Positions 1 to 63,546 of a DNA stretch of 63,546 bases are shown here, one piece after another; positions within the stretch are counted from its first letter, which is position 1, and every line of letters begins with the position of its first letter. The translations under genes and the position numbers were made by a program. The notes under the pieces are model-generated. The model searched no databases. It saw nothing but the letters and a program-made list of their open reading frames with translations, and had not been told where the DNA came from. The stretch lies in the IMG/VR virus record IMGVR_UViG_3300020122_000568, positions 1 to 63,546 of that record; one strand, 5' to 3'. Origin of the DNA: a virus.

Positions 1-98
1 ACGGCCCCGACGACGTGGTGGGCGAGTTGGCGTGCAAGCTGATCGTGGTGAATCAGCGCTACCGCGACGCCGACCTGGACGAGGTCGACCGCTCGTGA
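1..98 (+). CDS. 3' end of the small protein gene that starts at 63272
   Basis: This is the last part of the 81-residue protein encoded in full at 63272-63517, repeated here because the contig is circular. The reading frame ends at TGA 96-98, which overlaps the GTG start of the next gene. See the full copy for its description. Confidence 0.85.
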   Translation, partial: GPDDVVGELACKLIVVNQRYRDADLDEVDRS

Positions 99-127
99 GC
101 CAGGAATTGGCCATCGTATGGTGCGCG
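1..127. repeat. Terminal direct repeat (contig closure), left copy
   Basis: Bases 1-127 match 63420-63546 exactly. The length equals a common maximum assembly k-mer, so I read it as a circular contig rather than a biological terminal repeat. It splits one gene across the ends. Confidence 0.93.
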
Positions 128-250
128 AATCCGCGTTGCGTTCGCTGTTTCGTGGCGCGGCGTGGCCGTTCGTATTGCAGTAGCGCTTGCTCGCATGCCG
201 TGAATGACCATCGCCGATGGGTCAAGAGCAAGGGCAAGGTCCGCTCGTGA
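95..250 (+). CDS. Small zinc-finger protein
   Basis: A 51-residue protein starting at a GTG that overlaps the previous TGA (GTGA). Cysteines occur as CxxxxCxxC near residue 10 and CxxxC near residue 32, followed by a basic tail. The spacing resembles small CGNR/FCS-like zinc fingers (RRGRSYCSSAC). Probably a DNA- or protein-binding accessory protein of the early operon. The exact function is unknown. Confidence 0.7.
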   Translation: MSQELAIVWCANPRCVRCFVARRGRSYCSSACSHAVNDHRRWVKSKGKVRS

Positions 251-567
251 GCCGCGCTGAGATTGTGCGCGCGCACTTGGAGCAAGCCGTCGAGGCGGTG
301 CTCGTCCTGCGTTCGATTGGCGCGTGGACGGTGACGCCGATTGCCGGCGAGGCGGGCGACGTGGACCTCGGCTATCGCGCCGAGTCCGAGTTGCAGACGT
401 TCGAGTCGCTGGGCGGGGAAAGGCGACTTGCGCATGCGGACATGGTCGACGGCCACGTGCGCGTGATCTCGACGGTGACACTGGTGATTGGACGAACGCG
501 GTTCATCGCGTCGCGCGAGGACGTCATGCCGCGCCCCGAGTTCGAGCGGCGCATGAGGGTCGCATGA
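247..567 (+). CDS. Hypothetical early phage protein
   Basis: A 106-residue protein of unknown function. I chose the GTG at 247 because it overlaps the upstream TGA by four bases, the dominant junction in this operon; an ATG at 217 would overlap the upstream gene by 34 bases. The protein is mixed alpha/beta with no cysteines and no membrane segment. The next gene overlaps it by ATGA. Confidence 0.7.
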   Translation: MSRAEIVRAHLEQAVEAVLVLRSIGAWTVTPIAGEAGDVDLGYRAESELQTFESLGGERRLAHADMVDGHVRVISTVTLVIGRTRFIASREDVMPRPEFERRMRVA

Positions 568-710
568 CGGGCGAGGAGACGCGCGTGGAGCGCCCGCTGC
601 AGCTGACGCCGCTGGTGCCCGAGAAGGAGCCGGCGACGCCCGCGTGGTGGCGATGGGTCGAGCAGGAGTTGGCGGCGCAGGGATACGGGGAGGAGGCGCG
701 CACATGCTGA
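564..710 (+). CDS. Short hypothetical protein
   Basis: A 48-residue acidic, Trp-containing peptide (PAWWRWVEQEL near residues 26-36). It starts by ATGA overlap with the upstream stop and overlaps the next gene by a few bases. Support comes from operon position and coupling only. Confidence 0.5.
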   Translation: MTGEETRVERPLQLTPLVPEKEPATPAWWRWVEQELAAQGYGEEARTC

Positions 711-820
711 TCGCGGGTCCGTTACACGAAGTCTACTGGGGCATGTTCCGCGCTCGGTACGTCTCGCCGGTGCTGGCGCGAGTCGTGCGCTGGTCGTGGG
801 TCGCTGGGCTGTTCATCTGA
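704..820 (+). CDS. 38-residue hydrophobic peptide
   Basis: ATG at 704 lies within the preceding stop region and the frame ends at TGA 818-820. The peptide is aromatic and hydrophobic (VRWSWVAGLFI at the C-terminus) and could be membrane-associated. It fills an otherwise empty stretch between two coupled genes. Too short for firm support. Confidence 0.4.
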   Translation: MLIAGPLHEVYWGMFRARYVSPVLARVVRWSWVAGLFI

Positions 821-834
821 GAGGGGGCCGCCAC

Positions 835-2076
835 ATGAAACGCATCGAATCACTGACGGAAGCGCAGGTTGCGCGACTCGACGAGTTCCGCGACAAGTGG
901 CTCGCCATCGGGTTGTCGACGGCGCCGGCCGATCGCGTGGAGGCCGAACGCGGCGTCGAGCTCGCATATCGCGCCGCCGGTCTCGAACCGCCGCGCATTC
1001 GCATCTGGCTCCGTTCCCCGCTCGAGGGAATTATTGGAGCGGCCTACCTCGCCGAAATTTCGCGGCGTATCAAAGAGGCTCCGAAGTCAGCACGAAAGGC
1101 CACGCCGCGAAATTTCGGCGAGCCGGTAAAGGCCAAAGTCAGGGACCAAGTCGGGGACCAAGTCAGGGACCAAGTCAGGGCCCAAGTCAGGGCCCAAGTC
1201 TGGGACCAAGTCGGGGCCCAAGTCAGGGCCCAAGTCGGGGACCAAGTCGGGGACCAAGTCGGGGACCAAGTCAGGGACCAAGTCAGGGCCCAAGTCGGGG
1301 ACCAAGTCGGGGCCCAAGTCGGGGACCAAGTCGGGGCCCAAGTCGGGGCCAAAGTCAGGGACCAAGTCGGGGACCAAGTCGGGGCCCAAGTCTGGGCCCA
1401 AGTCAGGGCCCAAGTCAGGGACCAAGTCAGGGCCCAAGTCAGGGCCCAAGTCTCGAATGCCTGCTTCGGACAGCACGAAGCAGGCTGGGCGAGTTTCTAT
1501 GATTTCTTCGGCAGCGCTTGCGGGCTCGCCGCCGTAGATCGACTCGCCGGACTCACGGCTATCACGCGCGCGGCGGGGTGGTGGTGGCCGTTCCGCGGCG
1601 CGGTCATCTTGACCGAACGACCATGTTTTATTGCGCGCGACGACCGCGGTCGACTGCACTCCGAGACTCGGCAGGCGATCGAATATCCCGACGGCTGGGG
1701 AATCCACGCGTGGCACGGGACGCGTGTGCCGGCGGAGTGGATCACGAATCGCGACAAGATCGACCCGTCGACGGCGCTGACGTGGGCCAATATCGAGCAG
1801 CGACGGGCGGCGGCCGAGATCATCGGGTGGAAGCGCGTCTTGGAGCAGTTGCCGTCGAAGGTCATCGACGCTGACAGTGACCCCGAGATCGGGACGCTCA
1901 TCGAAGTGAACCTTCCCGATGCTGGCCCCGCGAGGTTCCTTCAGGTGCGTTGCGGAACCGGCCGCACGTTCGTTCTTCCTGTGCCCCGAGAAATGCGCAC
2001 CGCCGTCGAGGCGAACGCGTGGACGTATCCGACGATGACACCGCAACGAATCAGAACATTGGAGGCTCGCACATGA
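835..2076 (+). CDS. DUF6745-type protein with a 26-unit QV-repeat tract
   Basis: A 413-residue protein starting at ATG 835 after a GAGGGGG ribosome site. Residues about 101-204 are a perfect four-residue periodicity of the form [QK]V[RGW][DA], encoded by 12-bp repeats. The globular C-terminal part (about 207-413) carries GWASFYDFF, GWWWPFRGAV, AWHGTRVP and CGTGRTFVLPVP motifs that I associate from memory with DUF6745 proteins of actinobacteria, myxobacteria and planctomycetes. The biochemical role is unknown. The stop overlaps the next gene by ATGA, so the pair is probably co-translated. Carriage on a phage suggests a transferred cellular module. Confidence 0.75.
   Translation: MKRIESLTEAQVARLDEFRDKWLAIGLSTAPADRVEAERGVELAYRAAGLEPPRIRIWLRSPLEGIIGAAYLAEISRRIKEAPKSARKATPRNFGEPVKAKVRDQVGDQVRDQVRAQVRAQVWDQVGAQVRAQVGDQVGDQVGDQVRDQVRAQVGDQVGAQVGDQVGAQVGAKVRDQVGDQVGAQVWAQVRAQVRDQVRAQVRAQVSNACFGQHEAGWASFYDFFGSACGLAAVDRLAGLTAITRAAGWWWPFRGAVILTERPCFIARDDRGRLHSETRQAIEYPDGWGIHAWHGTRVPAEWITNRDKIDPSTALTWANIEQRRAAAEIIGWKRVLEQLPSKVIDADSDPEIGTLIEVNLPDAGPARFLQVRCGTGRTFVLPVPREMRTAVEANAWTYPTMTPQRIRTLEART
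1135..1446 (+). repeat. 12-bp minisatellite, 26 tandem units (coding)
   Basis: Twenty-six consecutive 12-bp units close to CAAGTCRGGGMC (plus a partial 27th) lie inside the DUF6745-type gene. The variable positions switch codons between Arg and Gly and between Asp and Ala. Because the unit is a multiple of three, copy-number change would stay in frame. All frames on both strands remain open here, which creates spurious long ORFs. Confidence 0.95.
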
Positions 2077-2432
2077 AAGAGATCAAGAAGAGCGGCGCGC
2101 AAGGTGACGTGATTTTCCGTCGCGTGAAGGCGCTTCCCAATGGAGTCGTCGAGAAGAAGATCGAGGGCGAGATCATCGTCGCCCACTCCGAGACCGGCCA
2201 TCACCACGTCGCCGAGAGCCCGGGCGAGGTCGCCTTCTTCTCGACCAAAGATCCGCTGGTGTCGTATCTGCGCGTGAAGGGCGAGTACGCGGACATCGTG
2301 CACCACCGCCCTTGGGATACGCACGAGACGCTGCGGCTGCTGAGCGACGGGACGGGCGAAGGCGAGACGATTTGGGAGATCGGACGCCAGCGCGAATGGA
2401 CTCCCGAAGGCTACCGGATCGTCGCCGACTGA
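2073..2432 (+). CDS. Small partner protein of the DUF6745-type gene
   Basis: A 119-residue soluble protein coupled to the upstream gene by ATGA. It begins with QGDVIFRRV and contains HSETGHHHV, a His-rich turn followed by HRPWDTHE and a C-terminal QREWTPEGYRIV. I recall similar small proteins near DUF6745 genes in cellular genomes, but this is memory, not a search. The clustered histidines could bind metal. Function unknown. Confidence 0.7.
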   Translation: MKEIKKSGAQGDVIFRRVKALPNGVVEKKIEGEIIVAHSETGHHHVAESPGEVAFFSTKDPLVSYLRVKGEYADIVHHRPWDTHETLRLLSDGTGEGETIWEIGRQREWTPEGYRIVAD

Positions 2433-2492
2433 TCGACGCCGCGGCGCCTCAGCGCGTGAATCTGAGGCAATCGCAACCAGGGGAGTTACGCA

Positions 2493-2711
2493 ATGCAGGC
2501 CAAGGTCATCGACGCCGCCGATCGTTTCGCGCAACGCCGTGCTGCGCATCGTGCAGCCGTCGGCTTCGACTACTACGATGCGGGCGAGCGCAAACGGCGG
2601 CGCTGGGACCGAGTCTTCGCGTACGCCGGCGCGACGCTGGCCGCGGTCTCCATCGGCGTCGGGTTCGCGATCGTTTTCGGGTCGAAGGTGCTCGACGCGG
2701 TGCTGCCGTGA
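2493..2711 (+). CDS. Small membrane protein
   Basis: 72 residues. A basic N-terminal half (RFAQRRAAHR, GERKRRRW) is followed by one hydrophobic segment at about residues 42-66, predicting a single-pass inner-membrane protein with the basic end cytoplasmic. A ribosome site (CAGGGGAG) precedes ATG 2493. Its stop overlaps the GTG start of the ASCH-domain gene. Confidence 0.7.
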   Translation: MQAKVIDAADRFAQRRAAHRAAVGFDYYDAGERKRRRWDRVFAYAGATLAAVSIGVGFAIVFGSKVLDAVLP

Positions 2712-3343
2712 GCGCCGTGGCGGCGAAGGAGGCCGTGCGTGAGCGGCCGATCATTTTCTCGGGAGCGATGGTGCGCGCGATCCTCGCCGGCACCAAGACG
2801 CAAACGCGCCGAATCGTCAAGCCGCAACCTGCATGGACCGATATCTCGCCGGCCCTACTCGCGCGGTGCCCGTACGGAACGCCCGGCGATCGGCTGTGGG
2901 TGCGCGAGACGTGGAGAACAATGGAGCGAGAGGAGGACATGGTCGATGGCGTGCGTTTTCTCGCCGACGCCGCCTTCGTTCCGATCGAGAACACTCGCCA
3001 AGCAGCCGACGCATGGGTGGCAGCCCACGCCAATGGCAAGCACGGCGTGTCGTTCCGTCCATCGATCCACATGCCGCGGTGGGCCTCGCGCATCGACCTC
3101 GAAATCACACGCGTGCGCATTCAGCGGCTGCAGGAGATCAGCGAGGAGGACGCACGCGCCGAGGGTGTCGACGAACTCGAAGTGAAGGTTACCGAGGTCA
3201 ACGGGAAACCGGCCGGCGGCGGCATCGTGCTCGACGCGCCACGTGTTCGCTTCTGCGCGCTGTGGAAGCACATCAACGGCAGTGACTCGTGGCCGTCGAA
3301 TCCGGTTGTCTGGGTGCTCGACTTCAAGCGCGTGCGCCCGTGA
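2708..3343 (+). CDS. ASCH-domain-like protein
   Basis: A 211-residue protein beginning RPIIFSGAMVRAILAGTK, then TQTRR, then GDRLWVRETW, MPRWASRI and RIQRLQEISEEDA. This series is typical of phage-encoded ASCH/PUA-like domains, a small beta-barrel family thought to bind RNA or modified nucleotides. It occurs in many phages among early genes. Start GTG 2708 overlaps the upstream stop. The substrate is not predictable from sequence. Confidence 0.82.
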   Translation: MSAVAAKEAVRERPIIFSGAMVRAILAGTKTQTRRIVKPQPAWTDISPALLARCPYGTPGDRLWVRETWRTMEREEDMVDGVRFLADAAFVPIENTRQAADAWVAAHANGKHGVSFRPSIHMPRWASRIDLEITRVRIQRLQEISEEDARAEGVDELEVKVTEVNGKPAGGGIVLDAPRVRFCALWKHINGSDSWPSNPVVWVLDFKRVRP

Positions 3344-3492
3344 GCGCGCTCGATCGCGACGAGCACGGCGCCATCACCGGCCCGTATCGCCACAAGCGCG
3401 CGCTCGCATACGAGGACAAGGTCGTGCTGGTCATGGTTGTCGCGGGCGTGCTGACGGCGGGCGCGCTGGCGTGGCTCGTGAGGCTGTTCTAG
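3340..3492 (+). CDS. Small membrane protein
   Basis: 50 residues from a GTG overlapping the upstream TGA. A hydrophobic segment (VVLVMVVAGVLTAGALAWLV, about residues 28-47) ends the protein. Predicted single-pass membrane peptide, cytoplasmic N-terminus. Its TAG overlaps the GTG of the nuclease gene by one base. Confidence 0.6.
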   Translation: MSALDRDEHGAITGPYRHKRALAYEDKVVLVMVVAGVLTAGALAWLVRLF

Positions 3493-4403
3493 TGGCGGCG
3501 GCATTGCTCGCGACAAGGAGGCGCGATCCCGATATCCGGTGCGACAGCATCGACGCGTGGCTAGAGGCGCGCATCAGCATCGGTATCGGCGGCAGTGAGT
3601 CGGCGGCGCTGTTCACCGATGAGCGCGGTCATTCACGCAGTCCGTTCAAGAGCGCGTACCGACTGTGGCAGGAGAAGCGGCGCCTGGTGCCGTCGTCGTC
3701 GTCCGAGACCGAGTGGATGTATTGGGGCAAGCGCTTCGAGGAGCCCATCGCACGGCATTTCGCCGACGTCTCTCGTGCGCAGGTGGTCGACCCCGGTGCT
3801 TACTCGATCTTCCGCCATCGCACGGCGCCGCTGTTCGTGACGCCCGACCGCTTCATCGTCGAGGGCGACGTGCTGATTCCGCTGTCGGTCAAGAACGTGT
3901 CGCAGTGGAAGGCTGACGAATGGGCCGGCGAGGAGTGCCCGTTCTTCTACTGGGTGCAGCTGCAGCAGGAGATGGACGTGATCGAGGCGCCACGCGGGAC
4001 GATTGCGGCGCTCATCGGCGGCAACCACTTCGTGCGCCGCGACTTCGAGCGCGACGACGAGTTCCTGTCGGTGCTGCACGACAAGACGACGTCGTTTTGG
4101 GACGGGCATGTGCTGACAGGCGTGCCGCCACACGTGGACGCCAGCGAGTCGACGACGGATGGGTTGAAGCGAGCGCACGTGCGCGACGACGGGCGCGTGA
4201 TCGAGTTGCCGCCCGAGGCGCTGGAGTGGACAACGGCCATCCGCGAGGCGCGCGCGGCAGCCGAAGCGGAAGAACTGAATCGCAATCGCATTCGGCAGGC
4301 GATGGGGTCGGCAGCGGTCGGGCGCATGAGCGACGGCTCCGAGTGGAGATGGAGCGGTGAGCCGCGCCGGCTGCGGCATTTCAAGCCCAAGGGCAAGAGG
4401 TGA
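3492..4403 (+). CDS. YqaJ-family (lambda-exonuclease-like) nuclease
   Basis: A 303-residue PD-(D/E)xK-type exonuclease expected to chew 5' ends of double-stranded DNA as partner of the RecT annealase encoded next. Family signatures: GIGGSESAAL (31-40), WGKRFEEPIA (78-87), TPDRF with the metal-binding Asp at 119, and VQLQQEMDV (155-163). The segment normally reading E-x-K reads S132-V-K134, so the catalytic Glu appears replaced by Ser. This could weaken activity or the residue could be supplied elsewhere. Starts at GTG overlapping the upstream TAG. Confidence 0.82.
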   Translation: MAAALLATRRRDPDIRCDSIDAWLEARISIGIGGSESAALFTDERGHSRSPFKSAYRLWQEKRRLVPSSSSETEWMYWGKRFEEPIARHFADVSRAQVVDPGAYSIFRHRTAPLFVTPDRFIVEGDVLIPLSVKNVSQWKADEWAGEECPFFYWVQLQQEMDVIEAPRGTIAALIGGNHFVRRDFERDDEFLSVLHDKTTSFWDGHVLTGVPPHVDASESTTDGLKRAHVRDDGRVIELPPEALEWTTAIREARAAAEAEELNRNRIRQAMGSAAVGRMSDGSEWRWSGEPRRLRHFKPKGKR

Positions 4404-5404
4404 ACATGGCGACGACGACGACAGCAATCGAGAAGAAGCGTGAGCCGACGGCGATCGAGCAAATCGGCCAGATGCTCGAGGAGCGCAAGTCCAAGCTGGC
4501 GAAGGTGCTCCCGAAGCACATCTCAGCCGATCGCCTGGTGCGCGTCGCGCTGCTGGCGATGGCGCGCAATCCCGACCTGCTGCTCTGCACGCAGGCGTCG
4601 ATTGCGATCGCGGTCGAGCAGGCTGCCCAGTATGGGCTGGAGCCCGGTGGCCCGCTCGGCGACGCGTACCTCGTGCCGTATCGCAATAACAAGCTCGCCG
4701 AGAAGGCCAAGCGCGAAGGCCGGGGCCCGACGCACGAGTGTCAATTGATCCTCGGCTACCAGGGAATGATCTCGCTCGCGCGCCGGTCGGGGGAGATCGC
4801 CAAGATCGAATCCCGCATCGTCCGCGCCGTCGACGAGTTCGACTACCAGTACGGCGACGCTCCGTATCTGCGCCACAAGCCGGCGCCTGGGGATGACGAG
4901 GAGCGCGGCGAGCTCGTGGGCGCCTACGCGGTGGCGACCCTGCGCGACGGCACGAAGCAGTTCGAGGTCATGACCTACCAGCAACTCACCAAGATTCGCG
5001 ATCGCTCGCGTGCGTCCGATAACGGCCCGTGGAGAACCGACTTCGAGGAGATGGCGCGAAAGACGGTCGTGCGGCGCTTGTTCAAGTACCTGCCGAAGTC
5101 GGTCGACATGCGCACGCAGTTGGACCGCGAGGACAACGCGGAGGCGGGAATCTTCGAGGACGCGAGCGGCGGCGAGATCATCGACGGATCGATCGTGGAG
5201 CAGCGCAACACGTTGTCGAGCATCGTCGAGGCGGAGAAGAAGAAGGCGCGTGGGACGAAGTCGGAGTCGCGCGGCAAGGTCGCCGATATGCCGGCGAGCG
5301 AGACCGTCATCGACACGCGCGACCATGCGCCGAACTGCGCGACGCGGGCGCCCGACCCGGGGCCGTGCACGTGCAGCGATGACGACGGCGACGTAGCAGC
5401 GTAA
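4400..5404 (+). CDS. recT: RecT single-strand annealing protein
   Basis: A 334-residue RecT/Redbeta-type recombinase that pairs complementary single strands. Core motifs: LAMARNPDLL, EPGGPLGDAYLVPY, ECQLILGYQGMI, TYQQLTKIRDRSRA, GPWRTDFEEMARKTVVRR and LPKS. The C-terminus is Lys/Glu-rich and ends in a CxC tail typical of SSB-interacting ends. Start GTG 4400 (GTGA overlap) or ATG 4406. Together with the YqaJ-type gene it forms the phage homologous-recombination module. Confidence 0.93.
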   Translation: MNMATTTTAIEKKREPTAIEQIGQMLEERKSKLAKVLPKHISADRLVRVALLAMARNPDLLLCTQASIAIAVEQAAQYGLEPGGPLGDAYLVPYRNNKLAEKAKREGRGPTHECQLILGYQGMISLARRSGEIAKIESRIVRAVDEFDYQYGDAPYLRHKPAPGDDEERGELVGAYAVATLRDGTKQFEVMTYQQLTKIRDRSRASDNGPWRTDFEEMARKTVVRRLFKYLPKSVDMRTQLDREDNAEAGIFEDASGGEIIDGSIVEQRNTLSSIVEAEKKKARGTKSESRGKVADMPASETVIDTRDHAPNCATRAPDPGPCTCSDDDGDVAA

Positions 5405-5735
5405 GGTGAGGGTGTTCGACGGCTGCGGCGGGGCGAGATGACCCGCGGTGGAGTGATCAACCGGGCCAACCCCAGGGCCCCGCACGTTGAAGCCGACGAG
5501 GGTGGGTCCTCGTCAAGCCGGGGCAGGACCGGCCAGCCGTCCCGAAGGAAAGGAGGTGGACGATGCGCCATTCCGGGTAAATCCGGGCGTGCCTGGTAGC
5601 GGCACGGGCGACGACGGAAGCACAAACGAAGCAGAGAGGCACTTCGTGTGTCCCTCCTCCGATGCGGCACTGACGTGCCGCCGTGGCTCGCGGGGAACCT
5701 GCGTCAAGGGTGCCCGCACTTTACCGAGGAGTCCA
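5405..5735 (+). other. 331-bp gene-free stretch with stem-loops
   Basis: No convincing gene. Two perfect stems are visible: a 7-bp stem with 6-nt loop (5495-5501/5508-5514) and a 7-bp stem with TGAC loop (5664-5670/5675-5681). Neither has a T-run, so they are not simple terminators. A near-consensus ribosome site (AAAGGAGGT, about 5549-5557) precedes a five-codon reading frame at about 5562-5579. Could be a structured leader or small RNA. Confidence 0.45.
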
Positions 5736-5918
5736 ATGGAAGCACCACCGAACGAGTACATGGTCGGCATCGCGGGCGACAAGATCGTGATCATGATGCA
5801 GCCGCGCGCGCCGATGACGCGCAAGCAGGCGCTGGGGCTCGCGGCGTGGCTGGTCGCAATCGCCGATCCCACCGTGGATGATTTCTCGAACATGCTCGCC
5901 GCGGTGCTCGACTCATGA
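5736..5918 (+). CDS. Short hypothetical protein
   Basis: 60 residues from ATG 5736 after GAGGA at 5726-5730. Contains a beta-strand-like start (YMVGIAGDKIVIMMQPRAP) and a helical C-terminus (TRKQALGLAAWLVAIAD). The frame is open further upstream, but the ribosome site and composition favour this start. Function unknown; such small proteins often flank RecT modules. Confidence 0.6.
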   Translation: MEAPPNEYMVGIAGDKIVIMMQPRAPMTRKQALGLAAWLVAIADPTVDDFSNMLAAVLDS

Positions 5919-6064
5919 GGGCCGATCGAGTCGTCCTCGCGCTGCAGTTCTTCGTCGACGCCATGGTCGTGTCCGCGTGGCTCGTCGGCGTCGCGCTGGG
6001 CGTGTGGGAGTACCAGGAGCCCGACGACTACGACGACGTCGGCATCTTCGGAGCGTACACGTGA
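5915..6064 (+). CDS. Small membrane-associated peptide
   Basis: 49 residues, ATGA-coupled to the upstream gene. A hydrophobic stretch at about residues 12-30 (FFVDAMVVSAWLVGVALGVW) is followed by an acidic tail (QEPDDYDDVG). Likely single-pass membrane peptide. Function unknown. Confidence 0.5.
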   Translation: MRADRVVLALQFFVDAMVVSAWLVGVALGVWEYQEPDDYDDVGIFGAYT

Positions 6065-6507
6065 GCCGCGCGGATAAGACAATCCGCTTCCTAACGGCGC
6101 CCGCGCGCAAGCGAGTTGCGTCGAAGCGAACGCGAGCACAGGGCAAGACCTACGCCGACGTGATTGCGATTGTCGACGACGTCCACTACGAAGGCCACCG
6201 CTGGCGTCTCGGTCGCATGGGCACCGGCTTCTTCGTGCAGCTCGTCTATGACGAAGCCGACGTCGACACTGGCAAGGTCGAGCCGCAGCACGGCCGCAAG
6301 TGGTACGTGTCGCCGCACTCGACGCGCAGCGAGATCGTGCAGACGATGCTGCTGGCCGCGATCACGAGCGCCGAGCATCGCGTGCGCGAGCACTTCCGAT
6401 ATCGCAACGCGCGCGTGTTCATGCCGCACTTCAGCGTTGACGCCCTTGCGAGGCTGTCGTCGGCGATCGGCGGCAAAGATGTGCGTGCGCCGAAGGAGAA
6501 GCCGTGA
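6061..6507 (+). CDS. Conserved phage hypothetical protein (recT neighbourhood)
   Basis: 148 residues from a GTG overlapping the upstream TGA. The C-terminal half (RSEIVQTMLLAAITSAEHR, REHFRYRNARVFMPHFSVD) matches a pattern I remember in uncharacterised proteins beside recombination genes of many tailed phages. No catalytic motif is evident. Probably cytoplasmic. Confidence 0.65.
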   Translation: MSRADKTIRFLTAPARKRVASKRTRAQGKTYADVIAIVDDVHYEGHRWRLGRMGTGFFVQLVYDEADVDTGKVEPQHGRKWYVSPHSTRSEIVQTMLLAAITSAEHRVREHFRYRNARVFMPHFSVDALARLSSAIGGKDVRAPKEKP

Positions 6508-7253
6508 CCTCGCGCCCTGCCACGTGGGCGGCAGAATGGACGATGGCCGAGGATGCGCTCGTACGCTCGCTGTACGCCGTCCAAGGCGCCAGGGCATGCG
6601 CGGATGCCCTGCCCGGTCGCAGCGTCACTGCTGTGATGAAGCGTGCGCGCAAACTCGGGCTCGCCACGCATCGACGGTGGACCGATCTCGACTACAAGCG
6701 CCTGCGCCTGCTGTGGGGCGATGGCTTGTCGCTGGAGACGATCGCGAAGAAGCTCGGGCGCACGCCGAAAACGACGTACTGGCGCGCGCAGCATCTGGGC
6801 CTGCCGTTGGGTTGTCCTCAGGGGTACGAGTATCTGACGGCGGCCAGCGAGCGCACGGGCTACGACAGGACATCGTTGCGCATCATCCTGCGATGGGCGG
6901 GCGTCGATGTCTATCGCGCCATCACGCGCGAGTCGAAGCCACGCGGCCGGCTGAAGCGGCACTCATTTCGCCACCATTACGTCGATCCCGATCGCGTCGA
7001 TGAAGCGGTCGCCGGATGGCTGCGCACCGAATGCGTCGAGGCGGCTGCGCGGCGTATCGGCGTGTGCGGTGAGACCATTCGACGGTGGCTGATTGATGCA
7101 GGGCATACGCCGCCGACGAAACCGAGGGCACGTTGGCGCGTGGAATCAGCGGAGATCGATCGCGTTGCTGCGGATGGGCTGCGGAGATTCGCCAAACATC
7201 GGCGACCACGCGTGCGAGGCGACCGCGGTAGGTTCGCGAAGGTGGCGGCATAA
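6504..7253 (+). CDS. Multi-HTH DNA-binding protein (SANT/Myb-like)
   Basis: 249 residues, start GTG 6504. It shows serial helix-turn-helix units: W[12 protein letters not shown]...[15 protein letters not shown] (10-52), [13 protein letters not shown]...[24 protein letters not shown] (59-100), a third [12 protein letters not shown], and a fourth [21 protein letters not shown] (170-190). The C-terminus is strongly basic. Likely an early-operon regulator or genome-binding protein. Overlaps both neighbours by start/stop coupling. Confidence 0.7.
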
Positions 7254-7636
7254 TGGCCACGCGTCGCCTCCCCGTCCTCCGTCGCGACTGCGCCCCCGGC
7301 GGCTCGCTGCACATACGCCCGTGCCCATTCGCGTCGTGCAAATGGCAGAACGAGGACGGCACGTGCGTGCTCGACATCGCCGACGACGGTGGCGCCACGC
7401 TGCACGAGGTCGGCGAGCACATCGGCGTCACGCGCGAACGGGTGCGGCAGATCGAAACGAACGCCTTGCGCAAGCTCGCACGGGCCGCGCGCAGGCATGG
7501 GCTGACGGTTGAGGACGTTCTCGGCATCAACCGGCCGCGGCATGCGCTGGATTTCGGCGCCAACACCGACAGCCGAGGGCGCGATCGATCGAAGTTGGCG
7601 GTGTATCGCGAGCGTTGGGAGCAGAAGCACGGATGA
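7253..7636 (+). CDS. Sigma-70 region-4-like regulator
   Basis: 127 residues. Three cysteines occur early (CPFASC, TCVL), then [26 protein letters not shown] (about 50-75), a textbook sigma-70 region 4.2 helix-turn-helix. There is no region 2, so it cannot be a complete sigma factor. It may redirect host RNA polymerase or act as a promoter-binding co-regulator. Starts by TAATG overlap with the preceding gene. Confidence 0.75.
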
Positions 7637-7791
7637 GCCGCGCGCGCCGAAGCTTCGTGCCGCACTGCTGCTTCTGCTTCGCCTCTGAGGGTGAGGTCGA
7701 GTTGAAACGCGTGCGGAACGGCATCACGGGAACGGTCACGATCTGGTGCGTGGACGCTGCGGCGTGCAGGGAGAGGCAGGCGAGACAATGA
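7633..7791 (+). CDS. Small Cys-rich protein
   Basis: 52 residues coupled on both sides by ATGA. Cysteines are arranged as CCxC near residue 12 and CxxxxxC near residue 39, which could form one zinc site. Basic overall. No family recognised. Confidence 0.5.
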
Positions 7792-7982
7792 GAGGCAGCG
7801 TGACACCCGCGGAACTAGCGGGCGAGATTGCGTCGGTCGTTTACGGAACGGACGACATCTGGTCCATCGAAGATGCTCGCTGGCTGGGGATCATCACGCT
7901 CGCGCTTGACGGCAAGACCGACGACGTTCGCGCAGCTGTCTGGAACATAGTCGAACGTCGCGCCGCCGCGAAGAGGCGGTGA
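7788..7982 (+). CDS. Short hypothetical protein
   Basis: 64 residues, ATGA-coupled. Helical throughout (TPAELAGEIASVVYG, DVRAAVWNIVERRAAA) with a basic C-terminus. No family recognised. Confidence 0.5.
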   Translation: MRGSVTPAELAGEIASVVYGTDDIWSIEDARWLGIITLALDGKTDDVRAAVWNIVERRAAAKRR

Positions 7983-7985
7983 AGC

Positions 7986-8174
7986 ATGGCCGCCTGCGCC
8001 CACTGCGGCGAGCACCTGCGCTGCATCTGCCCGAAGGAGGAGGTCGACAAGACGCCGCACTGCTACGTCTGCGGCGCGAAGGTCCCGGGCACGAAGACGC
8101 ACTTGTGGATCATCGTCACTCCGTTCGTGTGCGCGGGATGCCGGCGGTTGCACTTTGTGGATGAGGCGGCGTGA
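7986..8174 (+). CDS. Double zinc-ribbon protein
   Basis: 62 residues with three CxxC-type knuckles (CAHC, CYVC, CAGC) plus CIC, enough for one or two zinc ribbons. Similar mini-proteins recur through this operon. ATG 7986 follows the upstream stop by three bases. A structural or nucleic-acid-binding role is likely; the target is unknown. Confidence 0.6.
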   Translation: MAACAHCGEHLRCICPKEEVDKTPHCYVCGAKVPGTKTHLWIIVTPFVCAGCRRLHFVDEAA

Positions 8175-8539
8175 TGATCGAGATCGCCGCCAACGTCATG
8201 TACGACGAAGATGAACTCGTCGCCAAGCTCGGCCTGAGCCGTTCGTGGCTGCGGCGCACCGTCGGTGGCTTGCTGGCAGGGCGTAAGCGTGTGTACCGTG
8301 GCGCAGACCTCTTGGCGAGGATGCGCCCGTGCAGCACAAGAAACGCTTCACCGTCAGCGTCGAGCGGCGTGGGAAGTATTGGCAGGCCCGGGTCTACTTC
8401 GAGGGCGAAGGCGGGAACAGCCGGCGATTCTCTACCGGCGTCGCGATCGGAGAGCGGTGGCGGGAGTCTAAAAGAGCGGCTGAGAAGGTGGCGGACGAGC
8501 ACGCCGCGAAGCTCGCCAATCAAACATCGGTCGCAGTAG
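8171..8539 (+). CDS. Excisionase-like HTH protein overlapping the integrase
   Basis: The GTG at 8171 overlaps the preceding TGA. The first 50 residues (YDEDELVAKLGLSRSWLRRT, then RVYRGADLLARM) form a MerR/excisionase-type winged-helix pattern. The frame does not stop there: it runs 211 bases into the integrase gene in another frame, giving a low-complexity Ser/Arg tail to residue 122. Position just before int fits a recombination directionality factor. Confidence 0.55.
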   Translation: MMIEIAANVMYDEDELVAKLGLSRSWLRRTVGGLLAGRKRVYRGADLLARMRPCSTRNASPSASSGVGSIGRPGSTSRAKAGTAGDSLPASRSESGGGSLKERLRRWRTSTPRSSPIKHRSQ

Positions 8540-9450
8540 ATGCCGACAACGATCACTCGCTGGACGCTGTAGCCGAGCGCATGCTGCACCAGAAGATGGC
8601 CGATGGCCGACGCGATCGAGCTGTCGAATTCTTGGCGCAGACGATCGACAGCCACGCCAAGCCATTCTTCGGCGCCACGCGCGACGTGCGCACGATACGC
8701 CGGCGTGACCTCGAAGCGTTCAAGGGTGACCTGCGCTCCCAGGGATACGCGCCGACGACCATCAACAACGCGCTCACCGGCATTCGTCAGATCTTGAAGT
8801 TCGCGTACGAGGTCGAGGAATCGATCGAGGCGATTCCGATCGTAAAGAACGTCGAGGTCGACAAGCGCGGCAAGGGCAAGCCGATCACCCCCGAACAGGC
8901 GGCGCGCTTCATTCGTTCGTTCTTGCCGAACGAGCGCGAGGAGCGCGAGTTCAACCTCTTCTTGCTCAACACCGGCCTGCGCAAACACGAGTGCCTGGCC
9001 ATCCGGTGGGACTGGGTCGACTGGAAGGCGCGCGAGGTCAGCATCCCAGCCGAGGTGCGCAAAGGCGGCAAGCCGCAGCGCGTGCCGACGCAATTGAATG
9101 AGGTTGCGTTCGGCCTGTTGGAGCGCCGCCGAGCTCGTCCAGAGCAGCCGAGCAAGCAGCGCGTGTGGTGGCAGTTGAAGACGTACGACGATGCCAGGCG
9201 GCGCGCGGCCGCGAAGGCGGGCATCGCCGGATACCGGCATCACGACGCCAGGCACACGCGCGCGACGCAATTGGGCGCCGAGGGAGCGACCGCGATCGAC
9301 CTGCGCGACCAGATGGGCTGGTCGACGCTGGCGATGGTAAATCGTTACACGCACCCCGATAAGGCGCGCGCGAAGAAGATGGCTGACAGAGTTCAACTCG
9401 GCGCCAGCCCGTCACGTCGAACCCGTCACAGTGGCAAAAAAGATGAATAA
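8329..9450 (+). CDS. int: Tyrosine recombinase (phage integrase)
   Basis: 373 residues from GTG 8329, with GCGAGG nine bases upstream. An N-terminal arm-binding beta region is followed by a SAM-like core-binding domain (about 75-165) and the catalytic domain: Arg218 in TGLRKHE, Lys in the VRKGGKPQRVP strand, His305-x-x-Arg308 in HDARHT, Trp331 in GWSTL, and nucleophile Tyr340 in NRYTH. It would integrate the circular genome at a host attB. The candidate attP lies at its 3' end. Confidence 0.95.
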   Translation: MQHKKRFTVSVERRGKYWQARVYFEGEGGNSRRFSTGVAIGERWRESKRAAEKVADEHAAKLANQTSVAVDADNDHSLDAVAERMLHQKMADGRRDRAVEFLAQTIDSHAKPFFGATRDVRTIRRRDLEAFKGDLRSQGYAPTTINNALTGIRQILKFAYEVEESIEAIPIVKNVEVDKRGKGKPITPEQAARFIRSFLPNEREEREFNLFLLNTGLRKHECLAIRWDWVDWKAREVSIPAEVRKGGKPQRVPTQLNEVAFGLLERRRARPEQPSKQRVWWQLKTYDDARRRAAAKAGIAGYRHHDARHTRATQLGAEGATAIDLRDQMGWSTLAMVNRYTHPDKARAKKMADRVQLGASPSRRTRHSGKKDE

Positions 9451-9628
9451 TTCTCAGAGACGGTATCTGTTTTGAAGACTGGGCCCAGCACCAGCTCAGG
9501 ACGCGCTTCCATGATGGTAACTACCGGTCTATTCTCGGATTCCGACGGGAGAGGGAATTGGCGGAGATTGCAGAAGTCGGCCAAAGTCGTCCTCGGGGAC
9601 ATTGTTGGCCCGTCACGAAACCCGTCAC
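9408..9628. other. Candidate attP with paired arm sites
   Basis: The octamer CCCGTCAC occurs at 9408, 9422, 9609 and 9621, so two direct-repeat pairs flank about 180 bp at the 3' end of int. In each pair the second copy is preceded by AA. This is the layout expected for integrase arm-type sites around a core. The 9451-9640 interval contains no gene. I could not identify the core or a tRNA-derived segment. Confidence 0.55.
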
Positions 9629-9716
9629 GCTCGTCTGTTGATCCATGACGGCGAGCGTAGCCGAAACGCATCACCACTGCGAGGCCTGCCAATGGGCAGC
9701 CAAGGAGAGAGCGCGA

Positions 9717-9851
9717 ATGAAGCCGAAGAAGACGAGCAAGAAGGTCACGAAGACGACGGCGGGCAAGACGACGAAGGCGAAGTGGGGCCTTCGAAAAGAT
9801 GGCAAGCCGAAGAAGAAGCCGGGGCCGCGCGCGAAGAAGGTCGCGCCATGA
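9717..9851 (+). CDS. Lys-rich basic peptide (histone/AT-hook-like)
   Basis: 44 residues, about one third lysine, with two KPKKK-type clusters and a C-terminal GRP-like KKKPGPRAKK. ATG 9717 is preceded by AAGGAG at 9702-9707; an upstream in-frame ATG at 9645 would add an unlikely N-terminus. Probably binds nucleic acid non-specifically. Overlaps groES by ATGA. Confidence 0.55.
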   Translation: MKPKKTSKKVTKTTAGKTTKAKWGLRKDGKPKKKPGPRAKKVAP

Positions 9852-10144
9852 AGCTCCGCCCGCTCAATGACATCGTCATGGTGCAGCGCAAGCCGAAGGA
9901 GGAGCGCTCGGCGGGCGGGATCGTGATCCCCGAGAACGCGCAGGAGAAGACGACGACCGGGATCGTGATGGCCGTCGGTCCGGGCGCGGTGGACGATCGA
10001 GGCGAACGGCGCGCCATCGACGTCCGCGTGGGCGACGAGATTTTGTTCGGTCGCTACGCCGGGACGGAGGTGCAGATTAGCGGCGAGGACTTCGTGATGC
10101 TGCGCGAGACGGAGATCTTCGGCGTCGTCGGCACCAAGCAGTAG
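9848..10144 (+). CDS. groES: GroES co-chaperonin
   Basis: 98 residues, full length for the Cpn10 family. It begins KLRPLNDIVMVQRKPKEE, carries the GroEL-binding mobile loop SAGGIVIP, then GIVMAVGPG, VGDEILFGRYAGTEV and VMLRETEIFGVV. It should cap host GroEL, possibly to fold the capsid or another phage protein (compare T4 gp31). No GroEL is encoded in the window. ATGA-coupled to the Lys-rich peptide. Confidence 0.95.
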   Translation: MKLRPLNDIVMVQRKPKEERSAGGIVIPENAQEKTTTGIVMAVGPGAVDDRGERRAIDVRVGDEILFGRYAGTEVQISGEDFVMLRETEIFGVVGTKQ

Positions 10145-10194
10145 CAGCACGCGGCGGCGGCGCGGAAGCGTCGCAGTCGCCCCAAGGAGGTTCG

Positions 10195-10401
10195 ATGCGC
10201 TTGTGCAAGTGTGGTCAGCCATCGGAACTGACGCATTCATGCGGGCTTGCGCCACCGCCGCTGCAGGGTCAGGCCGCATGGAAGCCCGCGAGGCTGTGCT
10301 CTGCGCATTGCTGGCATCCGAAGGCGTGGGAAGGGGGCTTCGTGTGCTGTTTCTGCGGCGAGACGAAACGACTTCCAGGGCATGGGCCCTATGCACCATG
10401 A
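10195..10401 (+). CDS. Cys-rich zinc-ribbon protein
   Basis: 68 residues from ATG 10195 behind an AAGGAGG ribosome site. It holds CKC, C-x-H-C and CCFCG knuckles. Typical small phage zinc protein; function unknown. Confidence 0.6.
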   Translation: MRLCKCGQPSELTHSCGLAPPPLQGQAAWKPARLCSAHCWHPKAWEGGFVCCFCGETKRLPGHGPYAP

Positions 10402-10411
10402 GGAGGACCGA

Positions 10412-10642
10412 ATGAGCAGCATGGGCAGTATGGCCGCGCTGTCCGCGGCGGCGCGGGAGACGGTAGCGGCGATGGCGGTCGTCGTCGAGTGCACGCGTCG
10501 TCTCGTGCCGCTGGCGAAGAACACGATCGACCTCGACGCGGTGGGCGCGCTGGTTCAGATCGTGGCGCGCGTGCATCACCACCTCGACGAGCAGCGCGAG
10601 AAGTGGGAACAGCGCGCCAAGCAGAGGGCGTCGAGACGGTAA
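10412..10642 (+). CDS. Short helical hypothetical protein
   Basis: 76 residues from ATG 10412 after AGGAGG (10401-10406). Ala/Val-rich helices followed by a His cluster (VHHHLDEQREKWEQR) and a basic end. No family recognised. Overlaps nothing; 15 bp before the RNA ligase gene. Confidence 0.6.
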   Translation: MSSMGSMAALSAAARETVAAMAVVVECTRRLVPLAKNTIDLDAVGALVQIVARVHHHLDEQREKWEQRAKQRASRR

Positions 10643-10657
10643 ACGAAGGGAGCGATA

Positions 10658-11479
10658 ATGGAGGAGGCAACGCAGGAGAATGAATTTCGTCGCTGGGCAT
10701 CGATCGAGCGCCTGGAGCAAATGGTCTCGATCACTGAGAAGGTCCACGGCTCCAACGCCCAGATCCTCGTGACCGAGACCGAGGTGCGGGCAGGCTCGCG
10801 CGAGCGTTGGCTCGACCGCATCCAAGACAACTACGGATTCTGCGCGCACGTCACCGAACACGCCGACGAGATCCGCGCCCTGCTCGGACTCGGGCGCCAT
10901 TACGGAGAGTGGTACGGCGCCGGAATCAACTCCGGCTACGGCCTGAAAGAGAAGCGCCTCGCCCTGTTCGACACGCGATGGGCCGACAAGCCGCGCCCAT
11001 CGTGGTGCGATGTCGTGCCGGTGATCTACCGTGGCCTGTACTACCCGGCTGCGCTCTCCGAGGCGATGGAAAAGCTGAAGACGGGCGGCTCGGTCATCCA
11101 GCCGGGTTTCATGGGCGCCGAGGGCGTGGTCGTTCGATTCGAGCGGTCGGGCGTGCTCATGAAGCACGTGTTCGCGTTGGAGGACACCGCGTGGCGGAAG
11201 GGCTATCGCGATCCTGAGACGAAGAACGCCGAGCGCGAGGCGAAGAACGCGCTGATCGCCGAACTGGGCGCGAAGTATCTTCAGCCGATCCGCCTGGAGA
11301 AGCTGTTGAGCAGCGACGAGCAGTACCGCATCGGCTACCCGCAAACGCTGCCACAGATCGTCAAGCTCTACTGCGCCGACCTTGAGCGGGAGACTCCAGA
11401 CTTGGATCCCGAGGCGTGGAAGGCGGCGAAGAAGACGCTGTTCCATTTCGTTCGCAGCCAGATCGAAGGACAGCGGTAG
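10658..11479 (+). CDS. RNA ligase (Rnl2-like nucleotidyltransferase)
   Basis: 273 residues. Motif I is EKVHGSN with the predicted AMP-accepting Lys28, the same K-V/I-H-G-x-N form as T4 Rnl2. Further motifs: HYGEWYG (81-87, motif III), RLALFD (100-105, IIIa), AEGVVVRF (154-161, IV) and LMKHVF with Lys169 (V). It should seal nicks in RNA, for example to repair tRNAs cut by host defence nucleases. No kinase/phosphatase partner was found nearby. Confidence 0.85.
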   Translation: MEEATQENEFRRWASIERLEQMVSITEKVHGSNAQILVTETEVRAGSRERWLDRIQDNYGFCAHVTEHADEIRALLGLGRHYGEWYGAGINSGYGLKEKRLALFDTRWADKPRPSWCDVVPVIYRGLYYPAALSEAMEKLKTGGSVIQPGFMGAEGVVVRFERSGVLMKHVFALEDTAWRKGYRDPETKNAEREAKNALIAELGAKYLQPIRLEKLLSSDEQYRIGYPQTLPQIVKLYCADLERETPDLDPEAWKAAKKTLFHFVRSQIEGQR

Positions 11480-11481
11480 CC

Positions 11482-11646
11482 ATGGAAGTCGCCCGTCAAC
11501 GCGTCTCGCTATGGCTGTCGCGTCTGGAGTGGTTCCGCATCGCCCGCTCGCTCGGCGTGCGCGACGATGAGGAGACCAACGCCTACTTCGCGATGATGGA
11601 CGGCGAGCAGCGACGTAGAGCGTTGCGGCGCGTGTGGTTCAACTGA
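11482..11646 (+). CDS. Short hypothetical protein
   Basis: 54 residues, Arg- and Trp-rich, two amphipathic helices. Starts two bases after the ligase stop. No family recognised. Confidence 0.5.
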   Translation: MEVARQRVSLWLSRLEWFRIARSLGVRDDEETNAYFAMMDGEQRRRALRRVWFN

Positions 11647-11647
11647 C

Positions 11648-12547
11648 GTGCTGGCGATCAGTCGCGACGGCACCGTGCGCGAGGTCGACTGGCCGATTAA
11701 CAGGCTGCATGTGGAACGCGTAGAACGCGTATCACTGCAGCGTGGATTCGATCTCACGGCGACTAGCGACGACCGTCCGCTCGCCTACGAATCCCAGTAC
11801 TACCTGCACCGCATGCCCGACTACGTGTTCGTTGAGGCAGGCATGCCACTGAGCGTCGCCAACGGCGTCTTGCGCACAGTCATGCGCCTCAGCCCCGCCG
11901 AGACGGTGCAAGACGCCGCCCGTGACGCTCTCTCGGTTTACATCAACGCACGCATGTCTCCGCGTCTGCTGCAGGAGATGACCGCGTACCTGCACAGCAT
12001 GGGCGTCGTGGAAGATGAGCGTCGTCCGGGCGGCGTCCGGCTCGTCGGCCGCCAAGAGGCAGAGCAGCGATTGATGGACCTCGCGCGCGACGAAAGCGAT
12101 CGTTGGGCGCGCGCTCAGTCGTATGGACGCACGCCGCGCGAGATGGAGCTCGAAGACGAGGTAAGGCGGCTGCGCCATCAGGCATGGAACGCCGAGATGA
12201 ACGCAATCGGCGCATCCATGGAGCGGGTGAAATCCATGAACGACGAACTCGCACGCCTGCGCGAGGAGAACATCCGCCTGCGCTCGTGGCGCTTCGGCCG
12301 CGGCGTCCCGCACAGGCTGGCGCTGCCGCAGTTCTCCGAGGCGTTCCCGCAGCAGCACGGCCGCTGGAGATGGCTGGAGGTTGACGGGGAGGCCCGCAAG
12401 TCGCCACCGATGGCGGAGCCGCGGCCGCGGGCGATTGCCGACGACGATGGACGCGAGGCATGCGCCGGGTGCCGCGGGCCGCTGCATTGCGGGCGGTGCT
12501 ATGCGTGCCGGCCGCTGACAAGGATGGAACAGGTGGAGGTGGATTGA
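11648..12547 (+). CDS. Hypothetical protein with coiled coil and zinc knuckle
   Basis: 299 residues from GTG 11648. The N-terminal 110 residues are alpha/beta. A coiled coil spans about 165-215 (EDEVRRLRHQAW, MNDELARLREENIRLR). The C-terminus holds CAGC, CGRC and a final C (about 272-287), a likely zinc site. Possibly an early regulatory scaffold. No family recognised. Confidence 0.65.
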   Translation: MLAISRDGTVREVDWPINRLHVERVERVSLQRGFDLTATSDDRPLAYESQYYLHRMPDYVFVEAGMPLSVANGVLRTVMRLSPAETVQDAARDALSVYINARMSPRLLQEMTAYLHSMGVVEDERRPGGVRLVGRQEAEQRLMDLARDESDRWARAQSYGRTPREMELEDEVRRLRHQAWNAEMNAIGASMERVKSMNDELARLREENIRLRSWRFGRGVPHRLALPQFSEAFPQQHGRWRWLEVDGEARKSPPMAEPRPRAIADDDGREACAGCRGPLHCGRCYACRPLTRMEQVEVD

Positions 12548-12741
12548 TGGGAATGAAGGTCCGCGCAGACAGCCACCTGCCGCTGTGGCGTCAGTCGATC
12601 AACCGTTGGCCCGCCGACCGTCGGGAAGCGTGGGAGCACTTGGCGGCGAAGTTGGAATACGAGGCCGCCGACTTCTACCCGACGCGCGAGGCGGCGGAGA
12701 AGGCAGCGTGGGAAGTGCTCGCGGTGGAGGTATCGCGATGA
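12547..12741 (+). CDS. Short hypothetical protein
   Basis: 64 residues, TGATG overlap with the upstream gene. Helical, with WPADRREAWEHLAAKL followed by FYPTREAAEKAAWEVL. No family recognised. Confidence 0.55.
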   Translation: MGMKVRADSHLPLWRQSINRWPADRREAWEHLAAKLEYEAADFYPTREAAEKAAWEVLAVEVSR

Positions 12742-13202
12742 CCGTCGACATCGACAAGCTCGAAGAATTGGCGCGCGCGGCGCCGTCGTCTGACTGGTAC
12801 GTCGAAGAGGAGCCCGACGAACAGGGCAGGACCATAGTGTACATGCCGCCAGGGGAAGCGTCATACATCGCCGCCACTGATCGAAAAGTCGTGCTCGAGC
12901 TGGTGCAGCGCCTGCGCGCGGCCGAGGGCACGGACGAGCCCGGCTATCACGCCGAGATGGCGATGAGCCGCGAGGACGCCGAAGCCGTACAGAATTGGGC
13001 CAAGGACGCGGCAGTGCGGCAGCGACTGGCGCTACTCGAGGCGATCGTGCGCGACCTGGCGGCGAAGGAACCGGCGGTCTACTTCCCGATGGGTGGCGAC
13101 TGGGCATGCGTACTGTGCTCTGACAGCGTGAAGCGCGTATCAGATCCGATGCTGCACGACATCGAATGCCCGTACCGCCGCGCCGTCGAGGCGATTCGGT
13201 GA
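12738..13202 (+). CDS. Ea22-like early protein with C-terminal zinc motif
   Basis: 154 residues, ATGA-coupled. The N-terminus (DKLEELARAA...WYVEEEP, YIAATDRKVVLELVQRLRA) resembles the Ea22/Ead family of lambdoid early proteins. The C-terminus has CVLC and HDIECPYRR, a C2HC zinc knuckle. Function of the family is unknown. Confidence 0.6.
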   Translation: MTVDIDKLEELARAAPSSDWYVEEEPDEQGRTIVYMPPGEASYIAATDRKVVLELVQRLRAAEGTDEPGYHAEMAMSREDAEAVQNWAKDAAVRQRLALLEAIVRDLAAKEPAVYFPMGGDWACVLCSDSVKRVSDPMLHDIECPYRRAVEAIR

Positions 13203-13483
13203 ACACCTGCGGCACGTGCAAGCACTGGGGCAGGCCGGGAGACGTTGGCGAAACGTTCCGCCCGTGCCGAGCTGTCATCCATGACAGCAGAGACTGCACC
13301 GGCTCCTCCGGAGATGAGTTCATGACGGACGAACCGATCGACGATTGGGAGCGGAGAAAACGAGAAGAGGTGATCGCCATTCGCAAACAGAAGGCGGTCG
13401 TTAAGGATGGATCGGGTTACTTCGCCGCGCTGAAGACGCGGCATGACTTCGGCTGTGTGCTATGGACGGAGTCGACACGGTGA
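13199..13483 (+). CDS. Small zinc-knuckle phage protein
   Basis: 94 residues from GTG overlapping the preceding TGA. It starts CGTCKHW and ends with ALKTRHDFGCVLW, a combination common in uncharacterised phage early proteins. Probably binds zinc through CxxC and two later cysteines. Confidence 0.65.
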   Translation: MNTCGTCKHWGRPGDVGETFRPCRAVIHDSRDCTGSSGDEFMTDEPIDDWERRKREEVIAIRKQKAVVKDGSGYFAALKTRHDFGCVLWTESTR

Positions 13484-13629
13484 GCTATCGAGAGAGCGAA
13501 GCGCCAACGGCGCCCGATATCGTTCGGTGCCTTCATTGCGGACAGCCGCACCGCGACGACGATCTCGATCACGTAGCGGAGGACGGGAGCACTTGTTACT
13601 TCGCTGACCGCGTCGAGGCGATGCGATGA
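13480..13629 (+). CDS. Mini zinc-finger protein
   Basis: 49 residues, GTGA-coupled upstream and ATGA-coupled downstream. One CLHCGQPH knuckle and a later Cys. Function unknown. Confidence 0.5.
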   Translation: MSYRESEAPTAPDIVRCLHCGQPHRDDDLDHVAEDGSTCYFADRVEAMR

Positions 13630-13805
13630 ACGAAGACTTTCCGCCATGCCCGTACTGCGAGCATCCGATGCTCGTCCTCGACACCGCCGCCTCCGTCGCC
13701 GAATGTCACATGTGCGAAGCGTGCAAGGGAGCGACGGTGACGCCATTCGCGTATCCCGATGAGATCGAGATCAACATCGGATTCTCTGACGAGGATACGC
13801 GATGA
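13626..13805 (+). CDS. Mini zinc-ribbon protein
   Basis: 59 residues with CPYC and, about 20 residues later, CHMCEAC, a plausible four-Cys zinc ribbon. Acidic C-terminus. ATGA-coupled on both sides. Confidence 0.55.
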   Translation: MNEDFPPCPYCEHPMLVLDTAASVAECHMCEACKGATVTPFAYPDEIEINIGFSDEDTR

Positions 13806-14023
13806 AACTACGCGTGCGCTGCACCTTCGAGATCGACGTGGACGTTCCAGACGACGAGGACTACGACGCCATCTTCGACATCGAAGACAATCATTGTCCA
13901 GGAACGGGCATCGTCGGCGCAGCGCTCGAACGCGTGATGGCCGATCACGAGGAGACAAGAACGTGTTGGGCCTGTGCGCTGGGAGGCAAGTGCCAGATCG
14001 TGGATGGGGGAGGGGTTGATTGA
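13802..14023 (+). CDS. Small acidic Cys-containing protein
   Basis: 73 residues. A beta-strand start (KLRVRCTFEIDVDVPD) is followed by an acidic region and CWACALGGKC. Similar small proteins occur in phage early regions. Function unknown. Confidence 0.55.
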   Translation: MKLRVRCTFEIDVDVPDDEDYDAIFDIEDNHCPGTGIVGAALERVMADHEETRTCWACALGGKCQIVDGGGVD

Positions 14024-14059
14024 TTGCCCGGACGGGCGAGGGATGATACGAGAGGCGGG

Positions 14060-14287
14060 ATGAGAGTCGGAAGGGCCTATTTCGAGCACAGTTACTACGG
14101 GTGCGAGAGCGGTTGCTGTGGCTGCCGCATCATCGTCGAGTTACCCGATGGCACGGAGAAGTCCTGGTTCGATTTCAGTCACGATGACGACGCCGCCGAG
14201 GAAGAAGCACGTACACGAGCCGCTGAATTCGGAGTGCCACATGAAGAGGAGCCCGGAGAGCGCGAGAAGCTGAAGACCTGTTGGTGA
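14060..14287 (+). CDS. Small protein with CCGC cluster, last gene of the rightward operon
   Basis: 75 residues from ATG 14060 (GAGAGGCGGG upstream). The N-terminal third reads YYGCESGCCGCRIIVEL; the rest is acidic and helical. It converges with the endolysin gene only 9 bp away. An imperfect stem (14280-14285/14303-14308) spans the junction. Confidence 0.6.
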   Translation: MRVGRAYFEHSYYGCESGCCGCRIIVELPDGTEKSWFDFSHDDDAAEEEARTRAAEFGVPHEEEPGEREKLKTCW

Positions 14288-14296
14288 CCGGCGCGC

Positions 14297-14812
14297 TTAG
14301 TAACCAACGGCAAATTGTAGGTGCATGGCGTCAGGCTTCTGCCACCGCCCGCCCCACACCCATCCGCGGCGCTCGAACTCGGCGATCCATGCCGCTGGGA
14401 TGTCGTAGCGCAGGACGCCGTCCATCGACAGCGGGTTCGCGTCAGGGTTGAGGTCGACCGCGATCCCCCACGAATGCGTCGACAGGTCGCCGTTGACGCG
14501 CTTGGGCCGCGGCGCGAAGCAGGCGAGTGAGACGATTCGATAGCCGTCGCCGAGCGCGATGCACGCTTCGAACGCGTCCAGCAAGACGGCCTTGACCTGC
14601 GCGTTGACGTAGAGCCGCCCTTTCGGCATCCACGGCGCGAACGCAACGGCCATGTTCGCGTCTTCCCAGCCCGGCGTGGTCACACGACCGCCCGCGACCT
14701 GGATATCGCCGTAGCGCGCGACGAGCTCGGCGCGGCCCCGCGGCGGCGCGAACCATCCGGGGATGGCCGAGACGAGCAAGGGATCGATGGGCGTGAGCGG
14801 GGGCGCGTTCAT
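14297..14812 (-). CDS. M15-family endolysin (D,D/L,D-carboxypeptidase type)
   Basis: 171 residues. Zinc peptidase motifs: STHSWGIAVDLN gives ligands His113 and Asp120, and DAMHLQF gives Asp161 and His164, the usual M15/VanY set. It should cleave peptidoglycan stem peptides at lysis. No signal peptide, so release needs a holin. Starts by ATGA overlap with the lipoprotein gene upstream. It is the final gene of the late operon. Confidence 0.85.
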   Translation of the reverse strand: MNAPPLTPIDPLLVSAIPGWFAPPRGRAELVARYGDIQVAGGRVTTPGWEDANMAVAFAPWMPKGRLYVNAQVKAVLLDAFEACIALGDGYRIVSLACFAPRPKRVNGDLSTHSWGIAVDLNPDANPLSMDGVLRYDIPAAWIAEFERRGWVWGGRWQKPDAMHLQFAVGY

Positions 14813-15177
14813 CGGCACACCGCCGGCTCGTCTCCTTCGCTCCAGCACACGCGGCCGCGAAGAGCGTCGATCATCGGGAACTCGGCGAGGTAGCGCTCTT
14901 CGCCGTGCGCGCGCACGCACGGCGCCCATCGGTGCGTCCCTGGCCATTGCGCGCTGCCGTTGATGGCGCTCGGTTCGCACCGCACGTGGACGATGGCGTC
15001 GTGGTCGGTCGGGTTGTGCGCGACAACGATGGTGCCGGCACGACCGTCCGCGAACCAGGCAGCGGGCGAACCTCCGACGGTGACCGCGAACGGCTCAACA
15101 GGGCGATCGGACACGTACGGCAGCGACGGAGCGCACGAAGCGACGGCGACCGCTAGGAGCAGCGCGCGCGTCAGCAT
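14809..15177 (-). CDS. Lipoprotein, possible outer spanin
   Basis: 122 residues starting MLTRALLLAVAVASC, a lipoprotein signal with acceptor Cys15; the +2 residue is Ala, compatible with outer-membrane sorting. The mature part is rich in short strands. Location beside the endolysin suggests a role in lysis, as for Rz1-type outer spanins, but it is longer than typical. Lysogenic conversion is the alternative. Confidence 0.65.
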   Translation of the reverse strand: MLTRALLLAVAVASCAPSLPYVSDRPVEPFAVTVGGSPAAWFADGRAGTIVVAHNPTDHDAIVHVRCEPSAINGSAQWPGTHRWAPCVRAHGEERYLAEFPMIDALRGRVCWSEGDEPAVCR

Positions 15178-15302
15178 GGCTCTTTCTCCTCGTGCTCGCA
15201 CAGCGGGCACAGCGAGCGGTCGGCGTCGTCGGTGAAGAACGAACGGCCGCATCGCGCGCACTCGACGCGGTAGACACGCCGCCAAGGCCACGACTCAGGC
15301 AC
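15171..15302 (-). CDS. 43-residue zinc-ribbon peptide
   Basis: GTG 15302 overlaps the preceding gene's end and TGA lies at 15171-15173 inside the next gene's start. It encodes CARC and CPLC knuckles 16 residues apart, a complete four-Cys ribbon, then an acidic tail ending in Cys. The perfect ribbon in such a short frame supports it as real. Confidence 0.6.
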   Translation of the reverse strand: MPESWPWRRVYRVECARCGRSFFTDDADRSLCPLCEHEEKEPC

Positions 15303-15477
15303 CAGCGCGCTCCTTCTCGTAGCAGTGGACGCAGAGGCGCCGGTCGTCGGTGTCGATCATCAGCATCTCGCGACACGCCATGCAGCGGCAGAGGTCGCAG
15401 TCGTAGAGGGCCACGCGATCGTTCTGCGTCTGGACCGCGATCGTGCAGCGGTCGCAGATCGCAACGAGGTGAACCAT
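15295..15477 (-). CDS. Small zinc-ribbon protein
   Basis: 60 residues from ATG 15477, which overlaps the upstream stop (TGATG). Cysteine pairs CDRC, CDLC, CMAC and CVHC would make two zinc ribbons. Late-operon position near lysis genes; function unknown. Confidence 0.6.
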   Translation of the reverse strand: MVHLVAICDRCTIAVQTQNDRVALYDCDLCRCMACREMLMIDTDDRRLCVHCYEKERAGA

Positions 15478-16160
15478 CAGCCGCCCGCGCGCTCCGCGCA
15501 CGAAGTCGCCTTCGCCGCTGCCGCCGGGTGCGCCATCAGGAACAGGTTCGCGCCGTCATGCGCAGCCTTCAGCGTCGACGGCGCCGCCGCATCGGGCACG
15601 GCCCCGCCGCTCGGCACGCTGGGCAGCGGGTGCGTCGCCTGCCACGCCTTGACCGCGCACGCGACCAGGAACTCGCCGTCGGTGCCGGCGTAGACCAGGG
15701 CTTCCAGCGCCGCCGCTACGGGGCCTGCCGCGGCCGCCGTGGCCATGACCGCCTCGACCTGCTGCGGAATCTTCTGCGCCGCCGCTGGGAGCGCCGCCGC
15801 CGCCTCGGTCTTCAGGCACGCCTTGTAGGCCTTGCCGTAGGGCGTCGCGCAACTCGAGAGCAGCGGGATGAGCATCAGCGGCAGGAGCGCGCCAGCGGGC
15901 GGGCCGGGAGGCAGTGCGAGGCCCTTGGGCTGAGAGGCGAGGCCCGGGAGCGACAGCCATCCGCCGGCGATGCCCGTCTTGCCGTGCTCGGCGACCCAGG
16001 ACAGGCGGTCGGCAACGCGGCCGAGCTTGGCGCCGGCGTCGGGAGAGATGGCGCCGATCTGCGTCAGCACGTTGCGAACGGTGCCGAGGATGGTCGCGGC
16101 GGCGGCGAGCAAGGCGAGGGCCTGCCCCCAGTGGGCTTGCGCCCAGAGTACGTAGTGCAT
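15477..16160 (-). CDS. Two-part membrane protein (holin-like plus lipobox-like half)
   Basis: 227 residues. The N-terminal 30 residues are hydrophobic (LALLAAAATILGTV). A second hydrophobic stretch at about 92-103 ends in LIPLLSSC, a lipobox-like sequence in mid-protein, followed by an Ala-rich helical domain with Cys at 103, 114 and later. It looks like a fusion of a small membrane protein with a lipoprotein such as an outer spanin. Late lysis-region placement. Confidence 0.55.
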   Translation of the reverse strand: MHYVLWAQAHWGQALALLAAAATILGTVRNVLTQIGAISPDAGAKLGRVADRLSWVAEHGKTGIAGGWLSLPGLASQPKGLALPPGPPAGALLPLMLIPLLSSCATPYGKAYKACLKTEAAAALPAAAQKIPQQVEAVMATAAAAGPVAAALEALVYAGTDGEFLVACAVKAWQATHPLPSVPSGGAVPDAAAPSTLKAAHDGANLFLMAHPAAAAKATSCAERAGG

Positions 16161-16178
16161 GGTCGTCTCCTTGCTGGT

Positions 16179-16511
16179 TCAGCCACGGCCGTATTCGAGG
16201 CGCAGCCAGGCGGTGATGTTGTCGACGTCGTGGCGCAGCTGGCGCACGGCGGCTTCGAGGTCGGCGAGGCGAGAGCGGTCAGTGCGCGGCGCGGCCGCGG
16301 CGAGTTGGCGGTTGGCCTCGTCGATGTCGCGCGCCGGGTCTACGAGCGGCATCGGCCCCGAGTCGTCCCATGGCGACGGCGGGAGCGCATCGGGCGCGCG
16401 CGCTGGCGATGTGAGCGCTACGACCGCAGGATCGTCGGGCGACAGCGGGCGCAGGTCGGGACGCGTCCACGGGGTCACGGGCGGCGTCTCGTCTGCGTCG
16501 CGGCGCTTCAT
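16179..16511 (-). CDS. Pro-rich protein with C-terminal coiled coil
   Basis: 110 residues. The first 65 are Pro/Asp-rich and probably disordered; residues about 78-106 (SRLADLEAAVRQLRHDVDNI) form a coiled coil. ATGA overlap with the gene upstream. Function unknown; could be a small virion or lysis accessory protein. Confidence 0.55.
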   Translation of the reverse strand: MKRRDADETPPVTPWTRPDLRPLSPDDPAVVALTSPARAPDALPPSPWDDSGPMPLVDPARDIDEANRQLAAAAPRTDRSRLADLEAAVRQLRHDVDNITAWLRLEYGRG

Positions 16512-16906
16512 CGGCCGGCCAGGTGGCGGACGATGGCTCCGATGATGGCGCCGCCGATGGTCAGCGCCGCCACGATCAGCTTGTCGCGGATCTTCTTCTT
16601 CGCGTCGCCACCGCCGCGCAACTGCAACGCGAAGCTCGCGGTGATGCGATCGTCTTCCGACGCTGCCTTCACGAGCGCCTGACGTCCATCGCGAAGCTGT
16701 GCGAGAACGGCGCGGTTCTCGGCGAGCGCATCTTGCATCTCGCGGCGGGAGCGTGCGTCGAGGCTGTGGCTGGCGGAGATGATGCGCACGAGGCGTTCGA
16801 TCTGCATGACGGCCTGCGCGCTGAGCCCGGCGATGCGGTCGATCTTGCTGTCGAGGTCAGCGGGCGCGGGCGGGCTGGAGCGCGGCGTCTCGTCCTTCGT
16901 GCTCAT
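16508..16906 (-). CDS. Holin-like membrane protein with coiled coil
   Basis: 132 residues: a charged N-terminus, a long helical middle, and a C-terminal membrane segment (LIVAALTIGGAIIGAIV, about 112-128) followed by a short basic tail. One C-terminal transmembrane helix next to an endolysin suggests a holin or antiholin, although the long soluble part is unusual. Confidence 0.55.
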   Translation of the reverse strand: MSTKDETPRSSPPAPADLDSKIDRIAGLSAQAVMQIERLVRIISASHSLDARSRREMQDALAENRAVLAQLRDGRQALVKAASEDDRITASFALQLRGGGDAKKKIRDKLIVAALTIGGAIIGAIVRHLAGR

Positions 16907-16985
16907 CGCGTTGCTCCTGCTCCTGGCGTTCAAATGCGTCGACGGTGCGCGCGAGACTCGCGACCGCCTGTTCGAGTTCGTCCAT
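16857..16985 (-). CDS. 42-residue coiled-coil peptide (tentative)
   Basis: A short frame from ATG 16985 overlapping the next gene by 50 bases. Its start (DELEQAVASLARTVDAFERQ) is strongly amphipathic. It follows the stop of the LamG-like gene by ten bases. It may be a real micro-protein or only the leader of the next gene. Confidence 0.35.
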   Translation of the reverse strand: MDELEQAVASLARTVDAFERQEQEQRDEHEGRDAALQPARAR

Positions 16986-16994
16986 CGGTTGCTC

Positions 16995-18536
16995 CTAGTG
17001 AACGACGAAGTTGTCCCAGCGCGCGAGACCGGTGCGGCTGCAGTCATTCGAGCTCGCGAATCCGATTCCGGGCGCGCCGTGCAGCGTCGCATCGGTCGTG
17101 CTCAGCTTGGCGACGTCGTCGAGGTAGATCGTGATGACGTCGCCGACGACGGTGGCGCGCAATCGATGCTGTCCTTTGGCCTGCCCGCCGATCGCGGCGA
17201 CCGGGTGCCACGCGCCGTCGAGGAAGTATGCAAGACCGACGTAGCCGCCATACCACGGGTCCCACGTCCACGTCGCGATCCACCACGACGCCGAATCGCG
17301 CACGCGGAACGCCACCGACGTATCGCCGCTGCCCCATGTGCCGAGTCGACCGTCGACGCTGACGTCTTGGTCGCCGGCAAGGCGCGGATCGCTGACCCAC
17401 GCCACGCACGGGACCTGCTCCAAGAACGCGGCCGCGCCGTTGAGGATGCCCCACGACGATGGGAAGTGTCCGCCGGCGACGCATCCCTGTTGCCACGTCA
17501 GCGGACCGATAGAGCCGCCCTCCGTCGATCCGAGCGATGGCGCGTTGAAATAGGCGTAGGTCTGGTCGTCGCGATTGAAGCTATCGCAGACGCGCGCGCC
17601 CGCAGGACACGCTGCCGGCGTCAACCCGCGCGAGCCCGGCTCCGGCGGAATCACCGCGCCGAATGGGTGATCAGTCGTCGTCACCCACTGCGGCGGCACG
17701 CCAACTGGCGGCTCGGTTGCCTGTCCGTAGACGGTGCCGAGCGCGTCGTTGTCGGGACGTCCCGGGTGATGCACGCGCGGGCCGGTCGTGTCGCCGCCGT
17801 TGTAGCCGTCGCTGAGGTCAGCAATGATCGTCGCCGGCACCGTGTAATCGACGAGCAGGTCGGGCACGCGTCCGAAGCCGGTATCGTCGTTGGTGCTGTA
17901 GAGTCGTTCGGGCACCCAGGCTTGAATCCCCGTCGGAAAGAACGTCGCTTGATCGTAGACGCGCAGCTGCGCAAGGAGACCCGACCACGAGATATGATTC
18001 GAGCCGCCGACGTACAACACGCCCGCGCCCCATCCGCTCGGCGGCTCCGTGCGAGTGCCGGCCTGCTGCACCATTCCACATGGGATGCCGTCGACACGCG
18101 TGACCGCGATCGGATTGCCGGTGGCGTCGTTCTGCAGAGACCAGCTGAGCTCGAACCACCTCGACAGCACGCCGTCGTCGCATCCAAAGGAGACGCTGCC
18201 GCTGCCGGTCCAGTAGTTGCCGGCGCCGAGGCCTGACAGAAGCAGCGCGTGCGCGCCGCCGTAGCCGTCGCTGATGAGGTACCCCGACGGCGATGCGGGA
18301 TCGTTGCGAATCCACGCTTGCCACGTCGCCGCGGTGCCAAGACTGGCGGACGGCGCCCAGAACGTGCCGTGGTTGACGTGCTGGGTCCCGCCGTCGGGAG
18401 TGGACGAGCCGAGCAACTGAAGAAATGCCTTCGGCGCCGTGGTCGACGTCGAGCGACCCGCCTGCGCGTCGATGCGCGCGATAGGTTGCGGCGCGCAGCC
18501 GGCGAGGAGCGCTGCGAGGAGCAGAGACAAGCGCAT
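16995..18536 (-). CDS. Secreted lipoprotein with two LamG-like (jelly-roll) domains
   Basis: 513 residues. The N-terminus MRLSLLLAALLAGC is a lipoprotein signal with Cys14 (+2 Ala). Two concanavalin/LamG-like regions follow, about 50-200 (ATWQAWIRNDP, WFELSWSLQND, LAQLRVYD) and about 330-513 (WSDPRLAGDQDVSVDGR, VGDVITIYLDDVAKL, GLARWDNFVV). Such modules bind glycans and would fit a tail fibre, yet the signal peptide sends it to the cell envelope. It sits in the fibre position of the tail operon. Confidence 0.7.
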   Translation of the reverse strand: MRLSLLLAALLAGCAPQPIARIDAQAGRSTSTTAPKAFLQLLGSSTPDGGTQHVNHGTFWAPSASLGTAATWQAWIRNDPASPSGYLISDGYGGAHALLLSGLGAGNYWTGSGSVSFGCDDGVLSRWFELSWSLQNDATGNPIAVTRVDGIPCGMVQQAGTRTEPPSGWGAGVLYVGGSNHISWSGLLAQLRVYDQATFFPTGIQAWVPERLYSTNDDTGFGRVPDLLVDYTVPATIIADLSDGYNGGDTTGPRVHHPGRPDNDALGTVYGQATEPPVGVPPQWVTTTDHPFGAVIPPEPGSRGLTPAACPAGARVCDSFNRDDQTYAYFNAPSLGSTEGGSIGPLTWQQGCVAGGHFPSSWGILNGAAAFLEQVPCVAWVSDPRLAGDQDVSVDGRLGTWGSGDTSVAFRVRDSASWWIATWTWDPWYGGYVGLAYFLDGAWHPVAAIGGQAKGQHRLRATVVGDVITIYLDDVAKLSTTDATLHGAPGIGFASSNDCSRTGLARWDNFVVH

Positions 18537-18539
18537 CGG

Positions 18540-19466
18540 CTATTGCTCCGCCGGGAAGGAGGCCATATCGAGGCTGAAGCTCGCCGTCGAGTTGGAGGCG
18601 AGGTTGGCGCAGCTTACGTTTCCCGAGGAGTCGATCTGCACGACCGAGAAAACGCCGTTGCTGTACGAAGGCAGAAATTTCGTATTCAAAGGCCTATATC
18701 CCGCCGGGAACGTGAACACCGTCGCTGTAATCGATGAGCCATTGTGCACAAGCCCACGAATGTGCACCCAACCGATTGCGTCTTTGTAGTAGCCGACGTT
18801 GTCATAGGGCGCTCCTAGGTTGGTCCAGCTGTTGAGCAGCGTCGGTGCCGTCCATGAAATCGTCGGCGGCACCGCGCTCGTCGCTGTCGTCGTGTAGAAG
18901 CTCGACGAATTGCTCGTCGCGACGGTGAAAATGTTCGTACCGTTGCTGTAGCCGTACCACCAGCCGTGCGAGCCGTTGACGACGACCTTGCTGGCGACGC
19001 CGTCGACGTTGCCGCTCGAGCCGGCGATAGTGATCGTGTTCGTCGCTGAGGCCGAGCCTGATTCGTCGGTGATCGCCAAGTAGAACGGCACCGACGCAGT
19101 TCCCGCCGAGACCGTGAACGTGACAGTGCGCGCGGCCGTGATCGACGTATACGCAACCACCGTGTCCGTCGTGGCCGTCGTATAGTTCGCGTCGGCGACG
19201 GCGTGACGGCTCTGCGCGACGCCGCTTCCACCGCCGGCACCGATGGCAATATCAGAACCGTCGCTCTTGCGAAAGTTGGGCTGGTTGCCGTTGCACCAGT
19301 AGCCGGTGTCGCCGCTCTTGATCGGTGGCGACGTATTCGAGTAGCACTTGAACGCGCCGGCCGAGACCGTCGGCCCGGTGGCGGCGGCCTGCAGCGCGAA
19401 CGACAACGCGGCCACGACGACCAGCGCGAACACGCCAAATCGTTCGCGTCGGGAAAGGTTTCGCAT
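18540..19466 (-). CDS. Fibre-like protein with an N-terminal Sec signal
   Basis: 308 residues. Residues 1-29 are a clear Sec signal (RRER, then FGVFALVVVAALSFALQAAA). The middle is Thr/Ser-rich beta structure. The last 80 residues (GWVHIRGLVHNGSS, VFTFPAGYRP) match the receptor-binding tip repeat common in phage tail fibres. A secreted protein with a fibre tip is unexpected for a virion component; prophage-expressed surface adhesin or decoy is possible. Start has AGGA five bases upstream. Confidence 0.7.
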   Translation of the reverse strand: MRNLSRRERFGVFALVVVAALSFALQAAATGPTVSAGAFKCYSNTSPPIKSGDTGYWCNGNQPNFRKSDGSDIAIGAGGGSGVAQSRHAVADANYTTATTDTVVAYTSITAARTVTFTVSAGTASVPFYLAITDESGSASATNTITIAGSSGNVDGVASKVVVNGSHGWWYGYSNGTNIFTVATSNSSSFYTTTATSAVPPTISWTAPTLLNSWTNLGAPYDNVGYYKDAIGWVHIRGLVHNGSSITATVFTFPAGYRPLNTKFLPSYSNGVFSVVQIDSSGNVSCANLASNSTASFSLDMASFPAEQ

Positions 19467-19530
19467 GGTTATCCTGTGGGGTGGAAACTTTCAGGAGAAA
19501 TCGGCGATAACTACAGGTGTGGAGGCGTGG

Positions 19531-19722
19531 ATGCGGAGCTTGATTCTGGTGGCGGTGGCGGCGGCGCCCATGGTGCTCGGATGCACGGGATCGGATGGGA
19601 TCCCGATCGAACCCAAAGTGGACACATCATCGCAGGTATGCATTGCCGTAGCTTCCGCCGACGGCGGAACCTCATACATGCTCGGCGATATGATGTTTTC
19701 CGAACCCTCCTGCGCTCGCTAA
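19531..19722 (+). CDS. Plus-strand lipoprotein (moron candidate)
   Basis: 63 residues, the only rightward gene inside the leftward late region. ATG 19531 has GGAGG five bases upstream. The signal LILVAVAAAPMVLGC ends at Cys18 (+2 Thr); the mature 45 residues contain two more cysteines. Its TAA (19720-19722) abuts the minus-strand TGA at 19723-19725. Opposite orientation plus own upstream spacer is the classic layout of a lysogenic-conversion gene. Confidence 0.7.
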   Translation: MRSLILVAVAAAPMVLGCTGSDGIPIEPKVDTSSQVCIAVASADGGTSYMLGDMMFSEPSCAR

Positions 19723-20979
19723 TCACATTCCGGTGACGAACTGATCGGTCCCGAAGATGCTGACCATGATCAGGTCTCCGCTTGCTCCGTTGGTCGGCCC
19801 GGTTCCTCGCTTGCAAACGCGTAGCGTCCCGTCGGTGTGGAAGTTCAGAGCGAGCCCGTTGCCACCGCTGATGTAATCGAAGAAGTACAAATCTGTGGGC
19901 AACGCGCCAGGCCCTGTACCGGTGAAGAACCCCTTCGTCTGCAATGCCGGCGTCGCACTTCCTGGCGCGTCGAGGTGGATCGGGGTCGTAATGGATTCGA
20001 CGGCGCCCAAGGTCGTCGCATTTCCGAGAAATGCGAGCGTCACGACCACGAACCGATGCCGCCAGTCGATCGAATTGTCGAGCAGAGAACCGGGGCCAGT
20101 CGATTGATCGGCGGTGGTGGTCAGCAGTTTGAAGTGACCGAAGTATGAAACGTATGACCCCCAGCGCTCCGACGGTAGAGAACCAGCAGTCTTCTCCGAA
20201 ATCGCTCCCGAGTAGAACGACATCGGTCGAAGCCCATGCATGCGGTGCTGCTGCAGCCATCCACCGTTCCACGCTGGCGTAATCGCTGACTGCGCGATGG
20301 CCGTCCCCGACGTGTAGCCGTTCGCGACGGTGATATAGGCGAGCGCGAAGTTGAAGCTGGTCGCCGTGTCGGCGGGAAGCGCGGCGTTGATCTGCGCGGT
20401 GGTCGGAGGCGTCGCGCCCGTGAGGAAGCCTTGGTTGACGGCCAACTGAACTTGCGGGACGTCGTAAAGGTTCACCGACTGCGTGCTGATGCTGCCGTCG
20501 ACGACGCTCTTGATCTTCCGGCTCTGCGTGGAACTGGTGCCGGTGCTTGCCTGCCCGATCCCGGTATAGGCGGCGCCACCCGGCGGAGAAGCGATCGTAG
20601 CCGCGACCTGGCGATTGACGGTCGCATAGATGAGGTCGTAACGGTTCTGGCCGCTCGAATTCGAGGCGATGTTGGCCGGAATGTCGTCAGAGGCATCGAG
20701 CTTCGCAGCGTAGGTGATGGCCGTCGCCAGCGACGATGATGCGAGAAAGTATGCTGGCTGGCACGTGACCTTGCCGTTGCTTGCGCTCGGAATGAGAAGC
20801 AGGCGCGGGTTGACGCTCGCCGTCTCCTCGAGGATCGGCATCACCTTCTTGAGCACCTGCCCCGGCGTGAGCAAGACTTCGAGGGCGCGATCGTCAGCGT
20901 ACGCCGCAATGTCGCAATTGCGCTGGAGTTCGGGCGTCGTAAGCGACTGCCCGTCATTCCAGATCGATCGAATGAGCAT
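19723..20979 (-). CDS. Tail-fibre-region structural protein
   Basis: 418 residues from ATG 20979. N-terminal 190 residues are helical (PELQRNCDIAAYADDRALEV, LTPGQVLKKVMPILEE); the rest is Ser/Thr/Gly-rich beta structure, including GWLQQHRMHGLRP. Position after the tail I-like protein suggests fibre or baseplate attachment. No signal peptide, unlike the next two genes. No family recognised. Confidence 0.6.
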   Translation of the reverse strand: MLIRSIWNDGQSLTTPELQRNCDIAAYADDRALEVLLTPGQVLKKVMPILEETASVNPRLLLIPSASNGKVTCQPAYFLASSSLATAITYAAKLDASDDIPANIASNSSGQNRYDLIYATVNRQVAATIASPPGGAAYTGIGQASTGTSSTQSRKIKSVVDGSISTQSVNLYDVPQVQLAVNQGFLTGATPPTTAQINAALPADTATSFNFALAYITVANGYTSGTAIAQSAITPAWNGGWLQQHRMHGLRPMSFYSGAISEKTAGSLPSERWGSYVSYFGHFKLLTTTADQSTGPGSLLDNSIDWRHRFVVVTLAFLGNATTLGAVESITTPIHLDAPGSATPALQTKGFFTGTGPGALPTDLYFFDYISGGNGLALNFHTDGTLRVCKRGTGPTNGASGDLIMVSIFGTDQFVTGM

Positions 20980-20990
20980 TTGGAAGGCTC

Positions 20991-22025
20991 CTAGACCGCT
21001 CCGTTGAGCAGCGGATCGACGAACGCAAACCACGACACGCCGCCCGCCTTGCGCTGTTCCACTTCGTTGCGAATCTGTTCCATGAGGGTGTTTCCGACGG
21101 GCCCGCAGAATCCCGGGGACCACGTGGGCACGACGCCGTGCGACGGCTGCGTCCCGTACGTCGGATCGGTCGGGTCGTTGTTGCTGTGCGTGACCACCGG
21201 ATCGCTCGTAGTCGCGGGAGCGCAATAGTCAGTCACCGCCGCCACCGTGTTGCAGAACGGCATTTGCGAATCGTCGTTGCTGTCGCTCTGCAGAACTATG
21301 AAGAAGATCGCTCCCACCGCAGGCACGGTGTACACAGGCGGGTTGCTTGCCTTGTCCGGGTAGTTGGCGAGCAAGCGACGAGACCTGCTTGCCACCACGG
21401 TTTGGTTTGTCGTGGATGCTCCAAGTTGCGGTTGCGTCCACGTCTGCCACGGAGGGAGCACGCCGTGTTGCGGCTGCGTGCCGTAGGTGCTGCTGGACGA
21501 GTCGTTGTTGCTGTTCTTGACGACAGCATCGCTCGTGGTCGCCGGGCCGCAGAACGCCGCGTCTACGGTCTCGAAGAACACTGGTGCCAGCTGCGTGTAC
21601 TGCTGCGCGATCGCGATCACCGCCGGCTTGATCGCATTCGGCGTCACGACATCGACCGGGGCCAGCAGTCGAGCTCGATACGTCGGATCGTCCTCGGCCG
21701 CCAGGCGCGCTTTCTTGAAGATGTCGCCCCAGACGTCGAGCCACGACGTATCCGCGAACCGTGGCGACTGCTGCGCCTCGAGCACGAACGAGGCGCGCGC
21801 CCACATGGCGTTCGCCATCTCGCCCCAGGTCTGCAGGAGCGTGTCGCGAATCGCCGATGAGCCGCCGCGGAAGGCACCGGGAAGCAGCGACAGCAGGTCC
21901 GCCAGCGTCGACGTCGTGACGGTCGATCCAGCGGCGAGCGACACCGTCGGGTTGGTCTTGTCGATGACGATGTTGCCGTCGTCGGACGCCGGCAGGACGA
22001 TCGAGTCGTCGGGCGGGAGAATCAC
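20991..22025 (-). CDS. Tail protein I-like baseplate component
   Basis: 344 residues. The N-terminal half (LADLLSLLPGAF, LLQTWGEMANAMW, WGDIFKKARLAAEDDPTYR) fits the P2 gpI/Mu gp48 group that follows baseplate J and links the wedge to fibres. The second half holds an internal duplication: CGPATTSDAVV...NNDSSSS/TYGTQPQHGV recurs as CAPATTSDPVV...TYGTQPSHGV about 100 residues later. The repeat may be a fibre-docking or decoration element. Confidence 0.7.
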   Translation of the reverse strand: MILPPDDSIVLPASDDGNIVIDKTNPTVSLAAGSTVTTSTLADLLSLLPGAFRGGSSAIRDTLLQTWGEMANAMWARASFVLEAQQSPRFADTSWLDVWGDIFKKARLAAEDDPTYRARLLAPVDVVTPNAIKPAVIAIAQQYTQLAPVFFETVDAAFCGPATTSDAVVKNSNNDSSSSTYGTQPQHGVLPPWQTWTQPQLGASTTNQTVVASRSRRLLANYPDKASNPPVYTVPAVGAIFFIVLQSDSNDDSQMPFCNTVAAVTDYCAPATTSDPVVTHSNNDPTDPTYGTQPSHGVVPTWSPGFCGPVGNTLMEQIRNEVEQRKAGGVSWFAFVDPLLNGAV

Positions 22026-22543
22026 TGCGGCACCGACGGAATCGTGATGAAGGCGTTTCCCGAGCTATCTGCGAAGCCGTGCGTCTGCTCGCCGGTGGCC
22101 GCGAGGCGCAGCTTGCCGGTGCCGGTGTCGATCGTGAGGCGCCCGGAGGCCGCGGCGAGACCGGTGATCGTCGGCGCCAGCGCTCCCCAGAAGCACACGC
22201 GCGCGACGGCGTTGGCACTGGCGCCGTCGATGGCGATGCCGAACAGGATGGTCACGTCCTGCGTGAATCCACCGGTGGCGAGCTTGCGCCAAGGAAATTT
22301 GCCGATGCCGAGCGCCTGCGTGGTGTCGAAGACGATGGCGTCGCCGACGTTGCACCCTGTGAAGATGGGGACGCGCATGATCTTGGCGCCCGACCACTGG
22401 TCATCGATGCCTTGCTGCTGGATGGCGCGAATCTGGTCGTCGATGTACGCGCGCGTCGGCGCGCCGGCGCGATTCGCCGGCTGTCCGCCAAAGGCTGGAT
22501 CGACGACGCCGGTACGGAAGAGGGTCGACGGATATCCGGCCAT
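22022..22543 (-). CDS. Small baseplate or fibre-associated protein
   Basis: 173 residues between the J-like and I-like genes, ATGA-coupled to the latter. N-terminal helix (TRAYIDDQIRAIQQQGID), then beta-rich with Gly/Thr. Could be a small tail spike or chaperone. No family recognised. Confidence 0.55.
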   Translation of the reverse strand: MAGYPSTLFRTGVVDPAFGGQPANRAGAPTRAYIDDQIRAIQQQGIDDQWSGAKIMRVPIFTGCNVGDAIVFDTTQALGIGKFPWRKLATGGFTQDVTILFGIAIDGASANAVARVCFWGALAPTITGLAAASGRLTIDTGTGKLRLAATGEQTHGFADSSGNAFITIPSVPQ

Positions 22544-22552
22544 GGATTCTCG

Positions 22553-23782
22553 CTATTGGGTGAGCGGCCCGGCGACCGACAAGAAGATCGACGAGGAATT
22601 GACGATGTAACGCGGGATCGTCGTCACACCGCTGTAGTTGCTGATGCCGCCGCTGATGCCGAGCCGGCGCACGTCCGCAGTGGGCGAGGTCAAGATCGCC
22701 GTCTGCACCTCGGGGTGCGCTTGCTCGCACGAGCCGATGATCTGGTTGAGGAAGTATTCGTCCGCCTGCTGGCGATTGGTGAAGTAGGAGATGATATTGG
22801 CGACGGCCTGGGCGGTGATGGCCGCGGTGTTGTAGTTCACGAGGGGCCGCTGCATGTAGATGGTCCCAGTGATCGTGACGACGGTGATCGCATACGGCAA
22901 CACGAACACCGGAACACCGAAGGCGCGCCAGTTCTCGAGCGCGGAGGCGACGGCCGTTTGCAATGCCGGCGGCAGGTTGTAGTTGACGTCTCCGCAGAAG
23001 AGCTTGACCGTGCCGTCGCCGGGCTCGATCGGAACGATGCTGGTAGCCAGCACGCCCGGGACCTGCGCCGCGCCGACGATGAGCGCGCGCTTGGTGCCGC
23101 GCTTCTTCGAGTCGTCGAACGCCGCTTGCTTGAGCCGCGCGCGCAGTTGGTCGTTGGTCTCCTGGTCAGCACCGCCGCCAATCGGAGGCGGCGCGGCGAG
23201 AGCGCCGAGCACTGAATCGCCCGCAGTCGGCGTGTAGAGCGCCCACGTGGTGTCGCCAAGCGTGTCTTGAATCGTGGTGATCGGATTCTGCCCAGCCGCC
23301 GTGAAGGCGAGGTTGCCGATCACGCCCGCTTGCGTGCATGCCACAGGCACCGCGACCTTGAGCGTGTTCTGCGCGACCGAAACGTCCTGCGTGGCGGTGA
23401 AGTTGACGGCCGCGGTCGAGGGCGGAACCGCCGGCGCAACGAATCGAGTGCCGTTCGGAATCACCGTGGCGGCCGTGCCGCTGCGCTGCAGGTAGACCGT
23501 CGTGGTGGCTGCTGCGGCAGGGAGGCGTCCGTCGTTGAAGAGGTCGGCGGCGATGATGTCGAGGTCGTCGTCGACGGCTGAGACGAGCGAACGGGCGGCG
23601 ACGCGATCGGCGATGTGAGCGGTGTTGCGCGCAGCGAGCGCGGCGAAGGCCGAGAGCGCAAGATCCCAGCGAGAGCCAGGATGGAGGTTGACGGCTCCCG
23701 TGCCCTGGGGGTCTTGAAGCGAACGGATCTTCGCCTGACCGATCTGAACGAGCTCGGTCGGGGTCGGCAGTTCGTTGGCCAT
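22553..23782 (-). CDS. Baseplate J-family wedge protein
   Basis: 409 residues. Features of the J/gp47 family: N-terminal helical LVQIGQAKIRSL, GSRWDLALSAFAALAA, the beta part with RSGTAATVIPNGTRFVAP, GGGADQETNDQLRARLKQA, and VPIEPGDGTVKLF. It forms the wedge of the contractile baseplate. Gene order (W-like, J, small gene, I-like) matches Mu and P2. Confidence 0.88.
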   Translation of the reverse strand: MANELPTPTELVQIGQAKIRSLQDPQGTGAVNLHPGSRWDLALSAFAALAARNTAHIADRVAARSLVSAVDDDLDIIAADLFNDGRLPAAAATTTVYLQRSGTAATVIPNGTRFVAPAVPPSTAAVNFTATQDVSVAQNTLKVAVPVACTQAGVIGNLAFTAAGQNPITTIQDTLGDTTWALYTPTAGDSVLGALAAPPPIGGGADQETNDQLRARLKQAAFDDSKKRGTKRALIVGAAQVPGVLATSIVPIEPGDGTVKLFCGDVNYNLPPALQTAVASALENWRAFGVPVFVLPYAITVVTITGTIYMQRPLVNYNTAAITAQAVANIISYFTNRQQADEYFLNQIIGSCEQAHPEVQTAILTSPTADVRRLGISGGISNYSGVTTIPRYIVNSSSIFLSVAGPLTQ

Positions 23783-23785
23783 CGT

Positions 23786-24472
23786 CTACGTCGCCCCGCC
23801 GGGCACTTTCACAGCTACGGTGTCGTCCACCGCCACGAGTTGCACCGTCGCGCGGCTCTGCACTTGCCCGCTTCCGTCGGCGATGGTCTGAAGGCTGATT
23901 CCGTTCTGCCGCACGCGACCGTCCTCGGCCCACACGCGCTTGAGCTTGGCGGTCATGCTGGAAATCTCCGTTGCGGTGCCGGGGCCGTTGACTCGCAGCT
24001 TCATGCCCGCGCCTGCGAGCGGCCGGTGGAAGATCTCGCCGGGGGCGACGAGCGCCATCGCGACGAGGTCATTGATCACGCACTGCTTGCCGCGGACCTG
24101 CGGAATGTCGCCGTCGGCGGTGAGCGTGTCGGAGAACCAATCCATGTCGACGCCGAACGCTTCCGCCTCTGGGTCCTCGCCGGGGGTGTTCGGCTGAATC
24201 AGGATCAGCGGGGTGCGATAGCCAACGAGGCCCGTGGGCGCGCCCGGGGCGTTGGGCATCGTGACCTGATAGGCGATGCCGTCCTGAAGCGGACCCGACA
24301 GAGCGAGTTCGACCGTCGTGACGCCGGTCAGGAACGCGAAGTTGACGACGGGGACGTTCGGACCATTGTCCGGCCGCGAGAGCACGTAATCGCCCGGCGT
24401 CGTCGACGGGACGCTGTCCGTCGTAACCGAGATGCGCGTCGGTTGCGGCGATACGAGAGATAGGATTTGCAT
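23786..24472 (-). CDS. Baseplate wedge protein, gp25/W-like with N-terminal extension
   Basis: 228 residues. Residues about 105-228 read DMDWFSDTLTADGDIPQV, VINDLVAMALVAPGE, LRVNGPGTATEI, LKRVWAEDGRVRQNG, the pattern of gp25/gpW-type wedge proteins. The first 100 residues are a beta-rich extension (LSGPLQDGIAYQVTMPN) absent from minimal homologues. Part of the wedge with the J-like product. Confidence 0.7.
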   Translation of the reverse strand: MQILSLVSPQPTRISVTTDSVPSTTPGDYVLSRPDNGPNVPVVNFAFLTGVTTVELALSGPLQDGIAYQVTMPNAPGAPTGLVGYRTPLILIQPNTPGEDPEAEAFGVDMDWFSDTLTADGDIPQVRGKQCVINDLVAMALVAPGEIFHRPLAGAGMKLRVNGPGTATEISSMTAKLKRVWAEDGRVRQNGISLQTIADGSGQVQSRATVQLVAVDDTVAVKVPGGAT

Positions 24473-24475
24473 GGG

Positions 24476-25564
24476 CTACGCTGCTTCGGGCACGCGGACG
24501 TACTTGCCGACGACGAGGTCATCCTGACGAATGCCGAGATCGAGCGCGCGCGACCGCGATCCGAGCTGCTGCAGCGCAATCGACTCCAAGGTGTCGCCCG
24601 GCTGCACGCGATAGAGGCGCGTCGCCTGCCGCACCTGGGCCAGCGTCAGCGCGCGGATCTTGCGCATGTTGTCGAGGATTTGATCGAGCAGCACTTCCGA
24701 CGCGTAGAGCGACGACCACCACGCCGTCTGATTCGTGGCGTTGTTGACGACCATCGTTGCGTCGGCGCGCGACTGGTCGAGCACGGCCTTCAGGTTTGCG
24801 ACGTTTTGCTGCGCCGCCTGGCAGGCCGACTGCACGTTGCGCATCGCCGTCAGCGCGTGCTGCGGCGTCGACAGCGTGGCCGCGCCGAACTTGGCGGCGT
24901 AGACGGTGACATTGTCGAGCGAGCTTGTGAGGCTTCCCCACGCACTTGCGATCGTGGCGCTGACCGCGGCAGTGATGGCCAGCGCGAGCATTTGCGCCTG
25001 CTGCGCGCGCGCGTTGGCGGCCATCTGCGCGGCGATGTCGTCGGGGGCGGCCGGCTTCGACGAGATATCCGTCTGCTCTTGCGACTTCGCCACCGACGGC
25101 GGAACCGCGATGAAGAACGTCAACTCGTAGGCGATGTTCGACGAGTCCTCCTCGCTGAACTTCGCTTCCTGCAGGAGTCCGTAGCGCTCGTCGCCTTCCC
25201 ACGTGATGCGCACCGGGTTGGCGCGGTGGCGAATCTGCTCGAGGCCGTCGCGCATCGATCGTGCGTGGCCAACGGTGCCGCCCTTGCCGTCGGGCTTGCC
25301 GCCTTTGGCCTGCTGGTCCATGTGATCGCGGAAGGCGCCCTTGAGCACGAGCGGGCGCTGCTTGATCGCCATGACCTGCACGACCGGGCGCGTGTTGCCG
25401 GGAAGGTAGATGCCACCGTCGGCGATGTCGACGGCGCCGCCGGACTCGAATGCGGCGAGTTCGCGCTTGCGACCCCACGGGAGATCGTCGCCCTTCAGTT
25501 CAACGACGAGGCCTCCCTGCACGTCCTCGGCGATGAGGACGGAGGTCGGGTTCAGACTCGCCAT
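24476..25564 (-). CDS. LysM-containing baseplate/tail hub protein
   Basis: 362 residues. The C-terminal 45 residues (YRVQPGDTLESIALQQLG...VGKYVRVP) form a LysM fold as in XkdP/gp53-like proteins. The N-terminal 165 residues (PVVQVMAIKQRPLVLKGAF, ITWEGDERYG) look like the DNA-circularisation/hub N family. A central helical, Ala-rich part links them. Helps join tube to baseplate. Confidence 0.78.
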   Translation of the reverse strand: MASLNPTSVLIAEDVQGGLVVELKGDDLPWGRKRELAAFESGGAVDIADGGIYLPGNTRPVVQVMAIKQRPLVLKGAFRDHMDQQAKGGKPDGKGGTVGHARSMRDGLEQIRHRANPVRITWEGDERYGLLQEAKFSEEDSSNIAYELTFFIAVPPSVAKSQEQTDISSKPAAPDDIAAQMAANARAQQAQMLALAITAAVSATIASAWGSLTSSLDNVTVYAAKFGAATLSTPQHALTAMRNVQSACQAAQQNVANLKAVLDQSRADATMVVNNATNQTAWWSSLYASEVLLDQILDNMRKIRALTLAQVRQATRLYRVQPGDTLESIALQQLGSRSRALDLGIRQDDLVVGKYVRVPEAA

Positions 25565-25567
25565 GGG

Positions 25568-26308
25568 CTACCCGTTCTTGATGATCTGCGAGTTGAACGT
25601 CCCGCCGTTGAGGAGGCCAATCAGCGTTCCGCAGGCTGTCGCGGCGGTGGTTTGAGCTGGCGCGAGGATTCCCGTCGGCACCACCAGTGCATTGATCATC
25701 GTCTGCATCGCAGTGACCCACGTCGTGAGCGAAGTCTGGAACGTGTCCCACAGCGGCCCGGGGTGAGCGCTGCCGCCAAGTTGGATCGTCTGCCCCGTGG
25801 TGGGTGTCAGCACGATTCCGCCCTGCTTCGTCAGAGTGATCGTCGCGACGGTGCCGCCGGTGTTCGACTTGATGAGCACCTGATCGCCGGTGGATTCGAG
25901 GTGTAGGGCTTCAGGCGCCGAGATGCCGCAGTTGCTGCCGTCGAGCCACGAGGGAACCTGCGGCGCATTCGGGCCGCCGTCGCCGAACAGAATGAGCGCG
26001 ACGCCGGGGCCATCGGCGTCAGCTGGGCGCAGGACGGTGACGCTCTCGCCGCCCTTGGGCAGCCGCCACATGATGTCGAGCGGCACGAACAGGCGGCCCT
26101 TGATCGGGCGTCCGCCGTCGGTGTTGACCGCGTCGACCTTCGATTCGCGGCAATGGACATGGACGTCGCTTTTGTCGCTGGCGATCTCGTAGTTGCTGCC
26201 GCCGTCGATGTTGGAGATGAACCCGGCGATGACCTCGCCGAGATCTCCCACCGCATGCAGCATGCGCATGGTGGCGCCGGCGAGCACGTTGCGAAGGTCG
26301 TGGCGCAT
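25568..26308 (-). CDS. Baseplate spike protein (gpV/gp45-like)
   Basis: 246 residues. It has an OB-like start (LGEVIAGFISNIDGGSN), a beta-rich middle (GRLFVPLDIMWRLPKGGESV, ALILFGDGG) and repeated ITLTKQGGIVLTP strands typical of a spike beta-helix. Located directly after the hub protein, as in Mu (P, 45). It would form the membrane-piercing tip. Start ATG 26308 overlaps the upstream stop by one base. Confidence 0.78.
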   Translation of the reverse strand: MRHDLRNVLAGATMRMLHAVGDLGEVIAGFISNIDGGSNYEIASDKSDVHVHCRESKVDAVNTDGGRPIKGRLFVPLDIMWRLPKGGESVTVLRPADADGPGVALILFGDGGPNAPQVPSWLDGSNCGISAPEALHLESTGDQVLIKSNTGGTVATITLTKQGGIVLTPTTGQTIQLGGSAHPGPLWDTFQTSLTTWVTAMQTMINALVVPTGILAPAQTTAATACGTLIGLLNGGTFNSQIIKNG

Positions 26309-27756
26309 CAGAGATCGATCAGGTTGATGAATTGGACGTGCGTCGACGCGCGATCCATCGACCAAGAGTGATGGATGGTGTGCGCGTAGAACAGGCTCGA
26401 TTCGCGGTTCTTGATGGCGTTGAAGAGCGCGCGCGCCGTCTGCTCGTCCATCTGCATGCGCTCCTTGAGCAGTTTCACTGCCGCTTCGGTGTTCTTGGTG
26501 TTGCGCAGTTCGGCTTCGAGGCGCGGCGTGACCTTGACGGTGATGCGCGAGCCGTTGCGGAGCTTGAACAGGTCGTCATCCCAGACCGGCGTCTCAAGGT
26601 GGCAGTCGAGCTCTTGCCGCGAGCGCTCGCGATAGATGCGCTCGGCGATGGACTGAAGAGCGTCTTTCGTGTGCACGCCATCTGGGATCGAGAAGACATC
26701 GCGCGGTGGCGGATTTACCTGGTTCGTCTTACGCGGATGGCTCTGCTTCGTGCTGCCGAGCTTCGGGCGCTTGCGACTCAGGAGCAGCGCATCCGACGGG
26801 AAATCTGCATACTGCGCCCGCCGCGTCGTCGGGTCGTAGCTGATGACGCGAACGCCCTTTCGGTTGCGCAGGAACTTCTTGGAGTAGCTGACGCGCAGGA
26901 GGTTCGAGCCTTCCTCACCGAACACGAACGTGTAGGCCGAGTCGGTCTGCCCGAGTGCGGTGTTGACCGCGGCAGCGGCTGCTGTGCCGGCGGCGGTGAG
27001 GCCGAATGCGGGCGTCGGCGGCGCGTAGCCTGCGCCCGATCCGAGGAGGATGCCCTTGTCGTTGCCGAAGGCGTCGGTGGGCTTGCGCAGGACGATCTTG
27101 CCGAGGTCAACGCTCACCAGCACGTTGAGCAGCCCGCACGCGTGCTCGATCGCCTCCCACGCAGTGACCTCGCGCTTGAGTGGGACGTACCCACTCTGAT
27201 GCCGCGCCGCCACCGAGGTCGCCAGCGTGCGCGTCAGAAGGCCGGCGCCGTTGTCGGTGATGTCGACTTCAGTGGCGTCGATGCCGAGGCCTTGGACGAT
27301 GCGGTTGATGGCCTGCTGGATCGTGTCGCTGTACTTCGGTGTCAGTGAGATCGGCAGCGGCTTGATATCGCGCAGCACCGACGACAAGTCGCGCGCCTTA
27401 AGCCGCACGCACAGCCCCTTGTTCGTGAACTCCTCGTCGAGCGAGTCGACGTAGCCGACGAAGCGAAGATACTGGACCTTGCGCACGTCGTCGTCGACCT
27501 TGCGCACGGCGCCCATGAACAGTTGGATCGCGATGCCGTGAATCGAGCGCGGGTCGAACGTCAGCGCGGAGGTCTCGATCGTGACCTCGCACGTCGAGGC
27601 TTCATGGTGCGGAGGAAGCGTCCATTCGGCCGACGTGGGCGTGAAGCCGCTCTCGAAGTCGTCGCCGTTGGGGCGGACGATCTTGAGCACCACGAACGCG
27701 CGCGGGTAATAGACGAGCGGCGCGGCGATGCCGCTCGGCGTGGACGGTCCCGGCAT
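26308..27756 (-). CDS. Baseplate hub protein (gpD/gp44-like)
   Basis: 482 residues. Hub hallmarks: strand-rich N-terminus (RFVGYVDSLDEEFTNKG, RLKARDLSSVLRD), a domain around GYVPLKREVTAWEAIEHAC, and a C-terminal SIPDGVHTKDALQSIAERIY. It follows the tape measure gene as in other contractile phages and should form the trimeric hub that binds the spike. Confidence 0.78.
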   Translation of the reverse strand: MPGPSTPSGIAAPLVYYPRAFVVLKIVRPNGDDFESGFTPTSAEWTLPPHHEASTCEVTIETSALTFDPRSIHGIAIQLFMGAVRKVDDDVRKVQYLRFVGYVDSLDEEFTNKGLCVRLKARDLSSVLRDIKPLPISLTPKYSDTIQQAINRIVQGLGIDATEVDITDNGAGLLTRTLATSVAARHQSGYVPLKREVTAWEAIEHACGLLNVLVSVDLGKIVLRKPTDAFGNDKGILLGSGAGYAPPTPAFGLTAAGTAAAAAVNTALGQTDSAYTFVFGEEGSNLLRVSYSKKFLRNRKGVRVISYDPTTRRAQYADFPSDALLLSRKRPKLGSTKQSHPRKTNQVNPPPRDVFSIPDGVHTKDALQSIAERIYRERSRQELDCHLETPVWDDDLFKLRNGSRITVKVTPRLEAELRNTKNTEAAVKLLKERMQMDEQTARALFNAIKNRESSLFYAHTIHHSWSMDRASTHVQFINLIDL

Positions 27757-27771
27757 GTGGTGTGACCGCTA

Positions 27772-29406
27772 CTAGTAGTGGACGGTCGAGAACTTGTTAC
27801 GCGCGCTCTGCGTCGGGAACGACACGGCGTCGCTCACGGCGTCCTTGATGAACTTGTACGTGTCGATGCGAACGCGGTCGGCGTCGCGGGCGTCGTTGAT
27901 CGTCTGCTGCACCGTCATGTTGACGTTGACGTTCATGTTGCCCTGCTTGGTCGTGTTGGCCATGCCCAGCAGGTAGTCGGCCAGGTTGCTCTTGGAGGGA
28001 CCGCCACCAGCTGCGGTCTTCGCCGGCTTCGGGATCGGCATGTCGCCGAACAGCGAGCCGATCCCGTTGTCCTTGAGGCGCGAGAGAAAGTCGTTCCGCC
28101 CCGACTCCTGGCGCTCGCGGAAGCGGCGGTTGCCTTCCTTCTCGCGGCTCGACATGGCGTCGTCGATGTCTCGGTCGGTCGCGCCCGCCGGGATGATGCC
28201 GGCCTTCTTCATCAACCAGCGCATCGGCTTGACGTCGATCATGTCCTCGAACGACTCGCGCAGTTCGTCCATGTAGGCGATCGCAACGGCGAGCGCAGCG
28301 ACGAGCGCTGAGACGGCGACGACGATGGCTCCGATCGGATTGGCCGCCATGGCGATGTTGAGGCCCCACTGCGCCACCGTGAGCGCTTCGAGCGCGACTG
28401 CCTTGACCCCCGCCAAGATGAGCCACCGGCTCTCCCACACGAATGCGGCGGCGAGCGCGAGGCGGTAGACGCCCCAGGTGGCCGCGACGTAGGCGATGAC
28501 GGCCGAGATGGTGCGGAAGTGATTGGCGAGCCACACGATGACGTCGCCGAGCTTCTTCGCCCACTCCCAGACGAACTTGATGGCCTGGCCGAGACCTTCG
28601 CCGAGGCGCTTGGCGAAGAGGTCGACCGAGACGCGGTTCTTCTCGTACCAGGTGTTGACGTCGATCAGCACGCGCTTCAGCGATTCCAGCATCGGAACGG
28701 CGACGTTGCGCTTGAAGAAGTTGAAGTACGTCTCGGTCGTGGTGCTCACCGAAGTCCACGTGTTGCCGGCGGCAGCGAGCGCATCGTCGAAACCGCGCGT
28801 CGCCTTGGACAGGGCCTCCCAGCGCTTCTCCGGGCTCATCTCGTTGAACGCCTTTGCGTCGGAGATGCCCAAGAGCGGCTTCAGGTGCATGAACAGGGCG
28901 TTGGAAGCGCGTGCGCGGCCCTCCATGAGCATCTGGAGCTCGCGTCCGACCATGGCCGAGTCCATGCGGAAGAGGCGGCCGATGCCTTGGTACTTCAGCG
29001 CGACCTCTTCGATGGCCTTGATCGACTGCCCCGATTCGACGCCGCCGGGGAGCAGGCCGCGGAAGATCTCCTGCACGTCCTCGAACGTGCCTGGCACCTT
29101 GGCCGAGCGCATCATGAGGTCGTCGAGCAGTTCGCGGCTCATCATGAGCGCGCGATTGAATCCGTCGGGCCCCTTCGTGCCTGCCGCGCCGAACGCCTGA
29201 AACATGCCGGCGAAGGCGAGCCGCGTGTCCTCGGCCTTCTGACCAGCCACGATCAGACTCTCGCCCACGCCCTTGAAGAACCCCGTGACCATCCCGGCGA
29301 GGTTCGCCAAGTGGTCGAACATCGACGACAGGCGCCAGACGCGGCTTTCCGCGTCGCCGCTGTTCATGCGGTAGTTGAGCGCGATGTTGTAGGTCGTGTC
29401 GGCCAT
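27772..29406 (-). CDS. Tape measure protein
   Basis: 544 residues, largely helical, with hydrophobic segments at about 300-325 and 345-410 (WLILAGVKAVALEALTVA, GAIVVAVSALVAALAVAIAY). Position directly after the frameshifted tail chaperones and before the hub confirms the role: it sets tail length and may enter the host membrane. The length predicts a fairly short tail. Confidence 0.88.
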   Translation of the reverse strand: MADTTYNIALNYRMNSGDAESRVWRLSSMFDHLANLAGMVTGFFKGVGESLIVAGQKAEDTRLAFAGMFQAFGAAGTKGPDGFNRALMMSRELLDDLMMRSAKVPGTFEDVQEIFRGLLPGGVESGQSIKAIEEVALKYQGIGRLFRMDSAMVGRELQMLMEGRARASNALFMHLKPLLGISDAKAFNEMSPEKRWEALSKATRGFDDALAAAGNTWTSVSTTTETYFNFFKRNVAVPMLESLKRVLIDVNTWYEKNRVSVDLFAKRLGEGLGQAIKFVWEWAKKLGDVIVWLANHFRTISAVIAYVAATWGVYRLALAAAFVWESRWLILAGVKAVALEALTVAQWGLNIAMAANPIGAIVVAVSALVAALAVAIAYMDELRESFEDMIDVKPMRWLMKKAGIIPAGATDRDIDDAMSSREKEGNRRFRERQESGRNDFLSRLKDNGIGSLFGDMPIPKPAKTAAGGGPSKSNLADYLLGMANTTKQGNMNVNVNMTVQQTINDARDADRVRIDTYKFIKDAVSDAVSFPTQSARNKFSTVHY

Positions 29407-29588
29407 CAGTCTTCACCCGATTGGCGCCCCGCCTCGCCCTCGGCGCGCACGCGTTTCTGCAGGGCGTTGGCGATGGAGTAGAGGCGTTGGAGCGGCCAGG
29501 ATTCGATCTCGCTCAATTGCTGGTGGCCGTAGCGCATGACCATGACGATCAACTCGTCGAAACTCGCCTCATCGTCCCCCGCAAAAAA
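29406..29588 (-). CDS. Frameshift extension of the tail assembly chaperone
   Basis: After a -1 slip at 29582-29588 translation continues for 58 more residues (FAGDDEASFDELIVMVMRYG...) to TGA 29406-29408, which overlaps the tape measure ATG. The combined product would be about 202 residues. This G/GT (P2 E/E') arrangement is standard between tube and tape measure genes. It has no good start of its own. Confidence 0.8.
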   Translation of the reverse strand, partial: FFAGDDEASFDELIVMVMRYGHQQLSEIESWPLQRLYSIANALQKRVRAEGEAGRQSGED

Positions 29589-30013
29589 CCGGCACGCTCC
29601 CGATCGGCCGGCGACGGCGACGTCATCCTCTGCACCACCTCGAGCGCGGCCTGATAGTCGGTCACGTCGTCGAGCAGCACGTCGAGAGAGCGCGGTCCGC
29701 CGTCGACGATCAGTTCCAACTGCGTTGGCTTGATCCACTGGTCTTCGGTCACGCCGTCGAGCATGGCGTTGATATCCGGGATCTCCGTCAACTGCTGGTC
29801 TTCGCCGGCCACGAACTTCCATTCGAGCGGCGGCGTGATGCCAGCGAAATTCTGCTGCAGCAGTTCGTGCGCGAGCGCCAAGCTTCCCGCGTGGCTCGAT
29901 AGGTCCTTGCGCGCCCCCACCTTGTCGACGGCGAGACGGAACTGCTTGGTGCCGATGTGGAGCACGCGGATGGCGCGCCCCGACGGCAGCACGGCTTGCG
30001 CGTAGACGGCCAT
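29549..30013 (-). CDS. Tail assembly chaperone, short product
   Basis: 154 residues when not frameshifted. N-terminus SGRAIRVLHIGTKQFRLAVDKVG, middle EIPDINAMLDGVTEDQW. It should coat the tape measure protein during tail assembly together with its longer frameshift form. TGATG overlap with the tube gene upstream. Confidence 0.8.
   Translation of the reverse strand: MAVYAQAVLPSGRAIRVLHIGTKQFRLAVDKVGARKDLSSHAGSLALAHELLQQNFAGITPPLEWKFVAGEDQQLTEIPDINAMLDGVTEDQWIKPTQLELIVDGGPRSLDVLLDDVTDYQAALEVVQRMTSPSPADRERAGFLRGTMRRVSTS
29582..29588 (-). promoter_or_regulatory. Slippery heptamer for -1 frameshifting
   Basis: The minus strand reads T TTT TTG in the chaperone frame (codons GGT TTT TTG). A -1 slip allows both tRNAs to re-pair on T-runs and enters the extension frame exactly where homology-like sequence resumes. 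Confidence 0.8.
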
Positions 30014-30459
30014 CAGAGCGTCGCCTGGAATGCGAGGTCTTCGAACTGCAGGTCGAGCGTGTGCTTGACGCGATCGTCCTTGCCGCTGATGTTGATGTCC
30101 ATCTTCGACGTTCCTCGCTGGAGGATGTAGCCGTGGAAGGTGCCGTCGCGGTTGGCGAGCACGAGGCCGACGGAGAGCTCTGGGACAGCCTGGTTCGCTT
30201 GGCGCGCGGCCTTCTGCGCGAGCAGCGCGGAGACGATCTGCGCACCGGCGTACTGCAAGACGATCTTGGCGTCGTAGCCGATGGTCTGCTCGTCGGTGCG
30301 GTCGCGGAAGCGATTCAGGAGCTTGTCGCGATACTGCACGACCTGCTCGGTGACCTGCACCGACTCGGCGTTGTCGGTCTGCTGGAGAGCATTGCCGGCC
30401 AGGTAGATCGTGAGCGCCACCTTGGCCCCGGTGAGCGGTAGGGCTGGAATGCCGGACAT
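30013..30459 (-). CDS. Tail tube protein
   Basis: 148 residues, lying between sheath and chaperone genes, the invariant tube position. Beta-rich C-terminal half (HGYILQRGTSKMDINIS, HTLDLQFEDLAFQ) and helix QIVSALLAQKAARQ are compatible with the gp19/FII-like hexamer-forming fold. It forms the inner channel of the contractile tail. Confidence 0.75.
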   Translation of the reverse strand: MSGIPALPLTGAKVALTIYLAGNALQQTDNAESVQVTEQVVQYRDKLLNRFRDRTDEQTIGYDAKIVLQYAGAQIVSALLAQKAARQANQAVPELSVGLVLANRDGTFHGYILQRGTSKMDINISGKDDRVKHTLDLQFEDLAFQATL

Positions 30460-30491
30460 GGATTACCTCGTGAGGCGGAGGATTGAAGGGA

Positions 30492-32312
30492 CTACGAGAC
30501 GGTGACGACGACCGACGGGCCCCAGTTGATGTTCAGGAAGATCTCTTCCATCGGGGCCGGCGTGTTGCCGGTCGAGTTCATGATGAACTGCCCGAGCGCC
30601 GCGGTCTGGACGGTGTTGCTGGTCTTGATGTCGAGCGGGGCGACGCTGTTGAAGCGGCCCTTGAGCACTTCGCTCTGCAGGTAGTTGTCGATCGCGTTCT
30701 TGATCTGGCGCTGGTTGTCGATGATGTTGGGCCCGTTGACGAAGGTGAAAATGGCGTTCTTGATCGCCTTGGCCTCAAAGTCCTTGATGCGGCGGGTGAC
30801 CGCGTAGCGCTTGTTGGCGACGTTGGACGTGGTGCGGTCGTGCAGCGCCGCGAACGGACCCGACTCCAGTCTGATCGGAAGGCAGATGCCTGCCTGCGTC
30901 GCCTGGTTGCGCACGGTGTCGTCGCCCGTCGAGAAGTTCGTCGCCGGGATCGACGCGATGCCGTTGTAGTAGGTGGTGACGCGCGGGTCCCACCACGAGT
31001 GCGACTGCTGCGGCTCGAGGTTGATGATGGCCGAGGCGATGAAGGTCGAGAACGGCGTCAACTGCGGGTTGCCGAAGTCGTCGAGCACGTTCACGAAGGC
31101 GCCGGCGTAGATGACGCGGTCGTCGACGTAACTCTGCACGTTCGTCAGCACCGTCGAGAAGGTGCTGTTCGGAGACTCTTGGATGACCGCCATGCGGTCC
31201 GTCTTGAGGTCGACGTGGGCCTGCAGGTTCGCGTTGGTGGCAGTGCGGATCGAATCGCCGCAGTCGTCGATGCACACGACGCGCACGCCGTCGACGAGGC
31301 CCAGCTGCGTGAAGCCCGTGTTGTAGTCGGTCGCGGTGATGGCGATACCGTTGCTGCCGCCCTGGAAGTTGTAGGTCGCGTTCGCGGGCCGGGTGACCGG
31401 CGTGTTGATGAGCGCCAGCGAGGCGATGAGACGGCTCGCGCTGGTCTGCTGGGAGGTCAGCAGAATCGCGGTCGCCTGCGTCTGCAGGTTCGGATAGCGC
31501 TCGGAGGTGGTGCCGGTGTTGGCGTTCGTCAGGTTGATGACGAGGTCGAAGTGGTTGGCGATGCCGTCCGAGGCCGCGAGCACCTGAGCCGTCATGGCGC
31601 CGCCGTTCGGCATGGTGCCGGGGAACAGCGCCACGAGCTCGGCCACGGCGACGTTGGACGAGTCGAGGAGGTAGCACACCGCCTGCGTGTATCCGGTCGT
31701 GTTCGCCGTGGGGAGAGCGGAGCCGCCGGCGATGCCGGTGTCGTTGAACGTCGTGCCCGCGATGGCCGTGCCAACCTTGCCCGTGCTCGACGGCGTGCCG
31801 CTCGAAGCCGTGCGATAGACGTTGTAGGTGGTGGCGCCGACGACGCTCGACCAGTTGATGGTATTGAAGTTGGTTCCGTTCAGCGTTGCGTTGCCGGTGG
31901 TCGTCGTGACGACTTGGGAGCCGATGGTCTCGCCAGCGGCGTTGTTGGCAGTGACGGCGTACGAATAGGACGTCGCGCCTGGCGTGCCGCCTTGGGTGAT
32001 CGTCGTGATGAGTGGAGGCAGGAGGCCCTGCGAGCCGCCGAGGATGCGCACCATGCACCACGGCACGCTCTTGCGCCGCATCGTCGCGTAGTAGCCCGTC
32101 GAGGTGTGCGCGCTGCCGGCGGGGAAGTACGTCGCGATCATGTCCGACGACGACAGCGGCGTGTAGAACGCCTTGACCGGGCCCCACTCGCTCTGCATGA
32201 CGAGGCCGACGAAGCCGTTGCTGATCGAGTCGATGAGCGTCGGCGTCGCTTGCTCGATCGGGAAGAATCCCGGCTGCTGAACAGCCGCGATGCTGGTCGC
32301 GAAGAGGGACAT
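30492..32312 (-). CDS. Tail sheath protein with an inserted Fn3-like domain
   Basis: 606 residues. Sheath signatures: N-terminal PGFFPIEQATPTLIDSIS, FVGLVMQSEWGPV, and the C-terminal conserved domain (RVTTYYNGIASIPATN, TRRIKDFEAKAIKNAIFTF, IKNAIDNYLQSEVLKGR). Residues about 100-205 interrupt it with a fibronectin-III-like module (PGATSYSYAVTANNAAGE, ATTYNVYRTASSGT). It contracts around the tube. A terminator hairpin lies just upstream. Confidence 0.9.
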   Translation of the reverse strand: MSLFATSIAAVQQPGFFPIEQATPTLIDSISNGFVGLVMQSEWGPVKAFYTPLSSSDMIATYFPAGSAHTSTGYYATMRRKSVPWCMVRILGGSQGLLPPLITTITQGGTPGATSYSYAVTANNAAGETIGSQVVTTTTGNATLNGTNFNTINWSSVVGATTYNVYRTASSGTPSSTGKVGTAIAGTTFNDTGIAGGSALPTANTTGYTQAVCYLLDSSNVAVAELVALFPGTMPNGGAMTAQVLAASDGIANHFDLVINLTNANTGTTSERYPNLQTQATAILLTSQQTSASRLIASLALINTPVTRPANATYNFQGGSNGIAITATDYNTGFTQLGLVDGVRVVCIDDCGDSIRTATNANLQAHVDLKTDRMAVIQESPNSTFSTVLTNVQSYVDDRVIYAGAFVNVLDDFGNPQLTPFSTFIASAIINLEPQQSHSWWDPRVTTYYNGIASIPATNFSTGDDTVRNQATQAGICLPIRLESGPFAALHDRTTSNVANKRYAVTRRIKDFEAKAIKNAIFTFVNGPNIIDNQRQIKNAIDNYLQSEVLKGRFNSVAPLDIKTSNTVQTAALGQFIMNSTGNTPAPMEEIFLNINWGPSVVVTVS

Positions 32313-32328
32313 GCTGATCCTCGGCGGG

Positions 32329-32370
32329 AAAATGAAAAGGGCGTCCCCCGGTCGAGCCGGAGCGACACCC
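32329..32370 (-). terminator. Rho-independent terminator upstream of the sheath gene
   Basis: Read on the minus strand: a 13-bp stem with one bulged base (32370-32357 against 32351-32339), a 5-nt loop, then TTTTCATTTT. It separates the 32397-33290 gene from the sheath gene, so tail genes below probably have their own promoter or rely on partial read-through. Confidence 0.75.
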
Positions 32371-32396
32371 TCGTGTTGATGGTTACGGAACTAGAA

Positions 32397-33290
32397 CTAG
32401 GAGCAGGTGACCGTGGTGCTGCCGGAAACGGTCATGTACGTGGCGGTGATGGTGGCCGTGCCGACGCTGACGCGCGTGACGAGACCGGTCGAGTTCACGG
32501 TTGCCACCGCTGGGTTCGACGACACCCAAACGGACCACGCGGACACATCGACCGTCGAGCTATCGGCCAACGTCGACGTTGCGGTCATCTGCTGCGTCGG
32601 GCTGCCGCTGGTCAGCGTCGGATTCGCGGGCGTGAGCGCCATCGACGACGGCGTCTGCGCGAGCTGGTAAAGCTCGTTCGAACCGCCGTTGACCGCCATC
32701 TGCATGACGATCGTCTTCATGAGCGGCTTGGTGTCCTGCGCCATCAGGTAGATCAGCGCCTCACCGTCCCAGGTCGCGCGCCATTCGCCCATGAGCGCGG
32801 GGTCGCTGCCCTCTCGCGGACCAGGCGCCGGCTCGAATCTGAACTCGGCGGTGACCGAGAAGTACGTCGGGATCGGAATCACCAATCCCGGCGCCTGCGC
32901 AAGCTCGGGCTGATTGCCGGCGACGCCGAGCGTGACATCGGCGGGTACGTTCACGAGCGGCGTCACCGAGGCCGCGAGGTCGTCGCGCAGCGACTCGTAT
33001 TGCGCCCATGCGTCGAGTTGCAGCGGAATCTTCAGCTTGCCGTAACTGTAGAGCACCGTGCAGTTGACGCCCGTCGTCGGCGTCACGCTCCACACTACCG
33101 GCTGGTGATACTCGGTAACCTGCCCGTCGGAAGGAGCCAGCACGGTCAGCGACTGCGGCGGGAACGCCCGCTGCGGCGTCGGCCAGTTCTCGGTGACTAG
33201 CAGGCTCGGCCACGACGCCGACAGGTTGGTGCGCAGGTAATTCGCGAGCGCGAGGCGCACCGCCACTTTTGCGTTGGGCAGGAGCGCCAT
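32397..33290 (-). CDS. Tail-terminator-region protein with a C-terminal BIG2 domain
   Basis: 297 residues. The first 200 have no named family, but location between connector and sheath genes suggests a tail completion or terminator protein. Residues about 213-297 form a bacterial Ig-like group 2 domain (ALTPANPTLTSGSPTQQ, WVSSNPAVATVNSTGLVTR, TATITATY). Ig-like modules on virions commonly bind surface glycans. Confidence 0.65.
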   Translation of the reverse strand: MALLPNAKVAVRLALANYLRTNLSASWPSLLVTENWPTPQRAFPPQSLTVLAPSDGQVTEYHQPVVWSVTPTTGVNCTVLYSYGKLKIPLQLDAWAQYESLRDDLAASVTPLVNVPADVTLGVAGNQPELAQAPGLVIPIPTYFSVTAEFRFEPAPGPREGSDPALMGEWRATWDGEALIYLMAQDTKPLMKTIVMQMAVNGGSNELYQLAQTPSSMALTPANPTLTSGSPTQQMTATSTLADSSTVDVSAWSVWVSSNPAVATVNSTGLVTRVSVGTATITATYMTVSGSTTVTCS

Positions 33291-33299
33291 GGGTTCACG

Positions 33300-33737
33300 T
33301 CAGGTGATGAGAGACTTGAAGATGAGGCTTGCGGCGATCAACTCGATCTTGGGAATCGACCGGCGCACGAACCACGTCGGCGGCGTGCCCTGCTCTCCGA
33401 TCTTGCGCTGGACCGCGCGCGCCATCGCGAACGGGTTCTCGGCGCCCTTCAATTGGCACCAGCGAATCAGCGGACCCAGCGGCGGGAAGTGCGGCAGCGT
33501 TCCGTATTCGACGTGCGCGGCATGCGGCGCGTCGATCGTGATCTTGGCACCGTCTGCGGTGGGCTCGGCTCCGATCGAGCGCTTGAGGTCTCCGAATGCC
33601 ACCGGCGCCGCGGCCGCGATGATGGCGGCACCTTGTACGGCGACCGTCAACTGCGCGACCCTGAGCCGGCGGATACGCGCTTTGTCGTGCGCGACCAGCA
33701 TCGGACCGAGTTGCGCGGCGGAGATGTTGTGGACCAT
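33300..33737 (-). CDS. Gp10-like head-tail/minor tail protein
   Basis: 145 residues. The APHAAHVEYGTLPHFPP and KGAENPFAMARAVQRKIGEQ segments with a final GTPPTWFVRRSIP match the HK97-gp10-like neck family. It would sit at the head-tail interface. ATGA-like overlap with the gene upstream. Confidence 0.7.
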   Translation of the reverse strand: MVHNISAAQLGPMLVAHDKARIRRLRVAQLTVAVQGAAIIAAAAPVAFGDLKRSIGAEPTADGAKITIDAPHAAHVEYGTLPHFPPLGPLIRWCQLKGAENPFAMARAVQRKIGEQGTPPTWFVRRSIPKIELIAASLIFKSLIT

Positions 33738-34195
33738 CAGCCGCGGATCGGGCCGTGGAGTTGGCGCGCGATGATCGTGTAGCGGAACGCGCGATCGAAG
33801 CGAAACTCGACAGCCTCGCATTCGATGGGAGCCGCTTCGTCGCCCGTCAGGATGATCGCGACGTCCTGCGGAATCGTTCCCGGTCGGATGTTGAGTTGCG
33901 CCGGCGTGAAGCCTCCGGTCGTGGGCGTCGTGTAGCGCGGCGTGATGGCGTCGATGCGGAAGTCGCCGAGTCGGTAGGTGCCGCCGCTCGAGGCAACCTC
34001 TTGCGTGGTGACGACGCGGACGCGCGGCGGCGGATTGATGTCGACGTCGGTGTTCGTGGTGCCGAGCTCGCCCGGGTAGGCACCGCCCCACGTGCGGCTG
34101 CGCAGCGTGACCGTGTAGCGACGGAAACCGAGCGTATTGGGGATTCCGCGCAGTGAATCGATCGCCGGCAGAAGGCCGTCGCGCAGCGTCGCCAT
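33737..34195 (-). CDS. Putative head-tail connector/stopper
   Basis: 152 residues of mostly beta structure (FRRYTVTLRSRTWGG, RVRVVTTQEVASSGG, YRLGDFRIDAITPRY). Gene order (adaptor, this gene, gp10-like, tail terminator) places it as the stopper. No sequence family recognised with certainty. Confidence 0.6.
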   Translation of the reverse strand: MATLRDGLLPAIDSLRGIPNTLGFRRYTVTLRSRTWGGAYPGELGTTNTDVDINPPPRVRVVTTQEVASSGGTYRLGDFRIDAITPRYTTPTTGGFTPAQLNIRPGTIPQDVAIILTGDEAAPIECEAVEFRFDRAFRYTIIARQLHGPIRG

Positions 34196-34199
34196 GGGG

Positions 34200-34577
34200 T
34201 CACATCACCGTGATCGATTGGTTGTTGGTGCGATTGAGGCGCGGCACCATCACCGTCGCCGACAACTGGTCGATCCAGTATTCGCGCAGCCGATTCAGCG
34301 AGCGGAATGCGTTCAAGGCGTCGATCTTGACCTCGCCGATGACTTCGGTCGCCTGCGCCTGCAAGAGGACCTGCGTCTGCAGTTGCACGTCGATGGCGGC
34401 GAGGTTGGTCAAGATCGTGTTGCGGACGTAGCCCTCGGCCCAGGTCAGGTCGAGATTCTTCTGGACGACGTCCTCAAAGACGATGGCGACGTCGAAGAAG
34501 GGGATGGCGCGCGCCGTGAGATTGCCGTAGCCGAGGTAGAACTTGCATTGCTCGAGCTCAGCCTGCGACAGCGCCAC
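34200..34577 (-). CDS. Putative head completion/adaptor protein
   Basis: 125 residues, helical (SQAELEQCKFYLGYGNL, IDVQLQTQVLLQAQATEV, FRSLNRLREYWIDQL). It is the first small helical protein after the capsid block, the position of gp6-like connectors. Assignment rests on order and secondary structure. Confidence 0.6.
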   Translation of the reverse strand: MALSQAELEQCKFYLGYGNLTARAIPFFDVAIVFEDVVQKNLDLTWAEGYVRNTILTNLAAIDVQLQTQVLLQAQATEVIGEVKIDALNAFRSLNRLREYWIDQLSATVMVPRLNRTNNQSITVM

Positions 34578-34589
34578 GATGCACCTCTA

Positions 34590-35012
34590 TCAGCCCGAGG
34601 GAAGAACGATGCGCTTCTGCGATCGCGCCATCTCCGCCTTGATCATGTCGACCGTCGCGTCGTCGCCACCCTGCGGCGCCAACGGGCGCGGCGGGTTGAT
34701 GGCGTTCTGCTCCTCAAGCTCGCGCTTGATGAAGTTGACCGAGGCCGCGTGCGACTTGGCGCGCATCTCGATCGTGACTTCGCCGGGCAGCGTGACCTGA
34801 ACGCCGTGGCGAGCATGATCGGCTGCGAGCGCTCGATCACGCGCTTCTGTCGACGCCTTCTCGGCCGCCATCTCGGCCTTGATCTGCGCCAGCGTCGACT
34901 CCTGCGAGCGGCGCTGCTCGTCTGCGGGCAGGGGATCGCCGGGAAGCCGCGCCGGCTGCGTCGCAGCGACGACCGCCGTCTTCGCTTGCGGTTGGTGCTG
35001 ATGCTTGCTCAT
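34590..35012 (-). CDS. Helical hypothetical protein of the neck region
   Basis: 140 residues: Gln/Pro-rich start, then charged helices (TLAQIKAEMAAEKASTEAR, SVNFIKRELEEQN, VDMIKAEMARSQKR). The motif IKAEMA occurs twice, hinting at an internal repeat. Probably a minor head component. Confidence 0.55.
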   Translation of the reverse strand: MSKHQHQPQAKTAVVAATQPARLPGDPLPADEQRRSQESTLAQIKAEMAAEKASTEARDRALAADHARHGVQVTLPGEVTIEMRAKSHAASVNFIKRELEEQNAINPPRPLAPQGGDDATVDMIKAEMARSQKRIVLPSG

Positions 35013-35024
35013 GCGTCACTCCGA

Positions 35025-35399
35025 TTAGTAGATCGGAAACCCGGTCGCGTCGATGATGAGTTGCGACGACGTCACGGTTCCGGTCGACGTGTAGCGGCAG
35101 CGGAACTGCTTGCAGCCGAAGACGAACACGGTCAGAGCGAGGTTGCCCGACGCCACGAGCGCGCCCGTCGACGAGATCGCGCCCTGAGCGTACATGTCCT
35201 CCCACGTCGAACCGTCGGGGTTGAGCACCTGCGGAAACACCGTGGCGTTCGTGAGCGAGCCGAGCGTGAACTTGACATGGATGATCACGCCGTACGACAC
35301 CAGCGACGACGGCGGCAGGTTGATCGCCGTCGAGTTTCCCGACGCAGCCAGCGGCGTCAGGGTCAGGAGGTTCGGATACTGAATTGCCCGCGTAGGCAT
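35025..35399 (-). CDS. Beta-rich structural protein
   Basis: 124 residues of strands with a single CKQFRC. It lies just below the capsid gene and its terminator. Could be a decoration or minor head protein. No family recognised. Confidence 0.55.
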   Translation of the reverse strand: MPTRAIQYPNLLTLTPLAASGNSTAINLPPSSLVSYGVIIHVKFTLGSLTNATVFPQVLNPDGSTWEDMYAQGAISSTGALVASGNLALTVFVFGCKQFRCRYTSTGTVTSSQLIIDATGFPIY

Positions 35400-35422
35400 C
35401 GTGGAATCCTTGGATGGTGGTG

Positions 35423-35472
35423 AAAGAAAACAGGCACGGCGCCCCTGCTACTGCCTTGGAGCGCCGTGCCTG
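35423..35472 (-). terminator. Rho-independent terminator after the major capsid gene
   Basis: On the minus strand a perfect 12-bp stem (CAGGCACGGCGC and its complement, 35472-35461 against 35442-35431) closes an 18-nt loop and is followed by TTTTCTTT. Twenty bases below the capsid stop codon. It would separate capsid mRNA from downstream genes. Confidence 0.85.
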
Positions 35473-35491
35473 CGGGATGGGTGCGCGATGC

Positions 35492-36640
35492 TTACGTGGT
35501 GAGGATTTCCTGGACGAAGGTCGAGTCCTGGATCGCCCAGCCCTCGTGCGCGAGCCAGACGAACCGAGCGAAGCGGCCGAAGTCGTCGGCCTTGTCGCGC
35601 GCGGCCCACGCGTCGCGGCTCAGCGCCCAGGTGAGCGCCATCGGGGCGATCACGAGGCCCTTGTAGCCCGTGACCGAGCCCGCTCCGAGGTTGGTCGGCA
35701 CCGGCATGCGCTGCGACTCGCAGAGCACGACGTTCTCGATCACGCCGACGTAGCCGGGGAAGAGCACGTTGTAGTTGTTGAAGACGCCGAGCGGCTGATA
35801 GCGGGGGTCGTTCTTCAGCTGCTGGATCTGGTGCGGGTGGAACACGCCCACGTATCGGCCGTCGAAGTCCAATCCTGGCACGTAGCGCGTCTTCAACTGC
35901 TCGACGGCCTTGAACACGAGGTCCAGCGTCATCGGCTCGTTCGCCGATCCGGTGAGCGCCGCGTTGCTCGCTGCATCGGCGCCGCGCGTGATGCCGTTCG
36001 CGTTCGACTCGGCGGCGGCGACGAGGTAGTTGATCAGCGTGTCGTCGAGGAACTTGTAGCGGTCGCGGCGAAGTTGATTGCCGATGTCGGCGAGCAGGTC
36101 GTGCGCGGCGCGCGCCTGCGTGAACAGCGTCATCGACAGCGGCACGACGTTGGCGTTCGGGTCGCCGGGGCCGCCGTACTCGTAGATGCTCACCTCGATC
36201 TGATCGCGGGTGATCGCCTGCGTGTTGCCGGCGAGCTTCGTCTGCGGCGCGATGCGGCGGTTGGCCAGCGTGGTCGCGCCGTCGGTGAAGCGCGGACGGT
36301 TGACCTTGATCGTGGTGCCGGGCTGTGCGGCCGTCGGCTCCATCGTGATCATGCCGGGGAAGGTGAAGTTCTGACCGGCCAGCGTGAGCGGGCCGCCCAT
36401 GCCTCCCGACATCGCCCAGACGGTGTTCGCGAGCGCGCCGACGTCGGCGACGCGGCCTTCCTGGAGTTGCAGCATCGCCGCGTTGTAGGCGTCGTTGCTG
36501 GCGAACCCTGCGGCCTGAGCCGCCGCGTACGCCCAGCGAGCGAAAACGAACTGCGGATCGGGGACGACGAGCAGGCGCTGCGTGAGGCGGTCGGTGAATT
36601 CTGCGGAGAGGATGACATCAGAAGACGGAACGTCGGCCAT
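35492..36640 (-). CDS. Major capsid protein
   Basis: 382 residues behind the strongest ribosome site in the region (AAAGGAGGG). Helical N-terminus, then typical capsid strands and FDGRYVGVFHPHQIQQLKND, IENVVLCESQRMPVP, GLVIAPMALTWALSRDAWA. It follows a scaffold gene and is flanked by a terminator, matching high expression. HK97-type fold expected. Confidence 0.87.
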   Translation of the reverse strand: MADVPSSDVILSAEFTDRLTQRLLVVPDPQFVFARWAYAAAQAAGFASNDAYNAAMLQLQEGRVADVGALANTVWAMSGGMGGPLTLAGQNFTFPGMITMEPTAAQPGTTIKVNRPRFTDGATTLANRRIAPQTKLAGNTQAITRDQIEVSIYEYGGPGDPNANVVPLSMTLFTQARAAHDLLADIGNQLRRDRYKFLDDTLINYLVAAAESNANGITRGADAASNAALTGSANEPMTLDLVFKAVEQLKTRYVPGLDFDGRYVGVFHPHQIQQLKNDPRYQPLGVFNNYNVLFPGYVGVIENVVLCESQRMPVPTNLGAGSVTGYKGLVIAPMALTWALSRDAWAARDKADDFGRFARFVWLAHEGWAIQDSTFVQEILTT

Positions 36641-36754
36641 AGAACGGCCCTCCTTTTAGCCGCCGCTCCAATTCCCTCTCGTCAGCCACCGACGGGATGC
36701 CGGTGGTTCACGACAGGGCTGATGTGTGGATTCGGCGTGTGATCGAAAAAGCGG

Positions 36755-37519
36755 CTACGACCAGTCCGAGTCGATCGCGTACTGGTTGGCCGCGTAGAAC
36801 TGAGCTGCGAGGCGCTGACGGCCGATCTTCTCGGCCTGGGATTCGTTCGGTCGCTCGGCCCGCATCTGCTCCCACGTCTGCTTGGGCGTGGGGTTGGCGG
36901 TTGCCGGCGGCGCTTTCGGGTTCGTGGCGTTGCTGGTGTTGGCGGGATTCGCCGGCCTGGCGTCGGTCTTCGCCTGCGCGCTCGCCGCCGCTGCTTCTTT
37001 GACGGTGATAAGTCCCGAGTCCTTGGCCGTCTTGATGGCCTTGAGCCGAGCCTCGAGCGAGTCGCCCGCAGTCGCTGCGATGAACTTCTGCAGGCCCTCG
37101 GGCAAGGCTGCGAACTGCTCGTCGGCGTACGTCTTGGCGAGCGATTCGTAGGCGCCGATCTGCTCCTTCATTGCCTTGAGTTCGGCTTCTGCCTTGTCGG
37201 CGCGCGCCTTCTCGGCCGCGCTCGCAGCCGTCGCGGCTGATGCCTGCTCGTTGGCGTCGGCGAGGCGAACTTTGCCGTCCTTGATCTGGTCCAGCATGCG
37301 CGCGCGCTCCGACTTACCCTTGACGCCCAGATCTTTGAGCAGCCCATTGGCGCCCTTTGCCTCGGCCTTTGCCTTGAGCTCGGCCTCGCGTTCGCGCTTG
37401 GTCGGCTTCAACGCCTCACGTAGCGCCTCGACGACCGGCTTGGCGTTCTGCTGCGCCTTGGGCGCAGGCTGCGCGACAGCAGCGGGCGCACCCGTAGCGG
37501 GCGCATTCTCATCGGCCAT
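36755..37519 (-). CDS. Capsid scaffolding protein
   Basis: 254 residues of charged coiled coil between disordered Ala/Pro-rich ends (REREAELKAKAEAKG, EKARADKAEAELKAMKEQIG). The C-terminus AAQFYAANQYAID is a likely capsid-binding helix. Directly upstream of the capsid gene. The 114-bp gap to that gene holds a 6-bp stem and the capsid ribosome site. Confidence 0.8.
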   Translation of the reverse strand: MADENAPATGAPAAVAQPAPKAQQNAKPVVEALREALKPTKREREAELKAKAEAKGANGLLKDLGVKGKSERARMLDQIKDGKVRLADANEQASAATAASAAEKARADKAEAELKAMKEQIGAYESLAKTYADEQFAALPEGLQKFIAATAGDSLEARLKAIKTAKDSGLITVKEAAAASAQAKTDARPANPANTSNATNPKAPPATANPTPKQTWEQMRAERPNESQAEKIGRQRLAAQFYAANQYAIDSDWS

Positions 37520-37661
37520 GGCTGTTCTCCTTCCGCCGCGCTATGCGGCACCGACCGGATTTCGCCCGCGATGCGGGCACCGTTCCGTCGAGACGATTGG
37601 AGTGGATGCCGGTGTACGAAGCCCACCGGCAGGCGTTGGAGAGCGGAGAGCGAAGCGAGAC
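37520..37661. other. Hairpin-rich intergenic gap
   Basis: 142 bp between scaffold and the next structural gene. Visible stems: GCCCGC-GAT-GCGGGC (about 37563-37577), GCCGGTG/CACCGGC (37608-37614/37624-37630) and a 5-bp stem near 37540. No T-runs follow on the minus strand, so these may be RNA-processing or stability elements. Confidence 0.4.
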
Positions 37662-38147
37662 TTACGTGGTGCCGAGCGCGCCCTGAGTGATCTGCGCAGC
37701 GAAGACGAGACCGAAGAATCCGCCCGGAATCGCGGTGGTGTTTGCGACCTCGGATCCGCCCGTGCCGTTGGCACCAGTGAACAGCTTCACCAGCACCAGG
37801 TTATTGGTCGACGCGGCGCTGATGGGCGTGACCGAGCCTCCGGTGGTCAGCGCGATCGACGCATTGTCGACGTCCCACGTGTTGGTGCCGTCGTAGTAGT
37901 CGCCGAACGCGCGCGCCCACAGGACGTTGATCGCGGTGACGCCCTGGCGCGATCCGTAGCCGGTCGTCTGCGCCGTCGTTCCCGTGAAGGCCTGGCAGAG
38001 GTCGACGTTGGCACCGCCGGTGGCGTACGTGCCGGTCACTTGGACGGCGACGCGGAAGAGGTGCAGCGGAGCGTTGGTTGGCGAAGCGAAGCCCTGGTAC
38101 GGTCCCTTGACTTCGTCGAGAACGAAGCCCGAATAGGTCACGGCCAT
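37662..38147 (-). CDS. Putative capsid decoration protein
   Basis: 161 residues of beta strands with Thr/Gly-rich turns (GTYATGGANVDLCQAF, WDVDNASIALTTGGSVTP, LVLVKLFTGANGTGG). Position between portal-side genes and scaffold is typical of a head decoration or stabilisation protein. No family recognised. Confidence 0.55.
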   Translation of the reverse strand: MAVTYSGFVLDEVKGPYQGFASPTNAPLHLFRVAVQVTGTYATGGANVDLCQAFTGTTAQTTGYGSRQGVTAINVLWARAFGDYYDGTNTWDVDNASIALTTGGSVTPISAASTNNLVLVKLFTGANGTGGSEVANTTAIPGGFFGLVFAAQITQGALGTT

Positions 38148-38217
38148 GTGAATCGTCCTTTCATGTTGGCCAGGTCGAAGCCGTGGCCCATTGGCGAAAC
38201 TCGGATGATGAGACGAA

Positions 38218-38646
38218 CTAGAAGTACAAGCCGCCGGTGCTGTTCAGGCGGGTGACAGTCACGCCGGCGGTGTAGATCGCCCCAGCGCCACCGGCGGTGT
38301 TGCCGACGCAGATAACGACCGCTGCGCCGCCAACGGGGATGAGCAATCGAAATTGCTGCGCGGTGCCGCCGCTTGTTGCCGGCAGTGACGTCAGCGGGCC
38401 ATAGGTCGTGCCGCCGGTGACCGGGTTACCTGAGCCGCCAACGTTCACGAGGATATTGGCGGTGTTGGTATCGGGCGTTCCGGTCTGCCCGGTGATGACG
38501 CTGACGAAGAACATCGTCGGGGTCGAGTTACCAGCTGCCAGCGTGCCGAGGCTGACGATCACCGTATTCGCCGCCGGTGCAGCGGCCGTGGCTCCAGCCG
38601 TAATGAGCGACTGAACTCCGAGCGTATTGGCAATCGTCAGGGCCAT
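38218..38646 (-). CDS. Beta-rich structural protein
   Basis: 142 residues, Gly/Thr/Ala-rich, with strands such as TVIVSLGTLAAGNSTPTMFFV and AAVVICVGNTAGGAG. Similar in style to its neighbour; likely a head or decoration component. Confidence 0.55.
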   Translation of the reverse strand: MALTIANTLGVQSLITAGATAAAPAANTVIVSLGTLAAGNSTPTMFFVSVITGQTGTPDTNTANILVNVGGSGNPVTGGTTYGPLTSLPATSGGTAQQFRLLIPVGGAAVVICVGNTAGGAGAIYTAGVTVTRLNSTGGLYF

Positions 38647-38659
38647 TGGCTATTCGTCC

Positions 38660-39133
38660 TCAGTATCCGAGCGACTTGACTGCCGCGTCGGCGTCGTCGT
38701 TCCACTGCATTTTTCCGTCGGCCTTCTTGCGTGCGCTTGCGATGCAGTCGTAGGCGTCCTTCTTGGCCCAGCCGAGCGCACGCAGCCAGAAGTAGACCGT
38801 CGAAGGGGCGCGGTTTTTACCCTCTTGGCAGTGCACGAGAATCTTCGTTCCCGGGCGCGCGAGAGCTCCCATGATGAAATCGTACGAAGATTGAAACCAC
38901 TCGGGCGGCTTCGGGTCGTCGCTCGCGTCGTCGTCGGGCGTCGGGTTGGACGCGTAGGACATGCCGGCCTTCTGCACCCACCCGTCCTCGCCGTCCATTT
39001 CGTCGCCGCCTTCGGAGTGGCGGAGATTGAGCACGTGCGTGAAGCCGTCGGCGGCGATCTTGCGCGCGTCGTAGAGACTCGTCAGTTCGGCGCCCACGGC
39101 AAGTCGCCGAGTCACCCAGCTGTAGTCGGGCAA
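38660..39133 (-). CDS. Dual-specificity-type protein phosphatase
   Basis: 157 residues. The signature HCQEGKNRAPS provides His101, nucleophile Cys102 and Arg108 (C-x5-R). It begins LAVGAELTSLYDARKIAADGFTHVLNLR, the usual DSP N-terminal strand-helix. An acidic loop (about 67-73) could give the general acid. Cytoplasmic enzyme acting on phosphoproteins or phosphosugars. It is inserted between portal and decoration genes and has no known virion role. Confidence 0.85.
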   Translation of the reverse strand: MPDYSWVTRRLAVGAELTSLYDARKIAADGFTHVLNLRHSEGGDEMDGEDGWVQKAGMSYASNPTPDDDASDDPKPPEWFQSSYDFIMGALARPGTKILVHCQEGKNRAPSTVYFWLRALGWAKKDAYDCIASARKKADGKMQWNDDADAAVKSLGY

Positions 39134-39144
39134 GATGAACTCCT

Positions 39145-40836
39145 CTACGGCTTGGGCGCGCCGACTCGCTGCGCCTGCTTGGGCTTGGCGAGGCGATTGG
39201 TAGCCGGCGTCGGCGGCTTACCGTTCGGTGGCGTTCCGGTCTGGTCTCCTGATTGCGCGACTGCGGCCATTGCCTGCGCGGTCTGGACTGCGTCCTGCTG
39301 CGCCTGCTGCTTCTCGTCGTCGATCGTATCGAGCTCCGCGCCCACGTCGGTGATCGAGAACAAGTCGGCCACCAACTGCGTGGCCTTCTGACGCGAGACC
39401 AGTCCTTCCTTCTTCGCCGCCGCGGCCGATTGCACGAGCGTGCTCACCTCGTCCGACTGGGGCGAGAAGAAGCGACCCCACTGCAGGCGAACCGGGAACT
39501 CCAGCCATGGGCCGCCGAGTTGCGCCGTCATCATGAGCTTGACGGCCTTCGACACGCCTTGGATGAACACGTCTTCGCCACGCGTCTTGACGGTGCAGAT
39601 CATCCGCAGCGCGAGGTTGATGACGTCGCCGAAAGCGTCGTCGCCGAGGTCCTTTCGCAGGTCCGAGGCCAGCGCGATCATCGGCGCGTGCAGATACTCA
39701 AGCACGACGCCCGAGATGTTGCGTCCCTTGACGGCGTCAGCGTCGGCAATGACGATGCGAACCGCTTCGCAGAAGCGCTTGTGCAGGTCGGAGGTCAATT
39801 CCGATGCCGACACTGCTCCCGAGCCTTCGGCTTCGATCAACTTGATGTCGGCGGGCTTGTCCTTGCCCTCATCCTCGATATCCCAGATCTTGGCGGTCGA
39901 CTTCTGCAGCGCCTGCCGATCTCCGACCGGAACGTTCTTGCGAACCCACTGCGGATCGAGGTTGTACTCGACGCTGCGGCCGCGGAGGCTGTAGACGTAA
40001 TTCACTCGGTCGAGCAGTCGGTAGAGCGCAGGATCGATGACCGGTACGCCGTCAATCGCATCGCTCGACATCGGCAGCGTGCGCACCCAGACGACGGGAC
40101 AATACCCGAGCGCGTGATTCACCGATTGGCTGGAGTCGACGGTCCAGATCGGCGGCTGTCCGGTGACCCTGACCGGCTGATAGACGGTGTCGTTCTGCTC
40201 GTCGATGACGCGCCGGAACCAATAGTCGACGCTGCGCACCTGCGCCGTGCCTGGGATCTGCTCCTCGCGCGGGAACTTGTAGCAGATGTCGAGCGACTGC
40301 AGCTTCGACGGGTCATCGGGTGACCACGACGGGGTGCAATGCTTGCCCGGCTCGACCGAGTAGCGCAGTTTGCCGGCTTTGAAGCACAGCAGCACCGCGC
40401 AACTGCTCGTTACGAGCGCCTTGCGGCTGTATTCTCCGACCGCGCGATCGAGCTTCGCGGAGCGCACGACCTCCTGCACGAACGTCGTCAGCGCGGTCGC
40501 GTCGTCATCCCACAGGCGTGGTCCGATCTCATCCGCGTCATCGTCGTCATCGGTGCGGGTCGCTGCGATCGTGACCCTCGGGAAGCGCGCACCGCCCCAA
40601 ACGAAGGAGTGGATCGTCTCGATCGCCGTCTTGAAGAGCGGGATGATCTCGCGCGGCTTGCGACGATTGAGGGCGACCTCAGTTTCCCAACTCGCCTTGC
40701 CTTCGTACTGGAGAGAGTCGTAATAGAGCTCGGCGGTGTTGGCGCAGCTGAAACGCGCCGTCTGTCCTCCGACGATCGCCGGCTGTTGGACGAGGTCACG
40801 CGGCGGCGTGTCGAACTTCGGGGACGTCTGAGGCAT
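39145..40836 (-). CDS. Portal protein
   Basis: 563 residues, portal length. Long helical segments with RRKPREIIPLFKTAIETIHS, LDRVNYVYSLRGRSVEYN, LHKRFCEAVRIVIADADAV, and a C-terminal Gln/Pro-rich tail. Located between terminase and scaffold genes. It forms the dodecameric ring through which the terminase packages DNA. Confidence 0.82.
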   Translation of the reverse strand: MPQTSPKFDTPPRDLVQQPAIVGGQTARFSCANTAELYYDSLQYEGKASWETEVALNRRKPREIIPLFKTAIETIHSFVWGGARFPRVTIAATRTDDDDDADEIGPRLWDDDATALTTFVQEVVRSAKLDRAVGEYSRKALVTSSCAVLLCFKAGKLRYSVEPGKHCTPSWSPDDPSKLQSLDICYKFPREEQIPGTAQVRSVDYWFRRVIDEQNDTVYQPVRVTGQPPIWTVDSSQSVNHALGYCPVVWVRTLPMSSDAIDGVPVIDPALYRLLDRVNYVYSLRGRSVEYNLDPQWVRKNVPVGDRQALQKSTAKIWDIEDEGKDKPADIKLIEAEGSGAVSASELTSDLHKRFCEAVRIVIADADAVKGRNISGVVLEYLHAPMIALASDLRKDLGDDAFGDVINLALRMICTVKTRGEDVFIQGVSKAVKLMMTAQLGGPWLEFPVRLQWGRFFSPQSDEVSTLVQSAAAAKKEGLVSRQKATQLVADLFSITDVGAELDTIDDEKQQAQQDAVQTAQAMAAVAQSGDQTGTPPNGKPPTPATNRLAKPKQAQRVGAPKP

Positions 40837-40845
40837 TGACCACCG

Positions 40846-41250
40846 CTATGCGCCGACGGCGAAGTTGAGCGTGATGAGCGACGTCGGCACGACCTCATCC
40901 TTGAGGCCAGCGCCCGACGTGATGAAGACGTCGTAGAAGTACATGCTGGCCGTCGCGTAGAGCAGGTTCGACTGGCCGAACGTGAGCGTGAACGTGCCCT
41001 GCCCCTGTGTTGGGTTGGTCAGCGAGAGCGTCAGCGCCAGTGCGACCGGCATGCTGCTGTTGCTCTGCGCCACCTTCCACCGCATCAGGCCGCTGTACCC
41101 GGTCAGGTTGATCGCGGTGCCGTTCTGCCCGGTCACCGTCAGCGGAAACGTGATGTCTTCACCGGCGGGAAACGTCTTGTCCTGGCGCGTGGGGACACTG
41201 GTGCCGACGGTGCCGTCCATGACGACGCCGCTGAGTGCGAACTGCGCCAT
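40846..41250 (-). CDS. Beta-rich structural protein near the portal
   Basis: 134 residues with the pattern AGEDITFPLTVTGQNGTAINLTGY, MRWKVAQ, TFTLTFGQSNLLYATASMYFYDVFI, an Ig-like or BppU-N-like sandwich. Probably a minor virion protein. Confidence 0.55.
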   Translation of the reverse strand: MAQFALSGVVMDGTVGTSVPTRQDKTFPAGEDITFPLTVTGQNGTAINLTGYSGLMRWKVAQSNSSMPVALALTLSLTNPTQGQGTFTLTFGQSNLLYATASMYFYDVFITSGAGLKDEVVPTSLITLNFAVGA

Positions 41251-41272
41251 GCGGGCTCCAGTGCTGCGTCAA

Positions 41273-41309
41273 GTTACGAATCAGGTCGAGCGCGAGGGGT
41301 TTTCGTAAC
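41273..41309. repeat. 8-bp inverted repeat
   Basis: GTTACGAA at 41273-41280 and TTCGTAAC at 41302-41309 with 21 bases between, in the gap between the Nudix gene and the next gene. No T-run. Could be a protein-binding site or transcript-end structure. Confidence 0.5.
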
Positions 41310-41311
41310 GG

Positions 41312-41668
41312 CTACGACGCCGCGAGAAACACTGCCGGACGCGTCCAGCCGACGACCTGCCCGCGCAGCACCCAGCGCGGCTTGATGCCCTTCTCGGGGG
41401 TAATCCCCAGAGGATCACCAAAGACGTGGACGCGAAACACGACGGTCAGTTCGCGGGTCGACTTCCGCAGCTTCTCGCGCACCAGCACCGGTTCGCGCAC
41501 GCCGATGCGTAGGCCAACTTCTTCGTAGACCTCACGCACGAGCGCATCGATCATCGACTCGCGTGGCTTGACGCGGCCGCCGATGAGACGTGGCCCCTTG
41601 GGCGTGGCGTTGACGAGCACTTCGTCGCCGCGCTGGATGATGGCGCGAACGACGACGCGGGTGCGCAT
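41312..41668 (-). CDS. Nudix hydrolase
   Basis: 118 residues with a complete Nudix box: G31-x5-E37-x7-REVYEEVGL (45-53). It should hydrolyse a nucleoside diphosphate linked to another group; the substrate cannot be predicted. Possible roles are removal of damaged nucleotides, NAD metabolism or RNA decapping. It lies among packaging genes. Confidence 0.87.
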   Translation of the reverse strand: MRTRVVVRAIIQRGDEVLVNATPKGPRLIGGRVKPRESMIDALVREVYEEVGLRIGVREPVLVREKLRKSTRELTVVFRVHVFGDPLGITPEKGIKPRWVLRGQVVGWTRPAVFLAAS

Positions 41669-41672
41669 GGAC

Positions 41673-41924
41673 TCATCCCTTGATCTGCGGACCGACGCCG
41701 GCGGGCACGATTTCGATCTGTGACCCGCCGCTTTTGACGATCTCCTGCATGCGTTTCTCGCGCAGGTTCTCGACGATCTGCGCCAGCAGTTGGAGTGCCT
41801 GCGTGGTCGGCAACTGCGTCTCGAGGTTGATCACGCCGCCGGCCAGTTGAAATACGCCCAGCAGGAGAATCGGCTGGGGCGGCGTCGCGAACTGCTTCGG
41901 AGGCGTCCCGTTATTGTCACCCAT
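41673..41924 (-). CDS. Short hypothetical protein
   Basis: 83 residues from ATG 41924. The first part (PILLLGVFQLAGGVINLETQ) resembles a short beta/helical segment, followed by helix ALQLLAQIVENLREKRMQE. No family recognised. Confidence 0.55.
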   Translation of the reverse strand: MGDNNGTPPKQFATPPQPILLLGVFQLAGGVINLETQLPTTQALQLLAQIVENLREKRMQEIVKSGGSQIEIVPAGVGPQIKG

Positions 41925-41956
41925 ACAGTAACTCTGCGCCTCGACGCGACCGCCGG

Positions 41957-42172
41957 CTACTTCTTGAAGCGCCCGACGCGCTGGTCGAAGCAAGGGCCAC
42001 ACAGTTCGTTGCCTTGCAGGGGCCTCGTGCAGCCGTTGCAGTACCACTGCGTGGCGTCCTGAGCGCTTGCGACTTCTTGTGCGCCAGCGGCACCGCCGAC
42101 GATGGTCACGGCGAGTAGGTCGCGGATCTCGCGGAGCAGTTCGATGGCTCGCTCGTCGGCGATGGCGCTCAC
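41957..42172 (-). CDS. Small zinc-ribbon protein
   Basis: 71 residues: N-terminal helix (ERAIELLREIRDLLA) and a C-terminal ribbon CNGC...CGPC. Downstream gene starts 33 bp away. Function unknown. Confidence 0.55.
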   Translation of the reverse strand: MSAIADERAIELLREIRDLLAVTIVGGAAGAQEVASAQDATQWYCNGCTRPLQGNELCGPCFDQRVGRFKK

Positions 42173-42495
42173 GGCAGCGTTGCTCCCAGCGCAGCTGCGC
42201 TCGTCGCGAACACGCGCACCACCCTATCGTCCTTCACGGTCGGCGCGGCCGGCTTCGACACGAACACCGCCCACGAGCCGCCGAGCGGCGTGGCCTGGTG
42301 AAGCACGTACCCCTTGGCGACCACGGCGGCGGTGAACGCGTCACGGTCGGCGTCGAGGATGACCGCCTTGTTCACCAACGGCGATCCTGGGATATGGCGA
42401 TGGAGAGTGGCGAATTCATCGCGGCGCGCGGGCCACGACGTCGTGTCTCCACAGTCGTCGACCCAGGCGCCGCACTTGTCGCAGGCGGCGCGCAT
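42169..42495 (-). CDS. Hypothetical protein with N-terminal CxxC
   Basis: 108 residues starting CDKCGAWVDDCG, then an alpha/beta body (NKAVILDADRDAFTAAVVAKG). One zinc site is plausible. ATGA-coupled with the next gene. No family recognised. Confidence 0.55.
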   Translation of the reverse strand: MRAACDKCGAWVDDCGDTTSWPARRDEFATLHRHIPGSPLVNKAVILDADRDAFTAAVVAKGYVLHQATPLGGSWAVFVSKPAAPTVKDDRVVRVFATSAAALGATLP

Positions 42496-42496
42496 C

Positions 42497-43039
42497 TCAC
42501 GCTGCTCCGCCCATCGGACGCATCGAGGCGTGCGCCCACTTCTTGGCCTTCGCCTCGATCAACTGGCGCTTGATCGGCTTGGCGTGATCGATCAGTAGCT
42601 TTCCGTCGAGGTGGTCGACCTCATGCAGCACTGCGCGCGCCAGCATACCGTCGCAGTCCATGCGCGCGCCGCGGCCGTTGAGTTGCGTGAAGCGAATGGC
42701 GCATGTCGTCGCTCGCGTGACCTCGACGCGCACGCCGGGGAAGGACAGACAGCCCTCGGCCTCGGTGGCCATCTCGTCCCCCAGCGCCTCGACGAAGGGG
42801 TTGATGAGCGCGATCGGCTGATGCTTGCCATCTTCTCCGCCGACGACGCGCGGGCTGAGCACGAAGACGCGGACGTTGGCGCCGATCTGCGGGCCAGCGA
42901 CGCCGAAGGCTCGAAAGGCGCGCAGCGTATCTTCGAGGTCGATGATCAGAGCGAACGTTTTCTCGTCGAGGGTCGTCACGTCGGTGGACGCTTCACGCAG
43001 ACTCGAAGCGGGATAGAGGACAATCGGCTGAACGGCCAT
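42497..43039 (-). CDS. def: Peptide deformylase
   Basis: 180 residues with all three PDF motifs: GVAGPQIG (46-53; usual GLAAPQIG, so one Ala is Gly), EGCLSFPG with metal ligand Cys97, and HEVDH with His139, Glu140, His143. It removes formyl groups from nascent proteins. Start ATG 43039 overlaps the terminase stop by one base. Presence in the packaging module is unusual. Confidence 0.9.
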   Translation of the reverse strand: MAVQPIVLYPASSLREASTDVTTLDEKTFALIIDLEDTLRAFRAFGVAGPQIGANVRVFVLSPRVVGGEDGKHQPIALINPFVEALGDEMATEAEGCLSFPGVRVEVTRATTCAIRFTQLNGRGARMDCDGMLARAVLHEVDHLDGKLLIDHAKPIKRQLIEAKAKKWAHASMRPMGGAA

Positions 43040-44589
43040 CAGCGAAATCCCTCCAAGTTCGTATTGCGTTTCTCTTCCTCGGCGCGCTCCCAATACTCAT
43101 CAGACGTCGGCGCATCAAACGTCGCTGAAGTGCCCATCGTCGGGCGGTTGAAGACGGCGAGCGCGAGCGCATCGGCGCGGTCCGGCGAGCGTCCCAGTCG
43201 CTCCCTGAGGTCGTCCTTGCTCTCGACCTTGATGCGGCCGCGGAGGTCGAAACCGTAGATGGGCGCCACGAGCTCGGCGGCGAGCTTTTCGTCGCGCGGG
43301 ATAGCGCCGCCGGCCTTGAGCCAGTCGCGCAGCGCGAACCAAAGCTGGTCGCGGAGCCGAGCGTACGTGTCTCCGGTGGACGCCTCACCGGCGTTGACCT
43401 CGACGACTTCGAGTTCGCGGTCGTCCTTGAGCACATCGACCGCGCCGCCGCCAACGCCTGCACCGTCGACCTTCACCAGCGGTCGCTCAGCAGGAACGTC
43501 CATGCCGTCGCCGGCGATGCGTAGGTCGCGCGCGATGCGCTTCACTTCGCCGCACAGGCGCAACGTATCAGCTCCGCGCAAGATGGTCGGCGCCATCGCC
43601 TTGTGACCACGCCGCGGCCAGATGACGGATTCGTCATCGCCGAAGCGCGCCACGTCGACGCCGATTTCGAGTCGGCCATCTTCGTGGGTGTCGTCGTAGC
43701 GAGCGAGTGCTGCCTCGACCAGCGCGAGACCGATGACGGCATTCTCAGCCTGCGATGGGAATTCGCCGAGCACGTGAACCTGCCAGAACGGCGATTCCTC
43801 GCCCCACTCCTGGCGCATCTCCTCGATCCACTCGCGCGTGGCGAGCCCGGGAATGACGTCTCTCCCTTCGATGTAGTTCGGTGTCTCCATCGACGAGACG
43901 TGGAACAGCTTCCAAAACTGCCGCTTGGTGGTGAACGCGTCGTAGAAGGTGCCGCTGGTCTTGGTCGGGTTGCCGAGCACGAGAAGCGAAGCGCCGCCGG
44001 CGCGGTTGCCTTCGATGGCCGCGAAGATTTCCTCTTCGACGCCCGAGCCTTCGTCGACGATGAACAAGACGTCGGCACCCGAGATGCCGGCCATGCGCTC
44101 GGGCTCGTTCGTCGAGAACCCCATCATCTCGCGACCGTCGAGGTAGACCAAGCCGCTTGCGGGAGACTCGTGGATCTCGCCGCCGAGCACCTTCTCGCCG
44201 CCAGCCTCGCGATAGATGCGACGCGCCTCGCGCCAGAGGATGATCTCGACCTGGCGGGCGGTGGGCGCCGTCATGATCACGCGCCCGCGCTTTTTCGTGC
44301 CCACCCACCACAGCCCGACGGCGGCGGCAAGCGTGGACTTTCCGATCTTGCGACCTGAGCGCACGGCCACGCGCTTGTGCACGGCGATGGCGCGCATGAT
44401 CTCGGCCTGCCGCGCCCACGGCGTGAGGTTCAGGGCCTTTTGGACGTATTCGACCGGATCATTGCCGTCTCGCGGTGCCTGGACGGCTTGGTCGTGCTCG
44501 GCGGCACGGCGTTCTCCCTGCTTGGCGGCGCGAAGGCTACCCCTCAACTCCTTCGCTACCGAGGTCATCAGCGAGAATGGCGAGGACAC
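43039..44589 (-). CDS. terL: Terminase large subunit
   Basis: 516 residues. ATPase Walker A SGRKIGKS (78-85), Walker B VLFIVDEGSG (175-183), coupling motif VLGNPTKTSGT (204-214). Nuclease domain has IGVDVARFGDDES (309-321) and VKVDGAGVGGGAVDVL. It powers packaging and cuts concatemers. It overlaps terS by 53 bases. Confidence 0.93.
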   Translation of the reverse strand: MSSPFSLMTSVAKELRGSLRAAKQGERRAAEHDQAVQAPRDGNDPVEYVQKALNLTPWARQAEIMRAIAVHKRVAVRSGRKIGKSTLAAAVGLWWVGTKKRGRVIMTAPTARQVEIILWREARRIYREAGGEKVLGGEIHESPASGLVYLDGREMMGFSTNEPERMAGISGADVLFIVDEGSGVEEEIFAAIEGNRAGGASLLVLGNPTKTSGTFYDAFTTKRQFWKLFHVSSMETPNYIEGRDVIPGLATREWIEEMRQEWGEESPFWQVHVLGEFPSQAENAVIGLALVEAALARYDDTHEDGRLEIGVDVARFGDDESVIWPRRGHKAMAPTILRGADTLRLCGEVKRIARDLRIAGDGMDVPAERPLVKVDGAGVGGGAVDVLKDDRELEVVEVNAGEASTGDTYARLRDQLWFALRDWLKAGGAIPRDEKLAAELVAPIYGFDLRGRIKVESKDDLRERLGRSPDRADALALAVFNRPTMGTSATFDAPTSDEYWERAEEEKRNTNLEGFR

Positions 44590-44983
44590 GTTCGAACTCC
44601 TCCGCGCTCAGGCCCGCCTTCAGCCGCACCATCGCGTCGCGCAACTCGCTGCGGACCTTGGCCTCGACGCGCACGGTGTGGCCGTAGCGCTCGGGGAAGC
44701 GGCGCTCGAGCAGCCAGGCGGCGGCGGTCCAGTGGCGCGGCTTCTGGGAAGCGCTGCGGATCTTCTCCAGCGCCTCCGTCTCCACCTGCGCGTTGGCAAG
44801 CTCGAGGGCGTCGAAGAACTCGGCGTAGGGCTGCTCGCCGGCGCGGCCGCGCTTGATCCAGTGGTAGACGGTGGACTCGTCGAGGTTGCAGGCGGCCGCG
44901 GCCGTCTTCAACCAGTGGCCTTCCGCCACCAGCTTGCAGAACTTGTCGCGCAGCGTCGGCGTGAGGTCGGACGGGCGACCCAT
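44537..44983 (-). CDS. terS: Terminase small subunit
   Basis: 148 residues. N-terminal HTH (KLVAEGHWLKTAAAACNLDE, STVYHWIKRG) and a helical remainder with WLLERRFPERYG, a pattern common to small terminases. It should recognise the packaging site, probably near its own gene. Confidence 0.85.
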   Translation of the reverse strand: MGRPSDLTPTLRDKFCKLVAEGHWLKTAAAACNLDESTVYHWIKRGRAGEQPYAEFFDALELANAQVETEALEKIRSASQKPRHWTAAAWLLERRFPERYGHTVRVEAKVRSELRDAMVRLKAGLSAEEFERVLAILADDLGSEGVEG

Positions 44984-45339
44984 CAGTCGCTCCGGTGTTG
45001 CATCGCCATCGCCAGCATGCCGGCCATCTCGATCTGAGCCGACAGCCGGTGCAGGTGCGCAACCGCAGCGCTCACGGCGCGCGCGCCGTCGCCCGTCAGG
45101 CCGCTACAGGCCTTCAGGAGCGCGCGGATGATGACCGTGGTGTCGTCGGGCTCGCCAGGGGCGTCCAGGCGCACGCGCAGCGCCTCACAGGCCATCGCGA
45201 ACGCGGCGGGCGCGACCGTGTACTCCTTGCCTCCCGACTTGAAGCTGAAGCCGTCGAGGTCTTCCCACCCTTCCGCGAGTTGCGCGAGGGTTGCCCCGAT
45301 GACGGCGCGCGCGGCGGCGCTGATGACCGGTTCGCTCAT
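44983..45339 (-). CDS. Hypothetical helical protein upstream of terS
   Basis: 118 residues from ATG 45339. A small beta section (DGFSFKSGGKEYTVAP) is followed by helices. The stop overlaps the terS start. No family recognised. Confidence 0.55.
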   Translation of the reverse strand: MSEPVISAAARAVIGATLAQLAEGWEDLDGFSFKSGGKEYTVAPAAFAMACEALRVRLDAPGEPDDTTVIIRALLKACSGLTGDGARAVSAAVAHLHRLSAQIEMAGMLAMAMQHRSD

Positions 45340-45587
45340 CGCCTGGACTCCAGCGTCGGTTTCCGCGGCGCACTCTTCAGCGCGTTCCGCAGTTCGAGCA
45401 GCGTCATTCCCAGAGCCCGTGCGCGTTCCTCGTCGACGAACCACGGCCGGTGACCGCACGAGCAGGCGATGTGCACGCCGAGGTTGCGCCAGTCGACGAA
45501 CACTACGCTGTGCCAGCCGTGGACGTCGCCGCACAGCACGTGCAGCGCTTCGCGCGCCGTCTGCGGTGGCAGATGGGGAGCGAGCAT
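45336..45587 (-). CDS. Hypothetical protein with Cys/His motif
   Basis: 83 residues. CGDVHGWHSVV and CSCGHRPWFVDEERARALGM suggest a small zinc-binding fold. ATGA-coupled to the next gene. Function unknown. Confidence 0.55.
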   Translation of the reverse strand: MLAPHLPPQTAREALHVLCGDVHGWHSVVFVDWRNLGVHIACSCGHRPWFVDEERARALGMTLLELRNALKSAPRKPTLESRR

Positions 45588-45618
45588 GGCGGACCTCGAT
45601 ATACTGAGTGGAGTTACT

Positions 45619-45942
45619 TCACGAGATGACGTACAGGCGGCGAACGCGCATTCCGAGCGGGAGCGAGCGATCAAGGGCGGCAACATCCGCCATGGTTCCA
45701 CGCGGCAAGAACGCGGTCTTCTTCTTGACCGTATCGATCGCCTGCTTGACCTTGTCGAGCGTCAGATTGCGAAGACATTCTGTCGCGAGGGACGCATTCG
45801 AGTACGTGGTCTCGTGGATCTCCCGCTGCGCAAGCGCCATCGCCGGCCCAGGTCGCCCCGGGGAAACAGCACAGTCGCGCGCGTGATCCGTATACGCCGC
45901 GCCGCAGTGGTCGCAGACCTCGACGTTTCCAACCCGGCTCAT
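45619..45942 (-). CDS. Hypothetical protein with CxxC knuckle
   Basis: 107 residues. N-terminal VCDHCGAAYTDHARDC is a plausible zinc knuckle; the remainder is helical and basic. Start ATG 45942 overlaps the upstream stop. No family recognised. Confidence 0.55.
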   Translation of the reverse strand: MSRVGNVEVCDHCGAAYTDHARDCAVSPGRPGPAMALAQREIHETTYSNASLATECLRNLTLDKVKQAIDTVKKKTAFLPRGTMADVAALDRSLPLGMRVRRLYVIS

Positions 45943-46268
45943 CGGTACGGCCCCGCCGGCTGCGCGCCGTTCGCCTCGATCGTCCACGCCCATCGCCACA
46001 TGCGGCGCCGGCGCCAATTGCGCGCGCCGAAATAGACCATGCGAAGCCAGAAGAGCGGCGACTCCGCGTCGGCGTCCGTGGCGAAGGCGTCCATGTCCAC
46101 CAACTTGGCGATGGAGCCGCCTGCGATCAGCGCCGCGCCGATACCGCCGATGATGGCGAACGCCCGCTCCACGGCCAGCGGCGTGACGACCGCTTCGAAG
46201 CTCAGCAGCGACAGGTCGAACACGGCGAGGGCGTAGATGAAGACCCAGAGCGCGCGCAGCCACTTCAT
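45939..46268 (-). CDS. Two-helix membrane protein
   Basis: 109 residues with hydrophobic segments at about 5-27 (ALWVFIYALAVFDLSLLSF) and 36-52 (AFAIIGGIGAALIAGGS), then a Trp/Arg-rich tail. Inner-membrane protein; could be a holin or superinfection-exclusion factor. Not near the lysis cassette. Confidence 0.6.
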   Translation of the reverse strand: MKWLRALWVFIYALAVFDLSLLSFEAVVTPLAVERAFAIIGGIGAALIAGGSIAKLVDMDAFATDADAESPLFWLRMVYFGARNWRRRRMWRWAWTIEANGAQPAGPYR

Positions 46269-46319
46269 GTTGCTTGCTCCTGGGCTCAGCCTACGTGCGC
46301 GCGATCGACGGCGCTACTT

Positions 46320-46964
46320 CTACGCGGCCAGCCGCTTCCGAATCTTGCGCAGCGCTCGGCTCTCGATTTGACGCACGCGCTCTCGCGACACGTCGTACGT
46401 CACGCCGATCTCGTTCAGCGTCTCACGGTCGTCGGCCAGAACGCGCCGCTGCACGACGTCGCGCTCGAAGTCGCTGAGGCCGACGAGGAAGCGCTCGACG
46501 TGATCGTGGCCGGCACACTGGCGCTCGGCGGCGACTTCATCCGGGAGCGGCCGCGTGTCCACCAGGCGGTCGAGGTACGTCTCGTCGTGGTCGCGCGGCT
46601 TGTCGTCGAGAGACGCGTCGCGCTTCGGCCACTTCTTGTCGCGCATGTTCGTGCGCACCACCGACGGCTGCTTGACCGCGTATACGCCCATCTGCGCGCG
46701 CACCCACAGGACGGCGTACGTGCCGAAGCGATGGCCGCGGTCGAGCTCGAACCGCTGCAGCGCAATCAGCAGGCCGACATTGCCCTCTTGGACCAGGTCC
46801 TCGAGCGGCAGGCCACGCGACGCCCAGCGCGAGGCGTGAAGCATCACCAGGCGCTGATTGCAGAGTACGAGGCGATCGCCGGCGCGCCGGTCACCGCCGC
46901 GGTACCGCACCAGCAGCTCGTGCTCCTCCTCGCGGCTCAGGATGGGGTGCTTGCAATTGCGCAT
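46320..46964 (-). CDS. Sigma-70-family factor (regions 2 and 4)
   Basis: 214 residues. Region 2: LVLCNQRLVMLHASRWASRG, LEDLVQEGNVGLLIALQRFE, FGTYAVLWVRAQMGVY. Region 4: [20 protein letters not shown] (about 180-200). Region 3 is reduced. It can redirect host RNA polymerase and, standing ahead of the packaging genes, is the best candidate for the late-gene activator. Confidence 0.85.
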   Translation of the reverse strand: MRNCKHPILSREEEHELLVRYRGGDRRAGDRLVLCNQRLVMLHASRWASRGLPLEDLVQEGNVGLLIALQRFELDRGHRFGTYAVLWVRAQMGVYAVKQPSVVRTNMRDKKWPKRDASLDDKPRDHDETYLDRLVDTRPLPDEVAAERQCAGHDHVERFLVGLSDFERDVVQRRVLADDRETLNEIGVTYDVSRERVRQIESRALRKIRKRLAA

Positions 46965-47000
46965 TGCCCATCCTCCGTCCTCGCGCGCGCGGGCGCTACT

Positions 47001-47498
47001 TCAGTGCCCTCCCAGTGCGCGACACAGACGAAACCACGGCGGAACGTAGCAACGCCCGTCCATCGCCGTGCGCTCGCCGGCGCCTTCGCAGTCGCCGACC
47101 GCATCGGGATCATAGATCACAGCGCCCGCCGCATCGCGGCACGGCGGCACACAGTTGCCGGCGAGTTCGCATATGGTTGGGTCGTGGCACACGACGTTGC
47201 CGCTGCCGCAGCGCGGGCCGTCGCAGATGCCGTCGGTCGTGCAGATGAGGCCCGCGGCGCAGATGGGGCACACGAGGTTGCCCACGCACTCGGGCGCGTA
47301 GGTCACGTCGAGGTGGCAGTCGTTCTCGGGGTCGCAGGGGTAGCCGACGCCGCCCGCCGCCATGTCCGCCGGCGCGCCAGCATCGACGCCCGCGTCATCG
47401 CCGCCGGACGCCAGCGCCAGCAGCGACACGGCCTGCGCGTCAAGGCCAGCGGGAGCGCAGCCGGAGAGGACCAGCACGAGGACCGCGAACGACTTCAT
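47001..47498 (-). CDS. Cys-rich lipoprotein
   Basis: 165 residues. Signal MKSFAVLVLVLSGC with Cys14 (+2 Ala). An Asp/Gly/Ala-rich linker precedes a domain with about 14 cysteines (CDPENDCHL, CVGNLVCPICAAGLICTTDG, CGSGNVVC). The style resembles Cys-rich surface lipoproteins of Myxococcota. Likely expressed from the prophage and exported; TTATC-type coupling with the next gene suggests one operon. Confidence 0.7.
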   Translation of the reverse strand: MKSFAVLVLVLSGCAPAGLDAQAVSLLALASGGDDAGVDAGAPADMAAGGVGYPCDPENDCHLDVTYAPECVGNLVCPICAAGLICTTDGICDGPRCGSGNVVCHDPTICELAGNCVPPCRDAAGAVIYDPDAVGDCEGAGERTAMDGRCYVPPWFRLCRALGGH

Positions 47499-47710
47499 CG
47501 GCGCTCCGCAGCCTGCGCCGTCGGCTCGACGAGCCGCCAGTTGTTTTCGAACGCCGCGCGCGCGGCGGCCTTGCGCTCACGTGCGCTCAGCTTCCGCACG
47601 CCGAACACGTCGGCGTCTCGGCTCACCTTGTGGACGCGCCCGCACGTGCACGCGTTTCGGATTGGACCCGTCTGCGCGCTCAGGCGCTGGCCGACAGTCG
47701 AACACGCCAT
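47495..47710 (-). CDS. Short hypothetical protein
   Basis: 71 residues from ATG 47710 behind GGAGGGG. Contains CTCGRVH and a basic helical C-terminus (RERKAAARAAFENNWR). Stop overlaps the lipoprotein start. Confidence 0.55.
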   Translation of the reverse strand: MACSTVGQRLSAQTGPIRNACTCGRVHKVSRDADVFGVRKLSARERKAAARAAFENNWRLVEPTAQAAERR

Positions 47711-47769
47711 CGTCCCCTCCGATGCTTGCTGAAAATCGCTTTTAAATGGCTGGATCAACAGGATGTTTA

Positions 47770-47788
47770 GGCGACGGCAGCGGTCGCC
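47770..47788 (-). terminator. Possible terminator hairpin after the serine recombinase gene
   Basis: 6-bp stem GGCGAC/GTCGCC with a 7-nt loop in the 101-bp gap below the recombinase stop. The T-run is poor, so the call is weak. Confidence 0.3.
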
Positions 47789-47811
47789 GGTGACCTGTTA
47801 TCGTTCTGCTC

Positions 47812-48486
47812 TCAGCGGCCCACGCGCGCCAGCAGCTTTCGCACCGTCGTCGCCTGCCACGCGCCGCCGCGCTTGGTGCGCAGCCCTTCCGCCGTGAGCG
47901 TGCGGCCGATGGCGCTCAGGTTCACGCCCGCCGCCGCGAGTTCCCGCGCGCGCGCCAGCACGCGCTGTTCGGCCTCATCCTCGACGAACACGTCGCCCTG
48001 CCGACGCCATCCGAGCGGCACCGCGCCGAGCCGCGCGCCGCGCGCGCGCTTGTGCCGCAGCGCCTCGCGCGTGCGCTCGCCGATGGCCTCGCGCTCCCAC
48101 TGCGCCAGCACGCCGAGCATGTTCAGCACCATGCGCCCGGCGGCGGTCGCCGTGTCGATGGCCTCACCGACCGACAGCAGCGCGCCGCGGCCCTCGGTGA
48201 AGTAGCGCTCGACGAGCTGCGCGAGGTCTCCTACGCTGCGCGTCAGCCGGTCAAGCTTGGCGACCAGCACGCCGTCGGCGCCGCCGGCGCGCAGCGCCTT
48301 CAACGCGCGCCGCAGCCCCGGGCGCCGCAGCGACTTGGCGCTGATGCCCGCATCTTCCTCGACCGCGACGAGCTCGTGGCCGTACAACTTGGCGTAGGCC
48401 TCGCCGCGGGCGCGCTGCGCCGCGAGCGAGACGCCTTCGGTTGCCTGTTCCTCAGTGCTGACGCGGCAATAAAGCACCAACCGCAT
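47812..48486 (-). CDS. Serine recombinase (resolvase/invertase family)
   Basis: 224 residues. N-terminal catalytic domain: YCRVSTEEQ with nucleophile Ser10, GADGVLVAKLDRLTRSV with the conserved D-R-L-x-R, and the E-helix region MVLNMLGVLAQWEREAIGER. A short C-terminal HTH (GVNLSAIGRTLTAEGL) binds DNA. It could invert or resolve DNA, or act as a second integrase. Start at ATG 48486 or 48495. Confidence 0.9.
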   Translation of the reverse strand: MRLVLYCRVSTEEQATEGVSLAAQRARGEAYAKLYGHELVAVEEDAGISAKSLRRPGLRRALKALRAGGADGVLVAKLDRLTRSVGDLAQLVERYFTEGRGALLSVGEAIDTATAAGRMVLNMLGVLAQWEREAIGERTREALRHKRARGARLGAVPLGWRRQGDVFVEDEAEQRVLARARELAAAGVNLSAIGRTLTAEGLRTKRGGAWQATTVRKLLARVGR

Positions 48487-48522
48487 GCCGCGCACCCCGG
48501 GTTGTACTTGACGGGCGTCTAC

Positions 48523-48538
48523 TTCAAGCCCTCTTGAA
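48523..48538. repeat. Inverted repeat upstream of the serine recombinase
   Basis: TTCAAG-ccct-CTTGAA, about 37 bp upstream of the recombinase start. A related CTTGAC lies at about 48508. Small dyads like this are typical crossover or operator sites for resolvases. Confidence 0.4.
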
Positions 48539-48558
48539 CTTGGTCCGCGCGGGCATGC

Positions 48559-48762
48559 TCACCGACGACAGAACGGCAGGTCCAACTGCTCGCGCGGCGC
48601 ACCGATCACAGCGGCCACGCGCCCATCGCGCCGGCGCACGAGCCGCACCGCGCGCACCGGCACCCGGTGCTCGGCGGCGACCACCTCGCGGATGAGCGCC
48701 CGCTTGCGCGCGCCCGAGCGCTGCCACGCCGCCGCAAGCTCGTAATCGAGCAGGTCGACCAT
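48559..48762 (-). CDS. Short basic hypothetical protein
   Basis: 67 residues, Arg-rich (SGARKRALIREVVAAEHRVP, VRLVRRRDGR). AAGAGG lies before ATG 48762. Could assist the recombinase; no family recognised. Confidence 0.5.
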   Translation of the reverse strand: MVDLLDYELAAAWQRSGARKRALIREVVAAEHRVPVRAVRLVRRRDGRVAAVIGAPREQLDLPFCRR

Positions 48763-48890
48763 GGTGCGCCTCTTCTTGGGTCGTAAGCGCCGGCGGCGGC
48801 GAATACACGCCTGGCACAGTCGAAAGTGCCCGATCCATTACCGCGAACCTAGGAGAGAAAGGTTCTGATGATGGCGGAAGATGCAGAAGG

Positions 48891-49166
48891 TTACCTTGGT
48901 GCAATAGGCCGTTTCCGAGGGATGCGATCGCCTGTTTCCTGTCGACGAGGACGACGACGACGCCCGCGACGAGTCACCCAATCGCGAATGTCATCTTCGT
49001 ACGACCACGCGAACCCGCCTGGGTAATAATGAATCGGGAGAGGATCAGGCTTCGCTGGATCCGATGCCCGACTGGCGGTACTACGAGCGTACGGTCTGCC
49101 GAGGAGTTGACCTATGTACCATGCGATCTCCTTGAGGCCCTCAAGGCGTCGGCGAGGCTGCTGCAT
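48891..49166 (-). CDS. HTH (excisionase/MerR-like) regulator
   Basis: 91 residues. EGLKEIAWYIGQLLGRP..., then DPLPIHYYPGGFAWSYEDDIRDWV, resembles winged-helix excisionase-like DNA-binding proteins. A basic tail follows. It is transcribed divergently from the gene at 49262, and the 95-bp gap between them holds the AGGTT repeats. Confidence 0.6.
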   Translation of the reverse strand: MQQPRRRLEGLKEIAWYIGQLLGRPYARSTASRASDPAKPDPLPIHYYPGGFAWSYEDDIRDWVTRRGRRRRPRRQETGDRIPRKRPIAPR

Positions 49167-49195
49167 TCGTCACCGCCTTGGTGACGATTATGCAT

Positions 49196-49240
49196 TAGGT
49201 TGTATATGTTCGCGAGGTTACTAAGGTTCAAAAGGTTACA
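49196..49240. repeat. Five tandem 9-bp AGGTT repeats at a divergent promoter
   Basis: Consecutive 9-mers TAGGTTGTA, TATGTTCGC, GAGGTTACT, AAGGTTCAA, AAGGTTACA keep xA(G/T)GTTxxx in perfect 9-bp phase. A promoter-like TTGGTG (49179) and TGTATA (49201), 16 bp apart, overlap the first copies. Likely a cooperative operator for one of the two flanking regulators. Confidence 0.6.
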
Positions 49241-49261
49241 GTCGCGCCGAAGGAGGAAACT

Positions 49262-49795
49262 ATGTCGCTTCGAAGCTCGACCGGGACTCAACTCGCGCGC
49301 GCCGAACTCTACGCATTCGACGACAAGGGCAACCGCATCGCCACCGCTGGCCGCGGCGCGAACGTCATGCCGGTCAAGGAGACGCGCACGTACGTCGAGC
49401 CGGCGACCGTCAGCGAGAGCCAAGACGAACGCCGCGCGCGCGAGGGCCGTCAGGCACGTATCCTCGCCTCGCTCACCGATGACGAGGCGACGGTGCTCCA
49501 CTATCAGGGCAAGCTCGTGTGCCGGATCCAGAAGCCTCGCGAGGTGGCCGGCGGCGACGTCGCGGAATATTTGAACGCGGGCTACGTGCTCAAGCCGGGG
49601 TCGGTGCGATTGCTCGAGCGCGATGGGTTGCCGCCGGTCGAAGTGGCGACCGTGATCGGCTTCGAAGAGGTGCAGGTCGAGCGGCTGAGCTACGACGAGA
49701 TCGCCGAGCACTTGGGCGTGAGCATCCACATGGTCAACAAGCTTGTGGTGTCGGCGAATAAGAAGTTGCGCGCGCTGCGATCGGTCATTTTTTGA
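49262..49795 (+). CDS. Regulator with C-terminal sigma-region-4-like HTH
   Basis: 177 residues behind AAGGAGG. The C-terminal 35 residues, LSYDEIAEHLGVSIHMVNKL, form a sigma-4/LuxR-type HTH; the rest is alpha/beta with no named domain. It is rightward amid leftward genes, so it probably has its own promoter (see repeats upstream). Its end overlaps the convergent gene by 11 bases. Confidence 0.7.
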   Translation: MSLRSSTGTQLARAELYAFDDKGNRIATAGRGANVMPVKETRTYVEPATVSESQDERRAREGRQARILASLTDDEATVLHYQGKLVCRIQKPREVAGGDVAEYLNAGYVLKPGSVRLLERDGLPPVEVATVIGFEEVQVERLSYDEIAEHLGVSIHMVNKLVVSANKKLRALRSVIF

Positions 49796-50252
49796 TCGAG
49801 CCCAACTGCGGACGCGGCTGCGGAGACGGCACCCCCACTATCGACTTTCGTTCGCTGCGGAACTCTTCATAGGAGCGCAGTCGTCCTTCCAGAAATCGCT
49901 GGTCGTAGTCGGCTGCGGCGCGCTCGCGATCGCTGCCAAGACTGGCTCTGTCGACATGCTTGTTCGCGTGGTAGGCCCGCGCCTCCTGACGATGACCGCG
50001 TAACATGTGGTCATCTTCGATTTCGCGTTGCTCAACATCGGTCAGCAGGTGGATCACATTCAATCGACGTTTCGTGTGGATTCCTCTCCTGTAGAGATAT
50101 CGGCGCAAGCGAGGCTCGATCCTCTTCTTGTCGATCCCGGATGTCTCCACCAGCCATTCGTCACTGACGTCATCACCACGCTTCAATCGATCGACGTGCG
50201 GCTTCAGTCTCACCCATGCCGCTTCAATTTCGTATTTCGATAGAATCGCCAT
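49785..50252 (-). CDS. Hypothetical protein, end of the leftward early operon
   Basis: 155 residues behind GGAGATAATCA. Start AILSKYEIEAAWVRLKPHV, then RLRRYLYRRGIHTKRRLNVI and VIHLLTDVEQREIEDDHM; charged and helical with an acidic/basic tail. Possibly nucleic-acid binding. No family recognised. Confidence 0.6.
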   Translation of the reverse strand: MAILSKYEIEAAWVRLKPHVDRLKRGDDVSDEWLVETSGIDKKRIEPRLRRYLYRRGIHTKRRLNVIHLLTDVEQREIEDDHMLRGHRQEARAYHANKHVDRASLGSDRERAAADYDQRFLEGRLRSYEEFRSERKSIVGVPSPQPRPQLGSIKK

Positions 50253-50290
50253 TGATTATCTCCATGTTTTTTTCCATCTCCCCCCATTGG

Positions 50291-50395
50291 GGGCCATGCC
50301 TTGCCATGCCACGCCTAGCCCCGCCTCGCCCGACCAGGCCTTGCCTGACCACGCCAAGCCGAGCCTTGCCCTGCCGAGCCCATCCAGACCTTGCC
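50291..50395. repeat. Pentanucleotide array, 21 units of NNNCC (GGNNN on the minus strand)
   Basis: Twenty-one consecutive pentamers each end in CC on the plus strand without a phase slip; 17 are NNGCC. The array starts five bases beyond the stop of the 50400 gene. On the transcribed (minus-sense) RNA it reads GGNNN repeated, a string of two-layer G-quadruplex motifs. The variable positions are not random codons and no frame explains them. Confidence 0.9.
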
Positions 50396-50399
50396 CGGA

Positions 50400-51038
50400 C
50401 TATTTCGTCCTCTTCACAGTCGCCGTAAACATTCCGTACATTCCCGGCTTCTTCGGCGACGATGGGCGCCAATCGCCGACGCCGGCCTTTCCCGCCCCGT
50501 ACCACAGCGTCTCAATGCGATCCTCTCCACTGAGCAGATCCTCATTGTCGGTCTCGAACATGGTCGTCGCCGACCAGTGATCAAACCGCGGACGTACGCG
50601 CGTATGAGACTTCCCATTGATGTTGCACGGCTTGACGAACAATGCGAATCCCAGCGCGCGCACTGCTTGGCAATGCTCCGCGAAGCCGCCGTCGATACGC
50701 TCGACGTCGGCGCGCGGAATGGTCTTGCCGTTCACGAACAGAGGTACGTAGAAGTCACTGAAGAACATCGACTGCGAAGCGGACTTCAATGTCTTCTTGT
50801 TTCCGATGCTCACGCCGCTGCCCGCCTTCAGCAGAGCAGCCAGAAAATTTTCTGCTGGGATGCAGACACACTCGTCGTTGACGTAGAGATACGACTTCCA
50901 CGTGTCAGCCGGGTGCCGGTCATCGCCGGCCTTTCCTCCCTTGCGTCCACGAGCTGCTATTGCGTCGCGCGCCTCGAGATTGTTGTGGTGCATGAGCAAT
51001 GGCGTCGTGCCTTCGATCGTGACTTCGAATCGCTCCAT
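50400..51038 (-). CDS. Conserved phage protein with GTTPLLMH motif
   Basis: 212 residues. The N-terminus FEVTIEGTTPLLMHH and the CIPAENFLAALLKAGSG segment match a pattern I recall in uncharacterised proteins beside recombination genes of many tailed phages. The alternating strand/helix layout is compatible with a ferredoxin-like RAMP fold, but that is a guess. It is bracketed by the two pentanucleotide arrays. Confidence 0.65.
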   Translation of the reverse strand: MERFEVTIEGTTPLLMHHNNLEARDAIAARGRKGGKAGDDRHPADTWKSYLYVNDECVCIPAENFLAALLKAGSGVSIGNKKTLKSASQSMFFSDFYVPLFVNGKTIPRADVERIDGGFAEHCQAVRALGFALFVKPCNINGKSHTRVRPRFDHWSATTMFETDNEDLLSGEDRIETLWYGAGKAGVGDWRPSSPKKPGMYGMFTATVKRTK

Positions 51039-51063
51039 CGTTTGCTTACCTCTCGCGATGTGC

Positions 51064-51105
51064 CTCTCTCGGCTCTCTCGGAGTATTCCGAACTGGCCGA
51101 ACTGA
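51064..51105. repeat. Two 9-bp tandem duplications upstream of the 51038 start
   Basis: CTCTCTCGG twice (51064-51072, 51073-51081) and CCGAACTGG/CCGAACTGA (51088-51096, 51097-51105). They lie in the 122-bp leader between array two and the gene, so they may be operator sites. Confidence 0.5.
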
Positions 51106-51160
51106 ACACCATCGCGCGTCGGAATGGGTTCCGGCGCGCTGTGCTGTCATGCTCCATTGG

Positions 51161-51230
51161 AGCCCTCGCCATGCCGCACCCCGCCCGGCCTTACCGCACC
51201 TCGCCTGGCCGCGCCCAGCCGAGCCCAGCC
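51161..51230. repeat. Pentanucleotide array, 14 units of NNNCC
   Basis: A second array of the same type: fourteen in-phase pentamers ending in CC. It begins five bases beyond the stop of the 51235 lipoprotein gene, the same relation that array one has to its gene. The sequence differs from array one except for the GG doublet period. Confidence 0.85.
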
Positions 51231-51234
51231 GCAT

Positions 51235-51489
51235 TCACCTACAAATCGACGCCCCCGCACAAGTCCACTCGTCGCCGCCATCGCTGCGCACGCACCCGAG
51301 CGACGTCAACTTGTCGTCAACCGCTTGGTCGATCGCAGCCTGCACCGCCGCCGACTGAAGCTTGCACTTGTCGACGAGATCCTGCTCCAGCGTCGCGAGC
51401 TTCGCGTCCACGATTCGCTCGCACTGCTGCTGCAGATCGGGCGGCACGCACCCGCACGCCAGCACCGCGCACAAGGTCAGCACGCGCAT
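51235..51489 (-). CDS. Small lipoprotein
   Basis: 84 residues: signal MRVLTLCAVLACGC with Cys12 or Cys14 (+2 Val if Cys14), then an amphipathic helix (CERIVDAKLATLEQDLVDKC) and a CxxxxxxxxxxC end. Resembles small outer-membrane lipoproteins. It lies in the early leftward operon, so expression may precede lysis. Confidence 0.65.
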   Translation of the reverse strand: MRVLTLCAVLACGCVPPDLQQQCERIVDAKLATLEQDLVDKCKLQSAAVQAAIDQAVDDKLTSLGCVRSDGGDEWTCAGASICR

Positions 51490-51668
51490 CGGCGATACCC
51501 CGCGACCTGCACGAGCGGTATCGTCGCCTCGCACGGGTCAGCCTCCACGCCGCGCGCATCCAGTCGTTCGGCCCAGCGGTGAGCCTGCGATCGCGACATC
51601 AGCTTCGACCGCGCGACGGTGCCGTCGGGAAAGCGCACGAGGATGTACCAGCGGTCGTCGGCGCTCAC
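51477..51668 (-). CDS. Short hypothetical protein
   Basis: 63 residues overlapping the lipoprotein start by 13 bases. Compact alpha/beta (WYILVRFPDGTVARSKLMSR, AHRWAERLDARGVEAD), ending CAC. Widespread style of phage small protein; function unknown. Confidence 0.55.
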   Translation of the reverse strand: MSADDRWYILVRFPDGTVARSKLMSRSQAHRWAERLDARGVEADPCEATIPLVQVAGYRRCAC

Positions 51669-51859
51669 GTTGCGCCGCCGTCCTTGGTGGTGTTGCAGAT
51701 GATCTCGACGATGATCGCGGCATCGGCGAGTGCATGAACAATTGCCGCTCGGCGCGTATCACAGGTCGCGGTGGCCTTGCTGTCGCCGCATCTCGCGACG
51801 GCGCGCCAGCGGTCACCCTGTGGCTCGACAGCGAGTGTGATAGCGAATTCGTGTCTCAC
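51665..51859 (-). CDS. Short hypothetical protein
   Basis: 64 residues from a GTG overlapping the upstream TGA. Strand-rich start (EFAITLAVEPQGDRWRAVAR) and helical end. ATGA-coupled downstream. No family recognised. Confidence 0.5.
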   Translation of the reverse strand: MRHEFAITLAVEPQGDRWRAVARCGDSKATATCDTRRAAIVHALADAAIIVEIICNTTKDGGAT

Positions 51860-52323
51860 GTGCCGTCCTTCGCTTCGAGCGCGGCGAGTGCGCGACCAAG
51901 TGGGCACGATTCGATGTGCTCTCCTTCGGGACGGCATCGCTCGCAGTCCGACGAGCAGACGATCGCGAACTCGTCGATGAATTGTCGCATCACCTCGCGA
52001 AGTGCCACTGCTTCGGCATGAGCCTCTTGCATCCGGTGCAACTCCGTTTGTAGTTCCGCCGCCTCGGCCTGGGCCGCGTCAAGATGCTCGCGCGTTTTCA
52101 AATAACGCTGTAGGTGACTATCTCGCTCGGCCCGGGCCGCGTCACGCTCGGCAATCACTTCAGCTTGGGCTTTCTTATCCTCATGCTTCCATGCTTCGTG
52201 TTGCTTACGCATTTCCATCAGCTCGGTCTTCGTGCGCTCGTGGTCGCCGCGCTCGGCACTGATAAGCGCGTTGAGGCAGAAGGTACACATGCCACAGCCG
52301 GGCTCAGTCGTCTCCACGCACAC
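51856..52323 (-). CDS. Coiled-coil protein with zinc motifs at both ends
   Basis: 155 residues. N-terminal CGMCTFC, a long coiled coil (about 28-115), and a C-terminal CSSDCERC...CPLGRAL knuckle. It overlaps the upstream gene by 20 bases. Possible regulatory or replication scaffold. No family recognised. Confidence 0.6.
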   Translation of the reverse strand: MCVETTEPGCGMCTFCLNALISAERGDHERTKTELMEMRKQHEAWKHEDKKAQAEVIAERDAARAERDSHLQRYLKTREHLDAAQAEAAELQTELHRMQEAHAEAVALREVMRQFIDEFAIVCSSDCERCRPEGEHIESCPLGRALAALEAKDGT

Positions 52324-52696
52324 GATGGCGCCGACCTTTGAGCAAGGCTTCGTCGCGTTCGGCGGTCAGTTGCGCGATGCGCGCGACATAATCAGCGAGC
52401 AGTGCAGATTCGTCGGTCATGCGTCGGTCCCCCGGTCCGTCAGGATCGTTGTGTTCCGGGTCGATGGTTCCGCAGTAGGCGCACCAGACGCGCGAGCATT
52501 CGTGACCGGGGCAGCGCTCGATCACGGCCAGCCAGCCGACGGCTTCCATGTCGGTAATGGCTCCGGTGGAGCGAAGGGCCTCGATCGCGCCCTTCATTCG
52601 CTCCATGGCCAAATCGCTGGCGTCGTCGCGAAGAGCCATGCGCTGGGCCTTCAAATAGTCGGCGGCCGAAATCCTCTTGCGGTCGTCGTCGGTCAT
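52304..52696 (-). CDS. Helical hypothetical protein with Cys cluster
   Basis: 130 residues. Helices SAADYLKAQRMAL, MERMKGAIEALRS, then CPGHECSRVWCAYCG, a likely zinc site, then a coiled coil. Start ATG 52696. No family recognised. Confidence 0.55.
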   Translation of the reverse strand: MTDDDRKRISAADYLKAQRMALRDDASDLAMERMKGAIEALRSTGAITDMEAVGWLAVIERCPGHECSRVWCAYCGTIDPEHNDPDGPGDRRMTDESALLADYVARIAQLTAERDEALLKGRRHRVRGDD

Positions 52697-52724
52697 TATC
52701 GGCTCCACGTGGGAATGGTAGTTC

Positions 52725-53237
52725 TCACGTTTTCAGATTGAGTAGACGCTTGACGGTCTCCGCCGTCGCCTCGGTCACCTTGCCGTTGATCTGCGCCCTG
52801 ACCTCTCTCGCGGCCTTGTCTACCGCCGATCGGATTTCCTTGGCGGCGACGTCCTCGACGGCGCGCGAGATCGCCCATTCGGCGCGCGTCCGACGATCAT
52901 TGTCGTAGTAGTCGGGCGCCTTCACGCGCCCCTCGCGGTCGACCTTTTCGTCGAGCCACGCCTGCACCTGCCTGGCGATGCGCGCGCGGAACGTGATGGG
53001 CTCGCCGACTGGTTCGCCAACTTCGTTCGTCGGCTGGATCGGCTTCGCCAGGTGGTCGTCGACGATGCGCTCGACCTCGGCGTCGATCTTCTCCGCGACC
53101 TTCTCTGCGGCGAGATCCCCGATGTGCGAGCGCATGCCGATCTCGTGATCCCCGCCGTGCAGGATGTTGTTGGAGATGTCCTCGACGACCTTGTTGGTCA
53201 ACTCCTCGATGCCGGGCAATTCGATCTCGTATTTCAT
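52725..53237 (-). CDS. Helical protein from an internal start
   Basis: 170 residues from ATG 53237 with AAGGAG eight bases upstream. Mostly charged helices (EELTNKVVEDISNNIL, ARIARQVQAWLDEKVD, RAVEDVAAKEIRSAVDKAAR). It looks like an independent gene despite being in frame with the upstream part. No family recognised. Confidence 0.55.
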   Translation of the reverse strand: MKYEIELPGIEELTNKVVEDISNNILHGGDHEIGMRSHIGDLAAEKVAEKIDAEVERIVDDHLAKPIQPTNEVGEPVGEPITFRARIARQVQAWLDEKVDREGRVKAPDYYDNDRRTRAEWAISRAVEDVAAKEIRSAVDKAAREVRAQINGKVTEATAETVKRLLNLKT

Positions 53238-53965
53238 TGGTCGCTCCTTCGAATGTGAATCGTCATTCCCGCGACCGCCGCGCGTCGACTCGCACGACAT
53301 ATACGTCGGCCCGTCTCGCCACACGCGCCCATCGATCGTCTCTACTGTCCAGAGTGCGCGACGACCATGTCGTTGGCGCTGATGCAAGCGGCGCCGGCTC
53401 ATTTCGCGCCCCGCCGCGCGTCGACAAAGCCAGCACAGTGCCCGATGCTTTGGTGGCATCGACTCGAGATCATGCGCGTCGTACGGCATGCCGCAGCGTC
53501 CGCATAGCGCATTCGCTACGGGCTGCGCATGATCTCGCCGCTCGTCGAGCGCGGCCTTGCCGTCGGCGTCGGTGAGGATGGCGTCGATCTCGTTCTGCTC
53601 TTGCAGAGTCGAACCCCGAGGCATGCCATGCCCCCGCACCATGCGAAGCGCCGCGAGTGCGCGACCGAGCAGGGCCCGCAGGTTGTTGCGCGCGGCGATG
53701 CCCATCTCGTCGACGCGTTTGAGAGCAGCGATCTCCTCGTCGCGCTGGCGCAACTCGGCGCGCACATGATCGACTTCGCCGAGTAGCCAATCGATGTCTT
53801 GCTCGGCCGTTGTCGAGATGACATCGCCGGTAATGACGCCACCGACCGTCACGACCTCTCCAGCCCTCAATCGGCGGTTCAACTCGGCCGTCTTCTCCGC
53901 TTGCCGCTTGCGATCGACTTGCCGTTGACGAATATCAGCGACGGGATCGCAGACCTTGGGACCGC

Positions 53966-53969
<4 letters not shown>
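52725..53969 (-). CDS. Fused open frame: HTH/coiled-coil front plus helical back
   Basis: 414 residues from ATG 53969, which overlaps the upstream stop by ATGA. The front (1-244) has coiled coil and CGRCGMPY...CWLCRR zinc motif. The back (245-414) starts at an internal ATG with its own AAGGAG site. No stop separates them. Either one long protein or two genes whose stop was lost; both starts may be used. Confidence 0.5.
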
Positions 53970-54822
<853 letters not shown>

Positions 54823-54826
<4 letters not shown>

Positions 54827-54951
54827 CGCATCACCGGCGCCTTTCGCACCGCCATCACGAACGGGCAGCGGCCGCAGTAGAAGTGCAGCGAGTACAGCGC
54901 CTCGACGACGTCACACCAGTCGTGGCCGAGGAGCATGCAGAGGAGTTTCAC
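54823..54951 (-). CDS. 42-residue zinc-finger peptide
   Basis: GTG 54951 overlaps the upstream TGA. It encodes LLGHDWC...FYCGRCPF, a Cys/His zinc site. Similar mini-proteins are common in phages. ATGA-coupled to the Gp37/Gp68 gene. Confidence 0.55.
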
Positions 54952-55226
54952 CGCAGCCCTCCCGTCGCCTCGTACGGCTTCTTCACGACGCCATGCCCGA
55001 GGCAACACTCGCAGCGCACGACGTGATACGACGGCACGCGGTCGCGCACGCGCAACTCCTCGTGCGACCCGCGCCCAACGCAGCGGCCGCAGACTTCGGT
55101 GTCGCCGCGCTTCAACTGGTCGTCGACGCGTCCCCAATGGCGCGAGATGGCGATGACGGTGACGACGCCAGCAACGAGTACGATGCTGAGGTACACGGTC
55201 AACATGAACTCGACGAGTGACATCAC
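54948..55226 (-). CDS. Membrane-anchored zinc-ribbon protein
   Basis: 92 residues. N-terminal membrane segment (about 5-27) and a DnaJ-like ribbon CGRCVGRG...CECCLGHG. Probably anchored with the ribbon in the cytoplasm. Function unknown. Confidence 0.6.
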   Translation of the reverse strand: MMSLVEFMLTVYLSIVLVAGVVTVIAISRHWGRVDDQLKRGDTEVCGRCVGRGSHEELRVRDRVPSYHVVRCECCLGHGVVKKPYEATGGLR

Positions 55227-55477
55227 TGCACCGTCCCGCGCTCGACGACGACGAACTTGACCATGTCCAGCGCGCGATTGACGTCAGCGATCGTGGCCTC
55301 CGACGGGTCCGGCAACTGACTCCAGAACGTCACGATGCCGAGCAGACGGAATAGATTCTCTCCGATGCCGTCGGACAACGAGGAATCGCCGGACTTCGAC
55401 AGCGCGTTGAGCGCAAGCAGAAGCTCGTCGCGCTTCCGGTCGAGACGCGCACGCAGGCGCATCGCCGCGGCGCTCAT
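55223..55477 (-). CDS. Helical hypothetical protein
   Basis: 84 residues from ATG 55477, ATGA-coupled. Coiled start (RLRARLDRKRDELLLALNAL) and helical body. No family recognised. Confidence 0.55.
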   Translation of the reverse strand: MSAAAMRLRARLDRKRDELLLALNALSKSGDSSLSDGIGENLFRLLGIVTFWSQLPDPSEATIADVNRALDMVKFVVVERGTVQ

Positions 55478-55803
55478 GGCTGCGCCTCGACGGCTCGCGC
55501 CGTGATCCAACTCTGACCCCTCCAGCGGGCGGTGCCGACGATTCCGAGCTTGCGCAGCTTGCCCAGCGCCCGCGTTACGTGCTCGCGACTGCAGCAGCAG
55601 AGTGCGGCGAGCTCGACGTGCGTCGCCTGGAACTTGGTTGCGCCGCGGTCGTGCAAGAGAATGCGCACCGCCACCTTCAAGCGCGCCTCAGCGGTGTAGC
55701 AGCTCAAGATCTGGATCCACTGCATCAGCGTCACGTGGAACTTCTCGACGATGACGGCCATCTCCCCGGGCGTGATCGGCACGGTCCGGTCGGCGCGAGT
55801 CAC
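55474..55803 (-). CDS. Crp-type winged-helix regulator
   Basis: 109 residues. THVELAALCCCSREHVTRALGKLRKLGIV (about 62-90) is a Crp/FNR-style HTH with the recognition helix. There is no cAMP-binding domain. Likely autoregulates or tunes early genes. Confidence 0.7.
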   Translation of the reverse strand: MTRADRTVPITPGEMAVIVEKFHVTLMQWIQILSCYTAEARLKVAVRILLHDRGATKFQATHVELAALCCCSREHVTRALGKLRKLGIVGTARWRGQSWITARAVEAQP

Positions 55804-56129
55804 GGCTGCTCCTTGGTCTCGGCGATGTCGAGCAGGTCGGTGTCACGCGTCGAGACCGGAGCGACGACGATGCGCTTGCGGGCGATCTCGTCGGCGACGA
55901 TCTCGATTGCCGTCTGCCTTGGCTCTCCGCATCCGCCGGCGTGAACTGGGCGCTCGTCGGGATGGCGCACAACACCGCCCTGCACTGCGATCGTGCGCGG
56001 ACGATCGGGATTCATCGACGGATGCTCCGCGATCAACTGCATGAATCGCTCATGCAATCGCTTCTTCGGGGTCTTGTTCCGCTTCAGGTCCTCGGCCCAA
56101 TGAGATAGCGTCATCCGGTTCAACATCAA
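55800..56129 (-). CDS. Hypothetical basic protein
   Basis: 109 residues. N-terminus LSHWAEDLKRNKTPKKRLHE could be an HTH; the rest is polar. ATGA-coupled both sides. No family recognised. Confidence 0.5.
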   Translation of the reverse strand: MMLNRMTLSHWAEDLKRNKTPKKRLHERFMQLIAEHPSMNPDRPRTIAVQGGVVRHPDERPVHAGGCGEPRQTAIEIVADEIARKRIVVAPVSTRDTDLLDIAETKEQP

Positions 56130-56338
56130 CGCACCTCCCCTGCGGCGCTCTCACGCCGCTGCAACTCCCGTATCCAGGTCATCACCTTCGCGAATGCGAT
56201 CGCATGGCCTTCAGCCACCGACGTGCTCGCTCGGGCTGCCTCGGTAGCGGCCTGCAAACAGCGTCCGTGCAACTCCTCGAGCAGCCCGCGCTCGTAGTCG
56301 ACGCGTTCATCGCCCTTGCGCTTGATCACCGCTGCCAT
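56126..56338 (-). CDS. Short helical protein
   Basis: 70 residues from ATG 56338; a single long helix with C-terminal ELQRRESAAG. Overlaps dnaB by 13 bases. No family recognised. Confidence 0.5.
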   Translation of the reverse strand: MAAVIKRKGDERVDYERGLLEELHGRCLQAATEAARASTSVAEGHAIAFAKVMTWIRELQRRESAAGEVR

Positions 56339-57690
56339 GACTGCTCCTGTTCCGTAGCGCTGAGGTCGACGAAGCGCCCAAATCGCGGTTGCCACCCGAG
56401 GCGCGTGGTCCCGATGGGTCCGTTTCGCTGCTTGGCGATGATGACTTCGCAGATGCCCTTGTCCTGCGTCTTCGGTTCGTAAACTTCGTCGCGGTACAAG
56501 AACGCGATGACATCGGCGTCCTGCTCGATTTGTCCGCTGTCACGCAGGTCGCTCAAGATGGGACGCTTGTTCGATCTCTCCTCGCACTTACGGTTCAACT
56601 GCGCCAACGCGACGACGGCTCCGTTGATCTCCTTCGCGAGCGCCTTGAGCCCGCGCGACACGGCGGCGATCTCCCGCTCGCGGTCAAGCTCGCCTCGGCG
56701 CGACTGCGCACTGACGAGCTGCAGGTAATCGACGATCACGACGCACGGACTCCCGGACGCTCCTTCGGTCAAGCGCCACCGACGAGCGCGCGAGCGGATG
56801 CCGATGATGTCAAGCGTTCCCTCGTCGTCGACCCACAGTGGGCGGCGCGCGAGAACATCGCCGGTGCGGCTGATCGCCTTCCAGTCGTCTCCGGTCAGGT
56901 GTCCAGAGCGCATGCTCTGCGCGTCGACGCGCCCCTCGCACGCGAGCATCCTCTCGACGAGAGACAGATTCGACATCTCCAGGCTGAATACGAGCCCCGG
57001 AAAGCCGCGCGCGGACTGCGCCACCGCCATATTGCCGGCGAAGGCGCTCTTGCCCATCGACGGCCTCGCCGCGATGATCCAAAGCTCTCCGGGGTGCAGC
57101 CCTGTCGTCGTGCGGTCGAGTTCGGAGAACGCCGTCGTGATTCCCAGCGCCGCGGGGTTGTGGCGGTTCTCGTATCGGCGCTCGATATCGCGAATGGACT
57201 CATTCAGCAGCGGATTGACATGCCGGGCCTGTTGCTTCACGACGTCGCCGCGCTGAAGGTCGAGTAGTGCCGCGTCCACCTGCGAGAAGAATTCGTCGTC
57301 GCCGGTGTCAGCGTCGTACGCGAGAACGCGCAACTCGTCCGTCAACTCGGCGTATCGGCGCCGGCGCGCCTTCGAGCGGACGATTCGCGCGTGGTAGGCG
57401 TGATTCTCGACGGTGACGACCTTGCACATCAGGTCGGTCAGGTATTCATCGCCGCCGGCGGCATTCAGGCGGTCGAAGGTTCCATCGCCTCGCATCCGAT
57501 TCGCGACGCTGACGGCGTCGATCGGCTGTGAGTCGCTATCGAGCGCCACGATCGCCTCGAAGATTACGCGCAGCGCCGGGTGGCAAAACTCCGGCGGCGT
57601 CACCTCAGCGATCACCTCGGGCAGAATGCGCGGGTGAACCAAGATGCCACCGACGAGTTGAGCCTCGGACTCAATAGCACTCGGCGTCAT
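56326..57690 (-). CDS. dnaB: Replicative DNA helicase (DnaB type)
   Basis: 454 residues. N-terminal domain (IESEAQLVGGILVHP) and RecA-like domain: Walker A ARPSMGKS (208-215), VFSLEMS, Walker B VVIVDYLQLV (about 310-319), LNRKCEERSNKRPILSDLRD and the C-terminal KQRNGPIGTTRLGW. It unwinds the replication fork. ATGA overlap with the initiator-like gene upstream. Confidence 0.95.
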   Translation of the reverse strand: MTPSAIESEAQLVGGILVHPRILPEVIAEVTPPEFCHPALRVIFEAIVALDSDSQPIDAVSVANRMRGDGTFDRLNAAGGDEYLTDLMCKVVTVENHAYHARIVRSKARRRRYAELTDELRVLAYDADTGDDEFFSQVDAALLDLQRGDVVKQQARHVNPLLNESIRDIERRYENRHNPAALGITTAFSELDRTTTGLHPGELWIIAARPSMGKSAFAGNMAVAQSARGFPGLVFSLEMSNLSLVERMLACEGRVDAQSMRSGHLTGDDWKAISRTGDVLARRPLWVDDEGTLDIIGIRSRARRWRLTEGASGSPCVVIVDYLQLVSAQSRRGELDREREIAAVSRGLKALAKEINGAVVALAQLNRKCEERSNKRPILSDLRDSGQIEQDADVIAFLYRDEVYEPKTQDKGICEVIIAKQRNGPIGTTRLGWQPRFGRFVDLSATEQEQSWQR

Positions 57691-58727
57691 GTTCTCGCGG
57701 CCCCCGCTTCACGCAAGCGGCCATGGCTTGCGAGGATCGTCTTGACCTCTGCGATCTCCTCCGCCGACGGTGGCGGCATCGCCGGTGCGTGTTCGAACGG
57801 CTTCGAGTAGGGCCTCTCGTCGGGGACGGGAGCCCGATAGCGATCGTCGCGAGACGGCGGTTTGCGCCTCGGATCGCGCGTCCCGTTCAAGACCTCCTGC
57901 ACCGCCCCCCAATGCCGCGGCTCCTCGAGTTTGTACGGCACCAGCGACGGCTTGATGCTGAGGCCACCGACGTATGCGACGAACGCGTCGATCACCCGCG
58001 GAGCCAACTCTGACGCGCTCTCGCCGCGTGACCTTGCCAGGTCTTCGATGAGCCGCGCCGCCACGTCGAGATTCGGCGCAAGAATCCCGGTTTTCTGCAG
58101 CCACAACTGGCGCAGGGACTCCAGGTTGATCTTGTCCGTCGAGTCTGGCTGATGAGGTGCCGGCTGGGATGCGGGCTCCTGCTCCATTACGCGCGCGCGC
58201 GCGGTGTGTATATTCTTCTCTTGATCTTGATCTTCTACTTCTGCGGGCCGGTCGCCGGAGGCTTGCCGGATGTCTGCCGGCAAAGATCCCGCACCGACGG
58301 GAAACGACGCCTGACAGGTGGAAATTGGGGCGCTGGCGATTTTTGGGGGTGCCGGCGCTCCTGATGGGGGCTCGCGGTCCTTTCGGAGGCCCGGTTGGCA
58401 GCGGCTGAAGCCATCGGCGGCGATCCAGCGCACGCCGTCTCGTTCGTAATACTGGATCAGGTCGAGCTCAGCCATCGCGATCAGGTATTGCTCGATCTGC
58501 TCGGCGGTGACTCGGCGGATGAGCGGCATGACCATGCCCTTGACGAGCAGCGGATCGCCGAACATGCGGCCCTCGACGTCCAGGTGGGGGATGAGCCATG
58601 CGTGAAGCGCGAGCACGTATCCGCCGTGCTCTGGTCCCATACGTTCCACTACGAGTTCGATCAGTCTCGGGAGGACGTGATTGACGCTGATCTTGCGGAG
58701 GAGCATCCGTCCCTGTGCCATCGTCAT
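57687..58727 (-). CDS. Replication initiator/helicase-loader-like protein
   Basis: 346 residues. N-terminal winged-helix part (LLVKGMVMPLIRRVTAEQIEQYLIAMAELDLIQ), a disordered Pro/Gln-rich linker (about 115-190) and a C-terminal helical domain (LRQLWLQKTGILAPNLD). This is the layout of phage DnaD/O-like proteins and it lies next to dnaB. A replication origin may lie in the linker-coding sequence, as in lambda O. Confidence 0.7.
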   Translation of the reverse strand: MTMAQGRMLLRKISVNHVLPRLIELVVERMGPEHGGYVLALHAWLIPHLDVEGRMFGDPLLVKGMVMPLIRRVTAEQIEQYLIAMAELDLIQYYERDGVRWIAADGFSRCQPGLRKDREPPSGAPAPPKIASAPISTCQASFPVGAGSLPADIRQASGDRPAEVEDQDQEKNIHTARARVMEQEPASQPAPHQPDSTDKINLESLRQLWLQKTGILAPNLDVAARLIEDLARSRGESASELAPRVIDAFVAYVGGLSIKPSLVPYKLEEPRHWGAVQEVLNGTRDPRRKPPSRDDRYRAPVPDERPYSKPFEHAPAMPPPSAEEIAEVKTILASHGRLREAGAART

Positions 58728-59113
58728 GCCTCCAACGGGGTGATGAGCAATTCGATGCGGGGTCGCTTGGGGTCGGCGTCGAGCTTGCTGCCGTCCCAGC
58801 ACGTGATGAACTTGTCGTCCTCGACGACGCCGGCTTCTTGCAGCATGTCGGCGAGCGCGGCGAAGAAGTTATTCAAGTCTCCCGTGCGGCGTGCGCGATA
58901 GAACGTCGCTACGATCGCGCACGGCCGGCGCAGTGGCTCATGGCAGATCGGAAACCACTGCACGCGCGCCTGCGGAATCGCCGCCTTCAGCCATCGCGCG
59001 TACGGCTTGCTCGGAAGCGGCAGCCAGCGCCCCTTCACCTTGACGAGGCGCTGGCTGTTCTTCTTCGTCCTCGGCGCGCCGAAGATCGTCATATGGAAGC
59101 GCGTCGCCTCCAT
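58724..59113 (-). CDS. rusA: RusA-family Holliday junction resolvase
   Basis: 129 residues. PRTKKNSQRLV at the N-terminus, then RRTGDLNNFFAALADML with Asp79 and Asp89, and EAGVVEDDKFI with Asp99/Asp100: the Asp set of RusA. It resolves four-way junctions from recombination or replication. Confidence 0.9.
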   Translation of the reverse strand: MEATRFHMTIFGAPRTKKNSQRLVKVKGRWLPLPSKPYARWLKAAIPQARVQWFPICHEPLRRPCAIVATFYRARRTGDLNNFFAALADMLQEAGVVEDDKFITCWDGSKLDADPKRPRIELLITPLEA

Positions 59114-59529
59114 TACGCGGCCGTGGGCGCGTCCCCGCCGTCAGGCTTTCCACCCTTGGCTGTCGACTTCTTCTTGTCTTCTTTCTTGCCGCCGACGGGG
59201 AACAGCTTCACCTGCTTCTCGGAGGCGGTCATCGCGCGCGAGTCGATCTCGGTGTTCGTGTCGGTGCGGATGAGCCGCATCATCGACGTCTTGTGGTCCT
59301 CCTTCCACACGCACTCGACGGGGCGGAACTCGGACCGGCTCTTGACGACGGTGGCGAGTTGGTTGATCTCCTCGCCGATCGTCTTGAGCTCGGAGCCGAA
59401 GCGCTCGGCGTGAGCCTTCTTCTCCGACTCCACCTCGTCGTACTTCTTCACCGCGCTGGCCAGCTTGTGGGCGCGCAACTTCAGGTCCTCGTCGGAGAGC
59501 GGGCAGGACAACGAACGGATTTCGGGCAT
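59113..59529 (-). CDS. Coiled-coil protein near RusA
   Basis: 138 residues from ATG 59529 (GGGAGGGA upstream). Coiled region about 16-60 (DEDLKLRAHKLASAVKK, EVESEKKAHAERFG), basic Lys-rich end. I have seen similar genes beside RusA in other phages but cannot name a family. Confidence 0.6.
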   Translation of the reverse strand: MPEIRSLSCPLSDEDLKLRAHKLASAVKKYDEVESEKKAHAERFGSELKTIGEEINQLATVVKSRSEFRPVECVWKEDHKTSMMRLIRTDTNTEIDSRAMTASEKQVKLFPVGGKKEDKKKSTAKGGKPDGGDAPTAA

Positions 59530-59619
59530 AGCGATCCCTCCCTGTGCTCGCCGAATACACTGCGAGCGTTCGCGCACGAAGCGCGGTTCAGATGCCGATG
59601 CGCGACCGCAGCCGCGCGC

Positions 59620-60189
59620 CTATCGTTCACCGCCGAGACGCCGGCGGGGCTTCTTGAATCCAGATGGCAATCCCGGAACGGAGGCGAGGTCCGTCGTGTT
59701 GTTCAAGAGATAGTCGATGACCTTGCGCAACAGTTCTGGGTCATCCTCGAATAGGCCCATCGCGCGATTACATCGATTGCACAGCAGACCTCTTATGCGG
59801 TTAGTCTTGTGGCAATGGTCGATGTAGAGACGTTTTCCAGGGTCAGGACAGACCGAGCAGATCGCGCACATGCCATTTTGCGCTGCGGACAGTTTCTCGT
59901 AGTGTTTCGGCGTCAGACCATGAAGCCGAAACAGAGTGATACGTGCGTTGATTGCGCGCATCTTCTCGGGGTTCGCCTTCATCCATTCTTTGGTCTTCTT
60001 GTCCTCGCACTTGCGACAACGCGATCGAGAGAACCCGTTCTTTCGCACGCCGAATTCGACCAGTCTGTCTTTTGTCTCTTGGCACAATGGACAGCGCTTC
60101 GTCGGGGTTCCGCCGATGCCGCGCGCCTTGTGCGCGGCGGCGATCTTGAGTCGCTGCTCTAGTGACATAACCTGGAAACGCTTCGGCAT
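59620..60189 (-). CDS. Endonuclease VII-type (HNH/His-Me) nuclease
   Basis: 189 residues from ATG 60189. Zinc pairs C33/C36 and C58/C61 in an extra N-terminal knuckle, then the nuclease core: NGMCAIC (C108, C111), LYIDHCHKTNRIRGLLCNRCN with Asp124-His125 and C137/C140. This is the recombination endonuclease VII fold. The frame is open 5' into the small gene upstream because of a frameshift there. Confidence 0.9.
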   Translation of the reverse strand: MPKRFQVMSLEQRLKIAAAHKARGIGGTPTKRCPLCQETKDRLVEFGVRKNGFSRSRCRKCEDKKTKEWMKANPEKMRAINARITLFRLHGLTPKHYEKLSAAQNGMCAICSVCPDPGKRLYIDHCHKTNRIRGLLCNRCNRAMGLFEDDPELLRKVIDYLLNNTTDLASVPGLPSGFKKPRRRLGGER

Positions 60190-60363
60190 CAGCCTCTCCC
60201 GTGTCCAACATGCCAAGCGCGGCAAAACCTGCACCTGTAAACACGTAGCCTGTCTCCCGTCGCGTACCCATTGCGAGATGGCGTGCGCGATTGCTTGGGC
60301 GTGGCCGTCGTGACGTTGTTTTTCACCGCACGACTTTCGACGGAGCCGACGCTTGCTCGACAT
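60189..60363 (-). pseudogene. Frameshifted small zinc-binding protein gene
   Basis: ATG 60363 gives SSKRRLRRKSCGEKQRH...QWVRDGRQA, a family N-terminus. An extra base near 60246 shifts the frame; in the +1 frame the sequence resumes as RVYRCRFCRAWHVGHGRG and stops at 60189-60191, exactly overlapping the endonuclease VII ATG. I infer a real gene broken by one insertion, a programmed +1 shift, or an assembly error. Confidence 0.75.
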
Positions 60364-60365
60364 GA

Positions 60366-60845
60366 TCACCGCCCCTTCGTCGCGGCGCTCACGGCCGCCT
60401 CCAGTAGTTCGACGTCGACGCGATAGAACTCGCGCGCGATCATCGCCCCGAGGAACATCCGCCACAGCGGCGTGCGCATCAGGAACGACAGCAATGCCGC
60501 CTCCGACGTCGACAGTTGCACGGTGTCCCTCACCTCCGGCTCGAGCAGTCCCGCGTGATGGCACCCCCAGCCGATGAACCCCTTCGCCGGGTTCAGTTCG
60601 GCGAGCAGCGGCAGGGCCTGCACCAGGTGGATCTGCCGCGGACGCTCCCCGCTGATCATCTCGCTTAACACCGACGGAGCGACGCCGATGCGCGCGGCAT
60701 ACGACGCCTGTTTCGTCTCGCGCACGCCCGCCGCGAACCACTGCCGCGCGAGGGCCATGGCCTCGGGAGTTCGCACGTCGACGCTTTGGAGCGATGCGGA
60801 TTCGCACACGCTTCGCAGTGCGAGGGCGGTACGTGTTTGGCTCAT
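60366..60845 (-). CDS. HTH protein (repressor-like)
   Basis: 159 residues. QASYAARIGVAPSVLSEMIS is a Cro/C1-type HTH; the rest is helical with hydrophobic patches. Second gene of the leftward operon, after the Cro-like gene; possibly a CII- or antirepressor-like regulator. Confidence 0.65.
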   Translation of the reverse strand: MSQTRTALALRSVCESASLQSVDVRTPEAMALARQWFAAGVRETKQASYAARIGVAPSVLSEMISGERPRQIHLVQALPLLAELNPAKGFIGWGCHHAGLLEPEVRDTVQLSTSEAALLSFLMRTPLWRMFLGAMIAREFYRVDVELLEAAVSAATKGR

Positions 60846-60864
60846 GACCGGACACCGACGCGCA

Positions 60865-61074
60865 TCAGGCGGCCCGCTTGCGCTTGGCGGTGAAACCGAA
60901 CAGGTCGTTCGGCATGACGACGCCGCCGGTGCCGTGGACGATCTTGCGGATGACCTTGGCGCTCCAGTCTCCCCGGGCGTCACCGCGGTAGTACGTCGCT
61001 CGCGAGATCCCGATACGATCACAGAAGTCGCCCACCGACTCGTTCCTGCTTTGCAGGTATTCGCCAATCTTCAT
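60865..61074 (-). CDS. Cro-like HTH protein
   Basis: 69 residues. KIGEYLQSRNESVGDFCDRI and GISRATYYRGDARG make a small HTH. It is the first gene behind the left operator; its start lies about ten bases past the operator, so the transcript leader is very short. A Cro-type switch protein is the simplest reading. Confidence 0.7.
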   Translation of the reverse strand: MKIGEYLQSRNESVGDFCDRIGISRATYYRGDARGDWSAKVIRKIVHGTGGVVMPNDLFGFTAKRKRAA

Positions 61075-61084
61075 ACCGACCATC

Positions 61085-61128
61085 TTGTCGCAAATTTGCA
61101 TGCACAAGTCAAATGCGATTTTGCGACA
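61085..61128. promoter_or_regulatory. Left operator/promoter unit
   Basis: Palindrome centred at 61094 (TTGTCGCAAATTTGC, near-perfect) and a half-site TTTTGCGACA at 61119-61128. On the minus strand TTGACT is 17 bp from GACAAG, a promoter-like spacing across the operator. It mirrors the unit at 62294-62345. Confidence 0.65.
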
Positions 61129-61140
61129 GCCGCACGTCGT

Positions 61141-61156
61141 GTCTCAAATGTGAGAC
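61141..61156. promoter_or_regulatory. Palindrome upstream of the rightward HTH gene
   Basis: GTCTCAAATGTGAGAC, a 6-bp arm dyad 17 bp before ATG 61173. Different from the GCAAATTTGC operators, so it may bind another regulator. Confidence 0.5.
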
Positions 61157-61172
61157 ATTTTCGATCACGGTC

Positions 61173-61604
61173 ATGAAGGACAAACCATGGTTGCCACGAT
61201 GGAATGGAGCCGCGCTGCGGGCGGTCATGAAGGAGCGAAATCGGTCCGTGGATGAGGTGGCGGAGGCGCTGAAAATCGACCGCAGCAACATCTACCGCTG
61301 GCTCGACAATGAGACGAGCCCCCACGGGCAGTACCTAGTCGGCCTGTCGCTGGTCCTCGACCACGCTGCCGTCCGCTTCTACGAGGTGGACGCGTTTCAT
61401 CAATCCCTCAACGAACTCGCGGCGGGGGCGCATCCCGTCGAGACGCCACTGCTCGCCGACGGTAAGGACGTCGGCGCGCGCGCGTTCCGGGCTATTGGGA
61501 GCGCTGCAAAGACGGTATCAACTGCGAAAGGAGGGCGCCGATCTGTGGCAGGGCGTGCTTCGGAATCCAAGCATGGGCACCGCTCGACGAAGCCTCGCGC
61601 TTGA
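61173..61604 (+). CDS. HTH regulator (candidate repressor)
   Basis: 143 residues from ATG 61173. RNRSVDEVAEALKIDRSNIYRW is a clear HTH; the rest is Ala/Gly-rich with a basic tail. Transcribed divergently from the Cro-like gene, the position expected of a lysogeny repressor. Its last 113 bases overlap the antisense CheY-like gene. Confidence 0.65.
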   Translation: MKDKPWLPRWNGAALRAVMKERNRSVDEVAEALKIDRSNIYRWLDNETSPHGQYLVGLSLVLDHAAVRFYEVDAFHQSLNELAAGAHPVETPLLADGKDVGARAFRAIGSAAKTVSTAKGGRRSVAGRASESKHGHRSTKPRA

Positions 61605-61848
61605 GGGCGTCGTCTCCGGACATGACTGCGATCGCTGCGCCTGGGCTGACCCGTAACAGCAACGGAACCGCCTCGATTCCGCTCTCATCCCCAAGTAGAA
61701 CGTCAAGCAGTATCGCATCGGGCTGATACTTGGCGGCCACGCTGATCGCCGTCGCCACGTCCGTGGCGATGTACGTCTCGTGTCCAGCAAGCAGTCGCCG
61801 AAGCGATCGCAGCAACGCAAACTCGTCGTCGACAATCAATACGCGCAT
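61492..61848 (-). CDS. Stand-alone CheY-like receiver domain
   Basis: 118 residues. The full receiver set is present: Asp7/Asp8 (VDDE), phospho-acceptor Asp49 (ILLDVLLG), Ser77 (AVMSGDD) and Lys97 (AWIPK). There is no output domain. It could sense host two-component kinases for phage induction or sequester phosphates. Antisense overlap with the HTH gene at 61173. ATG 61860 is an alternative start. Confidence 0.85.
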   Translation of the reverse strand: MRVLIVDDEFALLRSLRRLLAGHETYIATDVATAISVAAKYQPDAILLDVLLGDESGIEAVPLLLRVSPGAAIAVMSGDDALKREASSSGAHAWIPKHALPQIGALLSQLIPSLQRSQ

Positions 61849-61894
61849 CGTCACGGGCACGTCATCATACGACGAATCAGGTTCGCGATGTACC

Positions 61895-61954
61895 CAGTCG
61901 CCAAATCAATTCCCGCGTTTGTACGGTTATATGTGGGTGCGAGTCGGGCGACTG
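61895..61954. promoter_or_regulatory. 8-bp inverted repeat in the divergent gap
   Basis: CAGTCGCC at 61895-61902 and GGCGACTG at 61947-61954 flank TTATAT (61927-61932) between the divergent receiver and HTH genes. Plausible operator for either gene. Confidence 0.4.
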
Positions 61955-61964
61955 TGTCCGCATC

Positions 61965-62237
61965 GTGCCTCCATCCGACCGGCGGGATCTGTTCCTACGG
62001 TACATTGCCGCCAATATCAAAATGCGGCGCATGACTCGACGCATCACGCAAGAGCAGTTGGCCGAGTTGGCCGGTGTTGACCTGACCTTCTTTCAACGCG
62101 TCGAGACAGCGAAGACGAACCTGAGCATCGATGTGCTCGTGAAGATCGCCGACGCGCTCGCCATCGCTCCGCACGAGCTGCTGCGCCCCGCCCGCTTCCG
62201 CGCTCCTCGTCGCGGCCGCCCTCCTATTCGTCGCTAG
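61965..62237 (+). CDS. XRE-family HTH regulator
   Basis: 90 residues from GTG 61965. ITQEQLAELAGVDLTFFQRVETAKTNLSIDVLVKIADALAI is a textbook XRE/C1 domain; the tail is basic. A likely repressor acting at the GCAAATTTGC operators 57 bp downstream. Confidence 0.8.
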   Translation: MPPSDRRDLFLRYIAANIKMRRMTRRITQEQLAELAGVDLTFFQRVETAKTNLSIDVLVKIADALAIAPHELLRPARFRAPRRGRPPIRR

Positions 62238-62293
62238 AAATCTCGACCTCTCGTGCGGAGCAGATGGGGAAATTCCCGTCTGAGCACGATGCC

Positions 62294-62345
62294 TTGTCGC
62301 AAATTTGCGAATAATGCTTGACGTCGTTTTGCAAATTTGCGACAA
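62294..62345. promoter_or_regulatory. Right operator/promoter unit
   Basis: Two palindromes, TTGTCGCAAATTTGCGA (62294-62310) and TTTTGCAAATTTGCGACAA (62327-62345), centres 32 bp apart. Between them TTGACG (62318) is 17 bp from GACAAC (62341). ATG 62353 follows by seven bases, suggesting a leaderless or near-leaderless transcript for the rightward operon. Confidence 0.7.
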
Positions 62346-62352
62346 CGTTCTC

Positions 62353-62592
62353 ATGCGCACCACGAACCGCCTCCCCGCCGCCGAATCTCCCGTCGACGCC
62401 GCCAAGCGCGCGCTCCGCCATCGGGCCTACGTTCTCGCCGGTCGCAAGGCCGCGGTGGAGCGCCATCGCGATATCAGTGACGACCAGCAGCGCTTCGTGG
62501 ATGAAGCGGCTGACGCGTTGTATGCAGCGGCGCGCGAGCTTGTGCTCGCCGAGCAGGCCGCGAAGGCGGATGCGGCGTCGGTGATCCAGTGA
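62353..62592 (+). CDS. Short helical protein, first gene of the rightward operon
   Basis: 79 residues from ATG 62353. Polar start, then RHRDISDDQQRFVDEAADAL and an Ala-rich helix. No family recognised. GTGA overlap with the next gene. Confidence 0.6.
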   Translation: MRTTNRLPAAESPVDAAKRALRHRAYVLAGRKAAVERHRDISDDQQRFVDEAADALYAAARELVLAEQAAKADAASVIQ

Positions 62593-62825
62593 GCGCCGAT
62601 TTCGACGCTGACGACCGCGACGCGCTGGCGAACGATCGCGCGTACGCCGAGGTGAAGTCGGGCGACGTCCGCTGCACGTACGCGCGGCCGTGTGGGACGT
62701 GCGAGTCGTGCAACCCGCAGCCTTGGACTTGCGATCATTGCGGGTTCAGTGTCTGCCGTTGCCGCGACTTGTTCAGCGAGGCGGCGCTGCTGATGGCGGG
62801 CGTGATCGTCGAGGAGCGGTCGTGA
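62589..62825 (+). CDS. Zinc-ribbon protein
   Basis: 78 residues from GTG 62589. Contains CGTCESC, then CDHCGFSVCRC, a compact set of Cys pairs, followed by a hydrophobic C-terminus. Function unknown. Confidence 0.6.
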   Translation: MSADFDADDRDALANDRAYAEVKSGDVRCTYARPCGTCESCNPQPWTCDHCGFSVCRCRDLFSEAALLMAGVIVEERS

Positions 62826-63058
62826 GCGGCGCGGAGAAGGATGTGCGGCTGCGGCTGCGGGAGCGACTGAGCGCGATTGCCGCGCAGCTTGCGAGCGCAC
62901 CGGCTGCGGCGAAGGCCAGCGCTGAGGGGTGTGTCGCGAAGCAGTGCGCCGCGCAGCGAGTCGTCGGCGACGAATTCGCGTACCGAGCGGGCTATCTCGC
63001 GGCGGCGTGCGAGGACATCGCGAAGCAGTTGCAGCGGCTGATCGCGGTGTCGTTGTGA
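62822..63058 (+). CDS. Helical hypothetical protein
   Basis: 78 residues from a GTG overlapping the upstream TGA. Helical with two cysteines (EGCVAKQCAAQ). GTGA-coupled to the next gene. Confidence 0.55.
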   Translation: MSGAEKDVRLRLRERLSAIAAQLASAPAAAKASAEGCVAKQCAAQRVVGDEFAYRAGYLAAACEDIAKQLQRLIAVSL

Positions 63059-63282
63059 GTGGCATGGTCAAGCCTGCCGCCGCGCCCGGCGTCGACGTTC
63101 ACGAGGGGACGCGCATTGCGATCGCATACACCGTGCGTGCCATCGCGATGCTGATCGACACGAAGATTCACGAGCACGGGAACGAACCCGACGCAGTGGC
63201 CGCACTGAAGGAGTTGCGTGCCGCCGTCGAGGATTGGGGCGCGCAGCAGAAGCGCGCGGTGGAGGTGAACCATGGGCAGTGA
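63055..63282 (+). CDS. Helical hypothetical protein
   Basis: 75 residues from GTG 63055. VHEGTRIAIAYTVRAIAMLI, then helix DAVAALKELRAAVEDWG. Overlaps the next gene by 11 bases. No family recognised. Confidence 0.55.
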   Translation: MSGMVKPAAAPGVDVHEGTRIAIAYTVRAIAMLIDTKIHEHGNEPDAVAALKELRAAVEDWGAQQKRAVEVNHGQ

Positions 63283-63517
63283 GGTATTGGCGACCAAGCG
63301 CGCGCTCGACCTGAACGGCTGCGAGATCTATCCCGAAGATCGCGTGCGCCTCGCGGGCACGCAGATGGAGGGCGCGGTCGCCGACGTGCGCGGCGATCTT
63401 GTTCTCGTCCACTGGTGGAACGGCCCCGACGACGTGGTGGGCGAGTTGGCGTGCAAGCTGATCGTGGTGAATCAGCGCTACCGCGACGCCGACCTGGACG
63501 AGGTCGACCGCTCGTGA
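63272..63517 (+). CDS. Small beta-barrel-like protein (full copy)
   Basis: 81 residues. CEIYPEDRVRLAGTQMEGAV and ADVRGDLVLVHWWNGPDDVV suggest an SH3/KOW-like barrel. Overlaps the next gene by GTGA. The 3' part is repeated at 1-98 because the contig is circular. Confidence 0.6.
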   Translation: MGSEVLATKRALDLNGCEIYPEDRVRLAGTQMEGAVADVRGDLVLVHWWNGPDDVVGELACKLIVVNQRYRDADLDEVDRS

Positions 63518-63546
63518 GCCAGGAATTGGCCATCGTATGGTGCGCG
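63420..63546. repeat. Terminal direct repeat (contig closure), right copy
   Basis: Identical to bases 1-127. Annotation should be merged across this join. Confidence 0.93.
63514..63546 (+). CDS. 5' fragment of the zinc-finger gene at 95-250
   Basis: Only the first eleven codons are present before the contig end. The full gene is at 95-250. Confidence 0.75.
   Translation, partial: MSQELAIVWCA

Follow-up and report, generated by a model that had tools for sequence, protein, structure and literature searches.

The window analysed here, which spans a single IMG/VR virus record (63,546 bases, GC content 65%) in full, carries on its minus strand, read from right to left, the genes for terminase, portal, a probable sheath, tape measure and baseplate proteins, followed by genes encoding proteins of 418, 308 and 513 amino acids, small genes and an M15 endolysin (Table 1). 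The 418-aa protein is a candidate virion fibre or tail protein, whereas the 308-aa and the 513-aa protein, which also lie in the fibre slot, start with export signals, and a gene for a 63-aa lipoprotein runs in the opposite direction beside them. Besides a tyrosine integrase, from which the phage can be assumed to be probably temperate, DnaB, a sigma factor and a serine recombinase are encoded. One and the same phage therewith harbors two recombinases, the tyrosine integrase (8329-9450, plus strand) and the serine recombinase (47812-48495, minus strand). The nearest terminase match in the phage collection has an identity of ~37%, which sets this phage far apart from those already known. When the 308-aa, the 513-aa, the terminase and the baseplate protein were each used as query in single-protein scans, no close relative of the window was returned, and among the terminase relatives, gathered via alignment, a baseplate match was present in 2 of 14. 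From the lipoprotein style and the GC content we guess a host among the Myxococcota; no convincing relative was found in the ~190 Myxococcota genomes searched.

Table 1. Genes and features of the window with their coordinates.
Feature	Position	Strand	Remarks
Tyrosine integrase	8329..9450	+	PF00589, E 2.7e-18
M15 peptidase endolysin	14297..14818	-	
Small protein, start of lysis region	16508..16906	-	very weak spanin-family match, E 0.03
513-aa predicted lipoprotein	16995-18536	-	starts 3 bp after 308-aa gene
Lipoprotein signal of 513-aa protein	18495..18536	-	lipobox LLAG/C (Cys14)
308-aa ORF	18540-19466	-	fibre-like; Sec signal, then a short N-terminal segment with Cys, a fibre repeat and a receptor-binding head domain
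Head (tip) domain of 308-aa protein	18543..18869	-	residues 200-308; profile, identity and fold matches
Predicted Sec signal peptide of 308-aa protein	19380..19466	-	residues 1-29; sequence, heuristic caller, modelled helix
Divergent intergenic region, 308-aa/63-aa genes	19467..19530		64 nt, GC 0.53
63-aa small lipoprotein	19531-19722	+	placed like T5 Llp; divergent beside 308-aa gene
418-aa protein	19723..20979	-	no export signal; directly upstream of 308-aa gene; no family match
Baseplate protein	20991..22025	-	phrog_1160, E 2.4e-5
Baseplate wedge (J-like) protein	22553..23782	-	phrog_6, E 3e-30
Tape measure	27772-29406	-	
Probable sheath	30492-32312	-	assigned by sight
Portal	39145-40836	-	
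Terminase	43039-44568	-	

Signals and domains of the three proteins

The 308-aa protein begins with MRNLSRRERFGVFALVVVAALSFALQAAA/TGPT, hence with a charged n-region, a hydrophobic core and AxA-type sites, and at the start codon used our heuristic caller recognises the n-region charge, the core and the -3/-1 site of a Sec-exported protein. The Shine-Dalgarno sequence AGGA lies 5 nt upstream of the ATG, and residues 6-24 form a helix in the AlphaFold2 model. When the translation was read by eye, no in-frame start was found after a TTG at residue 21 until about residue 106, and therefore the fibre domain is not easily made without the signal N-terminus. The middle of the protein is like common fibre repeats, and residues 200-308 match PHROG minor-tail families (E ~1e-10) with up to 48% identity to phage proteins, the highest value being that to a Janthinobacterium phage protein. 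In the AlphaFold2 model, calculated from a 38-row alignment, confidence is high for the head part only (pLDDT mostly 80-98), and there the fold is that of the receptor-binding protein (RBP) heads of gp15 of Listeria phage PSA and of the lactococcal phages TP901-1 and p2 (Foldseek probability 1.00), which are saccharide-binding. On sequence and fold the protein can thus be placed among those with a phage receptor-binding head domain, and it shares with these RBPs both the head fold at the C-terminus and the position in the fibre slot. To our knowledge, the RBPs of PSA, TP901-1 and p2 are virion proteins without export signals, whereas the 308-aa protein has a Sec signal. It thereby differs from an ordinary virion tail fibre, for which no such signal is expected and which its viral relatives resemble in lacking one. 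No non-exported protein of the window shares a domain with it.

The 513-aa protein starts with MRLSLLLAALLAG/C and the 63-aa protein with MRSLILVAVAAAPMVLG/C, and both show the signal of a bacterial lipoprotein ending in a lipobox with its cysteine, LLAG/C (which is clear) in the former and VLG/C at Cys18 in the latter. A first-pass annotation of this DNA had described a fibre-tip protein with a Sec signal, a lone rightward gene for a 63-residue lipoprotein next to it and a protein with a lipobox and two LamG-like domains. The first two descriptions agree with our results, and so does the lipobox of the third, but the two LamG domains do not: the 513-aa protein has no Pfam match at E<=1, LamG included, and local profile search and hhalign gave no support for LamG. 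Its C-terminal half matches a secreted LamG-like ORF of Myxococcota (E 1e-4), whose own matches to the models for 3-keto-disaccharide hydrolase and Laminin_G_3 stay below the cut-offs, and may accordingly be described as LamG-like or 3-keto-disaccharide-hydrolase-like; in the N-terminal half a LamG-like match is seen by eye only. The AlphaFold2 model of this protein has a pLDDT of 36. A short match to locus L134 was rejected as spurious when it was read.

The 63-aa lipoprotein contains two more cysteines at positions 37 and 61, and GGAGG is located 5 nt ahead of its ATG. It does not match the Cor/Llp profile phrog_1119, only phrog_31311 and phrog_542 at E 0.04-0.11, and neither the PHROG profiles nor further searches yielded a convincing homolog. 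No sigma-70 promoter match is present in the divergent gap. A sigma-70-like factor with regions 2 and 4 is encoded by the phage itself (46320-46964, minus strand), which could explain why sigma-70 promoter matches are missing from the late region.

All export and lipobox calls were made with our own heuristic caller and not with SignalP or LipoP, and its chance rates were determined on controls. Of the shuffled N-termini of the window proteins, 2.3% received an export call of any type and 0.03% a lipobox call; for internal windows, the values are 1.6% and 0.18%, respectively. The three neighbouring signals are not there by chance. Among ~89 viral ORFs with a head domain of the 308-aa type no plausible signal was found, neither at the chosen nor at other starts, and when the scan was repeated leniently, all candidates were internal or unconvincing. 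Of the 44 head-domain ORFs from bacterial genomes, ~10 carry a signal by inspection, several of them among housekeeping genes (L089, L118, L123). The head domain is thus found on predicted exported proteins of bacteria, but export is exceptional on its viral copies. The chromosomal proteins of L089, L118 and L123 are like the 308-aa protein in combining export with this head domain and unlike it in lying among ordinary bacterial genes instead of a phage late module. Locus L089, from a Wallbacteria MAG, encodes several tandem exported proteins with a near-identical signal and start, MRSFLPLIFFICLNYGLPAADITATLDS, of which at least two have the phage head domain.

Fibre-like proteins with export signals in other viral contigs

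A scan of head-domain neighbourhoods revealed large exported proteins in the fibre slots of L067 and L078. In L067, which belongs to another phage lineage, a non-exported head-domain protein is followed by an exported protein of 231 aa, and the two share their last 55 residues with 69% identity (E 4e-20), so that L067 is a case of a predicted exported partner beside a non-exported tip. The same contig encodes an exported fibre-like protein of 1017 aa and an exported Laminin_G_3 protein, and with the 1017-aa protein as query we recovered contigs in which several exported ORFs follow one another (L249, L250, L251, L252, L253, L256 and L257). In the myophage contig L250, a baseplate wedge gene is followed by a non-exported tail fibre and then by an exported tailspike- or depolymerase-like protein matching EPS-depolymerase and tail-fibre families, with further exported fibre-like ORFs behind it. 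Between the tailspike-like and the fibre-like genes of L250 lies a gene for an exported 221-aa protein (6769-7434) that by eye has the look of an outer-membrane barrel. The fibre slot of viral contig L253 harbors an exported 635-aa protein of the phosphoesterase family (11085-12992; PF04185, E 2.6e-33).

A shared mobile fibre module, TNDCVKFDxNGNTxDAG..C, was used as query for the last scan. All 25 recovered viral ORFs have export-signal N-termini; since the set was seeded from an exported protein, this describes an association with the module and not a rate for all fibres, and some of the 25 loci are on contigs already found while three are identical to each other. Two ORFs (L301 and L309) start with TTG behind a good Shine-Dalgarno site, and L292, on the same contig as L251, requires a non-ATG start. 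Among the distinct sequences, which are related and therefore not 21 independent events, 18 have both cysteines of the module, three have neither and none has a single one, as is expected of a disulphide in an oxidising compartment. A regular expression written for a Cys variant of a small fibre N-terminal domain gave too few cases. Overall, the exported proteins contain 1.68% Cys versus 0.93% (P 2e-5); in the window, neither the 308-aa protein (P 0.44) nor the 513-aa protein (P 0.09) is significantly enriched. Among genes of at least 200 aa, the share with an export call is 2.6% in contigs related by terminase, 3.1% in the surroundings of head-domain genes and 31% in the module contigs. A tyrosine integrase is detectable in only three of the 11 virus records with exported fibre proteins, some of which may be fragments, and this points to a role in infection and not in lysogeny alone.

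Based on the signal anatomy, the signal-free viral relatives of the head domain and this separate set of signal-bearing fibre-like proteins, the 308-aa and 513-aa proteins are predicted to be exported and not to be ordinary virion fibres, in line with the first-pass annotation. We are confident that they and the 63-aa protein are exported, and as a group they are probably directed to the envelope and not built into virus particles. Our searches of the open-access literature gave no paper that describes exported tail fibres as a class. A survey of phage DGR target proteins reports no signal peptides (PMC6199706). For Porphyromonas gingivalis phages (Nixviridae), signal-peptide genes of unknown function that are adapted to the host Sec system have been described (PMC10367356); in contrast to the genes of the window, they are not connected with fibres, tailspikes or the fibre slot in the passage that describes them. 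The occurrence of similar exported fibre proteins in unrelated viruses suggests a little-noticed way to cover the phage's own docking sites.

Proposed receptor shielding and alternative roles

Phage lipoproteins that act in superinfection exclusion are known, and in the reading that we favour, although tentatively, the exported proteins of the window would shield the receptor used by this phage, together with surface sugars, while the infection proceeds. At a late stage, the 308-aa protein would reach the periplasm or beyond and occupy the sugars or the receptor recognised by the virion. The 513-aa lipoprotein would bind envelope glycans from its membrane anchor, and the 63-aa lipoprotein, in the manner of Llp, would act from the membrane side to jam or hide the receptor. 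In combination, superinfection would be blocked and newly released virions would be kept off the debris of lysed cells. This reading is helped by the divergent arrangement, which resembles that of oad (minus strand) and llp (plus strand) of phage T5, separated by ~80 nt there and by 64 nt here: a small lipoprotein gene adjoins a receptor-binding or fibre gene and runs away from it, and as in Llp and Cor the mature part of the lipoprotein has further cysteines. The likeness is one of gene arrangement. T5 Llp matches phrog_1119 (1e-19), which the 63-aa protein does not, and unlike oad the fibre gene beside the lipoprotein itself carries an export signal. T5 Llp acts from the periplasm, where it jams the receptor (PMC9586334), and it has been proposed to limit the loss of progeny on debris; the Llp of BF23 does the same job with no homology to T5 Llp (PMC4728585). 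Masking of receptors was one of the roles proposed in the first-pass annotation, and it is the option preferred here with the T5-like arrangement in its favour; the shielding itself we infer, and the position of the 63-aa lipoprotein outside the Cor/Llp family, the insignificant Cys enrichment in the window and the missing decoy paralog of the L067 type, i.e. a non-exported partner sharing a domain with the 308-aa protein, count against it.

Somewhat more guardedly, we consider that several tailed-phage lineages might possess a class of Sec-exported fibres and tailspikes that perhaps mature in the periplasm and are either mounted on virions at lysis or act as soluble receptor decoys. Tail fibres decide which host cells are infected and are taken to be cytoplasmic parts of the virion. 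If true, such a class breaks the working rule that the adhesion proteins of tailed phages are made and assembled only in the cytoplasm. If fibre export is routine, genes in the fibre slot can not be assumed to encode virion receptor-binding proteins when host range is predicted, and there is a further, testable layer of phage-phage competition at the cell envelope.

It is rather unlikely that the proteins serve lysogenic conversion, in which the prophage would express them as surface adhesins or morons and alter the adhesion or behaviour of the host. The integrase of the window, the exported head-domain proteins among chromosomal housekeeping genes and the plus-strand 63-aa lipoprotein gene, which is set apart from the late minus-strand genes, would fit such a role, and there is a precedent in PblB, a phage tail protein on cell surfaces for which a signal peptide is predicted in one strain (PMC4508584). 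PblA and PblB of Streptococcus phages are like the proteins of the window in being phage tail proteins that act at bacterial surfaces; they differ in having a Gram-positive host and in being large tail proteins that are released on lysis in S. mitis. However, the 308-aa and 513-aa genes stand in the late tail-to-lysis order with a spacing of 3 bp, in eight of the 11 records with exported fibres no tyrosine integrase was detected, and the divergent gap lacks a promoter match. The display on lysogens suggested in the first-pass annotation is weakened by the same late position and the same scarcity of integrases. Since the window encodes an integrase, expression in a lysogen is possible, above all of the 63-aa lipoprotein, and taken together the earlier interpretation is supported in part.

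It is unlikely as well that the exported fibres are virion parts whose folding and disulphide formation take place in the periplasm and which join the tails once lysis has mixed the compartments. This would agree with the location of the genes in the late module's fibre slot, with the tailspike- or depolymerase-like and fibre modules among the exported proteins elsewhere, with the coupled Cys pair of the module and with the fact that the only recognised RBP head domain of the window is the exported one. On the other hand, tip or fibre genes without export signals are present as well in L067 and L250, and its lipid anchor would keep the 513-aa protein from attaching to tails. Moreover, we know of no precedent in tailed phages for virion fibres that mature outside the cytoplasm, which we count against this explanation. 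It is improbable that the proteins are ordinary virion components of the cytoplasm with N-termini, for example hydrophobic assembly segments, that look like signals without being such. Their position in the fibre slot would suit this, and so would the heuristic nature of the export calls; but three neighbours have textbook signals, two of them with lipoboxes (chance ~0.03-0.2%), the viral relatives with the same domain have none, and the cysteines are coupled in the wider exported set. An artefact of a wrong start codon or of misjoined host DNA is very improbable, since, although no close relatives of the window were found against which the starts could be checked by conservation, the Shine-Dalgarno sites are good, the 308-aa ORF has no alternative start from residue 21 to ~106, and baseplate and endolysin genes flank the export genes on one contig.

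Other predicted lipoproteins of the window

Further predicted lipoproteins are encoded at 14809-15177, 47001-47498 and 51235-51489, all on the minus strand. The latter two are very Cys-rich, with 16 Cys in 165 aa and 8 Cys in 84 aa, respectively, unlike the rest of the phage. The first one, of 122 aa, adjoins the endolysin and has a very weak match to an endolysin family (E 0.009). In the same region, a 227-aa protein (15477-16160, minus strand) combines a hydrophobic N-terminal segment with the internal lipobox-like motif MLIPLLSSC, as could result from a holin that is fused to a lipoprotein or overlaps with one.

Follow-up and report, generated by a model that had tools for sequence, protein, structure and literature searches.

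Viral Interference Programmable Repeat (VIPR) is a CRISPR-like system by which phages find and silence the DNA of rival phages (preprint bioRxiv 2026.04.26.720920, 2026; PMC13142463). Vipr proteins bind guide RNAs, termed vrRNAs, that consist of 9-16 YNNGG repeats followed by a 3' tail, and the NN pairs of these guides read double-stranded DNA with one base skipped. Satellites and prophages are the rivals against which phages use VIPR, and a vap (VIPR accessory) gene accompanies the system (PMC13142463). With its gapped guide code, VIPR is proposed to be an ancestor of class 1 CRISPR.

The DNA analysed here, hereafter the window, is the 63,546-nt IMG/VR record IMGVR_UViG_3300020122_000568, a temperate phage that encodes YqaJ, RecT, a tyrosine integrase, terminase, portal, major head protein, tape measure, DnaB and endonuclease VII. 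Two arrays with GG every five bases, together with a gene of the phrog_4652 family, almost certainly constitute the VIPR locus of this phage. Each anatomical point of the published description was matched, namely vrRNAs upstream and downstream of vipr, hairpin tails and a putative vap (PMC13142463). The locus is a new, divergent example of an already published system and not the unnamed element of the original prediction, since both a name and a mechanism, those of the vrRNA guides of VIPR, are on record (PMC13142463).

With the VIPR loci of SUSP1 and of a Pseudomonas fulva prophage (type II), the window shares a Vipr RAMP protein, GGY/NN vrRNAs on both sides of it, a structured 3' tail, a putative DNA-binding vap and carriage by a phage. 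However, SUSP1 Vipr is only distantly related to window Vipr, and the tail reported as a pseudoknot in the SUSP1 clade (PMC13142463) takes the form of a simple hairpin in the window, with a stem of 5 bp and an AAT loop. The Cas7/Csm3 backbone of class 1 CRISPR-Cas is likewise an RNA-binding RAMP protein with which window Vipr shares its predicted fold, whereas the window has no CRISPR array and no cas operon, and its guide is made of pentamers rather than a contiguous spacer. No Cas family was matched among the window proteins scanned, and the arrays are degenerate pentamers, not CRISPR repeat-spacer units. The sites of TRAP (trp RNA-binding attenuation protein) are purine-rich triplets spaced by roughly 5 bases and bound by an oligomeric protein. 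They resemble VIPR in this spacing and mode of binding, but the protein family differs and TRAP sites are without hypervariable, target-coding positions.

Elsewhere in the window, we observed a serine recombinase in addition to the tyrosine integrase (47812-48495 and 8329-9450), a 12-base repeat, AAGTCAGGGACC, present in 26 copies within an ORF with a DUF6745 domain (1136-1452), and a lipoprotein-like ORF with DAGVDAGAP-type repeats (47001-47498). This repeat style is common in Myxococcota and gives a weak hint at the phage host.

Arrays, repeat code and tail hairpins

On the minus strand, GG recurs every five bases 21 times in succession at positions 50291-50395 and 14 times at 51161-51230, as the original prediction had counted; 100 order-3 Markov simulations of the window reached at most 6. 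Neither strand of the window contains a further run of seven or more, the plus-strand maximum being 3. The final GG of each run opens the tail and belongs to it, which leaves 20 complete units in the downstream vrRNA (one of them GGA) and 13 in the upstream vrRNA. Both arrays begin just past a stop codon, as had been noted, with 4 bases between the stop of the preceding ORF and the first GG (TAG-TCCG-GG and TGA-ATGC-GG). The original prediction was right that the GG period reflects selection and not tandem duplication. Of the three positions that it took to be free, positions 4 and 5 indeed vary, but the third is C or T in 32/33 units (19/20 downstream, 13/13 upstream).

The statistics of the code were computed from 6630 units in 585 arrays selected on GG alone. 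Position 3 is C in 75.5% and T in 20.4% of these units (a pyrimidine in 96%), and the published GGY/NN rule is thereby re-derived. Away from the tail, the NN pairs have an entropy of ∼3.9 bits out of 4, which falls to 3.2-3.8 bits in the last two or three units, the tail-proximal pairs being strongly biased to AA, AT or GA. Moreover, NN composition is nearest to codon positions 1-2 of phage genes on the sense strand (best of six frames, r 0.65, lowest divergence), as predicted if the skipped bases are wobble positions.

The upstream guide lies inside the published 9-16 units, a range for characterised vrRNAs and not a strict definition, and the downstream guide, with its one GGA, lies outside. 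Since runs of 7-22 GGs are common among 636 related arrays, the 20-unit guide looks like a length variant and not a failure of membership. We tentatively suggest, as a possibility that we rate below even chances, that the window and two related loci, L184 and L199, form a VIPR sub-lineage whose 18-21-unit guides read a target of ∼60 bp, with the last 2-3 NN pairs serving as a tail signal rather than in targeting.

Both vrRNAs end, on the minus strand, in a hairpin recognised from sequence and fold. In the downstream vrRNA this is CCCCC-AAT-GGGGG, directly after the last GG (approximately 50281-50293), and in the upstream one GCTCC-AAT-GGAGC (approximately 51151-51163). The two 5-bp stems differ in sequence with pairing kept, and the AAT loop is common to both; the tail of L199 has a GGGCC/GGCCC stem and the same loop. 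Of 304 distinct tails, 102 have a hairpin abutting the last GG, compared with a mean of 18 in shuffles (maximum 28) and 23 when 3' halves were re-dealt (maximum 39). Folded in isolation, the upstream tail and array did no better than shuffles, and Rfam gave no match in eight sub-clade loci, window included. In two loci, neighbouring vrRNAs are set apart by conserved structured separators that come after the tail hairpins (L186, 3850-3920 and 4715-4790; L184, 3730-3795 and 3848-3910). They contain a second stem-loop plus another short hairpin, gave no match in Rfam, and are possible processing elements.

Vipr and its probable accessory protein

The vipr gene (50400-51038, minus strand) encodes a 212-aa RAMP-family protein that carries the sequence GTTPLLMH. 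It matches phrog_4652, a family of unknown function (E 6e-15), and has no match in Pfam. A single-sequence search of the window protein against SUSP1 Vipr gave only E 0.09, and the same approach found no relatives in viral contigs, nor did tblastn in named phages; a profile was required. The profile of the Vipr family matched PDB entry 36pp, 'SUSP1 Vipr protein', with E 6e-42, and that of the closest sub-clade with E 1e-17. The AlphaFold2 model of window Vipr (pLDDT 90, pTM 0.86) was compared with the PDB by Foldseek, and the top matches were all CRISPR Cas7/Csm3 chains, those of type VII and III-A complexes first. One of the three strong viral matches is annotated as 'Cas system-associated RAMP superfamily protein'. 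The nearest relative found belongs to L184, an Actinomycetota MAG; it has 47% identity, and its locus follows the same plan.

A profile of vipr-neighbouring genes was seeded with the gene downstream of vipr in L184. In each of 112 loci, this profile picked out a single ORF, which always shares the strand of vipr and mostly lies just downstream of it. In the window, the sole ORF that it matched is at 49785-50252 (minus strand, 155 aa), with a statistically weak E of 0.001-0.009; a 4-sequence profile gave no match to this downstream ORF, which only the larger profile reached. Its AlphaFold2 model (pLDDT 94) predicts a winged helix with long helices, and the PDB neighbours of the model are mostly winged-helix regulators, none below E 0.04. 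From profile and model, this ORF probably encodes vap, as a distant member of the vipr-neighbour family. An ORF on the opposite strand (49262-49795) adjoins the putative vap and has a C-terminal sigma-70 region 4-like HTH.

Association of arrays with Vipr in viral genomes

A DNA pattern in which only the thirteen GGs were specified retrieved at least 120 loci from IMG/VR, most of which hold several degenerate arrays. Among the matches listed, a Vipr homolog was present in 91 of 120 loci and none was found in 29, and 336 of 343 arrays were on the strand of the Vipr gene. For the reverse test, loci were fetched by the protein alone, 61 of the 80 returned were examined, and arrays were sought within 2 kb. 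GGY arrays were found in 59/61 loci, with 219 of them on the strand of vipr and 0 on the opposite strand, and in 0/61 shuffled loci used as control. The sense-strand RNA and the link to the GTTPLLMH gene that the original prediction had put forward are supported; the loss of the GG period in related genomes with the gene, which it had set against itself, was not observed, the arrays being kept in all but two of the related loci.

A Vipr homolog, gp49, is also encoded by Mycobacterium phage Donkeykong (NC_051648.1; L140 and L273, ∼36.9-37.3 kb and 37.2-38.0 kb). Three GGYNN arrays overlap its neighbour gp48, whose annotation as a hypothetical gene is probably wrong.

Clean GGYNN arrays, some of them followed by terminator-like hairpins, were also seen on viral contigs of up to 105 kb with no Vipr by profile (L032, L037, L049, L052, L060, L128 and others). 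This was the case for 10 of 13 records tested, one of the ten (L099) being only a simple repeat. Such arrays may be orphan guides acting in trans, may be served by divergent Viprs, or may reflect contig gaps. In L132, L133, L187, L188 and L192, the arrays are dense, and consecutive vrRNA-like runs are joined by a GGAAC/GGATC-type unit with the phase shifted by 2 bases, a layout similar to that of the staggered VIPR arrays on record (PMC13142463).

Alternative readings, targets and proposed mechanism

The locus could be a recognisable VIPR that has lost its function in this phage, and the one GGA unit in the downstream array, together with the lack of a target found for the guides, would fit such decay. 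We consider it unlikely, given that Vipr is full length with the invariant residues of the family present, that both arrays are unbroken and that both tails keep stems paired in different sequences. That the arrays are two-layer G-quadruplexes, or an element for stalling, placed around a phage gene is very improbable. Two-tetrad quadruplexes can in principle form from G2N3 repeats, but they leave unexplained the pyrimidine at position 3, the NN pattern, the tail hairpin and the link with a Cas7-like protein. Quadruplex spacers are rejected: the arrays are almost certainly the two vrRNA guides of a VIPR system. Polymerase stalling, 3'-end protection and recombination spacers, also offered in the original prediction, were likewise wrong or unsupported, whereas its option that the arrays bind a protein agrees with what is reported for vrRNAs (PMC13142463).

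The prospect that the arrays are coding repeats or small ORFs is smaller still, close to nil. At least one frame is open in some arrays, and gp48 of Donkeykong is an array region annotated as a gene; however, repeats of 5 bases do not keep step with triplet codons, stop codons fall in several frames of many arrays, and NN changes freely with no codon-wise constraint. A simple-repeat reading was rejected along with these.

No target of either window guide was found in the window, in IMG/VR viral contigs or in 2.2 Mb of fetched loci. Among 297 genomes of the phylum of the L184 genome, a single match with 1 mismatch, at chance level, was seen for one stretch of the upstream guide. The eight 3' NN pairs of this guide matched 42 sites in viral contigs, which we discarded as chance since they fall in unrelated proteins and agree at ≤21/26 guide bases; the EAKRGAID-like peptide at these sites is spelled by the NNxNN pattern itself. 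One match to the nine 5' NN pairs of the downstream guide was rejected, agreement ending right after them. When 419 guides with runs of 10-24 GGs, taken from the fetched loci, were compared with the same 2.2 Mb at skips of 0-3, no excess appeared at any skip, and one L186 guide found no target in 301 genomes of the family of L186. As the searches had one target sequence per guide and were not directed at a known host, these misses weigh little.

The window and its family display the anatomy, the protein family and fold, the co-occurrence, the GGY/NN rule and the tail hairpin of VIPR, and by analogy with the published system (PMC13142463) transcription, ribonucleoprotein assembly, the one-base skip and silencing would be expected at this locus as well. 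The two arrays would be transcribed as vrRNAs of ∼90-140 nt, one upstream and one downstream of vipr, each repeat tract being capped by its 3' hairpin. The Cas7-like Vipr may then coat the vrRNA, holding GGY and presenting NN, presumably with one subunit per GGYNN unit, a stoichiometry that is our own suggestion. In reading double-stranded DNA, the NN pairs would skip one base from each pair to the next (NNxNNx...), and the complex, aided by the winged-helix Vap, could keep genes of a rival phage or prophage from being transcribed. As no targets were found, this regulatory effect on a rival is taken from the published system only.

The re-derivation of the GGY/NN code, the strand rule and the protein link from raw sequence and with no advance knowledge of VIPR, across hundreds of uncultivated-virus loci, provides independent support for the published work (PMC13142463). 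The findings that go beyond its main text are the two-way co-occurrence at large scale, the statistics of the tail hairpins, the bias of the units next to the tail, a guide of 20 units and, on contigs where no Vipr was found, arrays that resemble vrRNAs. Donkeykong offers an unrecognised VIPR in a cultured mycobacteriophage that is useful for bench tests. The hairpin statistics, the bias near the tail, the longer guides and the Vipr-less array contigs are concrete, testable additions to the biology of VIPR.
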